DNA of 64,000 bases from Arcticibacter tournemirensis (lineage in GTDB: Bacteria; Bacteroidota; Bacteroidia; Sphingobacteriales; Sphingobacteriaceae). Below the pieces are notes generated by a model, which was not told where the DNA came from, made no database searches, and worked only from the letters and a program-made list of their open reading frames with translations. Shown here one piece after another: positions 1-64,000 of the stretch. The stretch spans positions 2,914,001 to 2,978,000 of the forward strand of contig NZ_VFPL01000001.1 in the NCBI RefSeq assembly GCF_006716645.1, in the 5' to 3' direction. A program made the translations under genes and the position numbers. Positions within the stretch are counted from its first letter, which is position 1; each line of letters opens with the position of its first letter.

Positions 1-5
1 CACTT

Positions 6-602
6 ATGCAAACAGATCATTCTGGAATTGAGAGTATTGACAGTCGACTCGATCCGCATCTATGGGTTAGTAAGTATGCCGACTACCTCTATACTTATGC
101 TATCGTCAGGATTAATGACGAAGACCTGGCAAGGGACCTGGTGCAGGAAACGTTTTTGGCCGCTTTGGAGCGAATTCAGAATTTTGAAGGAAGAAGTACA
201 GAAAAGACGTGGCTTACTGCGATTTTAAAAAACAAGATCATTGATGTTTACCGGTCTAAATCATCGGGCCCAGCTAAAGGTCCCGCTGTTTGGGTCGCTG
301 AAGGAACGGACGGCGACTTTTTCGATCCGGACGACGGCCATTGGAATGACCAGCACCGGCCGGCGATGCTAGGCATTGAACAGCCGGATGCACTTGAAAA
401 CAAAGAATTCCAGAGAATACTGCAAACCTGCATGAAAAAGTTACCTGCCTTATGGCTTTCTGTGTTTACCATGAAGCACATCGATGATGAATCGACAGAA
501 ATGATCTGCAGGGAATTGAAAGTGACGTCGTCGAATTTCTGGGTAATCATTCACCGGACAAAGGTAAATCTAAGGTCGTGCCTTCAAAAAAACTGGATTT
601 AA
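6..602 (+). CDS. RNA polymerase sigma factor, ECF (sigma-70) family
   Basis: A 198-residue extracytoplasmic-function sigma factor, which directs RNA polymerase to a small regulon in response to an envelope or stress signal. Region 2 is seen around residues 30-80: the segment ARDLVQETFLAAL followed by the TWLTAILKNKIIDVYR helix that recognises the -10 element. Region 4 (about residues 140-195) holds the helix-turn-helix for the -35 element, with MICRELKVTSSNFWVIIHR. The length is normal for the family. The next gene starts 10 bases downstream and looks like its anti-sigma partner. The gene begins 5 bases into the window, so its promoter is not visible. The stimulus cannot be deduced. Confidence 0.9.
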   Translation: MQTDHSGIESIDSRLDPHLWVSKYADYLYTYAIVRINDEDLARDLVQETFLAALERIQNFEGRSTEKTWLTAILKNKIIDVYRSKSSGPAKGPAVWVAEGTDGDFFDPDDGHWNDQHRPAMLGIEQPDALENKEFQRILQTCMKKLPALWLSVFTMKHIDDESTEMICRELKVTSSNFWVIIHRTKVNLRSCLQKNWI

Positions 603-612
603 ATGAACACGC

Positions 613-903
613 ATGAAAGAACTAAATGAATTGGAATTGAAAAAGATAGCCTATAACTGTAGAAAAGCTACTTTTTTAATAGAGAAACAGCAGATAGGGA
701 AAATAACGTTAAGAGAGAAGCTGGAATTGAAGATACATTTAACCGGCTGTTCTATATGCGTAACTTTTATGCAGCAAAGTGCGATGATCAATCAAATGGC
801 AAGGAAACTATTTCATTCAGATCACCCTGAATTGCAGCTGGATGACGCATTTAAGCAGCAGCTTCAAAAGCAAATTGACGATCAGCTTACTAAAAATTGT
901 TAG
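613..903 (+). CDS. Small zinc-finger anti-sigma-like protein
   Basis: A 96-residue soluble protein directly behind the ECF sigma gene (10-base gap, presumed same transcript). Residues 44-52 contain HLTGCSIC, an H-x3-C-x2-C arrangement typical of the zinc-binding anti-sigma (ZAS/zf-HC2) fold, and an upstream Cys lies near residue 16. No membrane segment follows, unlike many anti-sigma factors, so it would act in the cytoplasm. The likely role is to hold the sigma factor inactive; this rests on motif plus neighbourhood. It could instead be a small zinc protein without sigma-binding activity. Confidence 0.6.
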   Translation: MKELNELELKKIAYNCRKATFLIEKQQIGKITLREKLELKIHLTGCSICVTFMQQSAMINQMARKLFHSDHPELQLDDAFKQQLQKQIDDQLTKNC

Positions 904-995
904 AGAGTTGTTATACAGAATGTCTATTTTTATTTAATGTAAACCCTCCCAGATATAATGTGTTAGACCTATGAACCATTAAATTTTTAATTATT

Positions 996-1325
996 ATGGG
1001 ATATCACGAATGGAAATCATGTATCGATGCATGTTTGCAATGCGCCGCTGTATGTAATCACTGTGCGAGTTCATGCACAAAGGAAGAGGATGTTAAAATG
1101 ATGGCCGGCTGTATTGAAATGGATATGCAGTGCGCTGCAGTTTGTTATGCTTCGGCTCAGTTGATGAGCATGGGAAGTCCTCACGCTAAACAACTATGTT
1201 CAATCTGTGCCGACATTTGCGAGGCATGTGGTAATGAATGCGGTAAGCATCAAACGGAGCACTGTCAGGAATGTGCCCGGATCTGTAAGGAGTGTGCAGA
1301 GGAGTGCCGGAAAATGGCTGCTTAA
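996..1325 (+). CDS. Four-helix-bundle copper-binding protein (DUF326/Csp-like)
   Basis: A 109-residue protein extremely rich in cysteine, spaced along predicted helices as CxxC and CxxxC pairs (CLQCAAVCNHCASSC near the start; CSICADICEACGNEC and CQECARICKECAEEC near the end). This pattern matches the DUF326/copper storage protein family, in which a four-helix bundle lined with Cys thiolates holds several Cu(I) ions. No signal peptide is visible, so it should be cytosolic, like Csp3-type proteins. The neighbouring stress genes fit a metal or redox stress role. Family assignment is strong; the bound metal is inferred. Confidence 0.88.
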   Translation: MGYHEWKSCIDACLQCAAVCNHCASSCTKEEDVKMMAGCIEMDMQCAAVCYASAQLMSMGSPHAKQLCSICADICEACGNECGKHQTEHCQECARICKECAEECRKMAA

Positions 1326-1354
1326 GAGCCGGCGCATAATTCACGGCTTGTCGG

Positions 1355-1380
1355 AGCCAGTTAAACTGGCTGATTTTATT
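1355..1380 (+). terminator. Hairpin terminator after the copper-binding gene
   Basis: AGCCAGTT and AACTGGCT are separated by one base, forming a short GC-containing hairpin, followed by GATTTTATTT. It lies 30 bases after the stop codon of the DUF326 gene. Confidence 0.5.
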
Positions 1381-1410
1381 TAACCTAAACCATTGATCGC
1401 AATATTAGTT

Positions 1411-1442
1411 GGAAAAGAGTATTACCTAATATGCTCTTTTCC
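1411..1442. repeat. Inverted repeat, possible second terminator
   Basis: GGAAAAGAG (1411-1419) and CTCTTTTCC (1434-1442) are perfect complements. With a T:G wobble the stem extends to about 12 base pairs around TACCTAAT. It sits between the copper-binding gene and the PRC-barrel gene. The A/T-rich flanks suit a terminator in either direction, but a regulatory role is possible. Confidence 0.4.
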
Positions 1443-1554
1443 TATGAGTTATCAGCCTGCATAAAACTACGGCATTATCGATGATTTAAATACAGTGGCA
1501 GTGACTTTCCTGCTATAATGATCATACTATTTTAAACTAAAAAAGGAGGACAAT

Positions 1555-2253
1555 ATGATACGGAGTATTCAGAGTTTAATTAATAACAGGATAGCTGCAA
1601 CTGATGGTGAGGTTGGAAAGGTTAAGGATATGTATTTTGATGATCAAACCTGGCGGCTTAGGTATCTGGTAGTAGAAACAGGGAACTGGTTATTCGGACG
1701 AAAGGTTCTTATATCGCCGGTTGCCCTGGGCGAACCGGACTGGGATGCCGGTTTCTTCCCCGCTAATCTTACCACTGATCAGGTTAAGAACAGTCCGGAT
1801 GTGAATAGTGAGAAACCAGTATCCCGACAAGAAGAAGCAGATCTTCATAATCACTATTCGTGGCCTGGCTTTGGCGTTGGCGGAGCTGGTTTTGTTACTA
1901 CGGGAATGGTGGGTGCTGTAATTGATCCTACGGTTCCGCTAGACGAAGCAGTATATCAGGATAGCAAAAGCGCTGACCCTCATCTGCGAAGTTTTAGTCA
2001 GGTACAAGGCTACGATGTATACTTCACAGGAGAACACCCGGTAGGCGAAGTGGCAGATCTTCTCATCGACACATCATCGTGGAGGATTATCGCTATGCAA
2101 ATAGGGAAGGGTGGTAATGGGGAAGAATCAGGCAACTACTTTGTTTCGACGAGCGTTGTAAAGAAAATTGAATATGAAACATCTTCTTTATTCATAGATC
2201 CGAATGAGGAACTGAAACAAAGCGTTGATGAAATTTCTCCGGTTATTGAATAA
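1555..2253 (+). CDS. PRC-barrel domain protein
   Basis: A 232-residue protein with two PRC-barrel-like units. The first (about residues 1-75) carries IRSIQSLINNRIAATDGEVG and WRLRYLVVETG; the second (about 145-225) carries VQGYDVYFTGEHPVGEVADL and SWRIIAMQIG. PRC barrels are small beta folds found in ribosome maturation factor RimM and photosynthetic reaction centres; the stand-alone bacterial versions have mostly unknown, stress-linked roles. The start is fixed by a strong Shine-Dalgarno AGGAGG at 1544-1549, unusual in Bacteroidota where such sites are rare. The 3' end overlaps the convergent DUF389 gene by 11 bases. Confidence 0.85.
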   Translation: MIRSIQSLINNRIAATDGEVGKVKDMYFDDQTWRLRYLVVETGNWLFGRKVLISPVALGEPDWDAGFFPANLTTDQVKNSPDVNSEKPVSRQEEADLHNHYSWPGFGVGGAGFVTTGMVGAVIDPTVPLDEAVYQDSKSADPHLRSFSQVQGYDVYFTGEHPVGEVADLLIDTSSWRIIAMQIGKGGNGEESGNYFVSTSVVKKIEYETSSLFIDPNEELKQSVDEISPVIE

Positions 2254-3577
2254 TCAGCTTTACAGAGTCTGCTTTAAGCCGGCTCTTTAGCCATTCCCTC
2301 ATTTTAATCCGTTCAGCCGGGCTAAATGGGCCGGTAAAGTCTGCAATCACCTGTGTCAACGTATCAGCGGGAAGCGTGTCCGTTCTGCGCTCAACGACGT
2401 TATAGATAGAGTATTTCTGAAGAGACGGATATAAAGCTTTAAGCTCCTGGTGAATATCGGGAATGGGAATTGCTAGTTTATTTTCCCGGTTATCAACTGC
2501 CAGGCTTGCTGAGTCTTTCCTGAACACATCCTCCAGGATGCTTGCTTTGATCTGTGTGAAATCTATTTCCTGTTTGGCATTTAATCCTTGTCGTACAAGG
2601 AGCCTGGTGTTGAAAAGTTTATAGTTTTTAAGATTTTTACGGATGCTATCGATGGTTCGGTCCGGTAATTCATAGCCAATAAGAAGGAGATCTATTTCGT
2701 TGCCTTTAGAACTGTATTTGAAGGTACGGTTTACCACCTGCGTGTTTTTAAAACGAAATTGCTCGGTGATAAAGGCCCGGGCATTGTTTTCAAAAATGCT
2801 TTTATCTACGATGCGATAAGCGAGGTAAATGCTGGGAAGTATAGTAATGGTAATAATAGCGATAATATAGCGCGAGACCTTCTTTTCATATCGTTTGTTT
2901 TCAAAGTGCTTTACTTTGAACTTCAAAAAGCGAACAATAAGAAACGTGCTTATACCTATAAAAACAGTATTGATGGAATAGAGATAAATGGCACCGAGGA
3001 AGTAATAGATATTTCCCGATGCGATACCGTATCCTGCAGTACAAAGAGGAGGCATAAGCGCCGTTGCAATAGCCACTCCGGGGATGACATTACTTTTTTC
3101 TTTTCTGGTTCCGGCAACAATGCCTGCTAGGCCGCCAAAAAAAGCAATAAAAACATCCCAGACGGATGGAGTGGTACGTGCTAATAATTCACTCTGGGCG
3201 TCGTGAAGTGGTGTCAGCCAAAAATAAAGGCTTGAGGTAGCAATGCTTATTATCGTAGCAATTAAAAGGTTACGGGCTCCTTTTTTTATCAGCTCAAAAT
3301 CGTTGGTGCCCAACCCAAGACCAATTCCCATTATCGGCCCCATGAGTGGCGAAATAAGCATGGCACCAATAATTACTGCCGTTGAATTTACATTTAATCC
3401 GATGGAAGCTATAAAGATGGCAAAGATCAGTGTCCATAGATTGGGCCCCACAAAATCAGTGTTCTTCCGGATAGAAAGGATCACATCATCTTCGTCTGCC
3501 TTGTCGACATGCAGATTAAATCGTCTGGAGAAAAATATTCTTATAATTCTGAAAAACCGGTTCTGCTCTTTATGCAT
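2243..3577 (-). CDS. DUF389 family integral membrane protein
   Basis: A 444-residue protein with several membrane segments in its first 250 residues and a soluble C-terminal half. The core contains the family signature VNSTAVIIGAMLISPLMGP followed by IMGIGLGLGTND, and a later ATALMPPLCTAGYG segment; both are typical of DUF389 proteins, whose biochemical role is not established. It is the last gene of the long minus-strand run that starts with the Crp-type regulator, 51 bases after the DUF2892-like gene, and may be cotranscribed. The C-terminal half (about 260-444) shows no recognised domain. Confidence 0.85.
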   Translation of the reverse strand: MHKEQNRFFRIIRIFFSRRFNLHVDKADEDDVILSIRKNTDFVGPNLWTLIFAIFIASIGLNVNSTAVIIGAMLISPLMGPIMGIGLGLGTNDFELIKKGARNLLIATIISIATSSLYFWLTPLHDAQSELLARTTPSVWDVFIAFFGGLAGIVAGTRKEKSNVIPGVAIATALMPPLCTAGYGIASGNIYYFLGAIYLYSINTVFIGISTFLIVRFLKFKVKHFENKRYEKKVSRYIIAIITITILPSIYLAYRIVDKSIFENNARAFITEQFRFKNTQVVNRTFKYSSKGNEIDLLLIGYELPDRTIDSIRKNLKNYKLFNTRLLVRQGLNAKQEIDFTQIKASILEDVFRKDSASLAVDNRENKLAIPIPDIHQELKALYPSLQKYSIYNVVERRTDTLPADTLTQVIADFTGPFSPAERIKMREWLKSRLKADSVKLIIQ

Positions 3578-3628
3578 GACAAGGCCAATAATAAGGAATA
3601 ATTTCTTCAGATTAAAGACCCCGACTTT

Positions 3629-3844
3629 CTAATGTTTTTTTTGCCTCTGAGCAGGAATACTGCACGAACTACCGGCACAGCAGCCTGCATTAAAGATGGC
3701 CTGATATAAAAACAAGGCCGCCATTAAGCCAAGCCATCCGCTGGAAGCGCGGAATGCTTCTACCAGAACGATGAGGCCGATGACCAGCCTGAACCAACGC
3801 ATAAAATGCCAGTTATTCAAAATTGTATTTTTCAATGTGTTCAT
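3629..3844 (-). CDS. Small DUF2892-like membrane protein
   Basis: A 71-residue membrane protein with a hydrophobic hairpin (FRLVIGLIVLVEAF and GLMAALFLYQAIF), then NAGCCAGSSC with three cysteines, and a basic tail. This resembles the DUF2892/YgaP transmembrane domain that often partners rhodaneses. The start is placed at 3844: a good Shine-Dalgarno (AGGAGG) precedes this ATG, and the ATG overlaps the rhodanese stop codon as ATGA, a sign of translational coupling. The Cys cluster may accept persulfide sulfur from the rhodanese, which is inference from proximity. Confidence 0.75.
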   Translation of the reverse strand: MNTLKNTILNNWHFMRWFRLVIGLIVLVEAFRASSGWLGLMAALFLYQAIFNAGCCAGSSCSIPAQRQKKH

Positions 3845-4158
3845 CCTGTCCTCCTGCTTAATTTTTTCCATGCTCCGCCGTTGTACACTTCTTCAATACC
3901 GCCGGCCTTCAACACGTAAACTGCGGAAGCGCTTCGCATGCCCGAGGCACAGCAGGTTATTACCGGTTTGCTTCTCTTCCTGAGCATAGCAATACTATCA
4001 TTCAGCTTGTTTAAAGGGATATTTACCGATCCTTGTATGTGGCCGCTTTTGTATTCTCCGGGTGTTCTGACATCTATAATAAGCGCCCCGTTATCAACCA
4101 GCTCTTTGAAATTTACCGGATTTCTCCAGAACAGCAGGAATTTAAATAAGTCTGTCAT
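3841..4158 (-). CDS. Single-domain rhodanese
   Basis: A 105-residue rhodanese-homology protein without a signal peptide. It shows LIIDVRTPGEYKSGHIQGSV (residues 27-45) and an active-site loop CASGMRS with the catalytic Cys at about residue 70, preceded by another Cys. Rhodaneses carry sulfane sulfur as a persulfide and move it between thiols, cyanide or proteins. It is coupled by an ATGA overlap to the small Cys-containing membrane protein downstream, a split version of the YgaP arrangement (rhodanese plus two-helix membrane domain). Its place in an operon with a Cys-bearing Crp regulator suggests reactive sulfur or thiol stress. Confidence 0.9.
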   Translation of the reverse strand: MTDLFKFLLFWRNPVNFKELVDNGALIIDVRTPGEYKSGHIQGSVNIPLNKLNDSIAMLRKRSKPVITCCASGMRSASAVYVLKAGGIEEVYNGGAWKKLSRRTG

Positions 4159-4230
4159 AGTAATTTATTGAAATGTTGTAGTTTCTGGATTTGAATTCAT
4201 AGCCATGATTTTTAATGCTGCAAATTGTCT

Positions 4231-4449
4231 CTAATTTTTCAGCTCTTCGGGAACATTTGTTGGATAAGAAGGAACTTTTAAAAGAATGAGTATTTTTTCA
4301 AGCGGGCAAAAGCCTGTAACAGATGACTGAAGCAGATTAAACCCGACAAATACAGCCAGCCACAGCCAGTTAATGTTTACTGTGAATGCCAGCAAGGCAC
4401 TGATTAAAACCAGGGAGCCTGCTACGGCCCTGATGATACGTTCTCTCAT
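4231..4449 (-). CDS. DUF2892 domain membrane protein
   Basis: A 72-residue protein of two hydrophobic helices (AGSLVLISALLAF and WLWLAVFVGFNLLQSSVTGF) followed by CPLEKIL, the usual DUF2892 signature (G-F-C-P-x-x-x-I-L). It sits 17 bases behind the small gene at 4467-4775 and before the rhodanese. The last codons (SYPTNVP) are encoded by a 19-base stretch that recurs exactly at 10540-10558. Function unknown; the domain commonly accompanies rhodanese and sulfide-related genes. Confidence 0.82.
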   Translation of the reverse strand: MRERIIRAVAGSLVLISALLAFTVNINWLWLAVFVGFNLLQSSVTGFCPLEKILILLKVPSYPTNVPEELKN

Positions 4450-4466
4450 GATTACTATTTTTATTG

Positions 4467-4775
4467 TTAATAAACGGATGCTTCGACAGGCAGCATAAAG
4501 CCTCTTACCGGAAACCGCGAGTCATTTTCTCGGTTAAATTCATGGATCAGGCTAAGTGCTTTTGCTGCCCTCTCCTCCTCAGTGAAACTGAAGAGAAAAA
4601 CAGAATTGTAACTTTCGGTTCCGCTGCTGAACCAATGGTCGAGCAGGTTCTCCATAGCGTTGTCTTTAAACCCGGTGATAGCTGAAGTGCTGAAAATGCT
4701 GATTCCTGCTTCCCGGATGATTTTTGCAATATCTTCGCTGCTTTCCTGCAGCCCTGTTATAAGTAATAACTTCAT
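4467..4775 (-). CDS. Small PII/ferredoxin-fold-like protein of an efflux operon
   Basis: A 102-residue soluble protein opening MKLLLITGLQESSEDIAKII, a beta-alpha pattern, with a later FLFSFTEEERAAKALSLI strand-helix. The size and order of secondary structure recall PII-like and DUF3240 proteins that travel with RND metal pumps, but no diagnostic motif is visible. It starts 16 bases after the RND pump stop codon, so it is almost certainly cotranscribed. A role as a small regulator or sensor of the pump is inferred from position only. Confidence 0.45.
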   Translation of the reverse strand: MKLLLITGLQESSEDIAKIIREAGISIFSTSAITGFKDNAMENLLDHWFSSGTESYNSVFLFSFTEEERAAKALSLIHEFNRENDSRFPVRGFMLPVEASVY

Positions 4776-4791
4776 ATGGTGATTATTAGGG

Positions 4792-7700
4792 TTACTTAAC
4801 TTTTCTTCTCATCATTTTGTAGTACAGAAGCGGCACAACCAGCAGGGTGAGGAAGGTTGATGTGATGGTTCCACCCATAAGGGAAATAGCCAGTCCCTGA
4901 AATATCGGGTCGAACAGGATGACCACGGCACCCAGCGCGACAGCCCCCGCCGTGAGAAGGATAGGAGTGGTCCTTACCGCCCCCGCTTCTATAATCGATT
5001 GTTTCAACGGAATGCCTTCTTTGATCCTGATATTGATAAAATCAATAAGGAGAACAGAGTTTCTTACCATCACACCTGCCAATGCAATGAACCCGATCAT
5101 GGAAGTGGCAGTAAAATAGCTTCCCATGAGCCAATGCCCGATGATAATCCCGATCAGCGAAAGAGGAATTGCTGAGAGCATGATTACCGGGACCTTGAAG
5201 TCCTGGAACCAGCCTACAATAAGGACGTAAATGATAATGATCACTACCAGGAATGCAATGCCCAGGTCCCTGAATACTTCATAGGTGATCTGCCACTCTC
5301 CGTCCCACTTCAGGGTATAGTTCTCTTCAGAGTCCGGTTGTTTACTGTACTCCTCGTTCAGCGTATATCCCGCCGGAAGCTTTATCGTTTTAAGCCTTTC
5401 GGAGATGCTGCTCATTGCATAAAACGGGCTTTCCAATTTTCCCGCCATGTCTCCCACTACATACACTACGCGTTTCTGATTCTTGCGGTATATACTCCCG
5501 GGACTGGTGTCCTTTGTAACTGTAACCAGATCGCCTACGGGAACGGCATTGCCTTGCTGCCCGATCACCTTAAGGCTCTTCAGTTCATTAATGCCGTCTT
5601 TCGACTGGTCGTTCAACTGAAGCCGTATGTTTACCTGATCAAAAGAGGAGGGGCTATGCAGCGTGCCTGCATCCATGCCCGACAAGGCAGCATTCATGGT
5701 TGCTACGATTTGCTGAGGGGCAATTCCATACTTCATTGCCTTTTCCTTGTCGACGTCAAAACGGTATTCGGGCTGGTCATCCTCAATCATCCAATCAACA
5801 TCCACCACATCGGGTGTTTCGCCGAGCAGCTTTTTTACATCGCGGGCTACTTTAACCTGCTGTTCATAGTCGGGACCGTAGATCTCCGCAACGAGTGTTG
5901 AAAGCACCGGCGGGCCTGGTGGCACTTCCACTATTTTGACGTTGGCGTTGTATCGTTTTCCTATTGCCTGGACGCCGGCACGGACAGATTTGGCGATGTC
6001 GTGACTTTGAAGACTGCGGTCTTTTTTGTCGACGAGGTTTACCTGTATATCGGCCACATTGTCTCCCCGCCGCAGGTCGTAATGCCGCACCAATCCGTTA
6101 AAGCTTATCGGGCCGGCAGTTCCTGTATAGGTTTGATAATTTACAACCAGAGGTTGTTTGGCTATGTACTGGGCAATTTCACGGGCTGCCGCGTTGGTTT
6201 TTTCCAGCGGAGTGCCCTCGGGCATGTCTATAATTACCTGGAATTCATTTTTATTATCAAAGGGAAGCATTTTGACTGCAACCGACCGGGTGTAGAATAA
6301 AACAAATGAAGCCAGGAGGATAACCACGACGCTTCCCATAAAGATCCATCTTTTTTTCCGCGACTCAAGCAGTGGATTAATGAAAGAGTGGTATATTCTG
6401 TAGATACGCGTTTGCTCCATCTGTACTGGCTTTCTTTCCTTGCGATCGTCTTTTTCGCGAAGGAAAAGGTACCCGAGATAGGGGGTAAGCGTGAGCGCCA
6501 CGATCAGCGACAACAACATGGCGATGGAAGCGCCAATAGGCATGGGGCTCATATAAGGACCCATCATGCCGGATACGAACGCCATCGGAAGCACTGCTGC
6601 TATTACCGTAAATGTGGCCAGTATGGTTGGATTTCCCACTTCATTGATAGCAAAAATTGCCGCCTGGTGAAAGGGAAGTTTTTTCAGCTTAAAGTGCCGG
6701 TGCATGTTTTCGGCAATGATGATCGAGTCATCCACCACAATTCCCGTGATAAATACCAGCGCAAACAGGGTAATACGGTTGAGTGTATAGTCCAGAAAAT
6801 AGTAGCTGAACAGGGTGAGCGCAAAAGTCACGGGTACTGAAAGGAATACTACCAATCCGCCCCGCCAGCCCATGGCAAGCATGACAAAGAGCGTAACGAC
6901 AACAATAGCGATAAATAAATGGAACAGCAGTTCGGAAACCTTGTCGGATGCCGTTTCGCCGTAATTCCTTGTAGTGGTTAGGTGTACATCCGGTGATATC
7001 AGATCTTTTTTCAGGCTTTCTGACTTTTTAAGGATCAGCTCAGAGAGCTTCATCGCGTCTGCTCCCTTCTTTTTAGCGATGGAAAGTGTAACCGCAGGAT
7101 ATTCGGACGGGAAGGAGACTGTATTTTTGGCATCGGCTTTTCCGTACCCGAAACCCACGTACTGGGCAGGTGTTGCTGGTCCGTCTTCAACGTTCGCTAC
7201 CTGATGAAGATAAACGGGCTGCTGCTGGTTAATGCCGACAATCAGGTTGCGAGCTTCTTCGGCACTGCTGATAAAGCTGTTGGTCGTTACCGAGTAGGCG
7301 GTATCTGCTTTCAGCATATTTCCTGAAGTCATAGAGCTGTTGCTTGCCTGGATTTGCCTGGCTATGCTCAGAAAGTCGACCCGGTTCTCTGCCATTTTAT
7401 CCTTGTCGAGAATGATCTTTAGCTCCCTGCTTCTTCCTCCGGTGACAGTCACCGCTGCTACATCCGGAATCTTCTTGATCTCGTTACTGAGGGTCTGACC
7501 GATCTGCCTCAGCATATAATCATCATACTTATCGCTCCAGAGGGTAAGGCCGAGTACGGGTACGTCGTCTATCGCCCTGGTTTTTATCAGCGGCATGGTA
7601 ACACCCGAAGGCATTTTGTCCATATTCTTGAGAATCTCATTATAGAGCTTTACCAGCGACCGCTCGGGGTCTTCGCCAACATAAAACTGAACGATGAGCA

Positions 7701-7983
7701 TGCCCTGGCCTTTCATACTCGTGGAGTGAACGTATTCCACCCCCTTTACATTGGAGATAATTTTCTCAACAGGAGCAATCACCCTGGTTTCCACTTCCTG
7801 AGGTGAGGCTCCGGGAAAGCCGATAAAAATATCGGCAAGGGGCACTTCTATCTGAGGTTCTTCTTCCCTTGGGATAAGATAGGTGCTGTAGGCGCCTATC
7901 AGCAGGAATGCAAACATCAGCAGAATGGTAAGCTTCGATTGGATAAATGCCTTAGCTATTTTACCTGAAAATCCTTCTTTCAT
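4792..7983 (-). CDS. RND efflux transporter permease (AcrB-like)
   Basis: A 1063-residue inner-membrane proton-driven pump, full length for the family. The first membrane helix is followed by the porter-domain start GFPGASPQEVETRV; the central helices contain TGIVVDDSIIIAENMHRH with the paired Asp residues of the proton relay in TM4; a second half mirrors this with ALAGVMVRNSVLLIDFINIR. It works with the adaptor (8001-9107) and the TolC channel (9125-10480) encoded immediately upstream with gaps of about 17 bases, giving a complete tripartite pump. The substrate is unknown; the heavy-metal (CusA) methionine set is not evident, so a drug, lipid or toxic small molecule is as likely. Confidence 0.95.
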   Translation of the reverse strand: MKEGFSGKIAKAFIQSKLTILLMFAFLLIGAYSTYLIPREEEPQIEVPLADIFIGFPGASPQEVETRVIAPVEKIISNVKGVEYVHSTSMKGQGMLIVQFYVGEDPERSLVKLYNEILKNMDKMPSGVTMPLIKTRAIDDVPVLGLTLWSDKYDDYMLRQIGQTLSNEIKKIPDVAAVTVTGGRSRELKIILDKDKMAENRVDFLSIARQIQASNSSMTSGNMLKADTAYSVTTNSFISSAEEARNLIVGINQQQPVYLHQVANVEDGPATPAQYVGFGYGKADAKNTVSFPSEYPAVTLSIAKKKGADAMKLSELILKKSESLKKDLISPDVHLTTTRNYGETASDKVSELLFHLFIAIVVVTLFVMLAMGWRGGLVVFLSVPVTFALTLFSYYFLDYTLNRITLFALVFITGIVVDDSIIIAENMHRHFKLKKLPFHQAAIFAINEVGNPTILATFTVIAAVLPMAFVSGMMGPYMSPMPIGASIAMLLSLIVALTLTPYLGYLFLREKDDRKERKPVQMEQTRIYRIYHSFINPLLESRKKRWIFMGSVVVILLASFVLFYTRSVAVKMLPFDNKNEFQVIIDMPEGTPLEKTNAAAREIAQYIAKQPLVVNYQTYTGTAGPISFNGLVRHYDLRRGDNVADIQVNLVDKKDRSLQSHDIAKSVRAGVQAIGKRYNANVKIVEVPPGPPVLSTLVAEIYGPDYEQQVKVARDVKKLLGETPDVVDVDWMIEDDQPEYRFDVDKEKAMKYGIAPQQIVATMNAALSGMDAGTLHSPSSFDQVNIRLQLNDQSKDGINELKSLKVIGQQGNAVPVGDLVTVTKDTSPGSIYRKNQKRVVYVVGDMAGKLESPFYAMSSISERLKTIKLPAGYTLNEEYSKQPDSEENYTLKWDGEWQITYEVFRDLGIAFLVVIIIIYVLIVGWFQDFKVPVIMLSAIPLSLIGIIIGHWLMGSYFTATSMIGFIALAGVMVRNSVLLIDFINIRIKEGIPLKQSIIEAGAVRTTPILLTAGAVALGAVVILFDPIFQGLAISLMGGTITSTFLTLLVVPLLYYKMMRRKVK

Positions 7984-8000
7984 GTTTTCGTGTTGTAAGT

Positions 8001-9107
8001 TTATTGATTTGATTCTTTCACGGGGACTCCGTTGTAGAGGCGGCCCTGAGCTTCAAGAATGAACTTTTCGTCTTTGCCGAGGCCTGAAAGTACTTCTGCC
8101 TCGCCGTTATACTGTTTGCCGAGCCTTACCCATCTCAGTACTGCCTGGCTACTGTTGCTAACCGTATAGATGCCGGTCATCTGGTCCCTCATGACTATAC
8201 TTTTTAAAGGAACAAGGATACTGCCCTCGTTCGTTACGCTGCCGGTTTCGCGGGCTATGGGGATGAACACATTGACATACATTCCTGAATACAGCCCTTT
8301 CTTTTCATTGGCCGGAACAGTGATCTTAATGAGGTACTGCCCGCCGGTGGATGCGGATGACTGATTGATTTCGCGGATAACCCCGGTAAAAGTTTTTCCT
8401 CCCGATTTAATACTCATCTTTGCCTGCTGGCCGGTTTTTAACTTTGTTATTTCCGTTTCTGGTATCGCAGCGGTTACTTCGAATTCTCCCTGTTGCTCGA
8501 TGGTGAGAAGGGGTAAGCCCGGACTGGCCATGTTTCCCGCATCGGCTAGTTTTCTCGTTACCACGCCCGAGAAAGGCGCGCGGAGATTGGTATAGGCAAG
8601 CATCGCTTGTGCTTCATTCTTCATTTGCTTTGCTGCCTTTAGTCGTGCGCCGGCTGAAGCGTACTGCAGCGAAATGTTGTCGAGTTCTTTTGCGGATGCG
8701 CTCTGCTCTTTGTAAAGTGCATTATAACGCTGAAAGTCTTTCGCTGCATTTTGATAAGCTGCACTGGCTTCTGCAATGGCGGCCTCCGTCTGAGCTTTTT
8801 TTGCAAGGATATCTTCGTTGCTGATACTTACCAGCAACTGGCCTTTTGTAACTCTGTCGCCTGCTTTAACGTGAATGGCTGTGATATAGCCCATCACACG
8901 GGTACTGATATCGGCGCTGCGCGATGACTGAAGCTGCCCGCTTGCTGTAACGCCTTCTTTGTTACCCTGTGAAGGGAGCGCTGTTTTTACGGTAATTGCC
9001 TTGACCTCTGATGTTTGTGCAGGTTGGTCTCCTGACGAACAGGCGCTGAATACCAGGATTCCTGCCGTTGCAGTGATTATTGCTGAATGGAAAAAACGTA
9101 GTTTCAT
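8001..9107 (-). CDS. RND periplasmic adaptor (membrane fusion protein), lipoprotein
   Basis: A 368-residue adaptor linking the inner-membrane pump to TolC. The N-terminus is a lipoprotein signal with Cys at residue 23 (FSAC). A first lipoyl half-motif (IHVKAGDRVTKGQLLVSI) is followed by an alpha-helical hairpin rich in Ala, Lys and Gln (about 95-165), the second half-motif (LRAPFSGVVTRKLADAG), then beta-barrel and membrane-proximal domains. This is the standard HlyD/AcrA order. It lies 17 bases downstream of tolC and 17 upstream of the pump gene. Confidence 0.93.
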   Translation of the reverse strand: MKLRFFHSAIITATAGILVFSACSSGDQPAQTSEVKAITVKTALPSQGNKEGVTASGQLQSSRSADISTRVMGYITAIHVKAGDRVTKGQLLVSISNEDILAKKAQTEAAIAEASAAYQNAAKDFQRYNALYKEQSASAKELDNISLQYASAGARLKAAKQMKNEAQAMLAYTNLRAPFSGVVTRKLADAGNMASPGLPLLTIEQQGEFEVTAAIPETEITKLKTGQQAKMSIKSGGKTFTGVIREINQSSASTGGQYLIKITVPANEKKGLYSGMYVNVFIPIARETGSVTNEGSILVPLKSIVMRDQMTGIYTVSNSSQAVLRWVRLGKQYNGEAEVLSGLGKDEKFILEAQGRLYNGVPVKESNQ

Positions 9108-9124
9108 GATTTATCAGGATTGAT

Positions 9125-10480
9125 TTATTTGTTTGCTGAACTGGTTAAGAAATGAAGTCGTTCTGCAGCTATATTGCTGAGAAATGTGGCCTGGACCAGG
9201 GATAGCTTCTGCTGGGAAAGTTGTGTTTGAGCTGCCAGAACATCTGTGGTGTTGGCAAGGCCCTGTTCATACCTGTTCTTCAGGATGCGGAGCGCTTCTG
9301 CGGCATGCTCTACGGCGGCTTTCGCCTGTTCTGTCTTAAACATGCTGTCTGAAAGATCGCGGTAAGTTTTGTCAAGTTCCATCTGCGCCTGCTCTTTCTG
9401 CGCATCAAACTGCACTACTAACTTGTTGCGTTCCAGCTTTTGCTGATTTACAAGATTTCTGGTTTTGTTGCCGCTGAAGATATTCCAGGACAGCTGGATA
9501 CCGGCAAGCCAGGAGGTTGCGCCGCTTCCGGCAAAAGTCTGGTCGTTCAGCTGGTAATTTCCAAATGCATTCAGTTTCGGAAGCCAGCTCAGCCGGGTGG
9601 ATTTTATGCCATTTCCCGACGCTTCAATTGCTTTTTGCATAGCCAGAAGATCGGCCCTCCCTGAAGGAACCTGCAGGCTTTCGTCTTTACTGGCAATGGG
9701 AGCGTTCTGTTGAAGCTTTTCAGTGCGATACACTACACCCAAAGGTTTGTTAAGCAGCAGGCTGAGAAGGTCAGATGCGTTCCGGATACCGCTTTTGGCA
9801 GAAGCAAGGTCACTTTCGATCGCCGAAACAGTTACCTTGACATTCAGCAAGTCTGATTTCTGCAGAAGCCCCTGTTTTAGCCGGTTGCCGGTAAAAGTAT
9901 GAATGGCACGTGCGGTGTTCAAAGCTTCCTCTAAAACGTCACCAGCTTCGGCAGCAAGCTGAAGTTGGTGGTAGGCATTCTTTACCTGGAACTCAAGATA
10001 TTCTCTGGTCCGTATCTTTTTATATTCGTAAAGCTCTGCCTCATTTTTTGCCGCTTTACGCTGCCAGATCAGATCGGGATTGATCAGCGGTTGCTGCACT
10101 TCGAGTTTGGCGGAGAAATCGCTGGTTGCCGATGGATGATTTAGCTGGTCGGGATTAAAGTCATTTTGCGTGATTGTCCGCTGCTGGAGTTTAAACCCGA
10201 AAGCATTCAGGGGATTATTTGTTGTAAGAGCCGAATAGGAAATCGCTGCCTGAGGAAGAAATATGGCGCTGGTCTGTTGGTAACGCGCTCTGGCAATCTT
10301 TTCGTCAAGTTCAGCTACCTGAATATCGCGGTTGTTTTTCAGAGCGATGGCAACAGCATCGTTCAGGCTCATCGTCTCTGGCGCCTGCTGTGCGTTCAAA
10401 AAAGTAAAGGGCAACAGGCCGAACGACAGAAGAAAAACGGATAATTGATTTGTTGTCATGTGTTTCACTGATTTTATCAT
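9125..10480 (-). CDS. TolC-family outer membrane efflux protein
   Basis: An outer-membrane channel of about 451 residues with a signal peptide ending near LNAQQ. Two repeated TolC halves are seen: the first around MSLNDAVAIALKNNRDIQVA, the second ending in the typical ALRILKNRYEQGLANTTDVL and AAQTQLSQQKLSLVQATF segments. Start chosen at 10480 because GGGGA lies a few bases upstream; alternatives in the same frame are 10507 and 10459. It is the first structural gene after the Crp-type regulator (about 95 bases). Confidence 0.9.
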   Translation of the reverse strand: MIKSVKHMTTNQLSVFLLSFGLLPFTFLNAQQAPETMSLNDAVAIALKNNRDIQVAELDEKIARARYQQTSAIFLPQAAISYSALTTNNPLNAFGFKLQQRTITQNDFNPDQLNHPSATSDFSAKLEVQQPLINPDLIWQRKAAKNEAELYEYKKIRTREYLEFQVKNAYHQLQLAAEAGDVLEEALNTARAIHTFTGNRLKQGLLQKSDLLNVKVTVSAIESDLASAKSGIRNASDLLSLLLNKPLGVVYRTEKLQQNAPIASKDESLQVPSGRADLLAMQKAIEASGNGIKSTRLSWLPKLNAFGNYQLNDQTFAGSGATSWLAGIQLSWNIFSGNKTRNLVNQQKLERNKLVVQFDAQKEQAQMELDKTYRDLSDSMFKTEQAKAAVEHAAEALRILKNRYEQGLANTTDVLAAQTQLSQQKLSLVQATFLSNIAAERLHFLTSSANK

Positions 10481-10574
10481 TAAATCCCCGTTTGTATCGG
10501 GAAGCATGACAAAAATCAGGAATCACAAAGGCGCCGTCTGGAACATTTGTTGGATAAGGCGTTTTTTTTTGAAT

Positions 10575-11183
10575 TTAGTTCAGCAGTTCAATACTATTGC
10601 GGCCCAGTCGTACCATTTTCTTTTCTTCCATGGTACGCAGAAGCCTGCTTACAGCCTCTCTATGGGTATGCAATTCGTCGGCAATTTGCTGGTGGGTAAT
10701 GGTTAAGGTGCTGCTGCCCGCCGCTGTACATCTTTTTTCGAGATAGTGAAGAATTTGCTGGTCGAGATTGCTGAAGGAAACGAGATCAATAACCCGGATC
10801 AGCTCTTCGAACCGGGTGCTGTAGGTGTTGTTGATAAACATTCTCCATTCGGGATATTTGAACCAGTCCTCAATCATTTTAACGGGCACCAGCAGCAGTT
10901 CGGTGTCGTCTTCGGCAATGGCCTTCACCATACTTTTCTTTCCGGCCTGGCAACAGTTTATTGCCATGGCACAGGTTTCGGAAGGGTAGAGGTGATACAA
11001 AAATACTTCTCTTCCTTCTTCATCTTCCCGTACGATACGAAGTACTCCTTTTAGCACAATTGGAATAAAAACAATATGATCACCAGGCAGAAGAAATGTA
11101 GTATCCTTGCTGATCAGCTTTGTTCGCGTATTGTTTTTAATTTCTTCCTGCAGGCGGGGATCAGTAAAAAGTAAGTTGCTCAT
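10575..11183 (-). CDS. Crp/Fnr family transcriptional regulator
   Basis: A 202-residue regulator with an N-terminal cyclic-nucleotide-binding-like fold (LLPGDHIVFIPIVLKGVLRI) and a C-terminal winged helix (TITHQQIADELHTHREAVSRLLRTME). The start at 11183 gives the usual family length. A cluster of three cysteines (CAMAINCC, about residues 80-90) sits in the sensor domain where Fnr-like proteins often place redox or metal ligands; this Cys set together with the downstream rhodanese suggests sensing of thiol, sulfur or metal stress, which is inference. It heads the run of genes on its strand, so autoregulation of the efflux operon is plausible. Confidence 0.88.
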   Translation of the reverse strand: MSNLLFTDPRLQEEIKNNTRTKLISKDTTFLLPGDHIVFIPIVLKGVLRIVREDEEGREVFLYHLYPSETCAMAINCCQAGKKSMVKAIAEDDTELLLVPVKMIEDWFKYPEWRMFINNTYSTRFEELIRVIDLVSFSNLDQQILHYLEKRCTAAGSSTLTITHQQIADELHTHREAVSRLLRTMEEKKMVRLGRNSIELLN

Positions 11184-11381
11184 CTTTACTATAATTAGCA
11201 CTAAGCTAAATAATACCAAAGGAATCTGGAAATTTACTTAGCCGATCTGATCCATCCTGACGGTGGCCCGGGCAGGCAGGCGGTACACCGTTGGACAACC
11301 CTTTCAGGATGCTTGCGGGTGTTTTTTGATGTGTTCGTCGTTTTTTGTTGACTTAATAAACACAAAATAGCAAATTTACTT

Positions 11382-12494
11382 ATGACTATAAATAAGATCG
11401 CTTATCTGTTATATCCCAGGATGTTGCTGCGGATCTCTCTGCACCTTCTTTTCTGGGGGCTGCTCTTTTTACTGCGATTTTATCTCACACTGATTTCTTT
11501 TAATGTTTACAGCGGTTTTCCTGTTGGCATCGTTGCCCTGCTCAGCATATCCGCCATCGCATTGATAGCGGCCTTTTACTATGTATTGGTTACTTTCGTA
11601 TGGCCCCGGCTGTTAAGAAAAAGAAAGTACTTTAGAGCTTTTGTTGTACTTATTACACTCCTGATCGTTTATACGACAGCCGATACTGTGCTGGAGCGCA
11701 TAATACTAAATGCCTGTGGGGACTGCATGGCGACTATGGCCAAAAATCAACCTGGCTATTATAGCTTGATTTGTTCGGATATCTCCAATATTGTGTTGAA
11801 GCGTGTCCTTAGTTTTGGAAGCCCGTTTTCTTTAATTTTGGTGCTATTTGTTCCCTTATGTATTAAAGCTGTGCTGAATGCATATCGCAGCAGTATTGAA
11901 AGCCTGAAGCTTGCGAAGGAGAATATTCAGCTTGAATTTAATTTCCTGAAAGCTCAGTTGAATCCGCACTTTTTATTCAATACGATGAATAATATATATG
12001 GATTGATTTTGAGCGGCGAAAAAGAGCGGTCGGCAAACCTGGTGTCGAGGCTCTCGGAGTTACTCCGGTATATTTTATACGATTCAAACGGAGATAGCCT
12101 GCCGCTTGCAAAAGAAGTGAAACTGATTAATGATTATATCGAACTGGAGAAAGTAAGGCTAAACTTTACAAAAGTGGTTTTCGACTGCCGCATCGATGAA
12201 GGGGATTACGAAATAGCGCCGTTGTTGCTGATCCCGCTTATCGAAAATGCGTTTAAGTTCAGTCCGGACGAGCCTGGCTCGTATATTAGCATTTTTCTGG
12301 ATGTGTTAAACGGCAGACTGCGCTTTACCGTTGATAACAATATTGACCAACAGAGGGTTAGCATTCATAGGGGAGGTATTGGTTTAAAGAACCTCGAAAA
12401 AAGACTGGCGTTATGCTATCCCGATAGGTACTGGTATGAAAGTTCGGTATCGCAAACAGATTATTCGGCAAATTTAACGATCGATTTAGTATGA
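11382..12494 (+). CDS. LytS/YehU-type sensor histidine kinase
   Basis: A 370-residue inner-membrane kinase. Four hydrophobic segments occupy about residues 10-170, without a recognisable periplasmic sensor. A His_kinase (pfam06580-type) domain follows with the phosphoacceptor in QLNPHFLFNTMNNIYG (His196), then a HATPase_c-like region (PLIENAFKFSP as N box, GIGLKNLEKRLALCYP as G box). It overlaps the next gene by four bases (ATGA), so kinase and regulator are made together. In Bacteroidota such pairs control diverse local functions; the target is not evident. Confidence 0.93.
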   Translation: MTINKIAYLLYPRMLLRISLHLLFWGLLFLLRFYLTLISFNVYSGFPVGIVALLSISAIALIAAFYYVLVTFVWPRLLRKRKYFRAFVVLITLLIVYTTADTVLERIILNACGDCMATMAKNQPGYYSLICSDISNIVLKRVLSFGSPFSLILVLFVPLCIKAVLNAYRSSIESLKLAKENIQLEFNFLKAQLNPHFLFNTMNNIYGLILSGEKERSANLVSRLSELLRYILYDSNGDSLPLAKEVKLINDYIELEKVRLNFTKVVFDCRIDEGDYEIAPLLLIPLIENAFKFSPDEPGSYISIFLDVLNGRLRFTVDNNIDQQRVSIHRGGIGLKNLEKRLALCYPDRYWYESSVSQTDYSANLTIDLV

Positions 12495-13192
12495 ACATAA
12501 AATGCATGGTGGTTGATGATGAACCTATCGCCAGAGATATGCTGGAAACCTACATCGGCCGAATCCCGGAACTTACATTGGTAAAGAGCTGTATGAATGC
12601 CGCTGAAGCCTATGATGTACTCCACGAATACGCTGTCGACCTGATTTTTCTGGATATTCAGATGCCGGTTATCAGCGGCACCGAATTTCTGCGTTCGCTG
12701 AGAAAGCCGCCCCTTGTTGTTTTTACAACCGCTTATTCAAAATATGCTGTTGAAGGTTTCGAACTGAACTCGGTTGATTATTTATTGAAACCAATTGTGT
12801 TTGAACGTTTCTATCAGGCAGTTCAAAAAGTAATGGATCGTTTATCGGGGTATGTTCCTGCTCATGCAGAAACACAGGAGCCTCCCGATTATATTTTTAT
12901 GAAACAAGGCATCAGGTTGATTCGGGTCAATCACAGCGACATTAATTATGTCCAGGCTGAACGTGATTTCTGTTCTGTTTACCTGGACGATAAGCGTCTC
13001 CTGGTTAGTTTTCATCTGAAGATGCTGGAAGATTTACTGCCTCAGAATATTTTTTTCAGAGTACATCGTTCCTATATAGTGAACCTGAAGAAAATACAGG
13101 CCCTTAAGGGAAACATCATCGAATTAAATAACCAGGAGATACCCATAGGTGCTAATTACCGCGAACTGCTTTTTAAGAAACTTCATTTGTAA
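12491..13192 (+). CDS. LytTR-family response regulator
   Basis: A 233-residue regulator: receiver domain at residues 1-120 with acidic pocket VVDDE, phospho-acceptor Asp55 in LIFLDIQMPV, and the later Thr and Lys positions (FTTAYSKYA, YLLKPI). A LytTR DNA-binding domain fills about 135-233 (INYVQAERDFCSVYL, FFRVHRSYIVNLKKI). It is translationally coupled to the upstream kinase (ATGA). Its 3' end overlaps the convergent CPBP gene by 20 bases. Confidence 0.93.
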   Translation: MNIKCMVVDDEPIARDMLETYIGRIPELTLVKSCMNAAEAYDVLHEYAVDLIFLDIQMPVISGTEFLRSLRKPPLVVFTTAYSKYAVEGFELNSVDYLLKPIVFERFYQAVQKVMDRLSGYVPAHAETQEPPDYIFMKQGIRLIRVNHSDINYVQAERDFCSVYLDDKRLLVSFHLKMLEDLLPQNIFFRVHRSYIVNLKKIQALKGNIIELNNQEIPIGANYRELLFKKLHL

Positions 13193-13982
13193 GACTTCCG
13201 GTTTCTTTTTTTTCGAAATTGGTTAAGCCCAGGAAGATGCATCCTATGGTAAAGATGAGCAGGTAGGGCAAAATGATTGTGAAGAAACTGTAATTGCCGG
13301 GGTCGCTTACTACTGTGATCAGCACTTTTGAATCCGTGTTCGCTGTGCGCGGAATTAATGCCTGGGCAAAATTCCAGCCCAGATGTAAGCCCACCGGCAG
13401 CATGAGGTTTCTTGTTTTGATGTATGCGAGTCCGAATAGCAGGGAGCCTAGTCCGGTTGTCAGCATTACCGGAGCTACGTCCTGAAGCGACATGGAACGG
13501 TTTATATGCATTAAAGCAAATGGTATAGCAATTAGTATTTGTGCCGGCCAGGGGCCATACCTTCTTAAGAGTGTTTGGAAAGGGTATCCTCTGAATACAA
13601 ATTCCTGTATATAGGCAGAGCTGGCACACATCATAAAGGTAATCAGGATGTTTACGATGCCTGGGTTTTGATTGTAGTGCCAGCTTGCCCGGGTAAGAGT
13701 TAGTGTAATGATTGCCGTTACAATCAGCATCAGGCAGCCGGAAAATACTCCTGCAAATAGTTGCCTCCAGTGTTTTCTGTTTTGAGGAATACAGTTGAGC
13801 GATGAGAGATTCAAATGATCACTACGCAGCAATAACCAGCTGATTAGAAGTGATACTCCCCAAAAATAGAAAAGGCTGTTTAGCCATGGAATAATGCCGG
13901 CGATAAAGGTGGCCAGCCACATAATTAGAAAGTAGGTTAATACTTTTAGCCCGGCAGTGCCCGGTTGCATTATTAGTTTCAT
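13173..13982 (-). CDS. CPBP-family intramembrane protease-like protein
   Basis: A 269-residue polytopic membrane protein of the CPBP/Abi (CAAX-processing Rce1-like) family. Motif 1 reads QEFVFRG, motif 2 FALMHIN and motif 3 GLHLGWNFAQA, in the family's order. The first Glu of the usual EExxxR is Gln here, which could weaken or alter catalysis. The start is set at 13982 because the upstream in-frame part is short and basic and a normal membrane start follows. The role in Bacteroidota is unknown; it overlaps the LytTR gene tail-to-tail. Confidence 0.8.
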   Translation of the reverse strand: MKLIMQPGTAGLKVLTYFLIMWLATFIAGIIPWLNSLFYFWGVSLLISWLLLRSDHLNLSSLNCIPQNRKHWRQLFAGVFSGCLMLIVTAIITLTLTRASWHYNQNPGIVNILITFMMCASSAYIQEFVFRGYPFQTLLRRYGPWPAQILIAIPFALMHINRSMSLQDVAPVMLTTGLGSLLFGLAYIKTRNLMLPVGLHLGWNFAQALIPRTANTDSKVLITVVSDPGNYSFFTIILPYLLIFTIGCIFLGLTNFEKKETGSLTNEVS

Positions 13983-14140
13983 AGTGTTTTTTTTTCTAAA
14001 GAGCGTTTTAATCCGGATCTTCAGAAAAAACATCGACCAGGAGCGGATTATTTCCTGCGAAATTAGTTTTGTTACAAACTAAGCTTGTGTTCAGAATTTC
14101 CACAGAATTCAAACTTATTCTTGCCTTATAAATACAGAGA

Positions 14141-16093
14141 ATGTTTCATAACCTACAAAAGGGGAGATACAGTGTATCGTTCGCCTTTATTGCGCTGTTT
14201 GTTTTAATTTCTTTTCTGATCCGCACGGGTTTGCTTTTAGTCTCCATTCATAAGGTTGATTTCACACTTTTTAGTTTGCTGCATATTTATCTTTTCGGCT
14301 TCTTTTATGATTTTGGAGTTTCTCTGTTTCTGACTGCCCTTTATAATGTATATCTGTTGGTTCTGCCTGCCAACTGGGGAAATACCCTTATAAACAAAAT
14401 AATTACCTGTTTGGGGTTGGCTCTTACCTTGCTGATCGTTTTCTTTTCGTTCTTTGCCGAAATTACATTCTGGGAAGAGTTTGAAAGCAGGTTTAATTTT
14501 ATCGCTGTGGATTACCTCATTTATACTTATGAGGTTGTTAACAACATTAACGAGTCATATCCCCTTCCTTTATTAATTGGAGGGGTGCTGGCACTGGTCG
14601 TACTGGTAATTCTTTTATTCTCCCGAATAAAGACTTTTTCATATACTTTTCATTCCGTTCCTTCTGTTAATCAACGATTAGCTACATCGGGGATATTGCT
14701 TTGTTTAGCAGTTGCTTATCCATTTCTGTTAAGCAATGCAGATGCCGAGTGGGGCAGTAACCGTTATGAAAATGAGCTCTCGAAAGCTGGCATTTATTCT
14801 TTTTTCGCGGCTTTTAAGAATAATGAGCTTAGTTATAATGATTTTTACGTCAGGCTCCCTACTGATAAGGCTTATAAACTCATTCGCAACGAATTAAAAA
14901 CGCCCGACGATACATTTCTCAAGAGTGGAAATTCTATCAGGAGACTCGTTAAGAACGCCGGGCCTATGTATAAGCCGAACGTGATTATGATTACCGTTGA
15001 GAGCCTTAGCGCCGATTTTATGTCGCATTTTGGCAATACTCAGAATCTTACTCCGGTATTGGATTCGCTGGCCGATCAAAATCTCCTGTTCAGTAATATG
15101 TATGCTACCGGCACCCGGACGGTGCGGGGAATGGAGGCGCTTTCTTTATCTGTTCCGCCGACACCCGGCAACAGCATCGTAAGGCGCCAGGGAAATGGTA
15201 ATCTGAACACCGTAGGGCATATTTTTGAAAAGCATGGATACAGCCGGACATTTTATTATGGAGGAGATGGTTATTTTGACAACATGAACCAATACTTTGG
15301 CAGTAACGGTTTTAATATAACAGACCGGGGAAGAAACGTTGGTCTGGGGGATACTTATCATACCAGGCGGATAATTATTAAAGACAGCCAGGTGCATTTT
15401 GAGAATGCCTGGGGAATATGCGACGAGGATCTGCTGGATGCCGTGATCCGGGGAGCGGATGCAGATTATAAAGCGGGAAGGCCTTTTTATAATTTTGTGA
15501 TGACCACATCGAACCACCGCCCTTATACATTCCCTTACGGAAAGATAGCCCTGAAGCAAGGTAGCAGGGAAGGAGCCGTCCGCTATACAGATTATGCAAT
15601 AGGTGAATTTCTTAAAAAGCTGGGAATGAAGCCTTGGTATAAAAATACCGTCGTACTGATAGTTGCTGATCATTGTGCTAAGAGTGCCGGTAAGAATGAA
15701 ATTGACATCAGCAAATATCATATTCCATGCATCATCTTAAACCTGCCGGGAAAGCAGAAAGGGGTTTTCAGCGACATGTGTTCTCAAATCGATATTTATC
15801 CAACTTTATTTGGCTTACTTGGCTGGAGATATGAAAGCAACATGTTCGGACAGAATGTTTTTGAGCAGTCCTATCAGCCCCGTGCTTTGTTGGGTACATA
15901 TCAGAAACTAGCTTATTTGAAAGGAGACAGCCTGGTAGTTCTTGGGCCACAGCAAAAGACGGAAACCTTCCTCTATAACAAAGCGGGCAATGAGCAATTG
16001 CCTAAACGTTTGCCTGAAATGTTTACTGACAAGGCGATCGCGTATTACGAAACGGCTTATGACCTATTTAAGCACGGAGGTTTGCGCGAATAG
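14141..16093 (+). CDS. LTA-synthase-like sulfatase-fold membrane transferase
   Basis: A 650-residue protein with five membrane helices (about residues 15-210) and a large periplasmic alkaline-phosphatase/sulfatase-fold domain. Visible motifs are VIMITVESLSADFMSHFG (metal-binding Glu), GTRTVRGMEALSLSVPPTPG (nucleophilic Thr region), GDGYFDNMNQYFG and VLIVADHCAKSAGK (metal Asp/His). This is the architecture of LtaS and phosphoglycerol or phosphoethanolamine transferases; in Gram-negative Bacteroidota it probably decorates an envelope glycolipid or polysaccharide. The gene ends normally but is followed within five bases by a decayed susC fragment. Confidence 0.9.
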   Translation: MFHNLQKGRYSVSFAFIALFVLISFLIRTGLLLVSIHKVDFTLFSLLHIYLFGFFYDFGVSLFLTALYNVYLLVLPANWGNTLINKIITCLGLALTLLIVFFSFFAEITFWEEFESRFNFIAVDYLIYTYEVVNNINESYPLPLLIGGVLALVVLVILLFSRIKTFSYTFHSVPSVNQRLATSGILLCLAVAYPFLLSNADAEWGSNRYENELSKAGIYSFFAAFKNNELSYNDFYVRLPTDKAYKLIRNELKTPDDTFLKSGNSIRRLVKNAGPMYKPNVIMITVESLSADFMSHFGNTQNLTPVLDSLADQNLLFSNMYATGTRTVRGMEALSLSVPPTPGNSIVRRQGNGNLNTVGHIFEKHGYSRTFYYGGDGYFDNMNQYFGSNGFNITDRGRNVGLGDTYHTRRIIIKDSQVHFENAWGICDEDLLDAVIRGADADYKAGRPFYNFVMTTSNHRPYTFPYGKIALKQGSREGAVRYTDYAIGEFLKKLGMKPWYKNTVVLIVADHCAKSAGKNEIDISKYHIPCIILNLPGKQKGVFSDMCSQIDIYPTLFGLLGWRYESNMFGQNVFEQSYQPRALLGTYQKLAYLKGDSLVVLGPQQKTETFLYNKAGNEQLPKRLPEMFTDKAIAYYETAYDLFKHGGLRE

Positions 16094-18176
16094 GATCAAT
16101 GGACCAGGGTGCCGCATGGAATGAATTAAGAAAATCCTTCCAGCATACCACATTTTTTAAGCGGGATGCGAAAGGGATCTCCATCGGTTCAGAACGGGGT
16201 GAAATAGGAGGAAGGCTGAACAGTAATTTTAAGTTTTTCGACAACCTGATTGAGCTGACTACCAATGTAAGTTATAACCAGGTAAATGCTGATTTTCCCG
16301 GAAACAGCGCTCCTGGCAATTTCAGGGATGAAAACAACAGTATCTACAACATCGCCATAGGTCTCGACCCTACGATTTCACCATACAATGCCTCCGATCC
16401 CAGTGGATATAACGTACTTACAGGGGGCTTCGAAACATGGAATCCACTGGCCGAAGTGATGCTCCGGAAAAAGGAAAACCAGTACCGTTACCTGCTTGCC
16501 AACGCTACGGTAAAGCTGAACATCACGAAAGACCTGTATACCTCTACCATGTTTGGTATAAAGAATAATACGGAACATCCCCGCTTTTTCCGGTCGGCAC
16601 AGCACCGCGTTTCACGGGAGCAAGATACAGACGGTTATGCAAAACAGGAATATAAACGCTGGGACGACCGTATTTTCGAGTGGACTGTCGGCTATAGGAA
16701 GCGCTTCGACGACCATCAGGTCAATGCAGTTGCCGGGTATAGTTATCAGGACTTTAATGGTCAGGGATTCTCGGCGGAGAATTCGGACTTTCCGGTTGAT
16801 GGACTCCAGGAGCATGATATGGGTTAGGGCACTCAGCTTGTTGATGGAAGAGCGGGGCTCGGGTCATGGAAAAATCCATGGGTAAAACTAGCCGCTTTCT
16901 TCGGCCGTGTTAATTATTCGTTCAAAGACCGCTATATTGTTACTGCTAATTTGCGATATGAAGGTTCCTCCAAGTTTTCACCTGAATACAGATGGGGCTC
17001 TTTTCCGGGAATCTCGCTCGGGTGGCGACTGAGCCAGGAGCCGTTTATGAAGGACATCAGTTTTATTAACGATATTAAGATCAGAGCTGGTTACGGAGAA
17101 ACCGGTAACGAGGGTTTCGGCGCCGAAGTATCCACCCGGATGTACTCGGCCGATACATGGTGGCTCTTTGATGGAGATTGGAATCGCACATTTGGCGTAA
17201 AGCATAATCAGAATAGGGGCATTAAGTGGGAAGTGAAAAAAGAGTATAATGCGGGTATAGACTTCGCCATCCTGAATAATAAACTAAGTGGTCGGTTTGA
17301 CTACTATAAAAGAGTGATCGACGACCTGATCTACGACATCAGCGTTTCGCAACCGCCATACATTTATGATAAAACAACCCTGAACGTAGGCAGTATGGAA
17401 AATGAAGGACTAGAGTTTGAGCTGAACTATAATGCCATCAAAACCACCAACTGGACATATAGCACTTCCATTGTTGCCGCACATAATAAATCAACATTGC
17501 GTACACTCTATGGCAGTCAGACCTTTCAGGATGAGATGAATTTCCCTGCACCCGGCTCTCCGGGTAACGCGGTACGGCTCTACGCAGGCGAGGCCATCGG
17601 GCAATTCTATATCTGGAAATTTGCTGGTTTTACCGAAAATGGCGACTGGCTGCTGTATAATAAGAATAACGAGGTGATTCCCTCGAGCGATAAAAAGTTG
17701 GAGGATAAACGCTTTCTTGGAAATGCGATCCCGAAAATACAGCTTTCCTGGAACCACACCGTTGCCTATAAGAACTGGGATGCCGGTGTATACCTGCGCA
17801 GCTGGCTGGGATATGATGTTTTCAATATGGTGAACATGTACTATGGTATTCCCAATATTAACGGCAGGAACGTTTTGAAAAGCGCTCTTGGGGACCTTCG
17901 GAACGCAAAAGAAAAGCAGCTGAGCGATTACTGGCTCGAAAAGGGAGATTTTCTGAAAGTGGACGCTATCAGCCTCGGTTATACCTTTAAAAAAAATGGA
18001 TAGGTCCGTTCAGGAACATTCGAGTCTATACAGCAGGAAGGGACCTTTTCGTGTTTACAAAGTACAGTGGTCTGGATCCTGAAGTTAATATTAACGGGCT
18101 GACTCCGGGTTTTGAAAGGCTGGATGTTTATCCGAAGACCCGCACATTCATGTTCGGTTTACAGGCAAGTTTTTAA
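16094..18176 (+). pseudogene. Broken SusC/RagA TonB-linked outer membrane protein
   Basis: C-terminal remains (about 690 residues) of a SusC-type TonB-dependent transporter whose full family length is about 1000. The signal peptide, carboxypeptidase-like domain and plug are missing: homology begins immediately after the stop codon of the preceding transferase gene, with ATG at 16099. An in-frame TAG at 16825-16827 interrupts the barrel, after which the same frame continues (SKFSPEYRWGSFPGISLGWR). A second lesion lies in an eight-A run at 17989-17996: the frame closes at 18003, while the adjacent frame completes a typical ending (FMFGLQASF) at 18174-18176. Two lesions plus truncation argue for decay, although sequencing error could explain one of them. 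Confidence 0.9.
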
Positions 18177-18194
18177 CAACAAAAATGGATAAAG

Positions 18195-19877
18195 ATGAAA
18201 AAGCTTTTAATATATATATTCCTTCCGCTGCTCATACTTGGAAGTTGTACCAAACTCGATCAGGAGTTCTATAGCCAGGTTACTCCAGAAACATTCTTCA
18301 AAAGTGAAAAAGACATACTGGCCGCGTTGAACCGTCCCTTTACACATGCCCGCTGGTATGTTGGCGAAGACCGCTGGAATTTGCAGGAACACACAGCGGA
18401 TAACTTTGCTATCACCACTAAAGGGCCGCACTGGTACAATGGCGGTGAGAACGAACGTTATCATTACCATACGTGGACGCCTGACGACGGCTGGATATGG
18501 GGAAGTTGGAGCGGAACGTTGATGGGGATAGCGCTGGCCCTCGACGCGCGAAGCGATCTTGAGAAGCTCGACTATACCAAATTTGCATTAACAGCAGAAG
18601 ACCAGCAGGCGCACCTAAACCAGCTGAATACTCTGATTGCTTTCTTCTATATGCGCGGGCTCGATTTTTTTGGAGGCTTGCCGATATTTAATAGCCTCGA
18701 AGGTGAAAATTTACCCCGCAATACAGATCAGGAAACATTTGCTCATATTGAACAATTACTGAAGACGGCTATCGAGAAGTTACCGAAAAAAGAGGATGCA
18801 GATGAACGTGCGGTAGGTGAGCTGACACAGGCCGCTGCTGCCGCCATGCTCGCGGAACTTTATTTCAATGCCGAAGTCTATGTCGGGCGCCCGATGTTCC
18901 AGGAATGCCAGCAACTATCGCAGGACATCATCGACGGTAAATATGGACCATACGAGCTGGATGCGGTCTGGTACGGCCCGCATTCATTCAGGAACGACCG
19001 ATCCAGAGAAGTCATCTGGTCGATTCCGTCGGAGTTCAATAAGCTTCAGTACGACTGGTTCTACAGTAGTTTTTATCATTATAACAGCCGCGAGTATTTC
19101 GGACAGGATATGGGAGCCAATAATGGAGCTCATCTTACGCCCTCTCGCCGCCCAGACTCTACACTCTACCAGAACGAATGGAAGCTAGGCTCGCCTTTTG
19201 AAAAGTTCAGCAACGGCGACCTTCGGAAAAGTCCTTACCGGTATCTGGGAGGTGGCAATTATGAAGGTATGTTTCTTATCGGAGCACAACGCAAGCCGGA
19301 TGGCGGTGTTATTAGAGGCGGTGAGGAATATAAAGACAGACCGCTCTCATTTCGCGATCAGGTAGGACGCTTTTCGGAAGTGGGGCCTGGAAAAAAATAC
19401 AGTTCTATAACGCAGCTTCCATCTAAAATGTCGGAGGGAGAGGAGAATACTGGTGTTCGTCTTGTTAAGGTGCCCATTCCTACTTTAGCCGACAACACGC
19501 TCCGCTGGGGTGCGGATAATCCTGTAATCCGCCTTACAGAGATCTATTATATGTTAGCAGAATGTAAATGGCGCAGAGGCGACGTGACCGGGGCCGCAGA
19601 GCTGATCAATACCGTAAGACGCCGCAACTTTGTTAATGGTGCTGATCCTAATCCTGTTCAGCCGGCTACTTTTGATAAATATCGCTTTATCGATGAGTGG
19701 AGCATCGAATTCCTGGGAGAGGGGCGCAGGCGCACCGACCTGCTGCGTTGGAATATGTTCACTACGGAAAATTGGTGGGATCACAAAGCCACTGCCTCTG
19801 AGCACCTGAAGCGGTTTCCTGTGCCCACAAGGGCCATTTCGGGCAATAATAATTTGCAACAGAATCCTGGTTACTGA
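18195..19877 (+). CDS. SusD/RagB nutrient-binding outer membrane lipoprotein
   Basis: A 560-residue SusD-like lipoprotein (signal with Cys at about residue 18, GSCTKLDQEF). TPR-like N-terminal helices include FYMRGLDFFGGLPIF; the C-terminal RagB/SusD domain ends with the typical RRTDLLRWNMFT and LKRFPVPTRAI-x-NNNLQQNPGY. It caps a SusC transporter to bind a glycan or other nutrient at the cell surface. It starts 18 bases after the broken susC and appears intact, so the transporter partner is missing unless another SusC serves it. No cognate enzyme lies directly downstream. Confidence 0.92.
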   Translation: MKKLLIYIFLPLLILGSCTKLDQEFYSQVTPETFFKSEKDILAALNRPFTHARWYVGEDRWNLQEHTADNFAITTKGPHWYNGGENERYHYHTWTPDDGWIWGSWSGTLMGIALALDARSDLEKLDYTKFALTAEDQQAHLNQLNTLIAFFYMRGLDFFGGLPIFNSLEGENLPRNTDQETFAHIEQLLKTAIEKLPKKEDADERAVGELTQAAAAAMLAELYFNAEVYVGRPMFQECQQLSQDIIDGKYGPYELDAVWYGPHSFRNDRSREVIWSIPSEFNKLQYDWFYSSFYHYNSREYFGQDMGANNGAHLTPSRRPDSTLYQNEWKLGSPFEKFSNGDLRKSPYRYLGGGNYEGMFLIGAQRKPDGGVIRGGEEYKDRPLSFRDQVGRFSEVGPGKKYSSITQLPSKMSEGEENTGVRLVKVPIPTLADNTLRWGADNPVIRLTEIYYMLAECKWRRGDVTGAAELINTVRRRNFVNGADPNPVQPATFDKYRFIDEWSIEFLGEGRRRTDLLRWNMFTTENWWDHKATASEHLKRFPVPTRAISGNNNLQQNPGY

Positions 19878-19900
19878 TTTAACAGAAACCAGGTAAAGTC

Positions 19901-19930
19901 AAAGAGGGTGCATTCTGGAGCACCCTCTTT
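19901..19930. terminator. Bidirectional hairpin terminator
   Basis: AAAGAGGGTGC (19901-19911) and GCACCCTCTTT (19920-19930) form a perfect 11-bp stem around an 8-base loop. It lies between the converging susD gene and the minus-strand gene at 19954-20583; the A/T ends suit termination on both strands. Confidence 0.85.
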
Positions 19931-19953
19931 ACTTTTGAACCTACAGGAGGGCT

Positions 19954-20583
19954 TTACTTCATCTCTTGTATTAATCTGTCCAGCTCGTTGATAAATAAGG
20001 TTTTATTGCTTTTTATAAGTGCCTTTGAGTCTGCCGTTAGATTTACTGGATTTGATATCTGCTTTTTCCAGAACTGATAATGGTAAACTCTGGTCGAAAA
20101 ATAATCCGCACATCCGGTAAGGCATTCGGTGAATCTGCCATTCTTAAACTTGTATATCTTAACAAATTCAAACGCGGGGGAAAGCTCGATATTCAGAAGC
20201 CCCGCGGATGTTTCTTCAATCCGGTTCATTTTTTCAAGCAACTCATATACGCCGTCATTATCAATATCCTGAAAAGAATAGGATCTTAGCGATACGCCGT
20301 CGTGCTTTGGAGCTGTCTTTTTCAATTTGGCAATCATTTGTTCCCCTGCGCTCCAGATATTACCGGCAGCAGCAAGAGATATACTGCCTGAATTTGTAGA
20401 GGCAGGGGTATTTTCATTGTTGATTAATGTAGAGTGAGTGCCGTCAGGATTGACAATGACCGAGGTGCTGCCGTTATTTATCACAGTGGAGTGAGTGCCA
20501 TCCGGATTGACAATTACTGACTGCGCGATAACATATGAATTTATGAAAACTGTGAGGATAAGAAAGGTAAGCAATGGTTTCAT
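19954..20583 (-). CDS. Secreted hypothetical protein with duplicated NPDGTHST motif
   Basis: A 209-residue protein with a signal peptide (about 20 residues ending VIAQ). Directly after it a 19-residue unit is duplicated: SVIVNPDGTHSTVINNGST and SVIVNPDGTHSTLINNENT; the DNA repeat spans about 20400-20525. The remainder, with YSFQDIDNDGVYELLEKMN, is reminiscent of calcium-binding FG-GAP/EF-hand-like loops but no domain is certain. Predicted to be periplasmic or surface exposed. It lies 25 bases downstream of the TlpA-like gene on the same strand and may be cotranscribed. Function unknown. Confidence 0.6.
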   Translation of the reverse strand: MKPLLTFLILTVFINSYVIAQSVIVNPDGTHSTVINNGSTSVIVNPDGTHSTLINNENTPASTNSGSISLAAAGNIWSAGEQMIAKLKKTAPKHDGVSLRSYSFQDIDNDGVYELLEKMNRIEETSAGLLNIELSPAFEFVKIYKFKNGRFTECLTGCADYFSTRVYHYQFWKKQISNPVNLTADSKALIKSNKTLFINELDRLIQEMK

Positions 20584-20608
20584 GATATATCTGATTAGAC
20601 CAAATATT

Positions 20609-22819
20609 TTACATATTTTTCTGCACGATGTATTTTTGTATCTCGTACTCGAAATTGTGCATTGCGAAATCGTCGTTAATTACCTTGCCATCTTTTCCAA
20701 TCAGTACGTAATGGGGAATGCCGTTAAACTTAAACAACTGCCTTAAATACTGATAGTCGTCCGAAGATATACGGTAGGTGTTTGCGAGGTCCTGTTCTTT
20801 AACAAATTCGGTGTACCTGTCGAGCGGGGACTCGTTGTCCGACGTGATGAAAATGAAATCAAATGAACCGTTGTTTTTATATTTTTTCCGGTTCTCTTTA
20901 TGGTGTTTGATACCTGCAATACAGGGGCCGCAAAATATTCCCCAGAAATCGACAATAAGGATTTTGCCTTTATGCGGCTCAATAATCTTCCGGAAGATGT
21001 CAGCTGCCCTTCCTTCGGGCAGATCATAAGCCGTCTTTGGAACGGACGGATATTCTTCATTGAACAGACGTTCGGCCTCCGAAGCTAAAAAAGGATGCGA
21101 TATCCCGTTTTCAAAAGATGTCAGGAACGTGCGGACTGCGTCCTTATCCATTGCGCTCTTAAATGTGGATTTTAACGAACGAACCTTTGCAATGTCATAG
21201 ACGAGTGCTGGCTGGAGTTTGAAATCGGCTTTTAAGATGGAGTCTTTGTATGACCAGCTGTCTTTCGCCCACTTGAGCGAAGAGTTTTCCGTCGGTTTTA
21301 AATACTTATTCTTGTAGTTATCGAACTGCTTGTTGTATTTAGCATAGAACGCCTTGCCCTTTTCTTCGAGGCTCTTCATCAACTCATCACGTTCCTCTTT
21401 TGTTGAAGCCTGCGACATCTTATGATTGCTTTCGTTTTTGAGTTTCAGATAGCTTTTATCATTCTCGGTTTGTTTTAGCCTAAGCTCTTTAAACAGATAT
21501 TCCTGAAAGGATTTCTTTGGTGAAGAGATGTGCTGAATTTTGTAAACGCCCGAAAATGGTTCGGCGAATTCAAACCGGTTAATGAACGTAGAGAAATTTT
21601 GAGTGATCAGCAGTAAAGGATCGTTAAGGGGAAGTCTCTTCATGAAATCGTAATAATCGATTCCTGCTTCAATCTTAAGTATGTTATTTGTTGTGTCTTC
21701 CCTGGCCCAGTATTCCCTTTCCATTATATAATTGAATAAAAACGATGCGTTCTCAACCATTACTTCATTACGCAGGATCTTTTCCGCCTGAGGCGTAATA
21801 TTCTTCCCTTTAAGTTCCCGCTCAAGTTGTGCTTCGCAATCGCTCCAGAAATGTAATTGGCTGGCCTTAAAGTCGGCTGGTGATAAGGTCTTTACTGATT
21901 TTTCGAGGACATCATAGTCAGTATTGGCCGTCGGTACAGATAGCAGATCTTCGTTGATTGCTGCCAACGGACCTCCGAACGTAATATCCTTAAATGTGTA
22001 CCTTACATTTCTCAACCTGTCTGCTGTGAGAAAATCCTCCCAGTTTAAGATCATTGAAAGGCTCCGCCCGGGTTCTATATAGAAACCGATCCAATTGTCG
22101 CCGAATGTGAGGTAACCATGCTTGGGATGACACATTGGTATATTCGACTCGAAGCGGCCGTCCTCATGGATGGTGATCACCGTGGGGAAATCCTCACGTG
22201 TCAGTACATTGGAGGCATATATTATTCCTGTTGAAAATCCGGCCCTACGGTCGTATCCTTTGATATAGCCCACCAATCTGGCTGTGTCCCTGTTAAAAAA
22301 ATCGGGTGATGAATAATCAACAGGCGTTTTCGTTTTGGCTTTAGCGAGCTCTGCGTCAATCCATTTCGCTACGCTTGCCGGAATGGTATCCAAACGGGTT
22401 CCGGGTGTTTTCCGCGACTTTAAGGATACTCCGTAGATGAGTGTTTTTTCTCCCTCGCCATAATCTATCGACCCTGAAGTGCGGGGAAGGGCGGGAAATA
22501 CCAGCACAAAGGTTGAATCGCCGGAAGCCGGCATGTACATCTCCTTATCGATTTCGCCATTTTCTATATTTTTCACAAACAGCTTTTCGCCGCTGACGGC
22601 ATCTTTTATATATGTCTGTTTATTAAACTTAATCCATAATTTCGGGAGGAAAGTACAATGAATCCATAGCTTTGTTTCGTTCTTTTTAATCTCAATTCTT
22701 GAAATTTCGCTGATGCCAGTTGTTCTGAATTCGTACGAAGGATTCAGGATTACCTTCCGGGCAAAAGAAAGATGGGAGAGCAGAACAAGCGAGACAAGGA
22801 TAATGATCGTTTTTCGCAT
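20609..22819 (-). CDS. TlpA-type thioredoxin-domain protein with large N-terminal region
   Basis: A 736-residue secreted protein (signal peptide ends near SFARK). The last 150 residues form a TlpA/ResA-like thioredoxin fold with the redox motif FCGPC (Cys630 and Cys633), IVDFWGIFCGPC and a cis-Pro segment GIPHYVLIGKDG. The long N-terminal part (about 25-580) has beta-rich then helical, charged regions and matches the common Bacteroidota layout of DUF4369-like plus thioredoxin proteins, though no specific signature is seen. It would act as a thiol-disulfide reductase in the periplasm. No dedicated partner is visible. Confidence 0.82.
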   Translation of the reverse strand: MRKTIIILVSLVLLSHLSFARKVILNPSYEFRTTGISEISRIEIKKNETKLWIHCTFLPKLWIKFNKQTYIKDAVSGEKLFVKNIENGEIDKEMYMPASGDSTFVLVFPALPRTSGSIDYGEGEKTLIYGVSLKSRKTPGTRLDTIPASVAKWIDAELAKAKTKTPVDYSSPDFFNRDTARLVGYIKGYDRRAGFSTGIIYASNVLTREDFPTVITIHEDGRFESNIPMCHPKHGYLTFGDNWIGFYIEPGRSLSMILNWEDFLTADRLRNVRYTFKDITFGGPLAAINEDLLSVPTANTDYDVLEKSVKTLSPADFKASQLHFWSDCEAQLERELKGKNITPQAEKILRNEVMVENASFLFNYIMEREYWAREDTTNNILKIEAGIDYYDFMKRLPLNDPLLLITQNFSTFINRFEFAEPFSGVYKIQHISSPKKSFQEYLFKELRLKQTENDKSYLKLKNESNHKMSQASTKEERDELMKSLEEKGKAFYAKYNKQFDNYKNKYLKPTENSSLKWAKDSWSYKDSILKADFKLQPALVYDIAKVRSLKSTFKSAMDKDAVRTFLTSFENGISHPFLASEAERLFNEEYPSVPKTAYDLPEGRAADIFRKIIEPHKGKILIVDFWGIFCGPCIAGIKHHKENRKKYKNNGSFDFIFITSDNESPLDRYTEFVKEQDLANTYRISSDDYQYLRQLFKFNGIPHYVLIGKDGKVINDDFAMHNFEYEIQKYIVQKNM

Positions 22820-23005
22820 GGTTTTTATTTGGTTAGGGGTTCAAGTTTCACTATGTTAAAGGTTTGGTAAATATAAATTTTTTAATGAGAGTATTATCTT
22901 TTAACAGAGTTTTTCAGTTGTTTTAAATGGTTATGATCCAATTCAGTACCTTCACCAACCAGAAAAATGAGCGTCACTAATCGGCCATTGAATATTAAAT
23001 CAACA

Positions 23006-23980
23006 ATGAAATCTATTATCAGCAGTTGCATTATTATGCTAACCGTTCTGCAAATAGCAGCTCAGGAGAAACAGGAAATATTTTTTGCTGACCCGACCAT
23101 CTATGTCCAGAACGGCAAATATTATCTTACCGGGACCGGAGGAGGCAAGGGAAAACCGGGATTTAGTGTTTTAGAATCTACAGACCTTAAGTCGTGGGCT
23201 TCGCCCGCGGGGACAAAGGGCCCTGCTTACATGATCCTGAGCAAGGGCGATCAGACTTATGGTACCGATGGTTTCTGGGCGCCACAAATATTTAAGGCAA
23301 ACAATACCTATTATCTGGCATATACCGCCAGTGAACAAACAGCCTTAGCTCAGTCCAGTTCTTTGTTAGGTCCCTACAGGCAGAAGGAAGCTGTACCAAT
23401 TGATGGTTCGGCTAAAAATATTGATCCGTTTGTTTTCAAAGACGACGACGGTAAATATTACTTGTACCACGTTCGGTTTAATAAGGGTAATTATTTGTGG
23501 GTGGCAGAGTTTAACCTGAAGGAGGGTAAGATAAAGCCTGTAACGTTAAAGAAATGCTTTGACCAGACTGAATCCTGGGAGGCCACTCCTAATTTTGAAT
23601 CGGTGCCAATCATGGAAGGACCTACTGTTTTTAAACTAAAGAATAAATATTATCTGTTTTATTCAGCTAACCATTTCAAGAATATAGACTATTCTGTTGG
23701 CTACGCTATTTCCGACTCTCCGTACGGTCCATGGACCAAACAGAAAGACAGTCCGATTATTCACCGCTCTGTAACCGGAGAAAATGGCTCAGGTCACGGA
23801 GATTTGTTTAAAGGGTTGGACGGCGAATTATATTACGTATATCATGTTCATTTTGACAGTGGACAAGTAAGCCCCAGGCGAACACGGATAGTCCCGGTAG
23901 TGAAGCAGTGGGATGCTCAGGCAAGTATTTATAAATTCAGCGTCAAGCGGGATGAGATTATTGTGCCTGTACTTAAATAG
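23006..23980 (+). CDS. Glycoside hydrolase family 43 protein
   Basis: A 324-residue secreted five-bladed beta-propeller glycosidase. A signal peptide precedes the catalytic fold when the ATG at 23006 is used; an in-frame upstream ATG at 22967 adds 13 atypical residues. Blade motifs include IFFADPTIYVQNGKYYLTGT (base Asp), NIDPFVFKDDDGKYYLYH (pKa-modulating Asp) and IMEGPTVFKLKNKYYLFYSA (acid Glu), the three carboxylates expected of GH43. Members release arabinose, xylose or galactose from plant polysaccharides. It stands alone, divergent from the TlpA-like gene. Confidence 0.9.
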   Translation: MKSIISSCIIMLTVLQIAAQEKQEIFFADPTIYVQNGKYYLTGTGGGKGKPGFSVLESTDLKSWASPAGTKGPAYMILSKGDQTYGTDGFWAPQIFKANNTYYLAYTASEQTALAQSSSLLGPYRQKEAVPIDGSAKNIDPFVFKDDDGKYYLYHVRFNKGNYLWVAEFNLKEGKIKPVTLKKCFDQTESWEATPNFESVPIMEGPTVFKLKNKYYLFYSANHFKNIDYSVGYAISDSPYGPWTKQKDSPIIHRSVTGENGSGHGDLFKGLDGELYYVYHVHFDSGQVSPRRTRIVPVVKQWDAQASIYKFSVKRDEIIVPVLK

Positions 23981-24086
23981 TGATAGTTACCACAAGGCAT
24001 AAATCAACCGGATTTTGTAACCTTAATCATTTTTTTTAGTAAAAGCGTAGATAATTGAATTTTAAACAAGTGCAATCATCTATGTT

Positions 24087-26615
24087 TTGAAAGAGTATTC
24101 ACATAATTATTTTCAATTAGCTTTTAATATGTCTCCTCTTCCATCTCTCATTCTGGAAAAAGAGAAGGGCGGGAGTTTTATTATCAGGGAAGCGAGTCAT
24201 AGCTATTTGCGACTCATCGAAGGGATTGCAGATGATGTAATAGGAATTAGTTTCGCAGACTTCATTTTCAACGGTCGGTTCGTTTTTCAGGAACCAGAAC
24301 TATTTGGCCGTACCCCGGACAAGATACAAGGAACAGACAGTTCCAGCAAACTCATCCAGCGCGTTAAACGCAAGGATAATGGAGATGAAAGATTCTGGCT
24401 TATCGAAACCCGCAGCCTTGAGGATGAAATAACAAATAAAGCTACCTTGGTTTTGCAAACCGTTACCGATATAACGGAAAGTATCATGGCGGGCGAAATT
24501 CGCCAGGAAGCGCGGGTGAGTGATTCAAGAAACCCGGGGAAGGCCTCGCTTCACACTCATCCAGATGCCGTTTTTTCCATCGACCTCCAGGGTCGTTTCT
24601 TAAGGGCCAACGATAGCTTATTGAAACTGGCTGAATGTGGCGAGGACGACATTTTATCGACGTCTTTTCTTCTTTTTATCGTCCCAGAGGAGCAGGAAAT
24701 TGCTTTGGACTTGTTTAATACAGCCTTAAAGGGAGAGGTTATACATTTCGAGATTAATACCATTACGTCAAAAGGGAATAGGAAGCATCTCGCTGTTACC
24801 AATATTCCGATGGTAGTAAACGGAACTGTTGCAGGTGTATACGTATTAGCTAAAGACATAACTGTTGAATATTTAGTTCGCCAGGAATTGGCGGAGGAGC
24901 AAAGGCAACGGGAGGCTTCTGTTAACAGAATGTACGAGGCTTTGGATAGCATTACTGACGGATTTATTTCACTTGACCACAACTGGACCATTACTTACTG
25001 GAATAAGGCATCTGAGAGGATATTTGGAATAAACCGGAGGGACCTGATTGGAAAAAATTTATGGGATGTGTATCCTCCATCCAAACATCCGGATTTCTAT
25101 TCGGCATATCAAAAGGCACTTTATGAAAAGGTCGTCGTCAGATTCAGCACTTATTCCGCACGGTTCAATAAACATTTTGATGTAAGCGTTTATCCTTCCG
25201 ATGAAGGTCTCTCTATTTATTTTCATGATTACTCCGAAAAGGTGGAGATCGAGAAAAAGATAAGAGAAAGCGCTGAAAAATATGATTTGATCTCGAAAGC
25301 CACCAGTGACGCAGTGTGGGACTTTGATTTTGCTGCCGATTCGGTTACCTGGAATAAGGGCGTTAAGGAGATCTTTGGATATTCCGACCAGGTCACTTCT
25401 TTTCAATGGTGGGGGGATCACATCCATCCGGAAGACGCTCCGGAAGTTATAAATAGTATAAAGAAACTTATTGCAAGCAGGGCAAGCTTTTGGCAAAAGG
25501 AGTATCGTTTCAGATGTAACGACGGAACTTACCGTTATGTGCTCGACCGGGGTTTCCTGATGTTAAACGATCAGGATGAAGTGGTCAGAATAATTGGTTC
25601 AATGCAGGATATCTCGCGGATCAGGGAGAAAGAGCGAGAGCTTCAAGAAAGCTTGCTTCTTTATAAGCTTGTTACGAATGTTACCAGCGACGCGATTTAC
25701 GAATGGGACCTGAATACAAACAAGATTCAATGGAACGAGTCTATCGGGCCACTTTTTGGTTATGACAAATCTGATGACCCATCACTGGAGCACTGGTGGG
25801 TTGATAAAATGCATCCGCAAGATCTGGAAAAGGTGCATGCTGTACTGATGGACGCCATAGAGCATAAACTAGACAGACTCAAAAGAGAGTACCGTTTTCG
25901 TTGCAGTGATGGTAAGTACAAGTTTATTAAAGATAGTTGTACAATTATTTATCAGGACGGAAAGGCCGTGAAGATTATTGGTGCGATCAAGGATATTAAC
26001 GATCTGAAAAGGGCGAATGCTGAGAACGAAAGGCTGGTTAACCTGATTAATAAAGTGAACAACCTGATCATTATCAGCGATCCAGATATGCGAATTTTGT
26101 GGGTGAATGAAGCCTTTGTTTCGCATTGTGGTTATTCGCGTGAAGAAGTGTACGGAAAGACTCCTATGGAACTGCTGCATGGCGAGGAAACCAATGCCGA
26201 AACGGTGGCTCTATTGAAAGCCCAGCTTGGGAGGGGGCAAAGTTTCTCGGGAGAACTTGTTAATTATACAAAGAATGGTGAAAAATACTGGATCCATTTG
26301 AACTGTACCCCCGTTTTCGACGAAGATGATGGATTCAAAGGCTTTGTTGCGGTTTCGAATGTGATTACTGAAAGAAAAGAGAGAGAGGGACGATTACAGA
26401 AGCAGACTGCTGCCCTCAGGAACATCGCCTGGCTGAGTTCTCATGAGGTAAGAAAGCCCGCTGCAAACATTCTTGGAATTTTGGCTTTGCTTAGACATGC
26501 AGATATGCAGGAAGAGGTAAATGAATACGTCGGGTTGCTGGAACAGGCGGCCGAAGAGCTTGATCGCATTGTGAGAGACATCAGCCGGAAGATCAATAGT
26601 ATTGAAATAGAATAA
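24087..26615 (+). CDS. Multi-PAS signalling protein with HisKA-like domain but no ATPase
   Basis: An 842-residue soluble protein made of about six PAS/PAC units. Two adjacent PAS_3 units are near-duplicates (DAVWDFDFAADSVTWNKGVK and DAIYEWDLNTNKIQWNESIG, each followed by WRxxHP- and YRFRCxDG-like motifs). At the end, SSHEVRKPAANILGIL holds a phosphoacceptor-type His786 followed by a dimerisation helix. The protein stops there: no N, G1 or G2 boxes of a HATPase_c domain are present. It may be phosphorylated by another kinase or act through binding. The start codon used is TTG at 24087; ATG at 24129 is an alternative. Confidence 0.85.
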   Translation: MKEYSHNYFQLAFNMSPLPSLILEKEKGGSFIIREASHSYLRLIEGIADDVIGISFADFIFNGRFVFQEPELFGRTPDKIQGTDSSSKLIQRVKRKDNGDERFWLIETRSLEDEITNKATLVLQTVTDITESIMAGEIRQEARVSDSRNPGKASLHTHPDAVFSIDLQGRFLRANDSLLKLAECGEDDILSTSFLLFIVPEEQEIALDLFNTALKGEVIHFEINTITSKGNRKHLAVTNIPMVVNGTVAGVYVLAKDITVEYLVRQELAEEQRQREASVNRMYEALDSITDGFISLDHNWTITYWNKASERIFGINRRDLIGKNLWDVYPPSKHPDFYSAYQKALYEKVVVRFSTYSARFNKHFDVSVYPSDEGLSIYFHDYSEKVEIEKKIRESAEKYDLISKATSDAVWDFDFAADSVTWNKGVKEIFGYSDQVTSFQWWGDHIHPEDAPEVINSIKKLIASRASFWQKEYRFRCNDGTYRYVLDRGFLMLNDQDEVVRIIGSMQDISRIREKERELQESLLLYKLVTNVTSDAIYEWDLNTNKIQWNESIGPLFGYDKSDDPSLEHWWVDKMHPQDLEKVHAVLMDAIEHKLDRLKREYRFRCSDGKYKFIKDSCTIIYQDGKAVKIIGAIKDINDLKRANAENERLVNLINKVNNLIIISDPDMRILWVNEAFVSHCGYSREEVYGKTPMELLHGEETNAETVALLKAQLGRGQSFSGELVNYTKNGEKYWIHLNCTPVFDEDDGFKGFVAVSNVITERKEREGRLQKQTAALRNIAWLSSHEVRKPAANILGILALLRHADMQEEVNEYVGLLEQAAEELDRIVRDISRKINSIEIE

Positions 26616-26637
26616 GCAGGTAGTGTTACGCAACATC

Positions 26638-26667
26638 ATTGCATTTAGGAATAATTGACTATATTTG
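26638..26667 (+). promoter_or_regulatory. Bacteroidota-type promoter of the methyltransferase gene
   Basis: A perfect -7 box TATATTTG (26660-26667) lies 18 bases after ATTG (26638-26641), close to the TTTG/TAnnTTTG consensus. It precedes the ATG at 26707 by about 40 bases. Confidence 0.55.
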
Positions 26668-26701
26668 TTGATACTTCTGATAGTATGTTTATCAACAAAT
26701 A
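26662..26701. repeat. 12-bp inverted repeat over the start of the methyltransferase leader
   Basis: TATTTGTTGATA (26662-26673) and TATCAACAAATA (26690-26701) are exact complements around a 16-base loop. The left arm overlaps the -7 promoter element and the right arm ends five bases before the ATG, so it could be an operator or an RNA hairpin masking the ribosome site. Confidence 0.6.
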
Positions 26702-26706
26702 ATCCT

Positions 26707-27405
26707 ATGTCTAATAAAGCAGCATCCGTTTTTTTTGATCAAAAATTTTCAGAGACCTACGATGAACGCAATCGTAACTTATCTCCAATTTTTAAGAATT
26801 TGCATTTCCTGTTGGGCCTGGTGCTGGCAGATCTGCCTGTTAATGCACATATCCTCTGTGTTGGCGTCGGGACGGGAGAGGAAATAATTGCTTTGTCCGC
26901 GGCTCATCCCGACTGGCAGTTTACCGGCATTGAGCCATCTGTACCCATGGCCGGCATATGCAAGGAGAAAATACAGGAGATAGGGCTTGCTGACCGCTGC
27001 ACCATCCTCAATGGATATCTTTCTGATGTAGATCAGGGTGCAAACTACGATGCTGTTCTCTGCCTTCTTGTTACTCACTTTATTACTGATCACAATGAAC
27101 GTCAGTTGATGTTTAACGACATGTACGCCAGGTTAAAGGAGGGGGGATATCTGATAAATGCAGATATCAGTGATAACATGTCTTCACCTCAATTTCAAAG
27201 TATTCTGGAGAAATGGAAAGTAATGCATAAGCATTCAGGCGCCTCTGAACAAGCTTTAGAGAATATGGAGAAGGCATTAGCCACCCATGTTTCCGTGGTG
27301 TCAAAAGACAAAATGGAGAGCTTCCTGCGCGGCGCAGGTTTTGCGTTACCTGTCCAATTTTTTCAGTCCCTGCTAATCCGGGCATGGTATTCAAAAAAGG
27401 AGTAG
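26707..27405 (+). CDS. Class I SAM-dependent methyltransferase
   Basis: A 232-residue soluble methyltransferase. Motif I is ILCVGVGTGEEII (SAM-binding loop), followed by WQFTGIEPSVPM (acidic Glu for the ribose) and YDAVLCLLVTHFI (motif IV region). The substrate is not predictable. The start is placed at ATG 26707; the in-frame TTG at 26665 lies inside the promoter and hairpin. It appears to be a single-gene transcript ending before the hairpin at 27481-27510. Confidence 0.85.
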   Translation: MSNKAASVFFDQKFSETYDERNRNLSPIFKNLHFLLGLVLADLPVNAHILCVGVGTGEEIIALSAAHPDWQFTGIEPSVPMAGICKEKIQEIGLADRCTILNGYLSDVDQGANYDAVLCLLVTHFITDHNERQLMFNDMYARLKEGGYLINADISDNMSSPQFQSILEKWKVMHKHSGASEQALENMEKALATHVSVVSKDKMESFLRGAGFALPVQFFQSLLIRAWYSKKE

Positions 27406-27480
27406 GCGTTAAGCAAAGAAAAAAGAGCAGGTCCGCGTCCCCAAAAGGAAGAAATAGTATATTATTATAGTGATTTTCTT

Positions 27481-27510
27481 AATAGCCTGGAGCTTATGCT
27501 TTGGGCTATT
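27481..27510 (+). terminator. Hairpin terminator
   Basis: AATAGCC and GGCTATT close an imperfect stem with an inner AGC/GCT pair, followed by TGTGTTT. It lies about 75 bases after the methyltransferase stop. Confidence 0.6.
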
Positions 27511-27546
27511 TGTGTTTACAATTATACCTATGTTCCTTCTTTTAGC

Positions 27547-27583
27547 ATAATCTTTAAATGTCTTTTTTACATTTAAAGATTAT
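27547..27583. promoter_or_regulatory. 15-bp perfect inverted repeat upstream of the GH97-GH43 pair
   Basis: ATAATCTTTAAATGT (27547-27561) and ACATTTAAAGATTAT (27569-27583) are perfect complements around CTTTTTT. It lies 64 bases before the GH97 gene and is very A/T-rich, so it could be an operator for a sugar-responsive regulator; as RNA it would be a weak hairpin with an internal U-run. Confidence 0.6.
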
Positions 27584-27646
27584 TGTTTAATCTTGTGTTT
27601 GAATATAACCAATGTTAACCAGTCAGTTTAATGCAAAAGGAGCCAT

Positions 27647-29599
27647 ATGTATCATCTTAGGAACATAATCTGCGGATTATTATTGTTGTCATGTTTGTCG
27701 AGGTCCTTTGCACAGGACCTGGATGTTTCCAGCCCGGATGAACAACTTGTTGTTAAGCTGTCACTAGACCGTGGCAGGCTCTACTATCATGTGTTCCTGC
27801 AGGGAAAAGAAATGCTGGAAAAGTCGCCTCTGGGTTTACGGGGCAGTCAGGTTGACTTAAGTTCAAGCCTTCGTCTTATAGAAAAGAAATCAGGCAGGAT
27901 CGACGAAACATATACTGAACCGAAAATAAAAACAAGCACGGTCAGGTATCAGGCGAACGAACTGGTTTGTAAATTTGAAAATCAAAATAAGAATCAGCTA
28001 GAGGTCGTATTCCGTGTGAGTAATAATAATATTGCTTTCAGATACCATGTCCCGCAGACAGGCGAAGCTGCTAACTTTATCATTGAGGAAGAGCTAAGCG
28101 GGTACAAATTCCCGTTGGTCAGCACTACTTTTTTAACACCCCAGGCATCTCCTATGATTGGCTGGATGAAAACCAAACCCAGTTATGAAGAAGAGTACGT
28201 TGCCGACCAGCCTTTAGGTGTTCCGTCAAAATATGGTGTTGGTTATACCTTTCCTTCGCTCTTTCATGTAGGTGACAGAGGCTGGGTGTTATTATCAGAA
28301 ACTGGAGTAAACAGTCTATACTGCGGATCGAAGCTGAGCGAAGGCACTAAAGATGGCTTATATAAGATTGCATTCCCCGAAGCAGGTGAAAATAATGGTA
28401 TCGGACGTGCGAACCCCACCATTGCGTTGCCTGGTTATACTCCCTGGCGAACCCTTACTGTGGGAAACAACCTGAAGCCTGTTGTTGAAACGACTATTTC
28501 GTTTGATGTGGTGGAGCCGCTGTATAAGCCGTCCAAATCTTACTCATATGGTCGTTCTACCTGGAGCTGGTTGTTGTGGCAAGACGGCAGCATTAACTTT
28601 GACGATCAGAAAAAGTATATCGATCTCTCTGCTGCTCTGGGGTATGAATTTGTGCTCGTGGATAATTGGTGGGACACCAGAATAGGACGTGAAAAAATTG
28701 AACAACTGGCGGCATACGCTAAGGATAAAGGAGTTGGTTTGCTCCTTTGGTATAATTCGAACGGCTTCTGGAGTGATGCACCGCAGGGACCAAAGAATAA
28801 GATGAATACAGCCATTGCACGAAAGCCGGAAATGGCCTGGATGCAACGGATCGGTATCAAAGGTATTAAAGTGGATTTTTTCGGAGGAGACAAGCAGGAG
28901 ACCCTGAAGCTTTACGAAGACATTCTTTCTGATGCGAATGATTACGGATTGGCAGTGATTTTTCATGGAAGTACGTTGCCTCGTGGCTGGGAACGCATGT
29001 ACCCCAATTTTGTAGGTAGTGAAGCTGTACTGGCTTCCGAAAATTTAATTTTCACACAGCATGCCAATGATACTGAAGCGTTCAACGCAAGCCTGCATCC
29101 CTTTATCCGTAATTCTGTAGCTTCTATGGATTTTGGCCCTGTCTTGCTTAACAAACGTCATAACCGGGAGAACAACGGGGGAACCACCAGGAAGACCACA
29201 GAGACCTTTCAATTGGCAACAGCAATCTTGTTTCAAACGCCGGTACAGAATTTCGGTATCACTCCTAATAATCTGGTTGAAATGCCCGCTTACGTTATTG
29301 ATTTCATGAAAAAGGTTCCGACCACCTGGGACGAGACAGTGTTCATAGATGGTTATCCCGGAAAATACTGTGTGCTGGCGAGACGCCATGAAAATACGTG
29401 GTACATTGCAGGCATTAATGCAGAAGAAAAACCAAAAACACTAAGAGTGTCTTTGCCGATGTTGTCGGGCAAAGAAGTGATGTTGTATTCGGATAACCAG
29501 GGGAGAGAACCGCAACGGACTTCGGTACGTCTCAAAAAAAATAAAACATTAACACTTTCCTTATTGCCTGGAGGCGGAAATATTATTGTCGGAGAGTAA
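27647..29599 (+). CDS. Glycoside hydrolase family 97 (alpha-glycosidase)
   Basis: A 650-residue secreted enzyme (signal peptide ends at about SFAQ) with the three GH97 parts: an N-terminal beta-sandwich (about 25-275), a TIM barrel (280-545) and a C-terminal beta domain. The barrel contains FVLVDNWWDTRIG and GIKGIKVDFFGGDKQ. An Asp in the latter position is what retaining GH97 alpha-galactosidases use as nucleophile, while SusB-type inverting members rely on Glu bases, so the retaining type is inferred. The double GH43 gene follows 11 bases later and is surely cotranscribed, suggesting joint attack on a mixed plant polysaccharide. Confidence 0.9.
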   Translation: MYHLRNIICGLLLLSCLSRSFAQDLDVSSPDEQLVVKLSLDRGRLYYHVFLQGKEMLEKSPLGLRGSQVDLSSSLRLIEKKSGRIDETYTEPKIKTSTVRYQANELVCKFENQNKNQLEVVFRVSNNNIAFRYHVPQTGEAANFIIEEELSGYKFPLVSTTFLTPQASPMIGWMKTKPSYEEEYVADQPLGVPSKYGVGYTFPSLFHVGDRGWVLLSETGVNSLYCGSKLSEGTKDGLYKIAFPEAGENNGIGRANPTIALPGYTPWRTLTVGNNLKPVVETTISFDVVEPLYKPSKSYSYGRSTWSWLLWQDGSINFDDQKKYIDLSAALGYEFVLVDNWWDTRIGREKIEQLAAYAKDKGVGLLLWYNSNGFWSDAPQGPKNKMNTAIARKPEMAWMQRIGIKGIKVDFFGGDKQETLKLYEDILSDANDYGLAVIFHGSTLPRGWERMYPNFVGSEAVLASENLIFTQHANDTEAFNASLHPFIRNSVASMDFGPVLLNKRHNRENNGGTTRKTTETFQLATAILFQTPVQNFGITPNNLVEMPAYVIDFMKKVPTTWDETVFIDGYPGKYCVLARRHENTWYIAGINAEEKPKTLRVSLPMLSGKEVMLYSDNQGREPQRTSVRLKKNKTLTLSLLPGGGNIIVGE

Positions 29600-29610
29600 C
29601 TATTTAATAA

Positions 29611-31554
29611 ATGAAACCTGTAAACTGGATAATGAAGAATGAATGTCAATTTACGAGACTAATACTCTTTGTAGTTTTAATCGTGGGCTTTGCCGGAAGG
29701 TTATTTAGCCAGACTTATAAATCGGGGCCGTCCGATAAAGATTTTGCTGGCTACTTGTTTGCCTACTTCAAAGGGAATGTGGTAGAAGATGAAGCTGTTT
29801 GCTTTGCGATCAGCACCGATGGATACAATTATCGAGCTTTGAATGGCAACAAGCCAGTGCTCGATTCTAAAGTGATCAGTAGTACCGGTGGCGTGCGCGA
29901 CCCTCATATCCTTCGTGGTGAAGACGGTCAGTCGTATTATATGGTTTTAACTGACATGACTTCATCGAAAGGGTGGGACTCTAACCGGGCCATGGTGCTG
30001 TTGAAGTCGCGTGATTTGATAAACTGGCAACATACTGTTGTGAACATACAACAACGTTACAAGGGGCAGGAAGATCTGAAGCGTGTATGGGCTCCACAGA
30101 CGATATTTGATCCTGCGGCGCAGAAGTATATGGTTTACTGGTCTATGCAGCATGGCAACGGTCCTGATATCATCTACTATGCTTATGCCAATCGCGACTT
30201 TACCGGTTTTGATTCGGAACCTAAAATTCTGTTCCGACCTGGAAATGGCAAGTCGTGTATTGATGGAGATATTATTAACAAAAACGGACTGTTTTACTTG
30301 TTTTATAAGACTGAAGGACATGGCAATGGGATTAAACTTGCATTGACAGATTCACTCACCTCAGGGAAATGGATTGAACAGCCAGGATATAAGCAGCAAA
30401 CCAGGGACGCTGTTGAGGGATCGGGCGTTTTCAAGTTAAACCATTCGGATAAGTATATTTTGATGTACGACGTTTATGGCAAAGGCAAATATCAGTTCTG
30501 TGAAAGTACCGATTTGGACAGGTTTAAAGTGATCGATCAGAACGTGAAGATGGATTTTCATCCGCGTCATGGAACCATTATTCCGGTCTCACGCACAGAA
30601 TTAAAAAATTTGACCGCCCGCTGGGGTGTACCGGAAGGTATGGAGATATCTCTGAAAAAGAATCCTGTACTTGATGGATTTTATGCTGATCCTGATGTGC
30701 TGTATTCTAATAAAACGAAGAAATATTACATTTATCCTACCAGTGATGGCTTTGACGGCTGGGGTGGATATTATTTTAAAACATTCTCTTCAACCGATCT
30801 GACTAACTGGACCGATGAGGGTGTGATATTGGATTTGAAGAAAGACGTTTCATGGGGAAACCGTAACGCCTGGGCGCCTACCATTACCGAGAAGAAGATA
30901 AACGGTAAATACAAATACTATTATTACTTCACCGCGGCTCAGAAAATAGGAGTAGCCGTATCCGACCTGCCTACTGGTCCATTTAGGGATTCGGGGAAAC
31001 CGCTTATAGATTTTAAGCCAGAAGGTATCAACAGAGGACAGGAAATTGATCCAGCTGTATTTAGTGACCCAAAGAGCGGCAAAAGTTATTTATACTGGGG
31101 TAACGGATACCTGGCTGTAGCCGAACTAAATAAGGATATGGTTTCACTGAAAGCGAATACTACCAGGGTTTTAACTCCGGATAAAACATTCAGGGAAGGT
31201 TGTTACGTGATCTGCAGGAAGGGGACTTATTATTTTCTATGGTCGGAAGATGATACACGCAGTGAGAATTACCGGGTGCGTTATGGAACATCACGGTCGC
31301 CCTTTGGTCCGATCGAAATTCCCGAAAATAACCTGATACTGCAGAAGGATCCATCAAAGGGTATATATGGTACAGGGCATTGCTCCGTATTGCAGGTACC
31401 CGGAAAGGATGAATGGTATATGGTTTACCATCGGTTTAATTATCCTGAAGGGATACACATGGGAGATGCTGCAGGATTTAACAGAGAGGTTTGTATCGAT
31501 CCGATGCATTTTGACCAAAATGGAAATATTGTACCGGTAGTACCGTCTCATTAA
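29611..31554 (+). CDS. Secreted protein with two glycoside hydrolase family 43 domains
   Basis: A 647-residue secreted protein (signal ends at FSQT) containing two beta-propellers. The first (about 35-335) shows VRDPHILRGEDGQSYYMVL and ESTDLDRF; the second (345-645) shows LDGFYADPDVLYSNKTKKYY, EIDPAVFSDPKSGKSYLYWG and the Glu in REGCYVICRKGTYYFLWSEDD. The second domain has the clearer GH43 catalytic set; the first may be a diverged enzyme or binding domain. A second Met at residue 8 (29632) is an alternative start. It follows the GH97 gene by 11 bases. Confidence 0.87.
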   Translation: MKPVNWIMKNECQFTRLILFVVLIVGFAGRLFSQTYKSGPSDKDFAGYLFAYFKGNVVEDEAVCFAISTDGYNYRALNGNKPVLDSKVISSTGGVRDPHILRGEDGQSYYMVLTDMTSSKGWDSNRAMVLLKSRDLINWQHTVVNIQQRYKGQEDLKRVWAPQTIFDPAAQKYMVYWSMQHGNGPDIIYYAYANRDFTGFDSEPKILFRPGNGKSCIDGDIINKNGLFYLFYKTEGHGNGIKLALTDSLTSGKWIEQPGYKQQTRDAVEGSGVFKLNHSDKYILMYDVYGKGKYQFCESTDLDRFKVIDQNVKMDFHPRHGTIIPVSRTELKNLTARWGVPEGMEISLKKNPVLDGFYADPDVLYSNKTKKYYIYPTSDGFDGWGGYYFKTFSSTDLTNWTDEGVILDLKKDVSWGNRNAWAPTITEKKINGKYKYYYYFTAAQKIGVAVSDLPTGPFRDSGKPLIDFKPEGINRGQEIDPAVFSDPKSGKSYLYWGNGYLAVAELNKDMVSLKANTTRVLTPDKTFREGCYVICRKGTYYFLWSEDDTRSENYRVRYGTSRSPFGPIEIPENNLILQKDPSKGIYGTGHCSVLQVPGKDEWYMVYHRFNYPEGIHMGDAAGFNREVCIDPMHFDQNGNIVPVVPSH

Positions 31555-31625
31555 GTCGGGAATTGCCGGGAGACGGTTTTAACTCATTTTGTCGTAAATC
31601 ACCCTTTGATAGTCGTAATGTACCC

Positions 31626-31655
31626 TTTGCTTTTTGTGAAGGGCGGGTATCTTTG
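31626..31655 (+). promoter_or_regulatory. Consensus Bacteroidota promoter
   Basis: TTTG (31626-31629), 18 bases, then TATCTTTG (31648-31655): a full match to the -33/-7 pattern. It is 50 bases before the VOC-protein ATG. Confidence 0.75.
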
Positions 31656-31704
31656 TACAAACAGAACCGCTTAAGAAATTTTACAACTATTAATCTACTT
31701 CAAA

Positions 31705-32127
31705 ATGAAATTAAATCCTTATTTAAACTTTGACGGGAATGCAGAAGAGGCATTCAGGTTTTATCAATCGGTTTTTGGAGGGGAGCTGTTCCTGCAAAGA
31801 ATGGATAACGCCCCCGGTGGCGAAAATCTGCCAAACAGCGAGAAGAACCGCGTAATGCATGTTTCTATTCCGATTGGCGATGGTCAGTTCCTGATGGCCT
31901 CCGATTGTTTGCCGAGCGCTGGTCACGTATTGCGTGTGGGTAATAACAACTACATTTCTATTACTCCTGACAGCAGGGAAGAGGCAGACCGGATTTTCAA
32001 AGGCCTTTCAGAAGGTGGTACTGTAGAGATGCCGATGGCCGACATGTTTTGGGGTGATTATTTCGGTTCATTTGTCGATAAGTTCGGCGTTTACTGGATG
32101 ATCAACCTGCCGTCGTCAAAGGCGTGA
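31705..32127 (+). CDS. VOC superfamily (glyoxalase-like, PhnB type) protein
   Basis: A 140-residue protein opening MKLNPYLNFDGNAEEAFRFY with the beta-alpha-beta layout of the vicinal oxygen chelate fold, then VFGGELFLQRM and a C-terminal DMFWGDYFGSFVDKFGVYW, the PhnB/YjdN-like signature. These small cytosolic proteins bind a metal and a small ligand; many have unknown substrates. It has its own consensus promoter and converges on the two-component operon. Confidence 0.88.
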   Translation: MKLNPYLNFDGNAEEAFRFYQSVFGGELFLQRMDNAPGGENLPNSEKNRVMHVSIPIGDGQFLMASDCLPSAGHVLRVGNNNYISITPDSREEADRIFKGLSEGGTVEMPMADMFWGDYFGSFVDKFGVYWMINLPSSKA

Positions 32128-32151
32128 TATTACCGATGCCCGCATCCCTTG

Positions 32152-33480
32152 TTATAATTTTGCGGTGTTTCGCCTGAATATCAGCGTAAAAGTAGTGCCT
32201 TCGTTAATTACCGAATCTGCGGTGATATCTATTTTAAGATAGGCCGCAATACTTTTTACAATAGCAAGTCCCAAGCCATAGCCAACCTGTGAATGCAGGT
32301 TGGTCTTCCTGAAGCGATCAAAGACAAAAGGGAGATCCTCTTTTGGAATGCCAATGCCAGTATCGCTAATGGTAATCATGTAATTTCCATTTTTCAGCTT
32401 ATGTCCGGCGATTGAAATCCTTCCATCCTGGCGGTTGAATTTTATAGCGTTGTGTATCAGGTTGAAAAACAGCTGGAATATTAAGTCTTTGTTTACATCT
32501 GGAAGAATAACGTCCGGTGCAATATCCAAAGAAATATGGATGCTTTTTTCTTCCAGCCTGTGTTTAATCTCTTCAATCAAATCTTCAAAAAGAGGTAACA
32601 ACTGTACAGGTTCCTTCGATGCGTACTGTTGGTTTTCGATCCGTGAGATCAGTAATAACGAGCTGGTGATCTTCTTTAACCTGTCAACCGTTTTCATCAT
32701 TTCCACTACGGCAATTGCAGAAGCCTCATCTATGTTTTCGTCAGCCAGGAAATTCTCCATTTTGTTCTGGAGGATACTGATGGGGGTCATCAGCTCATGC
32801 GAAGCATTTGACGTAAATTCACGCTCCTTGTAAAAGGCTTCGTTGATCTGTTTCATTAATAAGATGAGGGACTCGTCCAGATATTTGAAATCCGTAGTGC
32901 TGGTTTTAATTCGTTGCTGCTGGGATTCAAATGGAAATGCACTGTTAACCAGCTTCGTCTTAATGATTGCTGAAAGTGGTTTGATCAGAACCCGTATAAA
33001 GGTGAGATCGATCAGGATAGTCATAACGATTAAGGTGATCAGTACATATAGTGCGAAGCGTTGAAGGGGCTTGTTGTACTGATCGATGCTCGCCGTGGTT
33101 TTGCCTATCTCAAGGAGGTAGTTTTTATTCTTACTTTTAAATGTATAGCTTAAAACGCGGTAATTGAGCGTATCGCCTTCTATCAGTCTTCTTGAATCCT
33201 TGATTGCATCGATCTTAAGGTCGGTATCCACCGGCAGAAAAGCGATAAATTCCTCCTTCAGCAGCGTATAACTGCCGTAATTTTCGTCGCCCTGCAAGTA
33301 ATGGTCGAGTCCGTTTTTCTCTACAATCTTCAGTACCTTTTTTTGTTGCTGGCGCAGGGTTCGATTCGTATAATCAGAGGCGATCTCCCTCACGAGAAAC
33401 GGCAAAGCCAGGATAAAAAGCAAAACAATGGCCATCTTCGATCCTGTAATGAACAGCGTGAGTTTTGTAGAGAGCTTCAT
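32152..33480 (-). CDS. Sensor histidine kinase (OmpR-type partner)
   Basis: A 442-residue inner-membrane kinase with helices at about residues 10-32 and 148-170 flanking a periplasmic sensor of some 110 residues. HisKA motif FTSNASHELMTPIS (His228) is followed by the N box (LFFNLIHNAIKFN), G1 (ISDTGIGIP), F box (FDRFRK) and G2 (GYGLGLAIVKSI). It begins one base after the response regulator stop codon. The regulator's operon also encodes a barrel protein and a Lys-rich secreted protein, which may be envelope targets or sensors. Confidence 0.93.
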   Translation of the reverse strand: MKLSTKLTLFITGSKMAIVLLFILALPFLVREIASDYTNRTLRQQQKKVLKIVEKNGLDHYLQGDENYGSYTLLKEEFIAFLPVDTDLKIDAIKDSRRLIEGDTLNYRVLSYTFKSKNKNYLLEIGKTTASIDQYNKPLQRFALYVLITLIVMTILIDLTFIRVLIKPLSAIIKTKLVNSAFPFESQQQRIKTSTTDFKYLDESLILLMKQINEAFYKEREFTSNASHELMTPISILQNKMENFLADENIDEASAIAVVEMMKTVDRLKKITSSLLLISRIENQQYASKEPVQLLPLFEDLIEEIKHRLEEKSIHISLDIAPDVILPDVNKDLIFQLFFNLIHNAIKFNRQDGRISIAGHKLKNGNYMITISDTGIGIPKEDLPFVFDRFRKTNLHSQVGYGLGLAIVKSIAAYLKIDITADSVINEGTTFTLIFRRNTAKL

Positions 33481-33481
33481 C

Positions 33482-34156
33482 TTACTTTTTAATCCGGTAA
33501 CCTACTCCTCGTACTGTTTCCAGCCATTCTGAAGAAGCCCGGGCGTTGAGTTTTTTACGTATGTTTTTTATATGGGCGTCAATGTAGTTCGAATCATAGT
33601 CGTCATTAACAAAAGTTCCCCAGATGTGCTCACTGAGCTGTACGCGGGTGAGTACACGGCCCCTGTGTATCAGCAGGTAGCTTAGCAGATCAAATTCTTT
33701 GCGTGAAAACTCTATTTCACTTCCTTCAAACAGTACCTGTCGTTTTTGAATATCTACCTGAAACTGTCCAACCGGAATCAGCTTTTCGGCAATATTAAAC
33801 TTCCGTCTCGCTATGGCCAGCATCCTCGATTTTAATTCGAGCAGGTAAAAAGGTTTTGCCAGATAATCATCGGCTCCAAGGTCGAGCCCGCTCACCCGGT
33901 CTTTCAGGTTGGTTCTGGCTGTGATGATGATATACGCAGCGTCAGGGTTACTCTTCCTGGCGGATTTCAGAACTTCCAGCCCATCTCCGTCGGGTAAACT
34001 GAGATCGATTAAAATAAAGTCATATTGGTTAAGCTCTGCCTTTTCGAGCCCGCTCTTTAAAGAGTGGGCAAGATCGCACACGTAAAAGTTCTTTTTGAGG
34101 AAGGCCTCCATTTCGTAGGCCAGTGTTTTTTCGTCTTCAACAATTAATACTTTCAT
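33482..34156 (-). CDS. OmpR-family response regulator
   Basis: A 224-residue regulator with receiver domain (VLIVEDE; phospho-acceptor Asp51 in FILIDLSLPDG; Lys in DDYLAKPF) and a winged-helix output domain (FSRKEFDLLSYLLIHRGRVL and TVRGVGYRIKK). It is paired with the kinase at 32152-33480 (gap of one base) and follows the barrel gene by three bases. Confidence 0.95.
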   Translation of the reverse strand: MKVLIVEDEKTLAYEMEAFLKKNFYVCDLAHSLKSGLEKAELNQYDFILIDLSLPDGDGLEVLKSARKSNPDAAYIIITARTNLKDRVSGLDLGADDYLAKPFYLLELKSRMLAIARRKFNIAEKLIPVGQFQVDIQKRQVLFEGSEIEFSRKEFDLLSYLLIHRGRVLTRVQLSEHIWGTFVNDDYDSNYIDAHIKNIRKKLNARASSEWLETVRGVGYRIKK

Positions 34157-34159
34157 AGC

Positions 34160-35002
34160 CTAAAACTGGTAATAACAGGATAAGCCAAAAATGGATAGCC
34201 GGGGCTTAAGTTCCGCATTTTCTTTTGAATTGAGTACAGAAAACTGGTAGCTGAATTCAGCGATATAATTACCTCTGCTAAGACCGACTGGAATCTTAAA
34301 GTTATAAGATAACATATTAAAACGGCTATATTCTACTGTTTCTGTACTAACAGCAGCTGAACCGGAGTTTCCTGGCGAAGAGGGTGCCTTGCCTTTAGCC
34401 TTGTCGCGTTTGCCTTTTGCTACCGTATAGGTTTCATAAAAACGCCGGGTTCCTGCCACCAGTTCAATTGCTGGTTCCATGTATATCGCGTTTTTTTCGT
34501 TAAAAAGACTGCCGAGGCTGATCTCTCTTGAATTGGACAGACCGACGAATATATCACTTTGCTTCCCGAAGGCATAATCTGTACTGAGTGTGCTTTTAAG
34601 CCACGGCCATGAATATGCGGCAGACAAGTTTACATTGTTTTGGTTGGATGCCTGCAGCAGGGGGGAGTTGGCTGGAAAAAGAGAATAAGAGTATGAAAGG
34701 TCGAGATTTAACTCGTCATTAACATCGTAGTCAAAGCCAGCGCCTAGATCGGTTGCCGATAATCCGGAACCATAATTCAAAAGCTTGTAAGATCCGGCCG
34801 AAAAATAAAGTCCTAAGGGTAATTTTACTGTTGCATTAAGCAGTACGTAAGGGAACTTTTCGCTGGTAGCCTGACCGTAATAACTGATGTCGCTACTATA
34901 CAGGGCAGCCAGGGTGATAGTGGTCTTTTCATCGGGCTCCTGTTGTGCCTTAAGCTGTATGGTATATAGCATTAGCAGGAATGGCAATAGTAATGATCTC
35001 AT
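34160..35002 (-). CDS. Outer membrane beta-barrel-like hypothetical protein
   Basis: A 280-residue secreted protein (signal ends LKAQQ) made of amphipathic strands alternating with short turns and ending in aromatic Phe (SCYYQF), the usual signature for insertion by the BAM machinery. A charged Lys/Gly/Ser-rich loop (about residues 196-220) probably faces outward or the periplasm. No family was recognised. It is the second gene of the operon with the OmpR-type pair, hence a plausible target or sensor partner. Confidence 0.6.
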   Translation of the reverse strand: MRSLLLPFLLMLYTIQLKAQQEPDEKTTITLAALYSSDISYYGQATSEKFPYVLLNATVKLPLGLYFSAGSYKLLNYGSGLSATDLGAGFDYDVNDELNLDLSYSYSLFPANSPLLQASNQNNVNLSAAYSWPWLKSTLSTDYAFGKQSDIFVGLSNSREISLGSLFNEKNAIYMEPAIELVAGTRRFYETYTVAKGKRDKAKGKAPSSPGNSGSAAVSTETVEYSRFNMLSYNFKIPVGLSRGNYIAEFSYQFSVLNSKENAELKPRLSIFGLSCYYQF

Positions 35003-35015
35003 TTAACCACCTTTC

Positions 35016-35315
35016 TTAACGTTTCTTAATTTTAGGGCGGTTCACTTTCACCGGCTTCACTTTTACATCTGGCTTAGGTACCACAGTGGGGCGTTCCTGT
35101 TTTCTCGATTTTGGCACTTCTTTGACCTCCGGCTGGTCAGGCTTCTGATCTCCTTTATCCTTCTTTTTATCATTCTTTTTGTCTTGCTTCTTTTTATCCT
35201 GAAGGGAGGCAATTATCGAACTTTCCTCTACTGGCTTTTCCGCCCGCAACAGCACAGGGAATACCAATACCAGCATGGATGTAATAAGTAGCACGAATAT
35301 GAATGATCTCTTCAT
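35016..35315 (-). CDS. Small lysine-rich secreted protein
   Basis: A 99-residue protein with an N-terminal hydrophobic signal (about 25 residues, FVFPVLLRAE), then an extremely basic region (KKKQDKKNDKKKDKGDQ) and a Val/Lys/Pro-rich tail with VKVKPVKVNRPKIKKR. Low complexity prevents functional assignment. It is the first gene of the operon that continues with the barrel protein and the two-component system. It might bind anionic envelope polymers, but there is no direct evidence. Confidence 0.55.
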   Translation of the reverse strand: MKRSFIFVLLITSMLVLVFPVLLRAEKPVEESSIIASLQDKKKQDKKNDKKKDKGDQKPDQPEVKEVPKSRKQERPTVVPKPDVKVKPVKVNRPKIKKR

Positions 35316-35362
35316 GAAATAAAGATAATGAAGTTATTGTTATAGGGCGACTATGAACACTA

Positions 35363-35370
35363 CAAATGTA
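35363..35370 (-). promoter_or_regulatory. Possible -7 box for the two-component operon
   Basis: On the minus strand TACATTTG matches TAnnTTTG and lies about 48 bases before the ATG of the Lys-rich gene. No clear TTTG at the -33 position was found, so support is partial. Confidence 0.4.
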
Positions 35371-35492
35371 GATGCTGAACATGAAAATAGAATGAAAATC
35401 GCAGGCAACTTAATTCGGGAACATCATCTTTATTTCATGTTTGTTATCCAGTTTTGGGGTATTAAACATACTCACAAACAAAATATATTAAG

Positions 35493-36293
35493 ATGAAAAA
35501 GAAACTAGTATACTTCGCATTCGCCTCTTTATTCGGAATTACAACATTTACAGCGTGTAAAGAAGACAATAACGCCGGCACAGACGGGACAACGAAGGTG
35601 CAGATCAAGATGACCGATGCCCCGGGGAATTTTGATGAAATCAACTTAAGCGTCAAAGAAATAATATTGGTTTCGGATGGAAAGCCGTATGTGTTTGATG
35701 CCGATGTAGACGTTTTCAACGTTCTCGATTTTAGAATCGGAACCAGTAATCCGGATATCCTTGTTGCATCAGGAGAGATGCCGGCCGGAGATATCACTGA
35801 AATCAGGCTGGTACTTAATGATTCTGGAAATACAATAGTTGTTGATGGTGTAGAATCCGCTCTTGTTACCCCGAGCGGCCAATCATCAGGCTGGAAAGTT
35901 AAACTTACTGAAAATCCTTCACTTGTGGCTGGTGTAACCTACTCATTGCTTCTTGATTTTGATGCAGCCAAATCCATTGTGCATACAGGAAACGGAAAAT
36001 ATTTGCTTAAACCCGTTGTGAGGGGTATCGCGAATGCTACTTCAGGACTGATATCAGGAACGGTATTGCCCTTAGAGAGCCATCCCGAGGTGTTGGTAAT
36101 CGCCGGAACAGATACCGTTGGAACCGTTGCAGATCCTTTGACTGGTAAATTCACAGTAGGCGGCCTTGCTGCCGGAACATATGCTGTTAAATTTAACCCG
36201 GTTGAAGGCTATAGAGACAGCACTGTTGCCAATATATCAGTGGTACGCGGACAAAATACGGTTATAGATGCCGTTGTACTTAAACAACAATAA
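35493..36293 (+). CDS. DUF4382 lipoprotein
   Basis: A 266-residue lipoprotein (signal with Cys at about residue 21, TFTACKED). The N-terminal half (TTKVQIKMTDAPGNFDEINL, SVKEIILVSDG) matches DUF4382; the C-terminal part (about 185-262) forms a carboxypeptidase-regulatory/CNA_B-like beta unit (ISGTVLPLE, LTGKFTVGGLAAGTYAVKFN). Predicted to sit in the periplasm or at the outer membrane. The domain's role is unknown. It is followed 25 bases later by another small secreted protein. Confidence 0.85.
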   Translation: MKKKLVYFAFASLFGITTFTACKEDNNAGTDGTTKVQIKMTDAPGNFDEINLSVKEIILVSDGKPYVFDADVDVFNVLDFRIGTSNPDILVASGEMPAGDITEIRLVLNDSGNTIVVDGVESALVTPSGQSSGWKVKLTENPSLVAGVTYSLLLDFDAAKSIVHTGNGKYLLKPVVRGIANATSGLISGTVLPLESHPEVLVIAGTDTVGTVADPLTGKFTVGGLAAGTYAVKFNPVEGYRDSTVANISVVRGQNTVIDAVVLKQQ

Positions 36294-36318
36294 TGAAAAT
36301 GTATTTTAAATTAAAAGT

Positions 36319-36852
36319 ATGAAAAAGCTATTTGTCTTTTTAATGCTTGCAATTGGCGTCACAGCAGGCTCACGTGCCTTAGGACAGGTAAGCATTAACG
36401 TAAATATTGGCAGCCAACCGCTGTGGGGGCCGGTAGGATATGATCATGTCGATTATTATTATTTACCTGACATAGAAAGCTACTACTATGTGCCAACCCG
36501 GAAATTTATATACCTGAATAATGGCAGGTGGATATTCAGTTCTGGTTTGCCTTCGGCATACCGAAACTACGATCTTTATAACAGCTATAAAGTTGTTATC
36601 AATTCACCTAAACCATATTTAAAATATACCGAACATAAGGTTAAATATTCAAAATATAAATCGAACCGTTCGCAAGCTGTTATCTTAAGGAGTAGCGATC
36701 CAAAATACTATATAGTTAAAGGCCATCCGAAAAGCAAAGCCAAAGTGGGTGTTAAAGGCGGGCCTTCTGGCAAGGTTAAAGTTAATGCCGGCAACAAAGC
36801 CCACGGAAACGGACATGCCGGCGGCAATGACAAGGGTAGGGGAAAACATTGA
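36319..36852 (+). CDS. Secreted Tyr/Lys-rich hypothetical protein
   Basis: A 177-residue protein with a signal peptide (ends near RALGQ). The middle region (VDYYYLPDIESYYYVPTRKF followed by IYLNNGRWIF) is tyrosine-rich and repetitive in character; the tail (about 130-177) is Lys/Gly/His-rich and disordered. Similar small secreted proteins are frequent in Bacteroidota but I cannot name a family. It probably shares a transcript with the DUF4382 gene and ends at the hairpin at 36874-36901. Confidence 0.55.
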   Translation: MKKLFVFLMLAIGVTAGSRALGQVSINVNIGSQPLWGPVGYDHVDYYYLPDIESYYYVPTRKFIYLNNGRWIFSSGLPSAYRNYDLYNSYKVVINSPKPYLKYTEHKVKYSKYKSNRSQAVILRSSDPKYYIVKGHPKSKAKVGVKGGPSGKVKVNAGNKAHGNGHAGGNDKGRGKH

Positions 36853-36873
36853 TTGTTGTTGTTGAATGTTGTG

Positions 36874-36901
36874 CAAAGGATCTCCATACGGGGATCCTTT
36901 G
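36874..36901 (+). terminator. Strong hairpin terminator
   Basis: CAAAGGATCTCC and GGGGATCCTTTG pair over 12 positions (one G:T) around ATAC. It lies 21 bases after the upstream gene. Confidence 0.75.
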
Positions 36902-37224
36902 TTGTTATATAGCAGGATTGCTTCTGCGCGACACTTCAGTCTGCTCATCCGGTACATTCAGCGGCATAAGCGATGGATAAAATCAATTACTGCGGCGGTA
37001 AAAACTTATGATTTTTTTACTGGAAAACAGGATGATATAAATGTAATAAATTGATAAATAGTTTTTTGCAGAACAAAGTTATTGGATCTTTTCAAGACAG
37101 GACTCTTTTTTGGCTGGCATAATTCAGCCTTTACATACCTTAGTTGCAAAGTTTAACCATGACCTGTCGGCTACAAGGTGTAAAATAACCTAAAGTAAGA
37201 AGGAGTTCAGAAAAACCTGAAAAA
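36902..37224. other. Intergenic region before the GH3 gene
   Basis: About 320 A/T-rich bases with no supported gene. A TACCTTAG at about 37135 loosely fits the -7 promoter box for the GH3 gene. Nothing else is evident. Confidence 0.4.
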
Positions 37225-39699
37225 ATGAAATTTAAGAGTCTTGTATTGTTTTGTGTATTACTATTTATCTGTTTCTATTTATCAGCACAGCAAAAGGTAA
37301 GTCCCGATCTGGATGCTAAAGTCGAAGAGCTTCTCAGTCAGATGACGCAGGAAGAAAAGCTCGCGTATATTGGCGGTGCCGATTGGATGTATACCAAAAA
37401 TATCGCCCGTTTAGGAATTCATCGGATGAAGATGACGGATGGCCCCCAGGGATTAGGTACGCATGGTAAATCTACAGCGTACCCTGCAACAGTGATGCTT
37501 GCTGCTACATGGAATGAGGATTTAGCCTATCAATATGGCAAAGCGTTGGGTCGTGATTGCAAAGCGCGGGGTATAAACATCCTGCTGGGGCCCGCTGTGA
37601 ATATTTACAGAGCCGCAATGTGCGGGAGAAATTTCGAATATATGGGAGAAGACCCGTATTTAACCTCACACGTTGCCGTTGGCTATATCAAAGGAGTACA
37701 GGATCAGGGCGTAATGGCTACTGTAAAGCACTTTGCAGCTAACAATTCTGAGTACGACCGGAATAACATCAGCAATGATATTGACGAGCGGACGCTCCAT
37801 GAAATTTATTTTCCTGCTTTTAAAGCGGCCGTGCAGGAAGCAAAGGTTGGTGCGGTAATGACCAGCTATAATTTGATGAACGGTATTTATACCACAGAAA
37901 ACCCGTGGTTATTAAAAGATGTATTAAGAAATCAGTGGGGCTTTAAAGGAATGGTAATGTCCGACTGGGGTTCTACTCATTATGCTATTCCGGCCGCCAG
38001 CAGTGGGTTAGATCTCGAAATGGCAGGCGGAGAAAAAATGAATCCCAAAGACATGGCATATTATCTCAAGACCGGGCATGTTACCATGGCTATGATCGAT
38101 GAGAAAGTCCGCCATATACTTCGCGTTCTTATCGCTTTTGGTTTCAAAGATGGTATGGAAGCCGACAAGAACATTCCGCTCGACGATCCTGCATCTATAG
38201 AAACAGCCTTAAATGTAGCCAGGGAAGGCATTGTGTTATTAAAGAATAAGGATAATAATCTTCCTGTTAATCCAAAAAAGGTCAGGAACATTATTGTTAC
38301 TGGTAAAAACGCAAGCAGGAACGTACATGGCGGGGGTAGTGGCGCCGTTGTTCCATTTCATTTTGTGACAATGTTTGATGGTATCCGGAAAGAGGCATCA
38401 TTAAATAACATACAGGCAGAATATGTAGATGAACTCGATTTTCTGCCTAAAATCATGTTTACCGACGAAAAGCTAACTGAGCAGGGATTTCAGGCTGAAT
38501 ATTTTAACAACGCTAAACTGGAAGGGAAGCCCGTATTCAGGCAAGCAGAAAAGAAAATAAACTACTCCTGGACTGGTGGTACAGGCATAAAAGAAGTGTC
38601 TAAAGATGTTTTCTCGGTTAGATGGAGCGGAATCCTGCGTTCAGACGAAACTTCTGACTACGATTTCACCCTGGGAGGCGACGATGGTTATAGATTATAT
38701 ATAAACGACGAGCTGGTAATTAATGACTGGGCTCCAGGCGGATACAGAAGTACAAATTATACTAAATCCCTGCAGAAAGCTACCAGTTATCGTATACGTA
38801 TTGAATATTACCAGCAAGGAGGCGGCGCAGCAGTGAATTTCTCATGGAAGAAGAAAGGCGATGCCAAAGACTATTATGCCGAGTATCTGAATAAGGCTGA
38901 TTTGGTGATAGCTTGCTTCGGGCACAACTCCGATACCGAAGGCGAAGGATCCGACAGATCATTTGGCTTGCCGGAATCCGACAAAAGGATGTTATCCAGC
39001 GTAATGAAAGCGAAAAAGCCTGTAATAGGAGTGGTGAGTGCGGGGGGGAACATAGAAATGCAGGAATGGGAACCGAAGCTTAGCGGACTGCTATGGACCT
39101 GGTATGCCGGCCAGGAAGGAGGAACGGCAATAGCCGAGGTTCTCTTCGGGAAGGTAAACCCTTCAGGAAAACTGCCAATGACGTTTGAGAAGAAATGGGA
39201 AGATAATCCCGCGTACAATAATTATTACGATCCAGATGGTGATAAGCATGTACAATACAAAGAAGGTATTTTTATTGGATACCGAGGGTATGATAAATTG
39301 AAGCGTGAGGTGCAATATCCGTTCGGTGCCGGCTTGTCGTACACCAGCTTTAAAGCTTCCGATCTTTCCGTTTCGGCGCCTGATGCCAAAGGCGAAGTGA
39401 CGATTACCTGCCGTTTATCCAATACAGGAAAAAGAGAAGGCGCCCAGGTTTTACAAGTATATGTAGGGAAAGCCGAAAAGGCTGTCGTGGAGCGCCCTGA
39501 AAAAGAATTAAAGCGCTTCATGAAGGTATCCTTAGAACCAGGGGAGGCCCGTTTTGTAGAGATAAAATTGCCAAAAGATGCATTCTCGTTTTACGACGTG
39601 AGTGCAAAAGACTTTGTCAAAGATCCTGGCCGTTATAATATCATGCTCGGATTCTCTTCCCGGGAAATTAAACTGCAGAAGAGCGTAGCCATTTACTAG
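37225..39699 (+). CDS. Glycoside hydrolase family 3 (beta-glucosidase-like) with PA14 insert
   Basis: An 824-residue secreted enzyme (signal ends LSAQQ). The GH3 N-terminal TIM barrel contains RLGIHRMKMTDGPQGLG and the nucleophile region GMVMSDWGSTH (Asp247). The C-terminal alpha/beta domain (from about 325) is interrupted by a PA14 domain (about 415-555, with GGDDGYRLYINDELVINDW), a carbohydrate-binding insert known from beta-glucosidases. A fibronectin-III-like domain closes the protein (VLQVYVGKAEKAVVERPEKE). It would release terminal beta-linked sugars in the periplasm or outside. It is monocistronic, with no SusCD next to it. Confidence 0.93.
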   Translation: MKFKSLVLFCVLLFICFYLSAQQKVSPDLDAKVEELLSQMTQEEKLAYIGGADWMYTKNIARLGIHRMKMTDGPQGLGTHGKSTAYPATVMLAATWNEDLAYQYGKALGRDCKARGINILLGPAVNIYRAAMCGRNFEYMGEDPYLTSHVAVGYIKGVQDQGVMATVKHFAANNSEYDRNNISNDIDERTLHEIYFPAFKAAVQEAKVGAVMTSYNLMNGIYTTENPWLLKDVLRNQWGFKGMVMSDWGSTHYAIPAASSGLDLEMAGGEKMNPKDMAYYLKTGHVTMAMIDEKVRHILRVLIAFGFKDGMEADKNIPLDDPASIETALNVAREGIVLLKNKDNNLPVNPKKVRNIIVTGKNASRNVHGGGSGAVVPFHFVTMFDGIRKEASLNNIQAEYVDELDFLPKIMFTDEKLTEQGFQAEYFNNAKLEGKPVFRQAEKKINYSWTGGTGIKEVSKDVFSVRWSGILRSDETSDYDFTLGGDDGYRLYINDELVINDWAPGGYRSTNYTKSLQKATSYRIRIEYYQQGGGAAVNFSWKKKGDAKDYYAEYLNKADLVIACFGHNSDTEGEGSDRSFGLPESDKRMLSSVMKAKKPVIGVVSAGGNIEMQEWEPKLSGLLWTWYAGQEGGTAIAEVLFGKVNPSGKLPMTFEKKWEDNPAYNNYYDPDGDKHVQYKEGIFIGYRGYDKLKREVQYPFGAGLSYTSFKASDLSVSAPDAKGEVTITCRLSNTGKREGAQVLQVYVGKAEKAVVERPEKELKRFMKVSLEPGEARFVEIKLPKDAFSFYDVSAKDFVKDPGRYNIMLGFSSREIKLQKSVAIY

Positions 39700-39791
39700 C
39701 GGAAAGAGTTTGAGAAAAAACATCTAAGAATTGATACATAATTGCCAGCGATTCCTGCCGCTTTATTTCATCTTTGACCTTATAAACGTAA

Positions 39792-40889
39792 ATGGTGAAA
39801 CAAAGTGAAGATTTTGGGGCCACCAGGCCCCATTTTAAAATATTAGATGGTCTTAGGGGTGTCGCAGCGCTGACAGTAGTTATTTTCCATTTTATGGAAA
39901 TATCTGTTCCTGATTACAATGACAGTTTTATAGCGCACGCCTATCTTGCAGTTGATTTCTTTTTTTGTCTTTCAGGGTTTGTGATAGCTTATGCGTATGA
40001 TCATAAGTTTTTGAAAATGGGTTCCTGGGCCTTTCTGAAGGCGAGGCTTATCAGGCTGCATCCGCTAGTTATTATCGGATCAGTTATTGGCCTGCTGGTT
40101 TTTGTTTTTGATCCCTTCAGTAACCTTTACCTAAAGTATTCAGACGACTTACTGGTAATGTTCCTGTCGTCATGCTTAATGATTCCTTATCCTCTTGTGC
40201 ATGAAAGGTATTTTAATCTGTTTCACCTGAACCCGCCAACCTGGTCGTTATTCTGGGAATACGTTGCTAATATAGGCTACGCATTATTTCTGGTCAAAGT
40301 CAAAAACAAAACCCTGTGGATGCTCACTGTTCTGGCCGCATTTTTACTGGTTTACGAAGCGCATAGGTCTGGTTACCTGGGAGTGGGCTGGGGGGGCGAC
40401 AATATTATCGGGGGCGGTATCCGGGTTTTTTATTCCTTTCTGGCTGGTATATTGGTATATCGTTCGAAATGGATTATTCACTCACGGATGAATTTTATTA
40501 CAGTAAGCCTTTTGTTGCTCGCCGTCTTTCTTCATCCATTTATGAAGGATTTAAACTGGATAGTCGAGCCGCTGATTGTCATTTTTGGTTTTCCATTCCT
40601 GGTTGCACTTGGGGCTGGTGCGCAGCTACCTGCTTCTTTAGCTAGCTTATGTAAATGGTCGGGTGATATCTCTTACCCGCTTTACATGGTACATTACCCA
40701 TTTGTATGGTTATTCATGAGCTACGTAGAAAAAAATAAGCCAGGCATGAATGAGATGACGATAATTACGATATTTGGTGTAATAGGCCTGGTGGTTTTCG
40801 CATACCTGATTATGGTTCTGATGGACATTCCGCTGCGCAGGTGGCTTAAGGGTTTGAGGGTCATTTCTTATGAAAAATATCATTATTGA
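39792..40889 (+). CDS. Acyltransferase family 3 membrane protein
   Basis: A 365-residue polytopic membrane protein of the Acyl_transf_3/OafA family. It opens with ILDGLRGVAALTVVIFHF, containing the conserved Arg and the His of the catalytic region, then about ten hydrophobic segments; FFCLSGFVIAYAY and SYPLYMVHYPFVW are typical. Such enzymes O-acetylate surface polysaccharides or glycolipids. The downstream GNAT gene overlaps its 3' end by 20 bases, so the two are probably cotranscribed. Confidence 0.92.
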   Translation: MVKQSEDFGATRPHFKILDGLRGVAALTVVIFHFMEISVPDYNDSFIAHAYLAVDFFFCLSGFVIAYAYDHKFLKMGSWAFLKARLIRLHPLVIIGSVIGLLVFVFDPFSNLYLKYSDDLLVMFLSSCLMIPYPLVHERYFNLFHLNPPTWSLFWEYVANIGYALFLVKVKNKTLWMLTVLAAFLLVYEAHRSGYLGVGWGGDNIIGGGIRVFYSFLAGILVYRSKWIIHSRMNFITVSLLLLAVFLHPFMKDLNWIVEPLIVIFGFPFLVALGAGAQLPASLASLCKWSGDISYPLYMVHYPFVWLFMSYVEKNKPGMNEMTIITIFGVIGLVVFAYLIMVLMDIPLRRWLKGLRVISYEKYHY

Positions 40890-41418
40890 AAACATAACAT
40901 TAGAACAAAGCCATAAATCACAGGCATCGCAGTTATTTGCGGCGATTGATAAAAACAGGGAGCACCTTTCAGCGTTTTTGCCCTGGGTAGAAAAAATGCA
41001 GCATGTTTCAGATATGGAGGAGTATCTGAGAAATGCTGAAGCGCTGTGCGAGGATTTAAAAGAATCCAGTTTTGCGCTGATCATCAATAATACTGCTGTA
41101 GGACGCATTGGACTGCATCACCTAAATATGCAAAACAAAAGTGGGGCGATTGGCTATTGGTTAAGCAAGGAAGCAGAGGGGAAAGGTATAATTCAAAGAT
41201 CATGCAAAGCCCTTATTCGGCATGGATTTGAGGATTTAGGGCTGCAGCGAATTGAAATCAAAGCTGCTGTTGCTAATTTAAAAAGCAGGGCAGTGGCAGA
41301 ACGATTGAACTTCGTAATGGAGGGAACATTGCGGCAAGCTGAATTTGTTAATGGACAGTTTCTTGATTTGGTTTTGTATTCGCTGACAAAAGACGAATGG
41401 CTGGCTATGAACAGTTAG
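40870..41418 (+). CDS. GNAT-family N-acetyltransferase (RimJ/RimL-like)
   Basis: A 182-residue cytosolic acetyltransferase. It shows the GNAT order: N-terminal helices, the strand IGLHHLNMQNKSGAIGYWL, the CoA-binding segment EAEGKGIIQRSCKALIRHGF and LQRIEIKAAVANLKSRAVAE with RLNFVMEG, characteristic of the RimJ/RimL-SpeG branch that acetylates ribosomal-protein N-termini or small amines. Substrate unknown. It overlaps the acyltransferase gene by 20 bases. Confidence 0.92.
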   Translation: MKNIIIENITLEQSHKSQASQLFAAIDKNREHLSAFLPWVEKMQHVSDMEEYLRNAEALCEDLKESSFALIINNTAVGRIGLHHLNMQNKSGAIGYWLSKEAEGKGIIQRSCKALIRHGFEDLGLQRIEIKAAVANLKSRAVAERLNFVMEGTLRQAEFVNGQFLDLVLYSLTKDEWLAMNS

Positions 41419-41552
41419 GCGATCTCAATAAAACCCATTAGCGAACACTAATTGTGCGGTATTGAACACCGTTATACGCTGAAAGGCGCTTTTTACCTTA
41501 CTTGAGGTGATGGCATACATTTAGTATCATATCAGATACTTAATCATAAAGA

Positions 41553-43964
41553 ATGATCCGTCACTTTTTCCAGATCGCCTGGCGCAACCTCTTGAAACGA
41601 AAATTTTATAGTTTTATTAATATAACGGGGCTAGCCATAGGGATGACATGCTGCGTGCTGATCTCCCTTTATATCAGAAACGAGTTGTCGTACGATCAGT
41701 ATCACGTTAAAAAAGACAGGATATACCGGGTCCTGCAAACTTTTCGCAGCGTTCAGGATGGCGAGACCCTTTCATCTGCAACCCCCGGGGATTACCAGGT
41801 TTGGGGTTGCGCTCCCGTAGGACCTGCCCTTCAGGCAGATTTTCCCGAGGTTGAAAAAGTAGTGCAGTTTATGAGCCCGGTCAGCCTGTTGCTGGAGAAA
41901 GGTGAAAAACGCTTTCAACAGGATAACCTGCTCTGTATGGATTCTACAGCATTTGATGTCTTTAGCTGGAAAATGCTGTATGGAGATCCGCGTACAGCAC
42001 TGACCGCCCCCAACAGCATAGTGCTCACTCATACAGTTGCTCAAAAGTTTTTTGGCAATGAGAACCCCGTGGGACAGATGCTGCGGGTTGATAGTCAGTA
42101 TAGTTATATGATTACCGGTGTGATGGAAGATGTACCGCCAAACTCTCAGTTTACCTTCAACGGCCTTATCTCCATGTCGACGGTGAGAAAGTACAGGGCG
42201 GAGATGTTTGACTGGTGGGGGTACGTTGATTTTTATACGTATGTGCTGCTTAAAAAGAACACCAGCATCAGTTCGCTGGACAAACAAAGTTCTTCGTTCG
42301 TTAAGCGGCGAAACAGCGGCGATAAGGGATATGCTATCTCATTTGAAAAAATGACAGACGCTTATCTGCATTCTGCGGCGAAAAGGCAGCCGGGACCTAC
42401 CGGAAGTTTGCTGAATGTGTATTTATTTTCCTGCATTGCTGTTTTCATAATGCTTATAGCGTGTATCAATTTCATGAACCTGTCTACAGCGCGTTCGCTC
42501 GAAAGAGCAAAAGAAATAGGTGTGAGAAAAGTGCTGGGAGTGAGGCCCTCCAGTCTGATGATCCAGTTTCTTTCCGAATCTATCCTGTTGTCGCTTTCAG
42601 CGGCTGTCATTGCATTGGTACTGGCCCAGGCAAGTATCCCAATGATCGGAAAGCTATCAGGCAAAGATCTTTCCTATACCAATTTCCTTACACCGCTGTT
42701 ACCCTTTTATATGACTGCTTTTGCTGTCGTTGTAGGTTTATTGGCGGGTATTTATCCTGCATGGTTTTTATCAGGCTTCAGGGCTATCTCCGTGTTGAAG
42801 GGGAAATTCAAGCCCCCGGTTGAAGGTGTGTCATTCAGGAAAGTGCTGGTAGTATTTCAGTTTACGTTATCGGTGGCACTTATTGCAGCGACAGCTATTG
42901 TATACAGTCAATTGAAGTACGTAAACAGGCATGACCTTGGCTTTCAGAAAGATCAAATGCTGGTTCTCAATTTTGAGGGTGATGAAAAGGTGCAGCAAAA
43001 TATAGAGATAATTAAAAAGGCCATAGCTGATCAGCCAGGAGTGGTTTCGGTTGCTGCTTCCCGCGCAGTGCCCGGAGAGTTCCTTCCAAATGCAGGCACC
43101 CAGATACAAACGCCGCAAGGACAAATGGCTGAGCAGGCCCCTTTTATCTATGAGATAGACTTCGATTTCATTCCGACCTACCATATTCCGGTTATAGCAG
43201 GCAGGCCATATTCCCGATCATATACAACAGATAGTGCACAGGCCATGGTTATTAACGAGGCAGCGGCAAGATTGTATGGATACACACGCCCGGCTGATGC
43301 TGTAGGTAAAAAGTTCGATCAGTGGGGAAGATCGGGGACGATTATAGGCGTAGTAAAAGATTTTAATTTCCGGTCACTTCACCAGGCCGTGGAGCCGCTG
43401 ACATTAAGATATGGCTATTCATACAGCCTCAACCGCATTTCGGTCGCTATCAAAGGAGATAACGTACCTGAGACTCTTGCGGGCCTGAGAAAAACCTGGA
43501 GCCAAATAGTTCCGCATCGTCCTTTCCTGTATCAGTTTCTCGACGAGTCGTTCAGTGCACAATATGAGGCCGACCAGCATTTCGGACAACTGTTTACATT
43601 CTTTTCGTGCCTCGCTATTTTCATAGCATGCCTGGGCTTGTTTGGACTGTCGACTTTTATGGCCCAGCAACGGGTAAAGGAAATTGGTATCCGGAAAGTG
43701 CTTGGCTCCTCGGTGAGCGGCATCGTAATCCTCTTGTCGAAGGACTTTATCAAGCTCATATTGATTGGTATCATCATCGCCGTTCCACTTTGTTGGTGGG
43801 CGATGGACAAATGGCTGCAGGGCTTTGCTTACAGGATCAATGTCGGGCCGCTGGTATTCATTGAAGCTGGGTTGATTGCCATGTCTGTTGCCCTGATCAC
43901 CATTGCCTGGCAATCGGTTAAAGCCGCGATGGGTAATCCGGTACAATCGCTTAGGAATGAATAA
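41553..43964 (+). CDS. ABC transporter permease, MacB/FtsX type
   Basis: An 803-residue inner-membrane protein with two copies of the MacB_PCD + FtsX unit. The N-terminus (IAWRNLLKRKFYSFINITGL and AIGMTCCVLISLYI) precedes a periplasmic domain and helices containing ERAKEIGVRKVLGVRPSSLM; a second periplasmic domain and helices with QRVKEIGIRKVLGSSVSGIV follow. This is the usual Bacteroidota eight-helix, fused permease, which transports or mechanically signals rather than importing nutrients. No ATPase gene is adjacent. Confidence 0.93.
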   Translation: MIRHFFQIAWRNLLKRKFYSFINITGLAIGMTCCVLISLYIRNELSYDQYHVKKDRIYRVLQTFRSVQDGETLSSATPGDYQVWGCAPVGPALQADFPEVEKVVQFMSPVSLLLEKGEKRFQQDNLLCMDSTAFDVFSWKMLYGDPRTALTAPNSIVLTHTVAQKFFGNENPVGQMLRVDSQYSYMITGVMEDVPPNSQFTFNGLISMSTVRKYRAEMFDWWGYVDFYTYVLLKKNTSISSLDKQSSSFVKRRNSGDKGYAISFEKMTDAYLHSAAKRQPGPTGSLLNVYLFSCIAVFIMLIACINFMNLSTARSLERAKEIGVRKVLGVRPSSLMIQFLSESILLSLSAAVIALVLAQASIPMIGKLSGKDLSYTNFLTPLLPFYMTAFAVVVGLLAGIYPAWFLSGFRAISVLKGKFKPPVEGVSFRKVLVVFQFTLSVALIAATAIVYSQLKYVNRHDLGFQKDQMLVLNFEGDEKVQQNIEIIKKAIADQPGVVSVAASRAVPGEFLPNAGTQIQTPQGQMAEQAPFIYEIDFDFIPTYHIPVIAGRPYSRSYTTDSAQAMVINEAAARLYGYTRPADAVGKKFDQWGRSGTIIGVVKDFNFRSLHQAVEPLTLRYGYSYSLNRISVAIKGDNVPETLAGLRKTWSQIVPHRPFLYQFLDESFSAQYEADQHFGQLFTFFSCLAIFIACLGLFGLSTFMAQQRVKEIGIRKVLGSSVSGIVILLSKDFIKLILIGIIIAVPLCWWAMDKWLQGFAYRINVGPLVFIEAGLIAMSVALITIAWQSVKAAMGNPVQSLRNE

Positions 43965-44000
43965 TTGAATGCGTTTTTGTAGTGAAGACTATCACTTTAT

Positions 44001-44132
44001 TTAAAACGATTTTAGCATATCCGAGCGGTAGCGCGGAGAAACGCGGAGATAATCCGACAATTCCTGAACTGTTGGTATGCCGCTGCGATTGGCGGTATCG
44101 TTATCAAATCGTTCAGCTAGGTAATCATCCAT
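44001..44132 (-). pseudogene. Remnant of an AraC-family regulator
   Basis: On the minus strand a short open frame (ATG at 44132, TAA at 44001-44003) reads MDDYLAERF, GIPTVQELSDYL and VSPRYRSDMLKSF. This is the linker and first helix-turn-helix of Bacteroidota AraC regulators (GIPTVQELSDxLxVSPRYLSDMLK), cut off before the second helix-turn-helix. The frame stays open upstream to about 44176. Both the sensor domain and the C-terminus are missing, so it is a gene scrap. Confidence 0.7.
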
Positions 44133-44243
44133 TTTTGAGATGAGATCAATCACGGAATTAAGCCGATTTTGTTATCTTTATTCAGTTAGAGCCTTTAGCC
44201 TGGCAAGGTTACCGGCAACAACAATAGAATTAGAAATGACAAT

Positions 44244-44876
44244 ATGAACGTTAAAGAAGCCTATAATATTTGGGCCAGCCAGTACGATACAAATAAAAAC
44301 AAAACCAGAGATCTGGAAGCTATTTCATTAAGATCGACATTGAGAGATCTTACCTTTCATAACTGTCTGGAAATTGGCTGCGGTACAGGCAAGAACACGC
44401 AATGGCTTATAACAAGGGCAAAACAGGTTACTGCTGTCGACCTCTCGGAAGAAATGCTTGCAAATGCAAAAAGTAAAGTTGCTTCGGAGGATGTGAAATT
44501 TGTTCAGGCTGATATTACGAAAGACTGGGTATTTGCATGTACTAAATATGACCTGGTAACATTCAGTCTTATCCTCGAGCATATCGAAAATCTCAACGAT
44601 GTTTTCAGGAAGCTAGCGGATGTAGTTCAACAAGAGGGTTATGTGTACATTGGCGAGCTGCATCCCTTTAAACAATACAGCGGAACCAAAGCAAGATTTG
44701 AAACGGAAGACGGATTAAACATTGTGACCTGCTTCAATCACAATATTTCCGACTTTACCACTGCTGCAAGAAACAACGGTTTTCGGATATTGGATATCAT
44801 TGAATATTTCGACGATGACGATCGGACTACGATTCCGAGGATTTTGACAATATTGTTAAAGAAGCAAGAAGGATAG
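44244..44876 (+). CDS. Class I SAM-dependent methyltransferase
   Basis: A 210-residue soluble methyltransferase. Motif I LEIGCGTGKNTQWL is followed by VTAVDLSEEMLANAK (acidic Asp for SAM ribose), VKFVQADITKDW and YDLVTFSLILEHI (post-motif catalytic strand), a typical Methyltransf_11/25 layout. The substrate is unknown. It is the last gene before the IS element. Confidence 0.9.
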   Translation: MNVKEAYNIWASQYDTNKNKTRDLEAISLRSTLRDLTFHNCLEIGCGTGKNTQWLITRAKQVTAVDLSEEMLANAKSKVASEDVKFVQADITKDWVFACTKYDLVTFSLILEHIENLNDVFRKLADVVQQEGYVYIGELHPFKQYSGTKARFETEDGLNIVTCFNHNISDFTTAARNNGFRILDIIEYFDDDDRTTIPRILTILLKKQEG

Positions 44877-45134
44877 GGCAGAAATGATGCAGATAGAATT
44901 TGCCAGGAATGCCAGCCGAGTTAGAGACGAAATAGAAACCGGAGCTAAACTATACTAATAATTAAAAGACATCTTTTCCTGACCACGTTCGGGCTGGCTG
45001 CTTCTTAGGTTCTGGCTGGCTATGACTTGGCTTCGGTCTGGGTATTGGATTTTTTAGAAGAACTGTAGAAGAAATCCCATACCCGTGCTGAACCCAGCCG
45101 GGAGAGAGTATGATGAGTGTTATAAAAATGTCTT
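44877..45134. other. Gene-poor stretch with possible coding remnant
   Basis: No intact gene seen. On the minus strand between about 45120 and 45000 a frame gives SRLGSARVWDFFYSSSKKS then NTQTEAKS before a stop, and the next frame is also open and Pro/Gln-rich. It could be the residue of a lost gene or a repeated intergenic element; I do not recognise it. Confidence 0.35.
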
Positions 45135-45262
45135 ATCCTGGAATAGCTATACAGGTTAATGAATAAATCCTGAATTAATTATACACTATGGTTTGTTATT
45201 CCTGATTGGATTATACACTGCAATTTGGTAATCCTGATTGAACTATACAAGGGCAAGTTCCT
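45135..45262 (+). repeat. Four 32-bp-spaced direct repeats at the IS left end
   Basis: A bipartite motif, (A/T)TCCTG, about seven bases, TATACA, occurs at 45135, 45167, 45199 and 45231, each exactly 32 bases apart. The last copy overlaps the stop codon of the transposase OrfB gene. Copies two and three match at 23 of 32 positions. Confidence 0.75.
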
Positions 45263-46142
45263 CCTTTTTTGATTTTTTATTCTTCCAGCGTTTCATCAAG
45301 ACTCCTGCCCGCAAATGAGCCTGATCTGGAGTGAGGTAATCACAACTGGCATGAGGTCTTAACTCATTATATGCCCGGATGCTTTCGGCGATCTTTCTTT
45401 TAGTGTCATCAAAGCCCAGTCCTGAGTGGTGCAGGTTGAATTCTTCTTTGAGGATCCCGTTCACCCGCTCGGCCAACGCATTCTCATAAGGATCGCCATT
45501 TTCAGTCATACTGATGGCAATCCTGCTGCCCAGTAATACAGATACATACTCTTTGCTGCAATACTGCGATCCCCGGTCGGAATGATGGATCAGTTCATCC
45601 TGATAGATCCGATTGTCCAGGGCCATTCTCAGAGCCTGTGCACATCCCTGAGCAGCCAGATCTTTATGAAAGCAGTACCCCATGATCTTCCTGGAATAAG
45701 CATCCGTCACCAGGCTGAGATATCCCCATCCGCTGTTCATGCGGATATAGGTAATGTCACTCACCCATACCTGCTCGGGACGGTTAATCCTCAATTCTTT
45801 CACCAAATTGGCATATTTATGCATCCAGTGCCGCGAATCGGTCGTCACTACCCGCCGCTTTCTGCGCCGGATATCCAGTCCGTGCTCCCGCATCAGATCA
45901 AATAAATAGTCCCGCCCTATTCGGATGTCATGCTCAGCCAGCATGGGAGTGAGCATGTAATGTAATTTAAGGGTGCCTGTCCGCGGCAGGGACTCACGGA
46001 CCTGATGGACATGCTGCAGGATGATCTCCTCTTTTAATCCAATATCCTGATAGCGCCACTGGTGGTCATACCAGGCATGGCGGCTCTTGCCAAACAGTCT
46101 GCACAGTTTCTTTATTCCCATTGCGGGTTCCTGCTGTTTCAT
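45243..46142 (-). CDS. IS3-family transposase OrfB (DDE integrase-type)
   Basis: A 299-residue protein: an HTH_21-like N-terminus (MGIKKLCRLFGKSRHAWYDH), then the rve catalytic core with the first Asp in WVSDITYIR, the second in HHSDRGSQY and Glu in ENALAERVNGILKEEF, completing the DDE triad spaced as in IS3 elements. It catalyses cutting and joining of the element. Its ATG overlaps the orfA stop (ATGA), but an upstream A6G slippery site allows the fused OrfAB product that is normally the active transposase. Confidence 0.93.
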   Translation of the reverse strand: MKQQEPAMGIKKLCRLFGKSRHAWYDHQWRYQDIGLKEEIILQHVHQVRESLPRTGTLKLHYMLTPMLAEHDIRIGRDYLFDLMREHGLDIRRRKRRVVTTDSRHWMHKYANLVKELRINRPEQVWVSDITYIRMNSGWGYLSLVTDAYSRKIMGYCFHKDLAAQGCAQALRMALDNRIYQDELIHHSDRGSQYCSKEYVSVLLGSRIAISMTENGDPYENALAERVNGILKEEFNLHHSGLGFDDTKRKIAESIRAYNELRPHASCDYLTPDQAHLRAGVLMKRWKNKKSKKEELALV

Positions 46143-46690
46143 TTTGGTGACTGTTTGGCTCCAGACTTTTTTCGGATATCGATTTTGAGCTGTTCTTCGG
46201 CAATATCGATCATCGTCTCCAACGCCCGGATCTTTAACTGGGCCTCTGCCAATTGTTCCTTCAGCGATTTGGTTTCGCCCGCGGAAACTTCTTTTTGTTG
46301 TTTCTTTTTTGATTTCACTGGTGGTATTTGACGGCTAAGTTCGGCATTTTCTGCTTTCTGTTGCTTCACCCAACGGTCTACTACTGTCCTGCTTTTGATG
46401 CCAAAAGCCACACATGCTTCCCGTACAGACATTCCTGACTCTACTGCCCGCAGCACCGATCGCTTCTCTGAGGGGCTATACCGCCGGCTGCGTTCTGCAT
46501 AATAGTCCTTCGATCCATAACGGGTCATCCAATTGGTCAAGGTCGATTCATGCATCCCGTACTCACTCAGTATCTCCCGACGGGGAATTCCTGATTCGAT
46601 CTGTTCTACTATTTCCTTGATTTTACGCTTGTCAAAGGGTACGTTCTTTTCCGCTCTCTTTGATTTAAATTTCACTCTTCTGGTTTCCAT
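46139..46690 (-). CDS. IS3-family transposase OrfA
   Basis: A 183-residue DNA-binding protein with two helix-turn-helix units (IPRREILSEYGMHESTLTNW and MSVREACVAFGIKSRTVVDR) and a C-terminal leucine-zipper-like coiled coil (LKEQLAEAQLKIRALETMID) used for dimerisation. It is longer than the about 100-residue OrfA of classical IS3 because of the duplicated HTH. It recognises the element's ends and is the N-terminal half of OrfAB. Confidence 0.9.
   Translation of the reverse strand: METRRVKFKSKRAEKNVPFDKRKIKEIVEQIESGIPRREILSEYGMHESTLTNWMTRYGSKDYYAERSRRYSPSEKRSVLRAVESGMSVREACVAFGIKSRTVVDRWVKQQKAENAELSRQIPPVKSKKKQQKEVSAGETKSLKEQLAEAQLKIRALETMIDIAEEQLKIDIRKKSGAKQSPK
46166..46172 (-). promoter_or_regulatory. 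Programmed -1 frameshift site (A AAA AAG)
   Basis: In orfA the codons CGA AAA AAG TCT contain the heptamer AAAAAAG. A -1 slip continues in the orfB frame (KVWSQTVTKMKQQ...) through the orfB ATG without a stop, giving a fused OrfAB of about 480 residues. Confidence 0.8.
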
Positions 46691-46704
46691 ACACTGCTTG
46701 TTTG

Positions 46705-46725
46705 GTGTATAGCTTTTTTAGGAAT
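46705..46725 (-). repeat. Inverted copy of the 32-bp repeat motif at the IS right end
   Basis: The complement reads ATTCCT, 8 bases, TATACAC, matching the left-end repeats in content and spacing. It lies 15 bases upstream of the orfA ATG, where it may also influence transposase expression. A weaker direct-orientation copy (CCTGAAT, TATAC) sits outside at about 46757-46775. Confidence 0.6.
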
Positions 46726-46784
46726 CGACAAAAGGTTTAAAAAAATTATAGAAAGTACCTGAATATTCTATACCTTTAATTCAA

Positions 46785-47747
46785 ATGAACCTTATGAAAT
46801 TATCCAGTCATTTCCTCGTTTTGGCCCTGTTTCTAGCCGGTATTGTAACTTCATGCAGTGAGTTTATAGAACGGTCGATAGAAGATAAGAAAGTGTTTTT
46901 AAATGCTCCGGCAGACAGCGCAGAAAGCGGTAAATACCTTCAGTCTTTCTGGTGGGAGCCGGTGGACGATGCTCTTTCGTACAGGCTTCAGATTGTAAGT
47001 CCATCTTTCAACCAGGCTCAACAGCTGATACTTGATTCGGTAATTAAAGATAACAAGTTTAGTTTTACGCTTGAACCAGGCGAATACCAGTGGAGAGTGC
47101 GGGGAGAGAATGGCAGCAGTCAGACTTTTTATACCACGCGCACCTTTTTTATTTATGAAACCGACCTTAGTAAACAACAGGTCCAGCTGAAAGGCCCTCC
47201 AAACGGAGTAATAACGAATCAGCGAAACTTTATTACCTCGTGGTACAGCATGTACAGTGCAGCAGGTTATCTTCTGCAGGTCGACAGTACTGCCGGAAAT
47301 TTCACGGACGAGCCGTCCCTTTTTGTAAATACGATTGTTGCCAATACGGAGTACGCCGTTACGGCGACTTCCGACAAGACCTACAGCTGGCGTGTCAAGG
47401 CAAAAAATGACACATCGGAATCAAAATGGTCGGCCGTATACAGGTTTACATTCGATGGCACGGCACCTGGAAAGGTAGTGCTAGGCTCTCCGGCGAATGG
47501 AAGCGGAGTGAGCAAGCCCGTAACCCTGCAATGGAATGTCCTCGCCGATGCGAAGAAATACCTGCTATATATATTGAAAAGCGATTCAACAGCATACAAT
47601 TCAAGCTACCCTCTTACTCTCACAACAAACAGTTATTCTTTCAATGGCGGCGAAACTAACGAGAAAATACTCTGGAAGGTAAAGGCTGTTGATGCAGCGG
47701 GCAATATCGGTGCAGATAGTGAGGTGAGGAATTTTACCGTACAATAG
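46785..47747 (+). CDS. Lipoprotein with fibronectin-III-like repeats
   Basis: A 320-residue lipoprotein (Cys at about residue 24, VTSCSEF) with three Ig/FN3-like beta domains, each opening with a pattern such as LNAPADSAESGKYLQSFWWE, LKGPPNGVITNQRNFITSWY and LGSPANGSGVSKPVTLQWN and carrying an internal Y-L-L or Y-R-L strand. It probably lies at the outer membrane, exposing binding modules. It heads the operon of secretion/pseudopilus genes, starting seven bases before the next gene, so it may serve as a docking or scaffold component. The IS element ends only about 50 bases upstream. Confidence 0.7.
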   Translation: MNLMKLSSHFLVLALFLAGIVTSCSEFIERSIEDKKVFLNAPADSAESGKYLQSFWWEPVDDALSYRLQIVSPSFNQAQQLILDSVIKDNKFSFTLEPGEYQWRVRGENGSSQTFYTTRTFFIYETDLSKQQVQLKGPPNGVITNQRNFITSWYSMYSAAGYLLQVDSTAGNFTDEPSLFVNTIVANTEYAVTATSDKTYSWRVKAKNDTSESKWSAVYRFTFDGTAPGKVVLGSPANGSGVSKPVTLQWNVLADAKKYLLYILKSDSTAYNSSYPLTLTTNSYSFNGGETNEKILWKVKAVDAAGNIGADSEVRNFTVQ

Positions 47748-47753
47748 GAGCTG

Positions 47754-48251
47754 ATGAAGAATAAACGGACAACCTACATACTGATCATTTCTGTTGTGGC
47801 AGTATGGGGGATTATCTTTTACAGGATTTTCACCGCTACCCAGGCGGCGGAGCCGGTAAGCTTCAATCTTCCCGCTTCTAAAGCCTCGTACGAATCGTTG
47901 TATGATTATCAGATGAAGGATACGTTTACACTGGCCCTGAATTACCGCGACCCCTTTCTTGGCGGCGAACCTCAGTCAGAGGTTCCGGTAACATCGGTGC
48001 CGCGGGAGCCTGCTGGTTTCGTAATGAATGCTATTGCCGCTCCTCCGCCCGTTAACTGGGAAATAATTCGTTATACCGGTTATATTATGAATCCTAATAT
48101 TAAAAGGGCAGTGGCGATTATGAATATTAATGGTAAAGAATATATGCTGAGCGAAGGACAAAAAGCCGATGGCGTGACGCTTGTTAAAAGTTACCGCGAT
48201 TCAGTGAAGATCTCTTATCGGAGTAAGACTAAATTTATCAGAATACAATGA
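47754..48251 (+). CDS. GspC/PilP-like inner-membrane connector
   Basis: A 165-residue protein with one N-terminal membrane helix (YILIISVVAVWGIIFYRIF), a linker containing YRDPFLGGE, and a C-terminal beta domain (WEIIRYTGYIMNPNIKRAVA, INGKEYMLSEGQ, DSVKISYRSKTKFIRI). The order matches the homology-region domain of GspC and PilP, which connects the inner-membrane assembly platform to the secretin. No known Bacteroidota gene name is certain. It overlaps the next gene by four bases (ATGA). Confidence 0.65.
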   Translation: MKNKRTTYILIISVVAVWGIIFYRIFTATQAAEPVSFNLPASKASYESLYDYQMKDTFTLALNYRDPFLGGEPQSEVPVTSVPREPAGFVMNAIAAPPPVNWEIIRYTGYIMNPNIKRAVAIMNINGKEYMLSEGQKADGVTLVKSYRDSVKISYRSKTKFIRIQ

Positions 48252-48874
48252 GAACGTTATACCTTTCCTTTATCCTGTTATGCGTGTGTGCTAAGGCGAA
48301 TGCCCAATCTTACTATAAAGAATTGACAACAGACAGGGTAACAATCAATAAACCCGACGAGATCATTACTGCTTATACAAAACCGGCCAAAGGAGAGGTA
48401 ACAGCTGAGCCGGAAAGGGAATATGTATGGTATAGCGCGGGTCGCATCCACAACACCCAGGGTGGCTATAGCGGGAAGCTTCTCAACGGAGGGTATAGTT
48501 CGCAATATCCGGGCAAAAATCTGAAAGAGCAGGGAGAATACTCAAACGGACTGAAAAATGGCGAGTGGCGGTCGTGGTATCAAAACGGAAAACTGAAAGA
48601 GATTAGCATCTGGTGCAACGGAGTAAAACATGGCAGGTTCAGCGAGTTCGACGAGAATGGGAATTTGCTGAAAAGCGGCAGCTATCGGAACGGACTGCTG
48701 CATGGAGATGTCGCCTCTTTTAATGGGAAAGACAGCAGTACAGTTGCCTATTACAAAAATGGTAAGCCGGCGGTAAAGAAAAAGCTTAACATATCTGCTA
48801 AGAAGATGGTGCCGGGCTTTCTGAAAAAGAAGCAGAAGGCAAAAAAAGAAGGGGAGCCGGATAATAAAAACTAA
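48248..48874 (+). CDS. MORN/YwqK-type repeat protein in secretion operon
   Basis: A 208-residue secreted protein (signal ends NAQSY) with three or more repeats of a ~23-residue MORN-like unit: GEYSNGLKNGEWRSWYQNG, IWCNGVKHGRFSEFDENG and GSYRNGLLHGDVASFNGK. YwqK-like antitoxins and outer-membrane accessory proteins have this repeat. The C-terminal tail is Lys-rich (KKKQKAKKEGEP). It is translationally coupled to both neighbours (ATGA before, TAA then ATG after), so it belongs to the filament/secretion module. Confidence 0.7.
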   Translation: MRTLYLSFILLCVCAKANAQSYYKELTTDRVTINKPDEIITAYTKPAKGEVTAEPEREYVWYSAGRIHNTQGGYSGKLLNGGYSSQYPGKNLKEQGEYSNGLKNGEWRSWYQNGKLKEISIWCNGVKHGRFSEFDENGNLLKSGSYRNGLLHGDVASFNGKDSSTVAYYKNGKPAVKKKLNISAKKMVPGFLKKKQKAKKEGEPDNKN

Positions 48875-50107
48875 ATGCTTAAAGCATCTGCCCTTTACAT
48901 GGTAATAATAATTGCTTTGGTGATCGCTGTTTTTTCGGCTTCGCTTATTGCTACCGCTTACTTCTACCGCCTGGAGTACCAGAAAAATATGCGCTTTGGT
49001 CGCTTGCAGCTTAACCTCAACTCCGCTGCATCCATTTTATTGTCGTCTGCTTACGTGAGTACAGAGGAACAAAGGCTCGACCTTTTTGGTGAACAAACCG
49101 ACAGTGTGGTGCTGAAAAAAGACCGATGGGGGCTTTTCGCTTTTGGCACTGCGAAAGCATTCACATTGAATGATACGCTGAAAAAAGCATTTCTGATTGC
49201 AGAGGATACGGAAAAAGACCAGACTGCCGTTTACCTGAGCGACGAGGACCGGCCCTTGTCCGTTAGTGGTAATACCCGCATCACCGGAGACGTGCAGATC
49301 CCCAAGGCAGGGATTAAACAAGCCTATGTAGAAGGCAAGCCTTATGCCGGAAAGGAACTTGTATATGGCAGCATTAAGAACAGCACGAGGACACTCCCTC
49401 AACTTAATCAATCAATGCTCGACGAAATTGAAAAGTATTTAGGTGATACTTTAAATAATGAAGTGTATGTTTCTGATTCATTGAGTAATTCTTTTTTCAA
49501 TGAGCCAAAGGTGATCCGGGTAAGCCGGTCCAGTCCGGCGATCACTAACACGGCCATTACCGGCAGAGTCATCATTCTGTGTGATACGGTATTAACTATT
49601 GGCCCGGGCGCACAGCTCAGGGATGTACTTGTCTATGCGCCATCCATTGTTGTAAAAGAAGGATTCAAAGGAAGCGGTCAGCTATTTGCCCGTGACTCGG
49701 TGGTAGTGGAAAAGAAGGCCGATTTTGAATACCCGTCGGCTATCGGAATTCTGAAAAAGGGCGAAGGCGGACAGCCAAAAATTGAACTGGGTAGCGATTG
49801 CCGGTTGGCAGGAATCATCTTTACCCACGAAAAGAAACGAAGTGAATTACAGACCGTCATTAGCCTCGGGAAGAACGCTGTTGTGAAAGGAGAGATCTAC
49901 GCCGCTGGGTTTATAAAAATGGAGAAACCCGTAACAGTGGAAGGAAAAGTTAGCTGCAACCGTTTCATCATTCAAACGCCGTCCACCTTGTATGAGAATT
50001 ACCTCATCGATATTACCATCAACAGAAACAGCAGGAGTGCTTATTATCTCAGTTCGCCTTTGTTTGAGCACAAAGCCCCTAATCAAATCTTAAGATGGCT
50101 AAACTGA
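48875..50107 (+). CDS. GspK/PilX-like minor pseudopilin with bactofilin-like domain
   Basis: A 410-residue protein. The N-terminus (MLKASALYMVIIIALVIAVF) resembles minor pilins of the PilX/GspK kind, without the consensus prepilin cleavage site, then a soluble region to about residue 200. The second half (about 210-380) is a repetitive beta-helix with GRVIILCDTVLTIGPGAQLR and IVVKEGFKGSGQLFARDSVV, reminiscent of polymer-forming bactofilins. No named family recognised. It starts directly after the MORN-type gene and overlaps the next pseudopilin by 13 bases. Confidence 0.6.
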   Translation: MLKASALYMVIIIALVIAVFSASLIATAYFYRLEYQKNMRFGRLQLNLNSAASILLSSAYVSTEEQRLDLFGEQTDSVVLKKDRWGLFAFGTAKAFTLNDTLKKAFLIAEDTEKDQTAVYLSDEDRPLSVSGNTRITGDVQIPKAGIKQAYVEGKPYAGKELVYGSIKNSTRTLPQLNQSMLDEIEKYLGDTLNNEVYVSDSLSNSFFNEPKVIRVSRSSPAITNTAITGRVIILCDTVLTIGPGAQLRDVLVYAPSIVVKEGFKGSGQLFARDSVVVEKKADFEYPSAIGILKKGEGGQPKIELGSDCRLAGIIFTHEKKRSELQTVISLGKNAVVKGEIYAAGFIKMEKPVTVEGKVSCNRFIIQTPSTLYENYLIDITINRNSRSAYYLSSPLFEHKAPNQILRWLN

Positions 50108-50457
50108 AAGACAGAAAACTTGCTGCTTCAACTTTAATTGAAGTTCTGATCGCCATGGTGATTATTGTCGCCGTTTTTGGAATGGCAATGGGCATCTATA
50201 CCAATGTAACGCAATCCGGCTATTCCATCAGTACTACGCAATCTCAGCAGCAAATGCAGACGATCATCGGCGAGAGTATCAGCAACCGCGACTGGCAGGA
50301 CCAGGAGGTGATAGAAGACAGCATCCGGTACCGGAAAACCGTAAGCGCCTGGCCGGGCTACGACGATCTTGTGCTAATCGAAGTGCGGGCAAATCAGAAT
50401 GGAAAAGAGATGGGGAGATTAAGGCAAGTCGTCAGGAGGGAGGTGAAAGATGAATAA
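50095..50457 (+). CDS. Pseudopilin with type IV prepilin signal
   Basis: A 120-residue minor pilin-like protein. The leader ends in AA followed by STLIEVLIAMVIIVAVF: hydrophobic helix with Glu at +5, the hallmark of type IV prepilins; the residue at -1 is Ala instead of the usual Gly. The body (about 35-120) is small, consistent with GspI/GspJ-like tip components. It overlaps neighbours on both sides (13 and 8 bases). Cleavage and methylation would need a PilD-type peptidase, not encoded in this window. Confidence 0.78.
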   Translation: MAKLKDRKLAASTLIEVLIAMVIIVAVFGMAMGIYTNVTQSGYSISTTQSQQQMQTIIGESISNRDWQDQEVIEDSIRYRKTVSAWPGYDDLVLIEVRANQNGKEMGRLRQVVRREVKDE

Positions 50458-50929
50458 AGGCAGCGTGCCCGCCTTCACTATCCTCGAGATGACGATCGCC
50501 ATGCTGCTCGCAGGTATTACAATAGGCATCGCTTATACTGCCTATACCGTGGTCGGCAGATCGTACAGCGAGTACGACCGTAAGAATAAGAAGGTGGCAG
50601 AATTCGTACTGCTGAACAAACTTTTGAAAAAAGATATCGCCGAGTCAGAAAAAGCCCTCCGGCTTGGCGAAGGCATCAGTTTGGAAGGTGAGCGGGGCAC
50701 TATCCAGTATGTTTTTAGTCCCGCTTTCATTACCCGCAGCCAGCACGAACTGCAAACCGATACGTTCTATGTAAAGAACAGCAATCTGCTTATGACATTT
50801 GAGGACAAACCTACAGAAGAGGGAAAACTGGCCGATAAAATCAGTTTTACCGCCGAGCTGGAAGGAAGCGCTATCTCCATGGCCTTTACCAAACAGTATA
50901 GCTCTGAAGACCTATTTGAGCAAGATTAA
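50450..50929 (+). CDS. Pseudopilin with type IV prepilin signal
   Basis: A 159-residue minor pilin-like protein with a short leader and the N-methylation helix FTILEMTIAMLLAGITIGIA (Glu at +5). As in the previous gene, Ala precedes the predicted cleavage site. The rest, about 120 residues, could be a GspJ-like fold. It ends 71 bases before the GspF gene. Confidence 0.8.
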   Translation: MNKGSVPAFTILEMTIAMLLAGITIGIAYTAYTVVGRSYSEYDRKNKKVAEFVLLNKLLKKDIAESEKALRLGEGISLEGERGTIQYVFSPAFITRSQHELQTDTFYVKNSNLLMTFEDKPTEEGKLADKISFTAELEGSAISMAFTKQYSSEDLFEQD

Positions 50930-51000
50930 ATATATCATTTTATGTTCGTTTCATTTTTATCTATATTGCTTTCATAAACGGAACCCGAGCCAGCAGTCCA

Positions 51001-52155
51001 ATGCCACAGATAGACCTTTCGCAATATAAAGCCAAAAAGCCAGAGAAAAAGACCTCTACGGGCGGAAAAGAGGGGCCCTTTAGCTGGGCGGAATTGCTGA
51101 ATAAAGATATCTCATTCGGAAAGGCAAAGGTTGGTGACCGCAAGAAGGAGGCCTTTTATGTAGAGCTGAGTACACTTCTCCTTTCGGGTATCGATTTGAA
51201 GACGGCGCTCGATCTGATCCTCGTAGATCAGGACAAGGCAAAAGATAAGGCACTTTTTGAAGGGATCAAAGAAAATGTTTTGCATGGCAGCTCCCTTTCC
51301 GACGCCTTAAAAAGTACCGCCATGTTTACGGACTACGAATATTACAGCGTCCGCATCGGCGAAGAAACGGGAAGGATCGGTGAGGTACTCACAGACCTTG
51401 CTAAGTTTTTTAAGAACAGGATCTCGCAAAGAAGGAAGATCATCAGCGCCGTTACCTACCCTTTGATCGTGCTGATGACCTCGCTGGGAGCAGTATTCTT
51501 CATGCTTAAGTTTGTGGTTCCGATGTTTGCCGATGTATTTCAGCGCTTCGGCGGGCGGCTTCCCTGGGTCACTTCGATGATCATTCGCTTTTCGGCCTTT
51601 ACAGATAAATATTTTATAGTATTTCTGACTGTCGTTATCGCCCTTGCCGTCTTTATATTCGCGAGCAGGGGTAAGCTATGGTTCAGAAGGGCCGTGTCGG
51701 CGGCGGTGCTTAAGATACCACTGGCCGGCGATATTGTCCGTAAGATCTATCTCGCCCGTTTTGCCAATACCATGCGGCTTCTGGTAAGCACCGATACGCC
51801 CTTACTGCGTTCTATCGCCCTGGTAAGGCAGATGATTGGCTTTTATCCTCTGGAAGCCACCCTTGCAGAAGTGGAAAAATCCATTCTCAAGGGTGAATCA
51901 TTACACCAGAGTCTGTCGAAGTTTAGCTTCTACCCGCCGAAGCTTGTTCAGCTGATTAAGGTAGGAGAAGAAGTGAACCGTTTAGGGTATTTCTTCGGCA
52001 AAATCTCCGACCAGTACACCGAAGAAGTAGAATATAAAACAGGCACCATCAGCAGCCTGCTCGAACCCCTTATTATCATCTTTCTTGGCCTGGTTGTCGG
52101 CCTCATTCTGATAGCGATGTACCTGCCGATGTTCCAGATGAGTAATAGTTTTTAA
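51001..52155 (+). CDS. Type II secretion/type IV pilus inner-membrane platform protein GspF/PilC-like
   Basis: A 384-residue polytopic platform protein. The two T2SSF repeats are clear: residues about 60-180 (FYVELSTLLLSGIDLKTALD with IGEETGRIGEVL) and 250-370 (FANTMRLLVSTDTPLLRSIA with VGEEVNRLGYFF), separated by the first membrane helix (LIVLMTSLGAVFFMLKFVV) and ended by two more. The family anchors the assembly ATPase GspE/PilB. No GspE, GspD secretin or major pseudopilin gene is present in the window, so these must lie elsewhere if the system works. Confidence 0.93.
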   Translation: MPQIDLSQYKAKKPEKKTSTGGKEGPFSWAELLNKDISFGKAKVGDRKKEAFYVELSTLLLSGIDLKTALDLILVDQDKAKDKALFEGIKENVLHGSSLSDALKSTAMFTDYEYYSVRIGEETGRIGEVLTDLAKFFKNRISQRRKIISAVTYPLIVLMTSLGAVFFMLKFVVPMFADVFQRFGGRLPWVTSMIIRFSAFTDKYFIVFLTVVIALAVFIFASRGKLWFRRAVSAAVLKIPLAGDIVRKIYLARFANTMRLLVSTDTPLLRSIALVRQMIGFYPLEATLAEVEKSILKGESLHQSLSKFSFYPPKLVQLIKVGEEVNRLGYFFGKISDQYTEEVEYKTGTISSLLEPLIIIFLGLVVGLILIAMYLPMFQMSNSF

Positions 52156-52500
52156 GAAGGTTGTGCTTTCAAAAACTTTTTTCTTTGATTCATCACTGAA
52201 AAGTACCCGTTCGTGTAATTCTTGTTTTTTTATAAATATTTTCTTCAGAGATTTATTGAAGAAATAAGAAAAGACCTTAACGAATATTTACGAAGCTTTG
52301 GATTTAAGATATTTCCTACGCAAATGTAAAGAGTGCCAATTGTAACCTTGCTCCTTATTTCATTAAGTATAAAAACAAGACATTATCAAGTAAGCATGTA
52401 TTTTCACACACCTGATCTGTCGCAAGCCGCCTGCAGGCACATTGCTAAGCCTTTAAATAGCTTTCTAACCGGTAATACAATCAAAAAAAATAATAGTACT
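52156..52500. other. Intergenic region between GspF and the first RHS gene
   Basis: About 345 A/T-rich bases with no supported gene. TTTCTTCA and TGAAGAAA (52240-52264) form a short inverted repeat that may end the secretion operon. A long in-frame extension upstream of 52501 lacks codon character. Confidence 0.4.
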
Positions 52501-55500
52501 ATGAAAAAGATGCTATACGTCGTATTGATGATCACATCAATAGTGAACACCTATGCCCAAACCACTATCCCGCTGGATGTACCGCGTGTTGTCCCGATTT
52601 CGCCCACTGCCACAGCGATGGAAAAATATCTGTCGTACCCGGTAGATCATTGTACCGGAATTCCCAACATTACCATTCCGTTATATGAGATTGTAGCCGG
52701 AGAAGTTACCATCCCTGTAAGCCTGTCGTATCATGCCTCGGGTCTTAAACCCAAAGACGGGAGCACTCTGGCTGGCACAGGATGGACTTTGAATCTGGAA
52801 CCATCGGTTACAAGGCAGATTTGTGGTGTTGATGACGATTCCTATTATGGGTGGTTCAATGATCCACATAAGCAAGATTATTCAACTGATGATCAGGGTA
52901 TAATAGGATATTATAATCAACTCGTAGATAACATAAGGGATACTCAGCCCGATAAGATTAGTTATAAACTGCCCAATGGAGGCGGAAGTGGTTATTTCAT
53001 AGAACCATTTCGCTTTTTGTCAATCCCGCGCAATAATGATAAAGTTGAATATAATCATTCTGAGGGCGTGCGTATTACTGATGCTAATGGGGTTGTATAT
53101 AATTTTAATGGCGAAAAAGAGACCGCAGGAGGATACACGACCCGATGGCTATGTAAATCGATCTGGTCTCCAAATAATTCGTATAAAGCATTGGTTAATT
53201 TCTCGTACTATATGCTCGACCATAGGACCCCTCCAAGTCATTATTATAATCTCGATAATAAGGTTGTTGTTACGCTTCAGGACTGGTATGATAAGCAGAA
53301 TATATTCACATTACAAACTACAAATCAAAATCGTCATTACTCAATTAACTATTCTCTTCAACCCGGTCCCGGTATTCAGGATGCGACATTAACTCCAATT
53401 TCAGAATATCAGGCGCAGGTGTATTATCCGAGGATCAACAGGTTTATAGATGATAATATGATCATCTCGCGACTGGAGCAAGTCAGCTTTCTCGGAAATA
53501 AGTTGTCTGTTTTTTACAAAGTTGTTGGAAGTGATCCGAACAATACAGAAGTGTTGGATAGAATAGAAGTAGTAAATAAGGATGGTATGAAAGTAAGGAA
53601 TATTGTATTCTACATAACGCCTTATAATTCAGGGACAAAACTCACTAAGTTGGATTCAGTAATTATATCTGCGCCGGGAGTGGAGTCGCGCAAATATGCT
53701 TTTGATTATTACGATCCCTCATCTGTCCCTTCAACTTATACAGTTGCCGTTGATCATTGGGGTTTTTGTAATGGATCTGAAAGCCGGAGCGAGCCTACGG
53801 TCCCAAGTTTCAAGAGAGCATTGACTCTTCTGAGTGTCAACGGAGGTATTCCGGGAGCTGTGATGCTGAATTTCCAGGGTGCAAACCGCGAACCAAATCA
53901 TGAATGGACAAAAACCGGCGTTTTGACTAATATAACCGATCCGCAGGGCATCACCACTAAGTTTATTTATGAAGGGAATTTTGGCGCTTTCCGTAATAAC
54001 AGTAATTACTATGCTAAAGATTATTTACACCCGGTAGGTGGCCTGAGGATAAAACGTATCGAAACAATCGATTCTAAAACGCATCATGCGATCTATAAAA
54101 ACTATACATATGGTCTAACCAGGCACGATGTGCCAAATTTTCAACCCGTATGGGGCGGAGGGGCGATAAAACACATCGTAACCATTCGGGATTATACCTC
54201 ATCGGTGAAATATAGAAAAACTGCTTACGAATACAGTTATTTAACCACCTACAATTCTATGCCAGAGTCAAACATAAGTTTCAATGGAGGCAGTGCGGTG
54301 ATGTATAACGTCGTGATCGAAGAGACTACGAATTGGACAGATAATGCTAAAACGAAAACCAAATATACATATAATGTTAAAAGCCATGATTTTGAAGATA
54401 TACTCAATTGGGATAGCTCAGACCCTGGCGGTTCTGTCCAACAGTTTTTGAGTGAGCAGCCGGAGACGATTATGCAGCAGCTTACCCGGAAAATGCCGGG
54501 TCATCGCCGGGAACCATCAGATGATTACGTCAACTTTTATGCAATGACAAATCAGTTTTATGGAGCCCCGGTCACTACCGAACATTTTAGAAATAACAAA
54601 CTGGCTTCAAGTACTAAATACGGATATAAAAGCGAGCGGGTTTGGTGGACGAATATAGAATTGGACCTGCCTCATAGGCGTATCATAGGCGATACAGAAG
54701 GTTTAAGAGCCAATGATGTTTTTACACTCAGAAACTACTACCCAGCTGGACAATCGGATAATGTACAGACTACATATTACCTGGATACGGAGAGCTACAG
54801 AGCCCTTGATAAGGAGATCACAAGTCAATATTATGATATCGAAGGCGGGCAGGATGTAATTACAACGGAGAGGCAATACAACTATCATTTCGATCTTACA
54901 GACCCAGGATCATCACTAAAACCCCGGCGGATTGAAACGATAAACAGCGATAAAACGGTAATTATCGATAGTCTTGATTATCTGACTGGTTATCCGGCAA
55001 TGTTGTCCCGCCATAAACGCATAGAAAATAATAACTGGAAGGAAAGCAGGATATTGTTTAAACCGAACAGTAATCTTCCGGAAAAGATACAATTCAGAAC
55101 TAATCGGATGCCATCATTCAGGGATGAAGTAAAATACAATGAATACGACTCGTATGGCAATGTGATAGAGATTATGGGAAAGGACGGCAAGCCAGTAACT
55201 TTTGTATGGGGATATCAACGGCAGTTTCCGGTGGCCAAAATAGAGAATGCGACTGCTCAACAGGTATACAGTGGCTCTGGTATTTTTCAGGGATCTGCCG
55301 ATTATCCTCAGCCACCGTTAGAGATGTGGTCAAGAATAGAACAACTCAGAACGGAACTACCTAATGCCCAGATAACAAAATATGAATATAAACCACTACA
55401 GGGTGTTGTGGCGATCACTGATCCCAATAATATAACAACCCGCTTTGAATATGACCATTACGGCAGGCTTACGGACAAGTATTTTCTGGATGCGAAATCG

Positions 55501-55557
55501 CCGTCAGATATCAGAAAAGTTATGCTTCAAAAGTATATATATAAGTTCGGAGAGTAA
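52501..55557 (+). CDS. Large secreted RHS/YD-repeat-type protein without toxin tip
   Basis: A 1018-residue secreted protein; the start at 52501 gives a clean signal peptide (VVLMITSIVNTYAQ). The N-terminal region (PVDHCTGIPNITIPLYEIVA and TIPVSLSYHASGLKPKDGST) is the common start of large Bacteroidota RHS-associated proteins, with some resemblance to SpvB/TcB-like shells. YD-type repeats appear at the end (NNITTRFEYDHYGRLTDKYF). No RHS core motif or variable tip follows. It precedes the toxin-bearing RHS gene by 42 bases, so the two may form one shell or share a transcript. Confidence 0.8.
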   Translation: MKKMLYVVLMITSIVNTYAQTTIPLDVPRVVPISPTATAMEKYLSYPVDHCTGIPNITIPLYEIVAGEVTIPVSLSYHASGLKPKDGSTLAGTGWTLNLEPSVTRQICGVDDDSYYGWFNDPHKQDYSTDDQGIIGYYNQLVDNIRDTQPDKISYKLPNGGGSGYFIEPFRFLSIPRNNDKVEYNHSEGVRITDANGVVYNFNGEKETAGGYTTRWLCKSIWSPNNSYKALVNFSYYMLDHRTPPSHYYNLDNKVVVTLQDWYDKQNIFTLQTTNQNRHYSINYSLQPGPGIQDATLTPISEYQAQVYYPRINRFIDDNMIISRLEQVSFLGNKLSVFYKVVGSDPNNTEVLDRIEVVNKDGMKVRNIVFYITPYNSGTKLTKLDSVIISAPGVESRKYAFDYYDPSSVPSTYTVAVDHWGFCNGSESRSEPTVPSFKRALTLLSVNGGIPGAVMLNFQGANREPNHEWTKTGVLTNITDPQGITTKFIYEGNFGAFRNNSNYYAKDYLHPVGGLRIKRIETIDSKTHHAIYKNYTYGLTRHDVPNFQPVWGGGAIKHIVTIRDYTSSVKYRKTAYEYSYLTTYNSMPESNISFNGGSAVMYNVVIEETTNWTDNAKTKTKYTYNVKSHDFEDILNWDSSDPGGSVQQFLSEQPETIMQQLTRKMPGHRREPSDDYVNFYAMTNQFYGAPVTTEHFRNNKLASSTKYGYKSERVWWTNIELDLPHRRIIGDTEGLRANDVFTLRNYYPAGQSDNVQTTYYLDTESYRALDKEITSQYYDIEGGQDVITTERQYNYHFDLTDPGSSLKPRRIETINSDKTVIIDSLDYLTGYPAMLSRHKRIENNNWKESRILFKPNSNLPEKIQFRTNRMPSFRDEVKYNEYDSYGNVIEIMGKDGKPVTFVWGYQRQFPVAKIENATAQQVYSGSGIFQGSADYPQPPLEMWSRIEQLRTELPNAQITKYEYKPLQGVVAITDPNNITTRFEYDHYGRLTDKYFLDAKSPSDIRKVMLQKYIYKFGE

Positions 55558-55599
55558 GCCGGACAAGCTATAAGTCAATAATTCATTTTAAAGATAATC

Positions 55600-58500
55600 A
55601 TGAAAAAATATATGTATGCGCTTGTGCTGAGTTTATTTGCGTCCGGAACAATTGCCCAGGGTTACCGGCAAAGAATGTTGTCGGCGATCGATCTGGGGTC
55701 TTACTCCGATCTCTTCACCTGTAACAGCACAAAGAATACCGGGGATTATACAAACGACTACACTCACCTTGAGTATAATTACTCGACGGGCGAATATTAT
55801 AACAATGATCCGCCAGCAAGGGATATCTTTTATAGACTGACAATTACTACAAAGTCGATGGACCTGTATATTAGCAATAACGGAAGTTCATTTACGGCAG
55901 GCTCGGTTATCTATTTGCTTGACGCTACAGGAAAAGAGTTATGGTACTATAGATCTTATAGTCAGAATGACAGGAACTCCTTTGTATATCCTGTCCAGCC
56001 AGGGACATATTACATTGTTACTGAAGCTATCACTTACGAGGGAAGCACGAACGATATAGGGCTAATTAAAACCAGCGTTGAAGGTAAAGCGAGGAGAACA
56101 GGAGAGGATTTTTTCTATCCGGCTGGCCTGGGTACGTTCAGTTCAAATTTCACTGCCTCACATACAATTGGTCCTGATGACATCAGACAGTATAAATGTG
56201 ACTTTAAAGATGGTTCCGAATTAGATGCCTATAGCGACAGGCGCGATCTTGTACACCAGTTCACCATTACTAAACCCATGGATATAAGTCTCGACAATAT
56301 CGGATCGGTGAGGATTGAATCAATGAGTACGGCTTACATGAAGATTATTTCAGCATTGGGGGATACTATCAGGGAACAATCAATTGACAATTTTTACTAT
56401 TCTAACCGAAAGTTCAATTACGAACTTGCTGCAGGAACTTATACGGTCTATTCCAAGTTCACAATGGGGCAGTATAGCGACGCCAAATACGTGCTGAATC
56501 TTACAGGCAAGGACCTATTACCCGGTTCATCACCATTAAGTCCGATTGATATAGGCAGTAAACAAGCCAGCTTTACCTATAGTCAAACCCAAAATACCAG
56601 TTTGTTCAGCAGAAGCAAGGTTGTTACGAAGTCGGGAAATGAAGTTTTTTATAAATTGACATTGACGGTCCCGATGGAAATAACAGTGGATAACTGTGGT
56701 TCAGCGGTCGCGGACACTTATCTACAAGTGCAATCCGAGGATAAGAATCAATACTATACCAACGATACGTATACCGGCAGCGGGGCTTGCGCGAATACGC
56801 AAAATGCATACATTAAAATTCTGGCACTGTTACCCGGGACTTACTATATCGTCTCTGATGGCGCACAGAACGGTAATATAACTACTACTATTAAAGGAAC
56901 TACCCTTGGCGCTATGGGCGACAAACTGATCACAGCCATTGATGCAGGAACGCACGAAGTTGGATTTAATTTTACAGATACGAAGAATACGGCTTCAGAA
57001 TTCACGAATCAATTTGCAGGGAAACTTACGAACGACGTATACTATAAATTTACTCTTACAGACTCGATGGATATCACGGTGAGCCACTGCGGATCTGCCA
57101 CCCCAGATACCTATATGAGCATTCTGAATGCAGGTGGTACAGTGGTGTACACTAACGACAACTATACAGGAGAGGGAAAGTGTACAAATACCGGAAACGC
57201 AGTGATAAAAGTCAGCAAAATGCCTAAAGGGGTTTACTATGTTGTTTCTGAAGGAAATTCACAGAACGGCCTTATCACGACTACCATTGAAGGAAGTAGC
57301 GCCTACGGTAATATCCATACCACCAAAGGGCAGCCACACGTCATCACTCTTACTCCCACTGTAGAAGCGGGTAATCTTGAAATCCTTGATGCGAAGCAAT
57401 TACACCGAAATGTTCAGTATTTTGATTATTTCGGGTATCCAACGGTGAACATAGAGCTTGATGTAGCTCCGTTGGGCGGCGACCGGGTAACACTTCAGGA
57501 AACGGATGGCCTTTTCAGGAAGTCAAAAGGCTGGTTGCCTATAGCTAAAAATACAAATGGAGGAGTATTCTTGACCCCTGAAGAGATCAAACAGGCGGCT
57601 AAAATAACGACGACCTATGGAATCGATCAGCGTCCCTACAGCCAGACGATCTATGACGGATCTCCTCTGGACCTCGTTGTGGAGCAATTCGGACCGGGTA
57701 ATGACTGGTTTAGTAATGGCCGTTCCGTGAAAACCGACCGGTGGGCGAACTTCGGTACATCTGGCATATTATCTTGTGCCAGGTATACGTTGGGTGGAAC
57801 CTATACTGCTCCGACGCTCATAAAGACCGGTTATTATGCCGACTACGAACTATATGTAACCAGAACAACAGACGAGGACAATCACGTGGGTTATGAATTT
57901 AAAGACAAGGCGGGGCGTATGCTCCTTTCGCGCAGGATGAACGGAGCGACACCGCATGATACGTATTACGTTTATGACGACTATGGCAACCTGACTTTCG
58001 TTATACCTCCGCTTGCTTCGGATATACTGACGGCCACCAATACCGCATGGGATGAAGCGACATCAGCCGTCAAGAACTACGCCTATATGTACAAATACGA
58101 TGGCTATAACCGCTGCATTTTTAAAAAACTGCCAGGTGCCGAACCCGTTTATTCCATCTACGATAAAGCCGACCGCCTGATCTATACCCAGGATGGCGAA
58201 CAAAGGGCCAAGCCGACACCCGAATGGACGTTTACCATACCGGACGCATTCGGGCGTGCAGCATTAAGCGGCAGGTGCGTCAACAGCCTGAACTACCTGG
58301 CAAACCCTCTTGGCGATATACTGGTAAAAGCGGAATACACAGGGGGAACGAACGCATCCATGGGGTATACCGTTTCAGGCGTAACCCTGGCAAATCCGAT
58401 AGTCTTATCAGCTAACTATTACGATAACTATGCATTTCTGAACACCAATGGCATAAACGATGGGGCTTATCTTCCTGAAGCCGGCTTCGGCACACCGTAT

Positions 58501-60546
58501 CCTGGTTCAAAAGGTTTGCTGACCGGCACCCTGATCGCACAGCTGGAACCCGGTGGAGCGGTCAGCAGCGACTATCTCTATTCGGTTAAGTATTACGATA
58601 ATCGTGGCCGGGTCATACAGGTAGCTGAAAAAGTGACTAGCGGGACAAGCCGGTTGAACACTAACTATGATTTCGCAGGTAATCCCTTGCTGGTGAAGGA
58701 GAGGCAGTCTGTCCATGGCCTGCAGACGGATATTCAAACTGCCTATACCTATGATCACGCAGGACGGCGCTTGTCTGAAAAAGTAAGCGTGAATGGCGTT
58801 GAACAGGCAGCCATCACCTATACCCACGATGAGGTGGGTCGTCTGGCAAGTCAGAAATATGCAAAAGGCACGTGGTCCACTACCGAAACGATGGGCTATA
58901 ACATCCGGAGCTGGCTGACGGAAAAAGCAAGTCCCTATTTCTCCATGCAGCTCCGTTACAATAATGTCCTATTGCCTGCTTCCAAAAAGAATTACGGAGG
59001 GGGAATCAGTGAGTGGACATGGCAGCACAGCGGTGGCACTAATAATATGTATAGTCTGCAATACGACGATGCAGACAGGCTTACCGGTGCGCGACAGTAT
59101 GTAGCCAGTGGTTCTAGCTGGGCTAGTGCGCCAAGTCATTACAGTGAAAACGGGATCAGCTATGACAAAAACGGCAACATCCTGACCCTGCAGCGATCGG
59201 CCGGAGGAAACACGATCGACAACCTGACCTACAACTATGACGGTAACCGGTTGTCGGCGTTGACTGAATCGGTCGCCTCGCCGGGTGCTGCGGATATCCT
59301 AATACAGGGAAGCAGCCCTCAGGGAACGTATAATTACAACGCCAACGGCAACATGGTATACGACAGCCGGAAAAACTCGACATACGGCTATAATATCCTT
59401 AACTTAACCGACATGGTGAAGCAGGGCCAAACCGTAAAAGCGACCTATAAGTGGTCCGCTACTGGGGCGAAGCTCAGCGTACGCGATGGAACAGGAACCA
59501 ACGGGTTAGACTATGCAGGTTCAGTAGTATATGCAAAGAGCGCCTCGGGCATGACTGTAGATGCTATTCACTTCGATCATGGAGTGATCAGGAAGCAAGC
59601 CGACGGGTATATGGTAAACTATTTCCTCAATGACCATCTGGGAAGTACCCGCGTGGTTGTCGATGGTAATGGAACATTACTTGAGAGAAACGATTACTAT
59701 CCTTTTGGAGCCAGACACAAGAGGAACGATTATCTTGCCAGTGACAATAGGTACAAGTATAACGGCAAGGAGGAGCAGGTGGTAGGAGATGTTGGGTTCC
59801 TGGATTACGGAGCAAGAATGTACGATGCGACGATTGGGAGGTGGAATGTGGTGGATCCCTTGGCTGAGAAAAGTAGAAGATATTCCTTTTACGTCTATGG
59901 TAATGATAATCCTATTCGGTTTATCGACCCTGATGGAAAGGCAGTAATCAATATAAATGGAGGCGTGACATATACCGGGGAAGATGCAAAACTAGCATTC
60001 GCTGCCTATAAAAGAGCTAATGAAAACGGAGATTTTAAAATACATTTTGTGAAAGAAATGGACACTCCCAATATTTATCGACATACCTTAAATTCATTTA
60101 GATTAGGCAAACCTCAAGTATTGCATTATGATTCAGATAAAAAAAGAAGGACAAAGCGTCGTTATCAAGCTACCCAAAGTTATTTACCCAAACCGGGTAT
60201 GCAGAGGGATGAATATCCCTACGCATCGACATTTGAAGGAGGGGCTGGCGCCAATGTCGCTTATGTCCCATCTATCGAGAACAGCAGGCAAGGACAGTCC
60301 TTAGCAAATTTATATAGTGACATGAATCAAGGGGAGGCATTTCTAGTACTCCCTGTACCCAAAGGCAAAGAGCCGGATGCCTCTCCCGATCCAGTACCGG
60401 TTCCTTTTCCCGTTCCAGTGCTCAGAGCAACACCTAAAGCAGTGCCATCTTTATTGAATAGGATTTTAATGCGTGTCTTGCCCATGCCAATTCTGAATTT
60501 GCCTGAATATCAGCAAGTAAATCAAGATAATAACAATGAAGGATAG
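55600..60546 (+). CDS. RHS polymorphic toxin with C-terminal NucA/NucB-type DNase
   Basis: A 1648-residue secreted RHS protein. A signal peptide (FASGTIAQG) precedes three or four repeated beta-sandwich domains (about 30-575; for example DVYYKFTLTDSMDITVSHCG and VFYKLTLTVPMEITVDNCG). A Bacteroidota RHS N-region (IEILDAKQ-like segments, about 590-700) and YD repeats (about 770-1340) follow. The RHS core (about 1344-1443) has NDHLGSTRVVVDGNG, NDYYPFGARHKRNDYLASDN, RYKYNGKE, LDYGARMYDATIGRWNVVD and RFIDPDGKAV. The variable tip (about 1446-1648) contains RDEYPYASTFEGGAGANV (Asp and Glu at 1537-1538) and YVPSIENSRQGQSLANLYS, the NucA/NucB deoxyribonuclease signature. The tip ends with a Pro-rich tail. 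Confidence 0.88.
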   Translation: MKKYMYALVLSLFASGTIAQGYRQRMLSAIDLGSYSDLFTCNSTKNTGDYTNDYTHLEYNYSTGEYYNNDPPARDIFYRLTITTKSMDLYISNNGSSFTAGSVIYLLDATGKELWYYRSYSQNDRNSFVYPVQPGTYYIVTEAITYEGSTNDIGLIKTSVEGKARRTGEDFFYPAGLGTFSSNFTASHTIGPDDIRQYKCDFKDGSELDAYSDRRDLVHQFTITKPMDISLDNIGSVRIESMSTAYMKIISALGDTIREQSIDNFYYSNRKFNYELAAGTYTVYSKFTMGQYSDAKYVLNLTGKDLLPGSSPLSPIDIGSKQASFTYSQTQNTSLFSRSKVVTKSGNEVFYKLTLTVPMEITVDNCGSAVADTYLQVQSEDKNQYYTNDTYTGSGACANTQNAYIKILALLPGTYYIVSDGAQNGNITTTIKGTTLGAMGDKLITAIDAGTHEVGFNFTDTKNTASEFTNQFAGKLTNDVYYKFTLTDSMDITVSHCGSATPDTYMSILNAGGTVVYTNDNYTGEGKCTNTGNAVIKVSKMPKGVYYVVSEGNSQNGLITTTIEGSSAYGNIHTTKGQPHVITLTPTVEAGNLEILDAKQLHRNVQYFDYFGYPTVNIELDVAPLGGDRVTLQETDGLFRKSKGWLPIAKNTNGGVFLTPEEIKQAAKITTTYGIDQRPYSQTIYDGSPLDLVVEQFGPGNDWFSNGRSVKTDRWANFGTSGILSCARYTLGGTYTAPTLIKTGYYADYELYVTRTTDEDNHVGYEFKDKAGRMLLSRRMNGATPHDTYYVYDDYGNLTFVIPPLASDILTATNTAWDEATSAVKNYAYMYKYDGYNRCIFKKLPGAEPVYSIYDKADRLIYTQDGEQRAKPTPEWTFTIPDAFGRAALSGRCVNSLNYLANPLGDILVKAEYTGGTNASMGYTVSGVTLANPIVLSANYYDNYAFLNTNGINDGAYLPEAGFGTPYPGSKGLLTGTLIAQLEPGGAVSSDYLYSVKYYDNRGRVIQVAEKVTSGTSRLNTNYDFAGNPLLVKERQSVHGLQTDIQTAYTYDHAGRRLSEKVSVNGVEQAAITYTHDEVGRLASQKYAKGTWSTTETMGYNIRSWLTEKASPYFSMQLRYNNVLLPASKKNYGGGISEWTWQHSGGTNNMYSLQYDDADRLTGARQYVASGSSWASAPSHYSENGISYDKNGNILTLQRSAGGNTIDNLTYNYDGNRLSALTESVASPGAADILIQGSSPQGTYNYNANGNMVYDSRKNSTYGYNILNLTDMVKQGQTVKATYKWSATGAKLSVRDGTGTNGLDYAGSVVYAKSASGMTVDAIHFDHGVIRKQADGYMVNYFLNDHLGSTRVVVDGNGTLLERNDYYPFGARHKRNDYLASDNRYKYNGKEEQVVGDVGFLDYGARMYDATIGRWNVVDPLAEKSRRYSFYVYGNDNPIRFIDPDGKAVININGGVTYTGEDAKLAFAAYKRANENGDFKIHFVKEMDTPNIYRHTLNSFRLGKPQVLHYDSDKKRRTKRRYQATQSYLPKPGMQRDEYPYASTFEGGAGANVAYVPSIENSRQGQSLANLYSDMNQGEAFLVLPVPKGKEPDASPDPVPVPFPVPVLRATPKAVPSLLNRILMRVLPMPILNLPEYQQVNQDNNNEG

Positions 60547-60548
60547 AC

Positions 60549-61097
60549 GTGATATCACATTTGAAAATTCCGGTTTTACACTTGTTAATTCTTTTTATTA
60601 ATAACTGTCATAATACTAAAATGAGTAATAATATTAAATACAAACTTGATTTTTATACAGAATACAACCAGTTTTATATCGTTGATAAAAACGTCGGACC
60701 AGATTTAGAATCATCCGGCCTTTGGACGGACATTTCAGTATTTGAACGATTGGGGATCGCGGAGGGAACCGTAGGAGTTTACACAGAGTGTTATGGACCG
60801 GTTAAAGGAGACTTGGAGTTATTAAAGGAATCTAGAAAGGAGGTTGATTATAAAAAATATGATCATATTGTAGAGTGTGGATTGAACATCTCTTCGGGAT
60901 TCTTACAGATATTAGATTGCCCCACATCTAGAGTGCAATTAGAATTGAAAGTACCATCTGGGAAATACGCCGTGCGTGTTTATTCTTTGAATTTAGGCAG
61001 TGTGAAAGGGGATGAAGGAGAAGATTTTTATAAGATAGAAATGTGGCCTGAAAAAAAGATTATGAATCCTAAAGTCCTTAAGCAATATAGGCCTTAG
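60549..61097 (+). CDS. ComJ-like immunity protein for the RHS-NucA toxin
   Basis: A 182-residue protein starting (GTG) two bases after the toxin stop; AAGGA sits five bases upstream. YNQFYIVDKN and GLWTDISVFERLGIAEG, then VPSGKYAVRVYSL and EDFYKIEMWP, match the pattern I recall for ComJ (YHQFTVFQK, WTDEAIEKGYAAADG, LPKGDYQLTCWTVPA), the inhibitor of the competence nuclease NucA in Bacillus subtilis. The N-terminus (HLLILFINNCHNTK) looks like a signal with a possible lipid Cys at residue 20; ATG at 60621 would remove it. The match to ComJ is from memory and partial, but its position behind a NucA-type tip supports it strongly. Confidence 0.75.
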   Translation: MISHLKIPVLHLLILFINNCHNTKMSNNIKYKLDFYTEYNQFYIVDKNVGPDLESSGLWTDISVFERLGIAEGTVGVYTECYGPVKGDLELLKESRKEVDYKKYDHIVECGLNISSGFLQILDCPTSRVQLELKVPSGKYAVRVYSLNLGSVKGDEGEDFYKIEMWPEKKIMNPKVLKQYRP

Positions 61098-61220
61098 CAT
61101 ATCTTAAATAAGCTTTTTCCCTTGCATTCAAAGAGATGTTTTGCAGAATCGATGGTGTACGAAGTTGACGAATCGAATAGGATCAATGTCATCTGCAATT
61201 TGATACGGTGAGGTTATAAG

Positions 61221-61277
61221 GGAGCGATACATAAAAGAAATGATTACCTGGCCAGTGATAATAGGCATAAGTGCAAA
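61221..61277 (+). pseudogene. RHS core remnant
   Basis: A 57-base scrap reading approximately HKRNDYLASDNRHKCKD; 23 bases (AGAAATGATTACCTGGCCAG and on) are identical to the orphan RHS core at about 62250. It marks a former RHS-tip junction upstream of the lipoprotein gene at 61317. Confidence 0.75.
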
Positions 61278-61316
61278 GATGTAGTAAGAAATACTACCAG
61301 TTTATAAAATTATACA

Positions 61317-61907
61317 ATGAAGATGTTGAAAAACGTTAATGGGGAATTAGTAATAAACCTTAATCACAATATACTGTATTTGATTTATGTATTGCTGTTC
61401 GGTATGCTTTTATCGTGCAGTGGGCCGAGCCCAGTTTATGTAGTTTCAAAAGAGGACAGCCTTAATATTAAAAAGAATACTGACCAATCCGGAGTGGTAT
61501 TGATGCCTCCTAAAGTTAAATATGCTGTCTATACATTTCTCGTCGATTCTACTGATAATGTTTATTTTTATTCTTTTCCTGAAGAAAAGCCAAGTGTAGG
61601 AGTTTCTGATGATGAAGAACCGGAGTTTATAGGATTGATGCCTAATCATGTTTTTTGTATTCCCAATGGATCAGAAAGGATTTTTTTTGAAACAAATGTA
61701 TTATTTCAAAAAGGTTCAAGGCGGATTAAAGATGTAATATTAGCTTCTTTTAAAGATACAATTAGTATTGACTTTCTTAAATATTTAAAATCCATATCAT
61801 CTGATAAATCTAACAGGGTTTCTTTTGCGATTAGGTTGGCACTTCCCGAAGAAAGAGATGTTCTAAAACATAAAATCAACGGAATATACTACGAACCTAG
61901 GAAGTAA
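61317..61907 (+). CDS. Lipoprotein, candidate orphan immunity protein
   Basis: A 196-residue predicted lipoprotein (hydrophobic LIYVLLFGMLLSCSGPSP, Cys at residue 34). Beta-rich mid-section (VKYAVYTFLVDSTDNVYFYS) and a C-terminal helix-strand tail; no family recognised. It lies behind the RHS remnant at 61221-61277 and ahead of the orphan RHS core at 62007, the place where immunity genes of displaced tips occur. Function as immunity is inferred from position only. Confidence 0.55.
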   Translation: MKMLKNVNGELVINLNHNILYLIYVLLFGMLLSCSGPSPVYVVSKEDSLNIKKNTDQSGVVLMPPKVKYAVYTFLVDSTDNVYFYSFPEEKPSVGVSDDEEPEFIGLMPNHVFCIPNGSERIFFETNVLFQKGSRRIKDVILASFKDTISIDFLKYLKSISSDKSNRVSFAIRLALPEERDVLKHKINGIYYEPRK

Positions 61908-62006
61908 GACAATATGAACACATGCAAGATTCTATGATCTGACAATTGAAAGTGTAATGCGATAGGAGGGGAAGCTCAGAAGGAGGAAAATATAGTCCGG
62001 TTCTGA

Positions 62007-63125
62007 AAGCTCAACGGAGCGGTAACCCGCGGTTTCGACTATGCAGGTTCAGTGGTATATGTTAAGAACGCCTCGGGCGCCAATGTAGATGCTATTCATT
62101 TTGACCATGGAGTGATTAGAAAGCAGGCCGACGGGTACATGGTGAACTATTTCCTCAATGACCATCAGGGCAGTACCCGCGTCGTGGTAGACGGCAATGA
62201 CGCAGTGCTGGAGAAAAACGATTACTATCTGTTCGGGGCGAGACATGAGAGAAATGATTACCTGGCCAGTGACAACCGCTACAAGTACAACAGTAAGGAA
62301 GAACAGATAGTGGGCGATGTGGGGTTTCTGGATTACGGAGCAAGGATGTATGATGCGGAGATAGCAAGGTGGAATGCGGTTGATCCATTGGCGGAGAAGG
62401 GTTTCAGACTTAGTCCGTACGTTTATTGTAACAATAATCCAATCAGATTTCTAGATCCAGACGGAAGATGGTTTGACGATGATAATGAAGAAACAGCTGA
62501 AGAGCTTGAAAAGAAAATCGATAAGCGTACGAAGAAGTTACTCAAACAAATCGCGCGTTTAGAAAAAAACGGGAAGGATGTAGGAGATCGCCGAGAGAGA
62601 ATTAGCGAGTTAAATAAATCAAAATCTGATATTGCTGCAATGAGAGATGATAAAGTTCATGAATTCCGATACGCTTTAACTCCAGATAACAGGCCTTTAA
62701 CAACGCCTCAAAACGATGGTAGTGTTGTTACGATGTATCATGATGGTACAACGGGTTCAATGCTTCACGAAACCAGACACGGAGGACAGGTAGTGACAGG
62801 AGAAATAAATTTTGTTAAGGCGAGCGATGGAGCGTGGATACCTGGGAGTGAGTATGGGGTAAATGACGAAATGAGTTCTTATAAAGCTCAATATTCTTAT
62901 AATGGTTCGTTAGACTATGAAATACATGCTGGAGTTATTGATCCGAAGTTTTTTCCCGTATTATTACAATTTGGGGGACAAAGCTTGGCAAGGAGAAGTA
63001 TAACAAATATAAATCAAATTACTCCCGCTGTAATTAATAGCATGGGAGAAGGTTCAATATTTGTTGGGCAAAAATATGTTTATCCGGCTCAGTTCATAAA
63101 ACCGAAACAATGGAACTCAAACTAG
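62007..63125 (+). CDS. Orphan RHS core fused to an HExxH metallopeptidase-like tip
   Basis: A promoterless-looking gene fragment. RHS homology begins in frame at about 62007 (after TGA at 62004-62006), with GTG at 62052 as the first start codon (357 residues). It contains the core (NDHQGSTRVVVDGND, RYKYNSKE, LDYGARMYDAEIARWNAVD, RFLDPDGRWF) at about 80-85% DNA identity to the full gene, then a basic coiled-coil stretch and a toxin-like domain with MLHETRHGGQVVTGE (His239-Glu240-x2-His243) and a later Glu273 (NDEMSSYKAQYSYNG), a zincin-type metal site. Without the shell it would be silent until recombined into the full RHS gene. Confidence 0.75.
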   Translation, partial: KLNGAVTRGFDYAGSVVYVKNASGANVDAIHFDHGVIRKQADGYMVNYFLNDHQGSTRVVVDGNDAVLEKNDYYLFGARHERNDYLASDNRYKYNSKEEQIVGDVGFLDYGARMYDAEIARWNAVDPLAEKGFRLSPYVYCNNNPIRFLDPDGRWFDDDNEETAEELEKKIDKRTKKLLKQIARLEKNGKDVGDRRERISELNKSKSDIAAMRDDKVHEFRYALTPDNRPLTTPQNDGSVVTMYHDGTTGSMLHETRHGGQVVTGEINFVKASDGAWIPGSEYGVNDEMSSYKAQYSYNGSLDYEIHAGVIDPKFFPVLLQFGGQSLARRSITNINQITPAVINSMGEGSIFVGQKYVYPAQFIKPKQWNSN

Positions 63126-63127
63126 TC

Positions 63128-63568
63128 ATGCGGAAAGCGTCTATATTTATATCATCTTCATTGATGCTTGTGTTGATCTCTTGTGGTTCTGAAAAAATAA
63201 TAATTTCACATTGGTATGGATTTTCAGACTCTCCATCGCGAAGTATTCAATTGGCTTTTTCATCAGATTCAACCTTCAAACTCATAAATGCGGTTTCTGG
63301 AAATTTAGCCTTTTCTGTATCGGGGCAGTGGAGAAAAATTGATCACCGGACGTTTATACTTATTAATCCCAATGCAAAAGTTCATGGAGCAGCAGGTCCG
63401 CAAGCATATAAAACAGAGGAGAATATAGATGAAATTCTTGCTAGTACAGATCATCGTTATATATTCCCCAGCATAGGGATTGATACGATCGTCTTTTCAG
63501 AGCATTATAAAAGATTTGATTTAAAGGGATACCCGTTTGTTATAGGTAGAAGAATTAAATCCAATTGA
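63128..63568 (+). CDS. Lipoprotein, candidate immunity for the HExxH tip
   Basis: A 146-residue lipoprotein (signal SSLMLVLISCGSEK, Cys at residue 19) starting three bases after the tip's stop codon; an in-frame ATG at 63110 inside the toxin gene is less likely. The body is beta-rich (SIQLAFSSDSTFKLINAVSG, FSVSGQWRKIDHRTFILI) with no recognised family. Immediate coupling to the HExxH tip is the typical toxin-immunity order. Confidence 0.6.
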   Translation: MRKASIFISSSLMLVLISCGSEKIIISHWYGFSDSPSRSIQLAFSSDSTFKLINAVSGNLAFSVSGQWRKIDHRTFILINPNAKVHGAAGPQAYKTEENIDEILASTDHRYIFPSIGIDTIVFSEHYKRFDLKGYPFVIGRRIKSN

Positions 63569-63618
63569 TGATTATGTTGCTTCCTACCACTGAATAGTGA
63601 ATGCTATATGACGCCTGC

Positions 63619-63658
63619 AAAACGATTACTATCCGTTCTGAGCGAGACATAAGAAATG
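63619..63658 (+). pseudogene. Third RHS core remnant
   Basis: About 40 bases match the RHS core segment encoding NDYYPFGARH (AACGATTACTATCCGTTCTG) with a single-base loss. The ATG of the next lipoprotein arises within the fragment's end. Confidence 0.7.
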
Positions 63659-64000
63659 GAAAATAAGATCAAACTTCAACAAATATTGATGTGCTTGTTG
63701 GGACTAATCGCAGCGTGTGGAACGTATAGAGAGAATTGGAAAAAGCAATTGCATTATCTTAGGTTGACAGAATTAACAGTTACTCATTCTCTCCAACAGC
63801 ATATAGAATTGCGCGATTCTCATAAAGTAAAATATGCTGATGACGAATTCTTTTTACAAGACGACCGTGAAATCATGGAGCGATTAGGCTATAGCGAACG
63901 TCAAAAGACAGCAGTCATTAAGGAGTATCTTTTATTTCAAGGATGTCGAAGTAAAAGTAATAAGCAATATGCGTTTCATATCGGAACCACTGAAAACCGA
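63656..64000 (+). CDS. Partial lipoprotein, candidate orphan immunity protein
   Basis: An open frame of 115 codons running off the window end. It starts MENKIKLQQILMCLLGLIAA followed by Cys21, a lipoprotein signal, then a helical charged region (NWKKQLHYLRLTELTVTHSL, EIMERLGYSERQKTAVIKEY). No family recognised. It sits directly behind an RHS remnant and continues the array of orphan genes. Confidence 0.6.
   Translation, partial: MENKIKLQQILMCLLGLIAACGTYRENWKKQLHYLRLTELTVTHSLQQHIELRDSHKVKYADDEFFLQDDREIMERLGYSERQKTAVIKEYLLFQGCRSKSNKQYAFHIGTTENR

What the first reader, a model, noticed from the sequence alone, without database searches (positions are those of the whole stretch)
46785..60546. 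Candidate secretion module: partial T2SS/type IV-filament operon next to RHS effectors
Seven tightly overlapped genes encode GspC/PilP-like, GspK/PilX-like, two pseudopilins, GspF, a MORN-type protein and an FN3 lipoprotein. Two large RHS proteins with signal peptides follow on the same strand. The toxin-bearing RHS protein would cross the outer membrane by an unknown route; a pseudopilus could provide it. The genes are seen; the link is inference from co-localisation.
Basis: partly seen in the sequence, partly recalled or inferred. Interest (0 to 1): 0.78.

Follow-up and report, generated by a model that had tools for sequence, protein, structure and literature searches.

The report
Secretion machine paired with RHS toxins
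A pilus-like secretion machine of Bacteroidota is encoded beside large toxin proteins of the RHS type in most of the loci examined, so it may be the missing exit route for those toxins, though export itself has not been tested.

Summary
The seven-gene operon and two RHS genes are confirmed, but the machine is not partial: gspG, prepilin peptidase, gspE, gspD, a PilN-domain (GspL-like) and a GspM-like gene start 3 kb past the window, so the RHS island lies between two halves of one locus. It is the Cytophaga-type "T2SS" of Bacteroidota, which a published phylogeny places apart from true T2SS.

In 201 family genomes DUF6443-RHS occurs in 45 of 47 with this gspE and 27 of 154 without. RHS-type genes lie within 20 kb of gspE in 40 of 45 family loci, 8 of 9 in a second family and 14 of 17 in other classes. 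These gspE genes form one clade; of 69 other named loci one has an RHS gene. RHS tails are polymorphic, several of antibacterial types. A T6SS marker is nearly absent. A 28-base motif occurs exactly twice in the genome: before rhsA and before gspG.

Best reading: this filament machine exports Sec-dependent RHS toxins. Against: RHS pairs also occur in genomes without it, nearly all T9SS-positive, and many RHS copies lie elsewhere. Export, shell and targets are inferred.

The parts
46785..47747 (+). FN3-type lipoprotein, first gene of machine module 1
   Evidence: lipobox seen; sub-threshold Ig-like hits; same profile found in 33 of 71 loci
47754..48251 (+). GspC/PilP-like inner-membrane protein (weakly supported name)
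   Evidence: TIGR01713 E 0.028; profile in 46 of 71 loci
48248..48874 (+). MORN-repeat protein with signal peptide
   Evidence: PF07661 7.7e-10; profile in 35 of 71 loci
48875..50107 (+). 410-aa GspK/PilX-like protein (name inferred; sub-threshold bactofilin-like match)
   Evidence: profile in 43 of 71 loci
50095..50457 (+). minor pseudopilin (GspI/H-like)
   Evidence: N_methyl E 0.0009, below cut-off
50450..50929 (+). minor pseudopilin (GspJ-like)
   Evidence: N_methyl E 0.013, below cut-off
51001..52155 (+). gspF inner-membrane platform; last gene of module 1
   Evidence: PF00482 1.1e-41; TIGR02120 255 bits, cut-off 424
52187..52218 (+). 32-base upstream element shared with the gspG upstream region (L003:4903-4934)
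   Evidence: 28-base core only at these two places in the genome at up to 3 mismatches
52504..55557 (+). rhsA: toxin-less RHS partner with signal peptide (ORF opens at 52333; the ATG at 52504 fits the signal peptide)
   Evidence: RHS_repeat 2e-9; homologues upstream of 48 of 64 DUF6443 ORFs
55600..60546 (+). rhsB: DUF6443, RHS core and C-terminal NucA/NucB-type DNase
60549..61097 (+). candidate immunity gene (by position only)
   Evidence: no family hit
61317..61907 (+). small lipoprotein, candidate immunity gene (by position only)
   Evidence: lipobox seen
62052..63125 (+). orphan RHS core plus a different tail: displaced toxin cassette
   Evidence: own CORE profile; no Pfam hit
63110..63568 (+). 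small lipoprotein, candidate immunity gene of the orphan cassette (by position only)
   Evidence: lipobox seen

Best explanation
The locus encodes a complete Bacteroidota-type filament secretion machine (so-called T2SS of the Cytophaga type) together with its likely cargo, a two-protein RHS polymorphic toxin. RhsA and RhsB enter the periplasm by Sec (signal peptides seen). There they probably fold into one RHS shell holding the C-terminal toxin (inferred from RhsB's match to Tc-toxin and teneurin-like proteins and from proteins in other classes that join both parts). The pseudopilus then pushes them through the secretin (inferred). Outside, the toxin acts on neighbouring bacteria and small neighbouring genes give immunity (inferred). 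Shown: gene content, linkage, co-occurrence, polymorphic tails, a shared upstream element in this genome. Not shown: export, shell, target. Genomes with RHS pairs but no such machine would need another route, perhaps T9SS.
For: Co-occurrence: DUF6443 in 45 of 47 gspE+ and 27 of 154 gspE- family genomes, genus-stratified p 5e-12; in 395 phylum genomes 27 of 32 strict gspE+ and 38 of 363 others (threshold chosen after seeing the scores). Linkage: RHS-type gene within 20 kb of gspE in 40 of 45, 8 of 9 and 14 of 17 loci; 34 of 45 family loci with DUF6443 where uniform placement predicts 1.2; 51 of 64 DUF6443 ORFs on the strand of the nearest machine gene. One clade: 80 Bacteroidota gspE and L031 group together (support 0.998); L031 is the one of 70 non-Bacteroidota loci that matches the RHS core profile. 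Signal peptides seen; Q of an 'AQ' invariant in 19 chosen RhsA N-termini. VipB (T6SS) in 1 of 201 family genomes, not this one. Among 24 SprA-negative family genomes DUF6443 is in 3 of 3 gspE+ and 2 of 21 gspE-, the latter two in frames of 317 and 327 aa. Shared upstream element.
Against: RHS pairs exist in genomes without the machine: 47 of 52 gspE-negative DUF6443+ genomes have an RhsA match, and genus g27 has 3-10 copies per genome. Roughly 138 of 188 DUF6443 copies in gspE+ family genomes lie away from the machine. 9 of 71 loci have no RHS-type gene within 20 kb. T9SS marker is in 177 of 201 family genomes and 54 of 54 others tested, so T9SS stays possible. The shared element may be a duplicated promoter region left by insertion and was not found in the other 70 loci. 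Published function of the C. hutchinsonii system is cellulose use (PMC5553014, passages).
Confidence: 0.66

Rival explanations
1. Hot-spot or hitch-hiking: the locus is a place where RHS cassettes accumulate by recombination, with no functional tie to the machine.
For: Decayed RHS pieces, orphan cassettes and varying arrangements at these loci; the repeated upstream element could be an insertion footprint.
Against: A hot-spot does not explain why genomes with the machine carry about 2.9 further copies elsewhere against 0.23 copies per genome without it, nor why the linkage recurs in other classes and not in 68 of 69 other named gspE loci.
Confidence: 0.13
2. T9SS exports the RHS proteins; the filament machine does something else and is linked for shared control or ecology.
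For: T9SS marker in 25 of 27 gspE-negative DUF6443+ family genomes and in all 25 such genomes of other families tested. TANFOR polymorphic toxins of Bacteroidetes were proposed as T9SS cargo from linkage (PMC7073777, passages).
Against: 3 of 3 SprA-negative gspE+ family genomes have DUF6443, with full-length frames seen in two of them, G089 and G180. No T9SS C-terminal signal could coexist with a C-terminal toxin (recalled reasoning); the Por_Secre_tail hit in the third RHS protein is internal and sub-threshold.
Confidence: 0.1
3. The machine is a DNA-uptake or adhesion pilus, and the RHS toxins kill neighbours whose DNA or nutrients it helps to take; coupled ecology, not export.
For: Published phylogeny clusters the Bacteroidetes system with T4aP (PMC6668835, passages); pilus models score close to T2SS models here.
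Against: Only one T2SSE-family ATPase over cut-off and so no PilT candidate in the genome; mutants in C. hutchinsonii point to secretion (PMC5553014, passages).
Confidence: 0.07
4. RHS toxins are released by cell lysis and need no exporter.
For: RHS pairs persist in genomes lacking this machine.
Against: Does not explain the linkage or the co-occurrence.
Confidence: 0.04

Closest known systems
Putative T2SS of Cytophaga hutchinsonii, chu_3191-3202 (PMC5553014; passages)
   Same: Same core set and order of D, E, prepilin peptidase, G, F, minor pseudopilins and L/M/C-like genes
   Different: Rhs is not mentioned in that paper (0 occurrences); described role is cellulose use; there the genes are in one cluster, here the two halves are parted by RHS genes
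Proteobacterial type II secretion system
   Same: Secretin, ATPase, platform, pseudopilins, prepilin peptidase, no PilT; two-step export of Sec cargo (recalled)
   Different: No component passes the NCBIfam T2SS cut-offs; published phylogeny puts the Bacteroidetes system apart (PMC6668835)
Rhs effectors of T6SS
   Same: RHS core, variable C-terminal toxin, following small genes
   Different: Signal peptides instead of T6SS adaptor domains; T6SS marker not found in this genome
Tc toxin B-C shells and teneurin-like proteins
   Same: RhsB matches 9pt5, 9ifo, 6sup, 6h6g, YenC2 in the RHS core region
   Different: Partner RhsA finds no solved structure by sequence; shell not shown (models too poor); no TcA pore gene noted beside it
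TANFOR polymorphic toxins of Bacteroidetes (PMC7073777; passages)
   Same: Sec-dependent Bacteroidetes polymorphic toxins, some with DNase tails
   Different: Another N-terminal domain; proposed route is T9SS, from linkage to T9SS cargo
Polymorphic toxin survey listing RHS toxins under 'T2SS' (PMC3482391; passages)
   Same: RHS toxins with signal peptides in Bacteroidetes
   Different: There T2SS means 'Sec (or Type II)'; the held text has no 'secretin' or 'gsp', so the filament machine is not named

Membership tests
Type II secretion system (proteobacterial sense) | Secretin, ATPase, platform, pseudopilins, prepilin peptidase in one genome locus | tested here: met
   peptidase Peptidase_A24 E 1e-4, just under cut-off
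Type II secretion system (proteobacterial sense) | Components score above curated T2SS equivalog cut-offs | tested here: not met
   GspE 496 of 630 bits, GspF 255 of 424, GspD 118 of 351, GspG 37 of 89, GspM 18 of 60, GspC 14 of 102
Type II secretion system (proteobacterial sense) | Phylogenetic place within T2SS | not tested
   No reference T2SS and T4P set was placed in my tree; published work says apart (PMC6668835, passages)
Type II secretion system (proteobacterial sense) | Secretes proteins | not testable with these tools
   needs deletion and secretome
Bacteroidota-type (Cytophaga) filament secretion machine | Gene set and order D-E-O-G-F with L/M/C-like and minor pseudopilins | tested here: met
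Type IVa pilus | Retraction ATPase PilT | tested here: not met
   one PF00437 match over cut-off in the genome
RHS polymorphic toxin | RHS repeats and core with variable C-terminal toxin | tested here: met
   97 tails in 88 clusters
RHS polymorphic toxin | Cognate immunity gene downstream | not tested
   small genes follow; function inferred from position
Tc-type B-C shell | Two RHS subunits forming one closed shell | tested here: inconclusive
   pair and joined forms; RhsB matches Tc proteins; no PDB match for RhsA; models pLDDT 29-30
T6SS Rhs effector | T6SS in the genome | tested here: not met
   VipB absent here, 1 of 201 in the family; one marker only
T9SS cargo | C-terminal sorting domain | tested here: not met
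   C-terminus of rhsB is a NucA/NucB domain; type-B or other signals not tested

The most novel reading that the evidence does not exclude
A dedicated toxin-export class: a type IV filament machine of the Bacteroidota and near relatives, distinct from true T2SS, whose ancestral cargo is a two-part RHS toxin sent across the outer membrane already packed in its shell, with toxin and machine genes under shared control.
Probability: 0.38. Interest if true: 0.92.

Novelty: new variant of a known kind. Interest (0 to 1): 0.8.

Why it matters
It would join two open problems: what the divergent 'T2SS' of Bacteroidota secretes, and how Sec-dependent RHS toxins leave a cell with two membranes when no T6SS is present (for related teneurin-like toxins a 2026 paper states that no obvious delivery machinery is known; PMC13018210, passages). 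Both become testable by deleting one gene. It would give this machine a role in competition between bacteria and make its loci a place to look for new toxin and immunity families.

Tried and rejected
My first thought, that the RHS genes are a chance insertion in the machine operon, was dropped after the surveys. General LytTR control of the locus was rejected: LytTR proteins appear in only 6 of 71 loci, and only G041 shares the place beside gspG; the motif at up to 7 mismatches was found in no other of the 71 loci. AlphaFold models of RhsA and of RhsB residues 576-1648 had mean pLDDT 29-30, so no fold search was made. RhsA profile against PDB sequences: nothing.

Corrections: one search used 28 of 32 for the phylum table and counted all three T9SS-negative gspE+ genomes as intact; the recount is 27 of 32, and the frame of G095's DUF6443 was not seen, so one search is used.

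Weak points of the controls: the 69 named loci outside the clade average 16 kb, shorter than the 34-38 kb of the main set; the named in-clade loci of the same scan (7 of 11 including L031, p 8e-7) are the fairer comparison. Five of the 70 non-Bacteroidota loci are not in the tree (145 tips: 80 Bacteroidota, 65 others). L051, outside the clade, has a YD-repeat protein found by motif but by none of my profiles. The uniform null treats copies as independent, though some lie in tandem. I and J pilin labels are loose because those profiles merge. ORFs were called by longest-frame rules. The strict gspE threshold in the phylum survey was set after seeing the scores. Match tables were cut by the tool; genome rows with matches were complete.

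Left out before counts: G104 and G175 (family), G220 (second family), G215 and G358 (other classes) were not fetched; by coordinates G104 and G175 do have DUF6443 near gspE. G183 and G192 were left out of the genus-stratified test because their genus was not listed. 27 of 97 tails were not sent to the family scans.
Full report
Observation. The seven ORFs and two RHS genes are present as described. Family scans support GspF strongly, MORN clearly and the pilin-like proteins weakly; the GspC and GspK names rest on weak or sub-threshold matches. The operon is not partial. The window is bases 2,914,001-2,978,000 of contig C1 of a 5.66 Mb genome. gspE lies 4 kb after its end, inside a run gspG, prepilin peptidase, gspE, gspD, PilN-domain protein and GspM-like protein (L003:4995-11271). 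Between gspF and gspG lie rhsA, rhsB, candidate immunity genes, an orphan RHS cassette, a stretch that looks like decayed RHS sequence, and a LytTR gene on the other strand. After the GspM-like gene come a small ORF and a 1,777-aa RHS protein. The genome has four DUF6443 genes; two are in this locus. The nearest named gspE relatives are Mucilaginibacter, Pedobacter and Sphingobacterium, so the family is probably Sphingobacteriaceae.

What the machine is. Gene set and order match the putative T2SS of Cytophaga hutchinsonii (PMC5553014; passages). No component passes the curated T2SS cut-offs, and pilus models come close or higher: GspE 496 against PilB 481 bits, GspD 118 against PilQ 120, GspG 37 against a PilA model 59. 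A published phylogeny says that the Bacteroidetes system clusters with T4aP and might be a novel type of secretion system derived independently of T2SS (PMC6668835; passages). The genome has one T2SSE-family ATPase over cut-off, hence no PilT candidate. I call it a Bacteroidota-type filament secretion machine, not a T2SS in the strict sense.

Association by genome. In 201 genomes of the family, gspE (E at most 1e-60) is in 47 and DUF6443 in 72. DUF6443 is in 45 of 47 gspE+ and 27 of 154 gspE- genomes (Fisher p 2e-23). Stratified by genus, p is 5e-12; counting only strong matches, 44 of 47 against 17 of 154, stratified p 9e-17 (two genomes of unlisted genus left out of the stratified tests). 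Copies: 188 in 47 genomes against 35 in 154. In 395 genomes of the phylum, strict gspE (E at most about 1e-95) is in 32, of which 27 have DUF6443, against 38 of 363 others; without this family, 24 of 29.

Linkage. I read DNA around gspE in 45 of 47 family genomes, 9 of 10 of a second family and 17 of 19 of other classes. RHS-type genes (DUF6443, RHS core or RhsA profile) lie within 20 kb of gspE in 40 of 45, 8 of 9 and 14 of 17; DUF6443 itself in 34 of 45, 4 of 9 and 11 of 17. In the family, 48 DUF6443 ORFs were seen where uniform placement predicts 1.24, and 34 loci with at least one where it predicts 1.22; over all loci 51 of 64 share the strand of the nearest machine gene. The RHS genes sit between the two modules, after the second, or before the first, in varying arrangements. 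Loci without: G025, G006, G077, G187, G024 (8-kb contig), G482, G413, G210 and G205, the last with DUF6443 34 kb away.

One clade. Among 80 named gspE loci from one scan, RHS-type genes are near 6 of 10 Bacteroidota loci (one of the misses is a 4-kb contig) and, by profile, 1 of 70 others, L031, a Zixibacteria record. In a tree of 145 gspE proteins, midpoint-rooted, the 80 Bacteroidota tips and L031 form one group, support 0.998; 5 of the 70 others are not in the tree. Of the 69 other named loci, none matches the RHS profiles at E 0.1 and one (L051) has a YD-repeat protein by motif. So the RHS habit follows the machine's lineage; the outside loci are shorter.

The toxin. RhsB ends in a NucA/NucB-type DNase. 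RhsA is a partner without a recognised toxin: a homologue lies upstream, same strand, within 2.5 kb of 48 of 64 DUF6443 ORFs, and in G338 one 2,257-aa protein matches both the RhsA region and DUF6443. In 19 chosen RhsA N-termini the Q of a signal-peptide-like 'AQ' is invariant. 97 RHS tails fall into 88 clusters. Of 70 scanned, 13 Pfam families were matched by one or two tails each: Ntox33, CHAP, Tox-REase-9, DUF4329, Tae4, DUF5675, NucA/NucB, M23, JAB1, M91, colicin E5, PLA2-like and Ntox50. Several are types known to act on bacteria (recalled), which suggests use against competitors; most tails have no family.

Other exporters. T6SS: VipB in 1 of 201 family genomes and not here. T9SS: SprA_N in 177 of 201, including this genome, and in all 54 genomes tested outside the family, so T9SS cannot be excluded in general. 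Among the 24 SprA_N-negative family genomes, all 3 with gspE have DUF6443 and 2 of the 21 without do (p 0.005); those two have frames of only 317 and 327 aa. Frames of 1,133-1,626 aa are seen in G089 and G180; the G095 frame was not seen, but a 1,167-aa RhsA lies beside its machine. Numbers here are small and nearly all from one genus, g17.

Against. RHS pairs are not tied to this machine alone. Of 52 gspE-negative genomes with DUF6443, 47 have an RhsA match, often just upstream by coordinates; genus g27 has 3-10 copies per genome. Roughly 138 of 188 copies in gspE+ family genomes lie away from the machine. So either several routes exist or export is less specific than the linkage suggests.

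Shared upstream element. A 32-base motif stands before rhsA and before gspG. Its 28-base core occurs nowhere else in the genome at up to 3 mismatches, with none in the reversed control. It holds TTCRT twice, 21 bases apart; such direct repeats are typical of LytTR sites (recalled), and a LytTR gene lies divergent from gspG. Similarity runs a little beyond the motif, so a duplication of the gspG promoter region at insertion is as likely as designed co-control; it was not found in the other 70 loci.

Prior work. No paper in the library has DUF6443. Searches combining Rhs with type II secretion, polymorphic toxin, Bacteroidetes, T2SS, pseudopilin or type IX secretion showed none in their listings, by title and start of abstract, that reports this linkage; most listed papers were not opened. 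Two Flavobacterium genome papers that hold both terms do not join them in the passages seen (PMC5524665, PMC5808330). The 2012 polymorphic-toxin survey (PMC3482391) lists 'T2SS' as export route of many RHS toxins but defines it as the 'Sec (or Type II) system', and the held text has no 'secretin' or 'gsp' (passages). Only open-licence papers are held, so others may exist.

Conclusion. The linkage is real, reaches across the phylum and follows one machine lineage. The best reading is export of RHS toxins by this machine; export, shell and targets remain inferences.

Noticed in passing
window 45243-46690 (-): Two overlapping ORFs that look like an IS3-type insertion sequence (by eye) stand just upstream of the operon.
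   Followed up: no
L003:12142-17475 (+): The RHS protein after the second module carries a teneurin-type NHL domain (PF25021, 1.7e-22); the 2026 survey of teneurin-like proteins names six phyla, Bacteroidota not among them (PMC13018210, passages).
   Followed up: no
L003:3937-4755 (-): LytTR-domain protein (4.8e-17) divergent from gspG; a like gene stands at the same place in G041.
   Followed up: partly
L003:2300-2520: Looks like a decayed fragment of an RHS gene (reading against rhsB).
   Followed up: no
L051 (Nitrospirae record): A YD-repeat protein cut by the contig end lies near a gspE outside the clade.
   Followed up: partly
L031 (Zixibacteria record), ORF at 18511-19290: The one non-Bacteroidota gspE inside the clade is also the one with an RHS core gene nearby, which hints that the pairing reaches beyond Bacteroidota.
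   Followed up: partly
family genomes, genus g17: Most of the 24 family genomes without the SprA_N marker belong to this genus, a natural loss of T9SS useful for separating exporters.
   Followed up: partly
genus g27 (another Bacteroidia family): Six genomes with 3-10 DUF6443 genes each and RhsA matches but no gspE of this type: their exit route is open.
   Followed up: no
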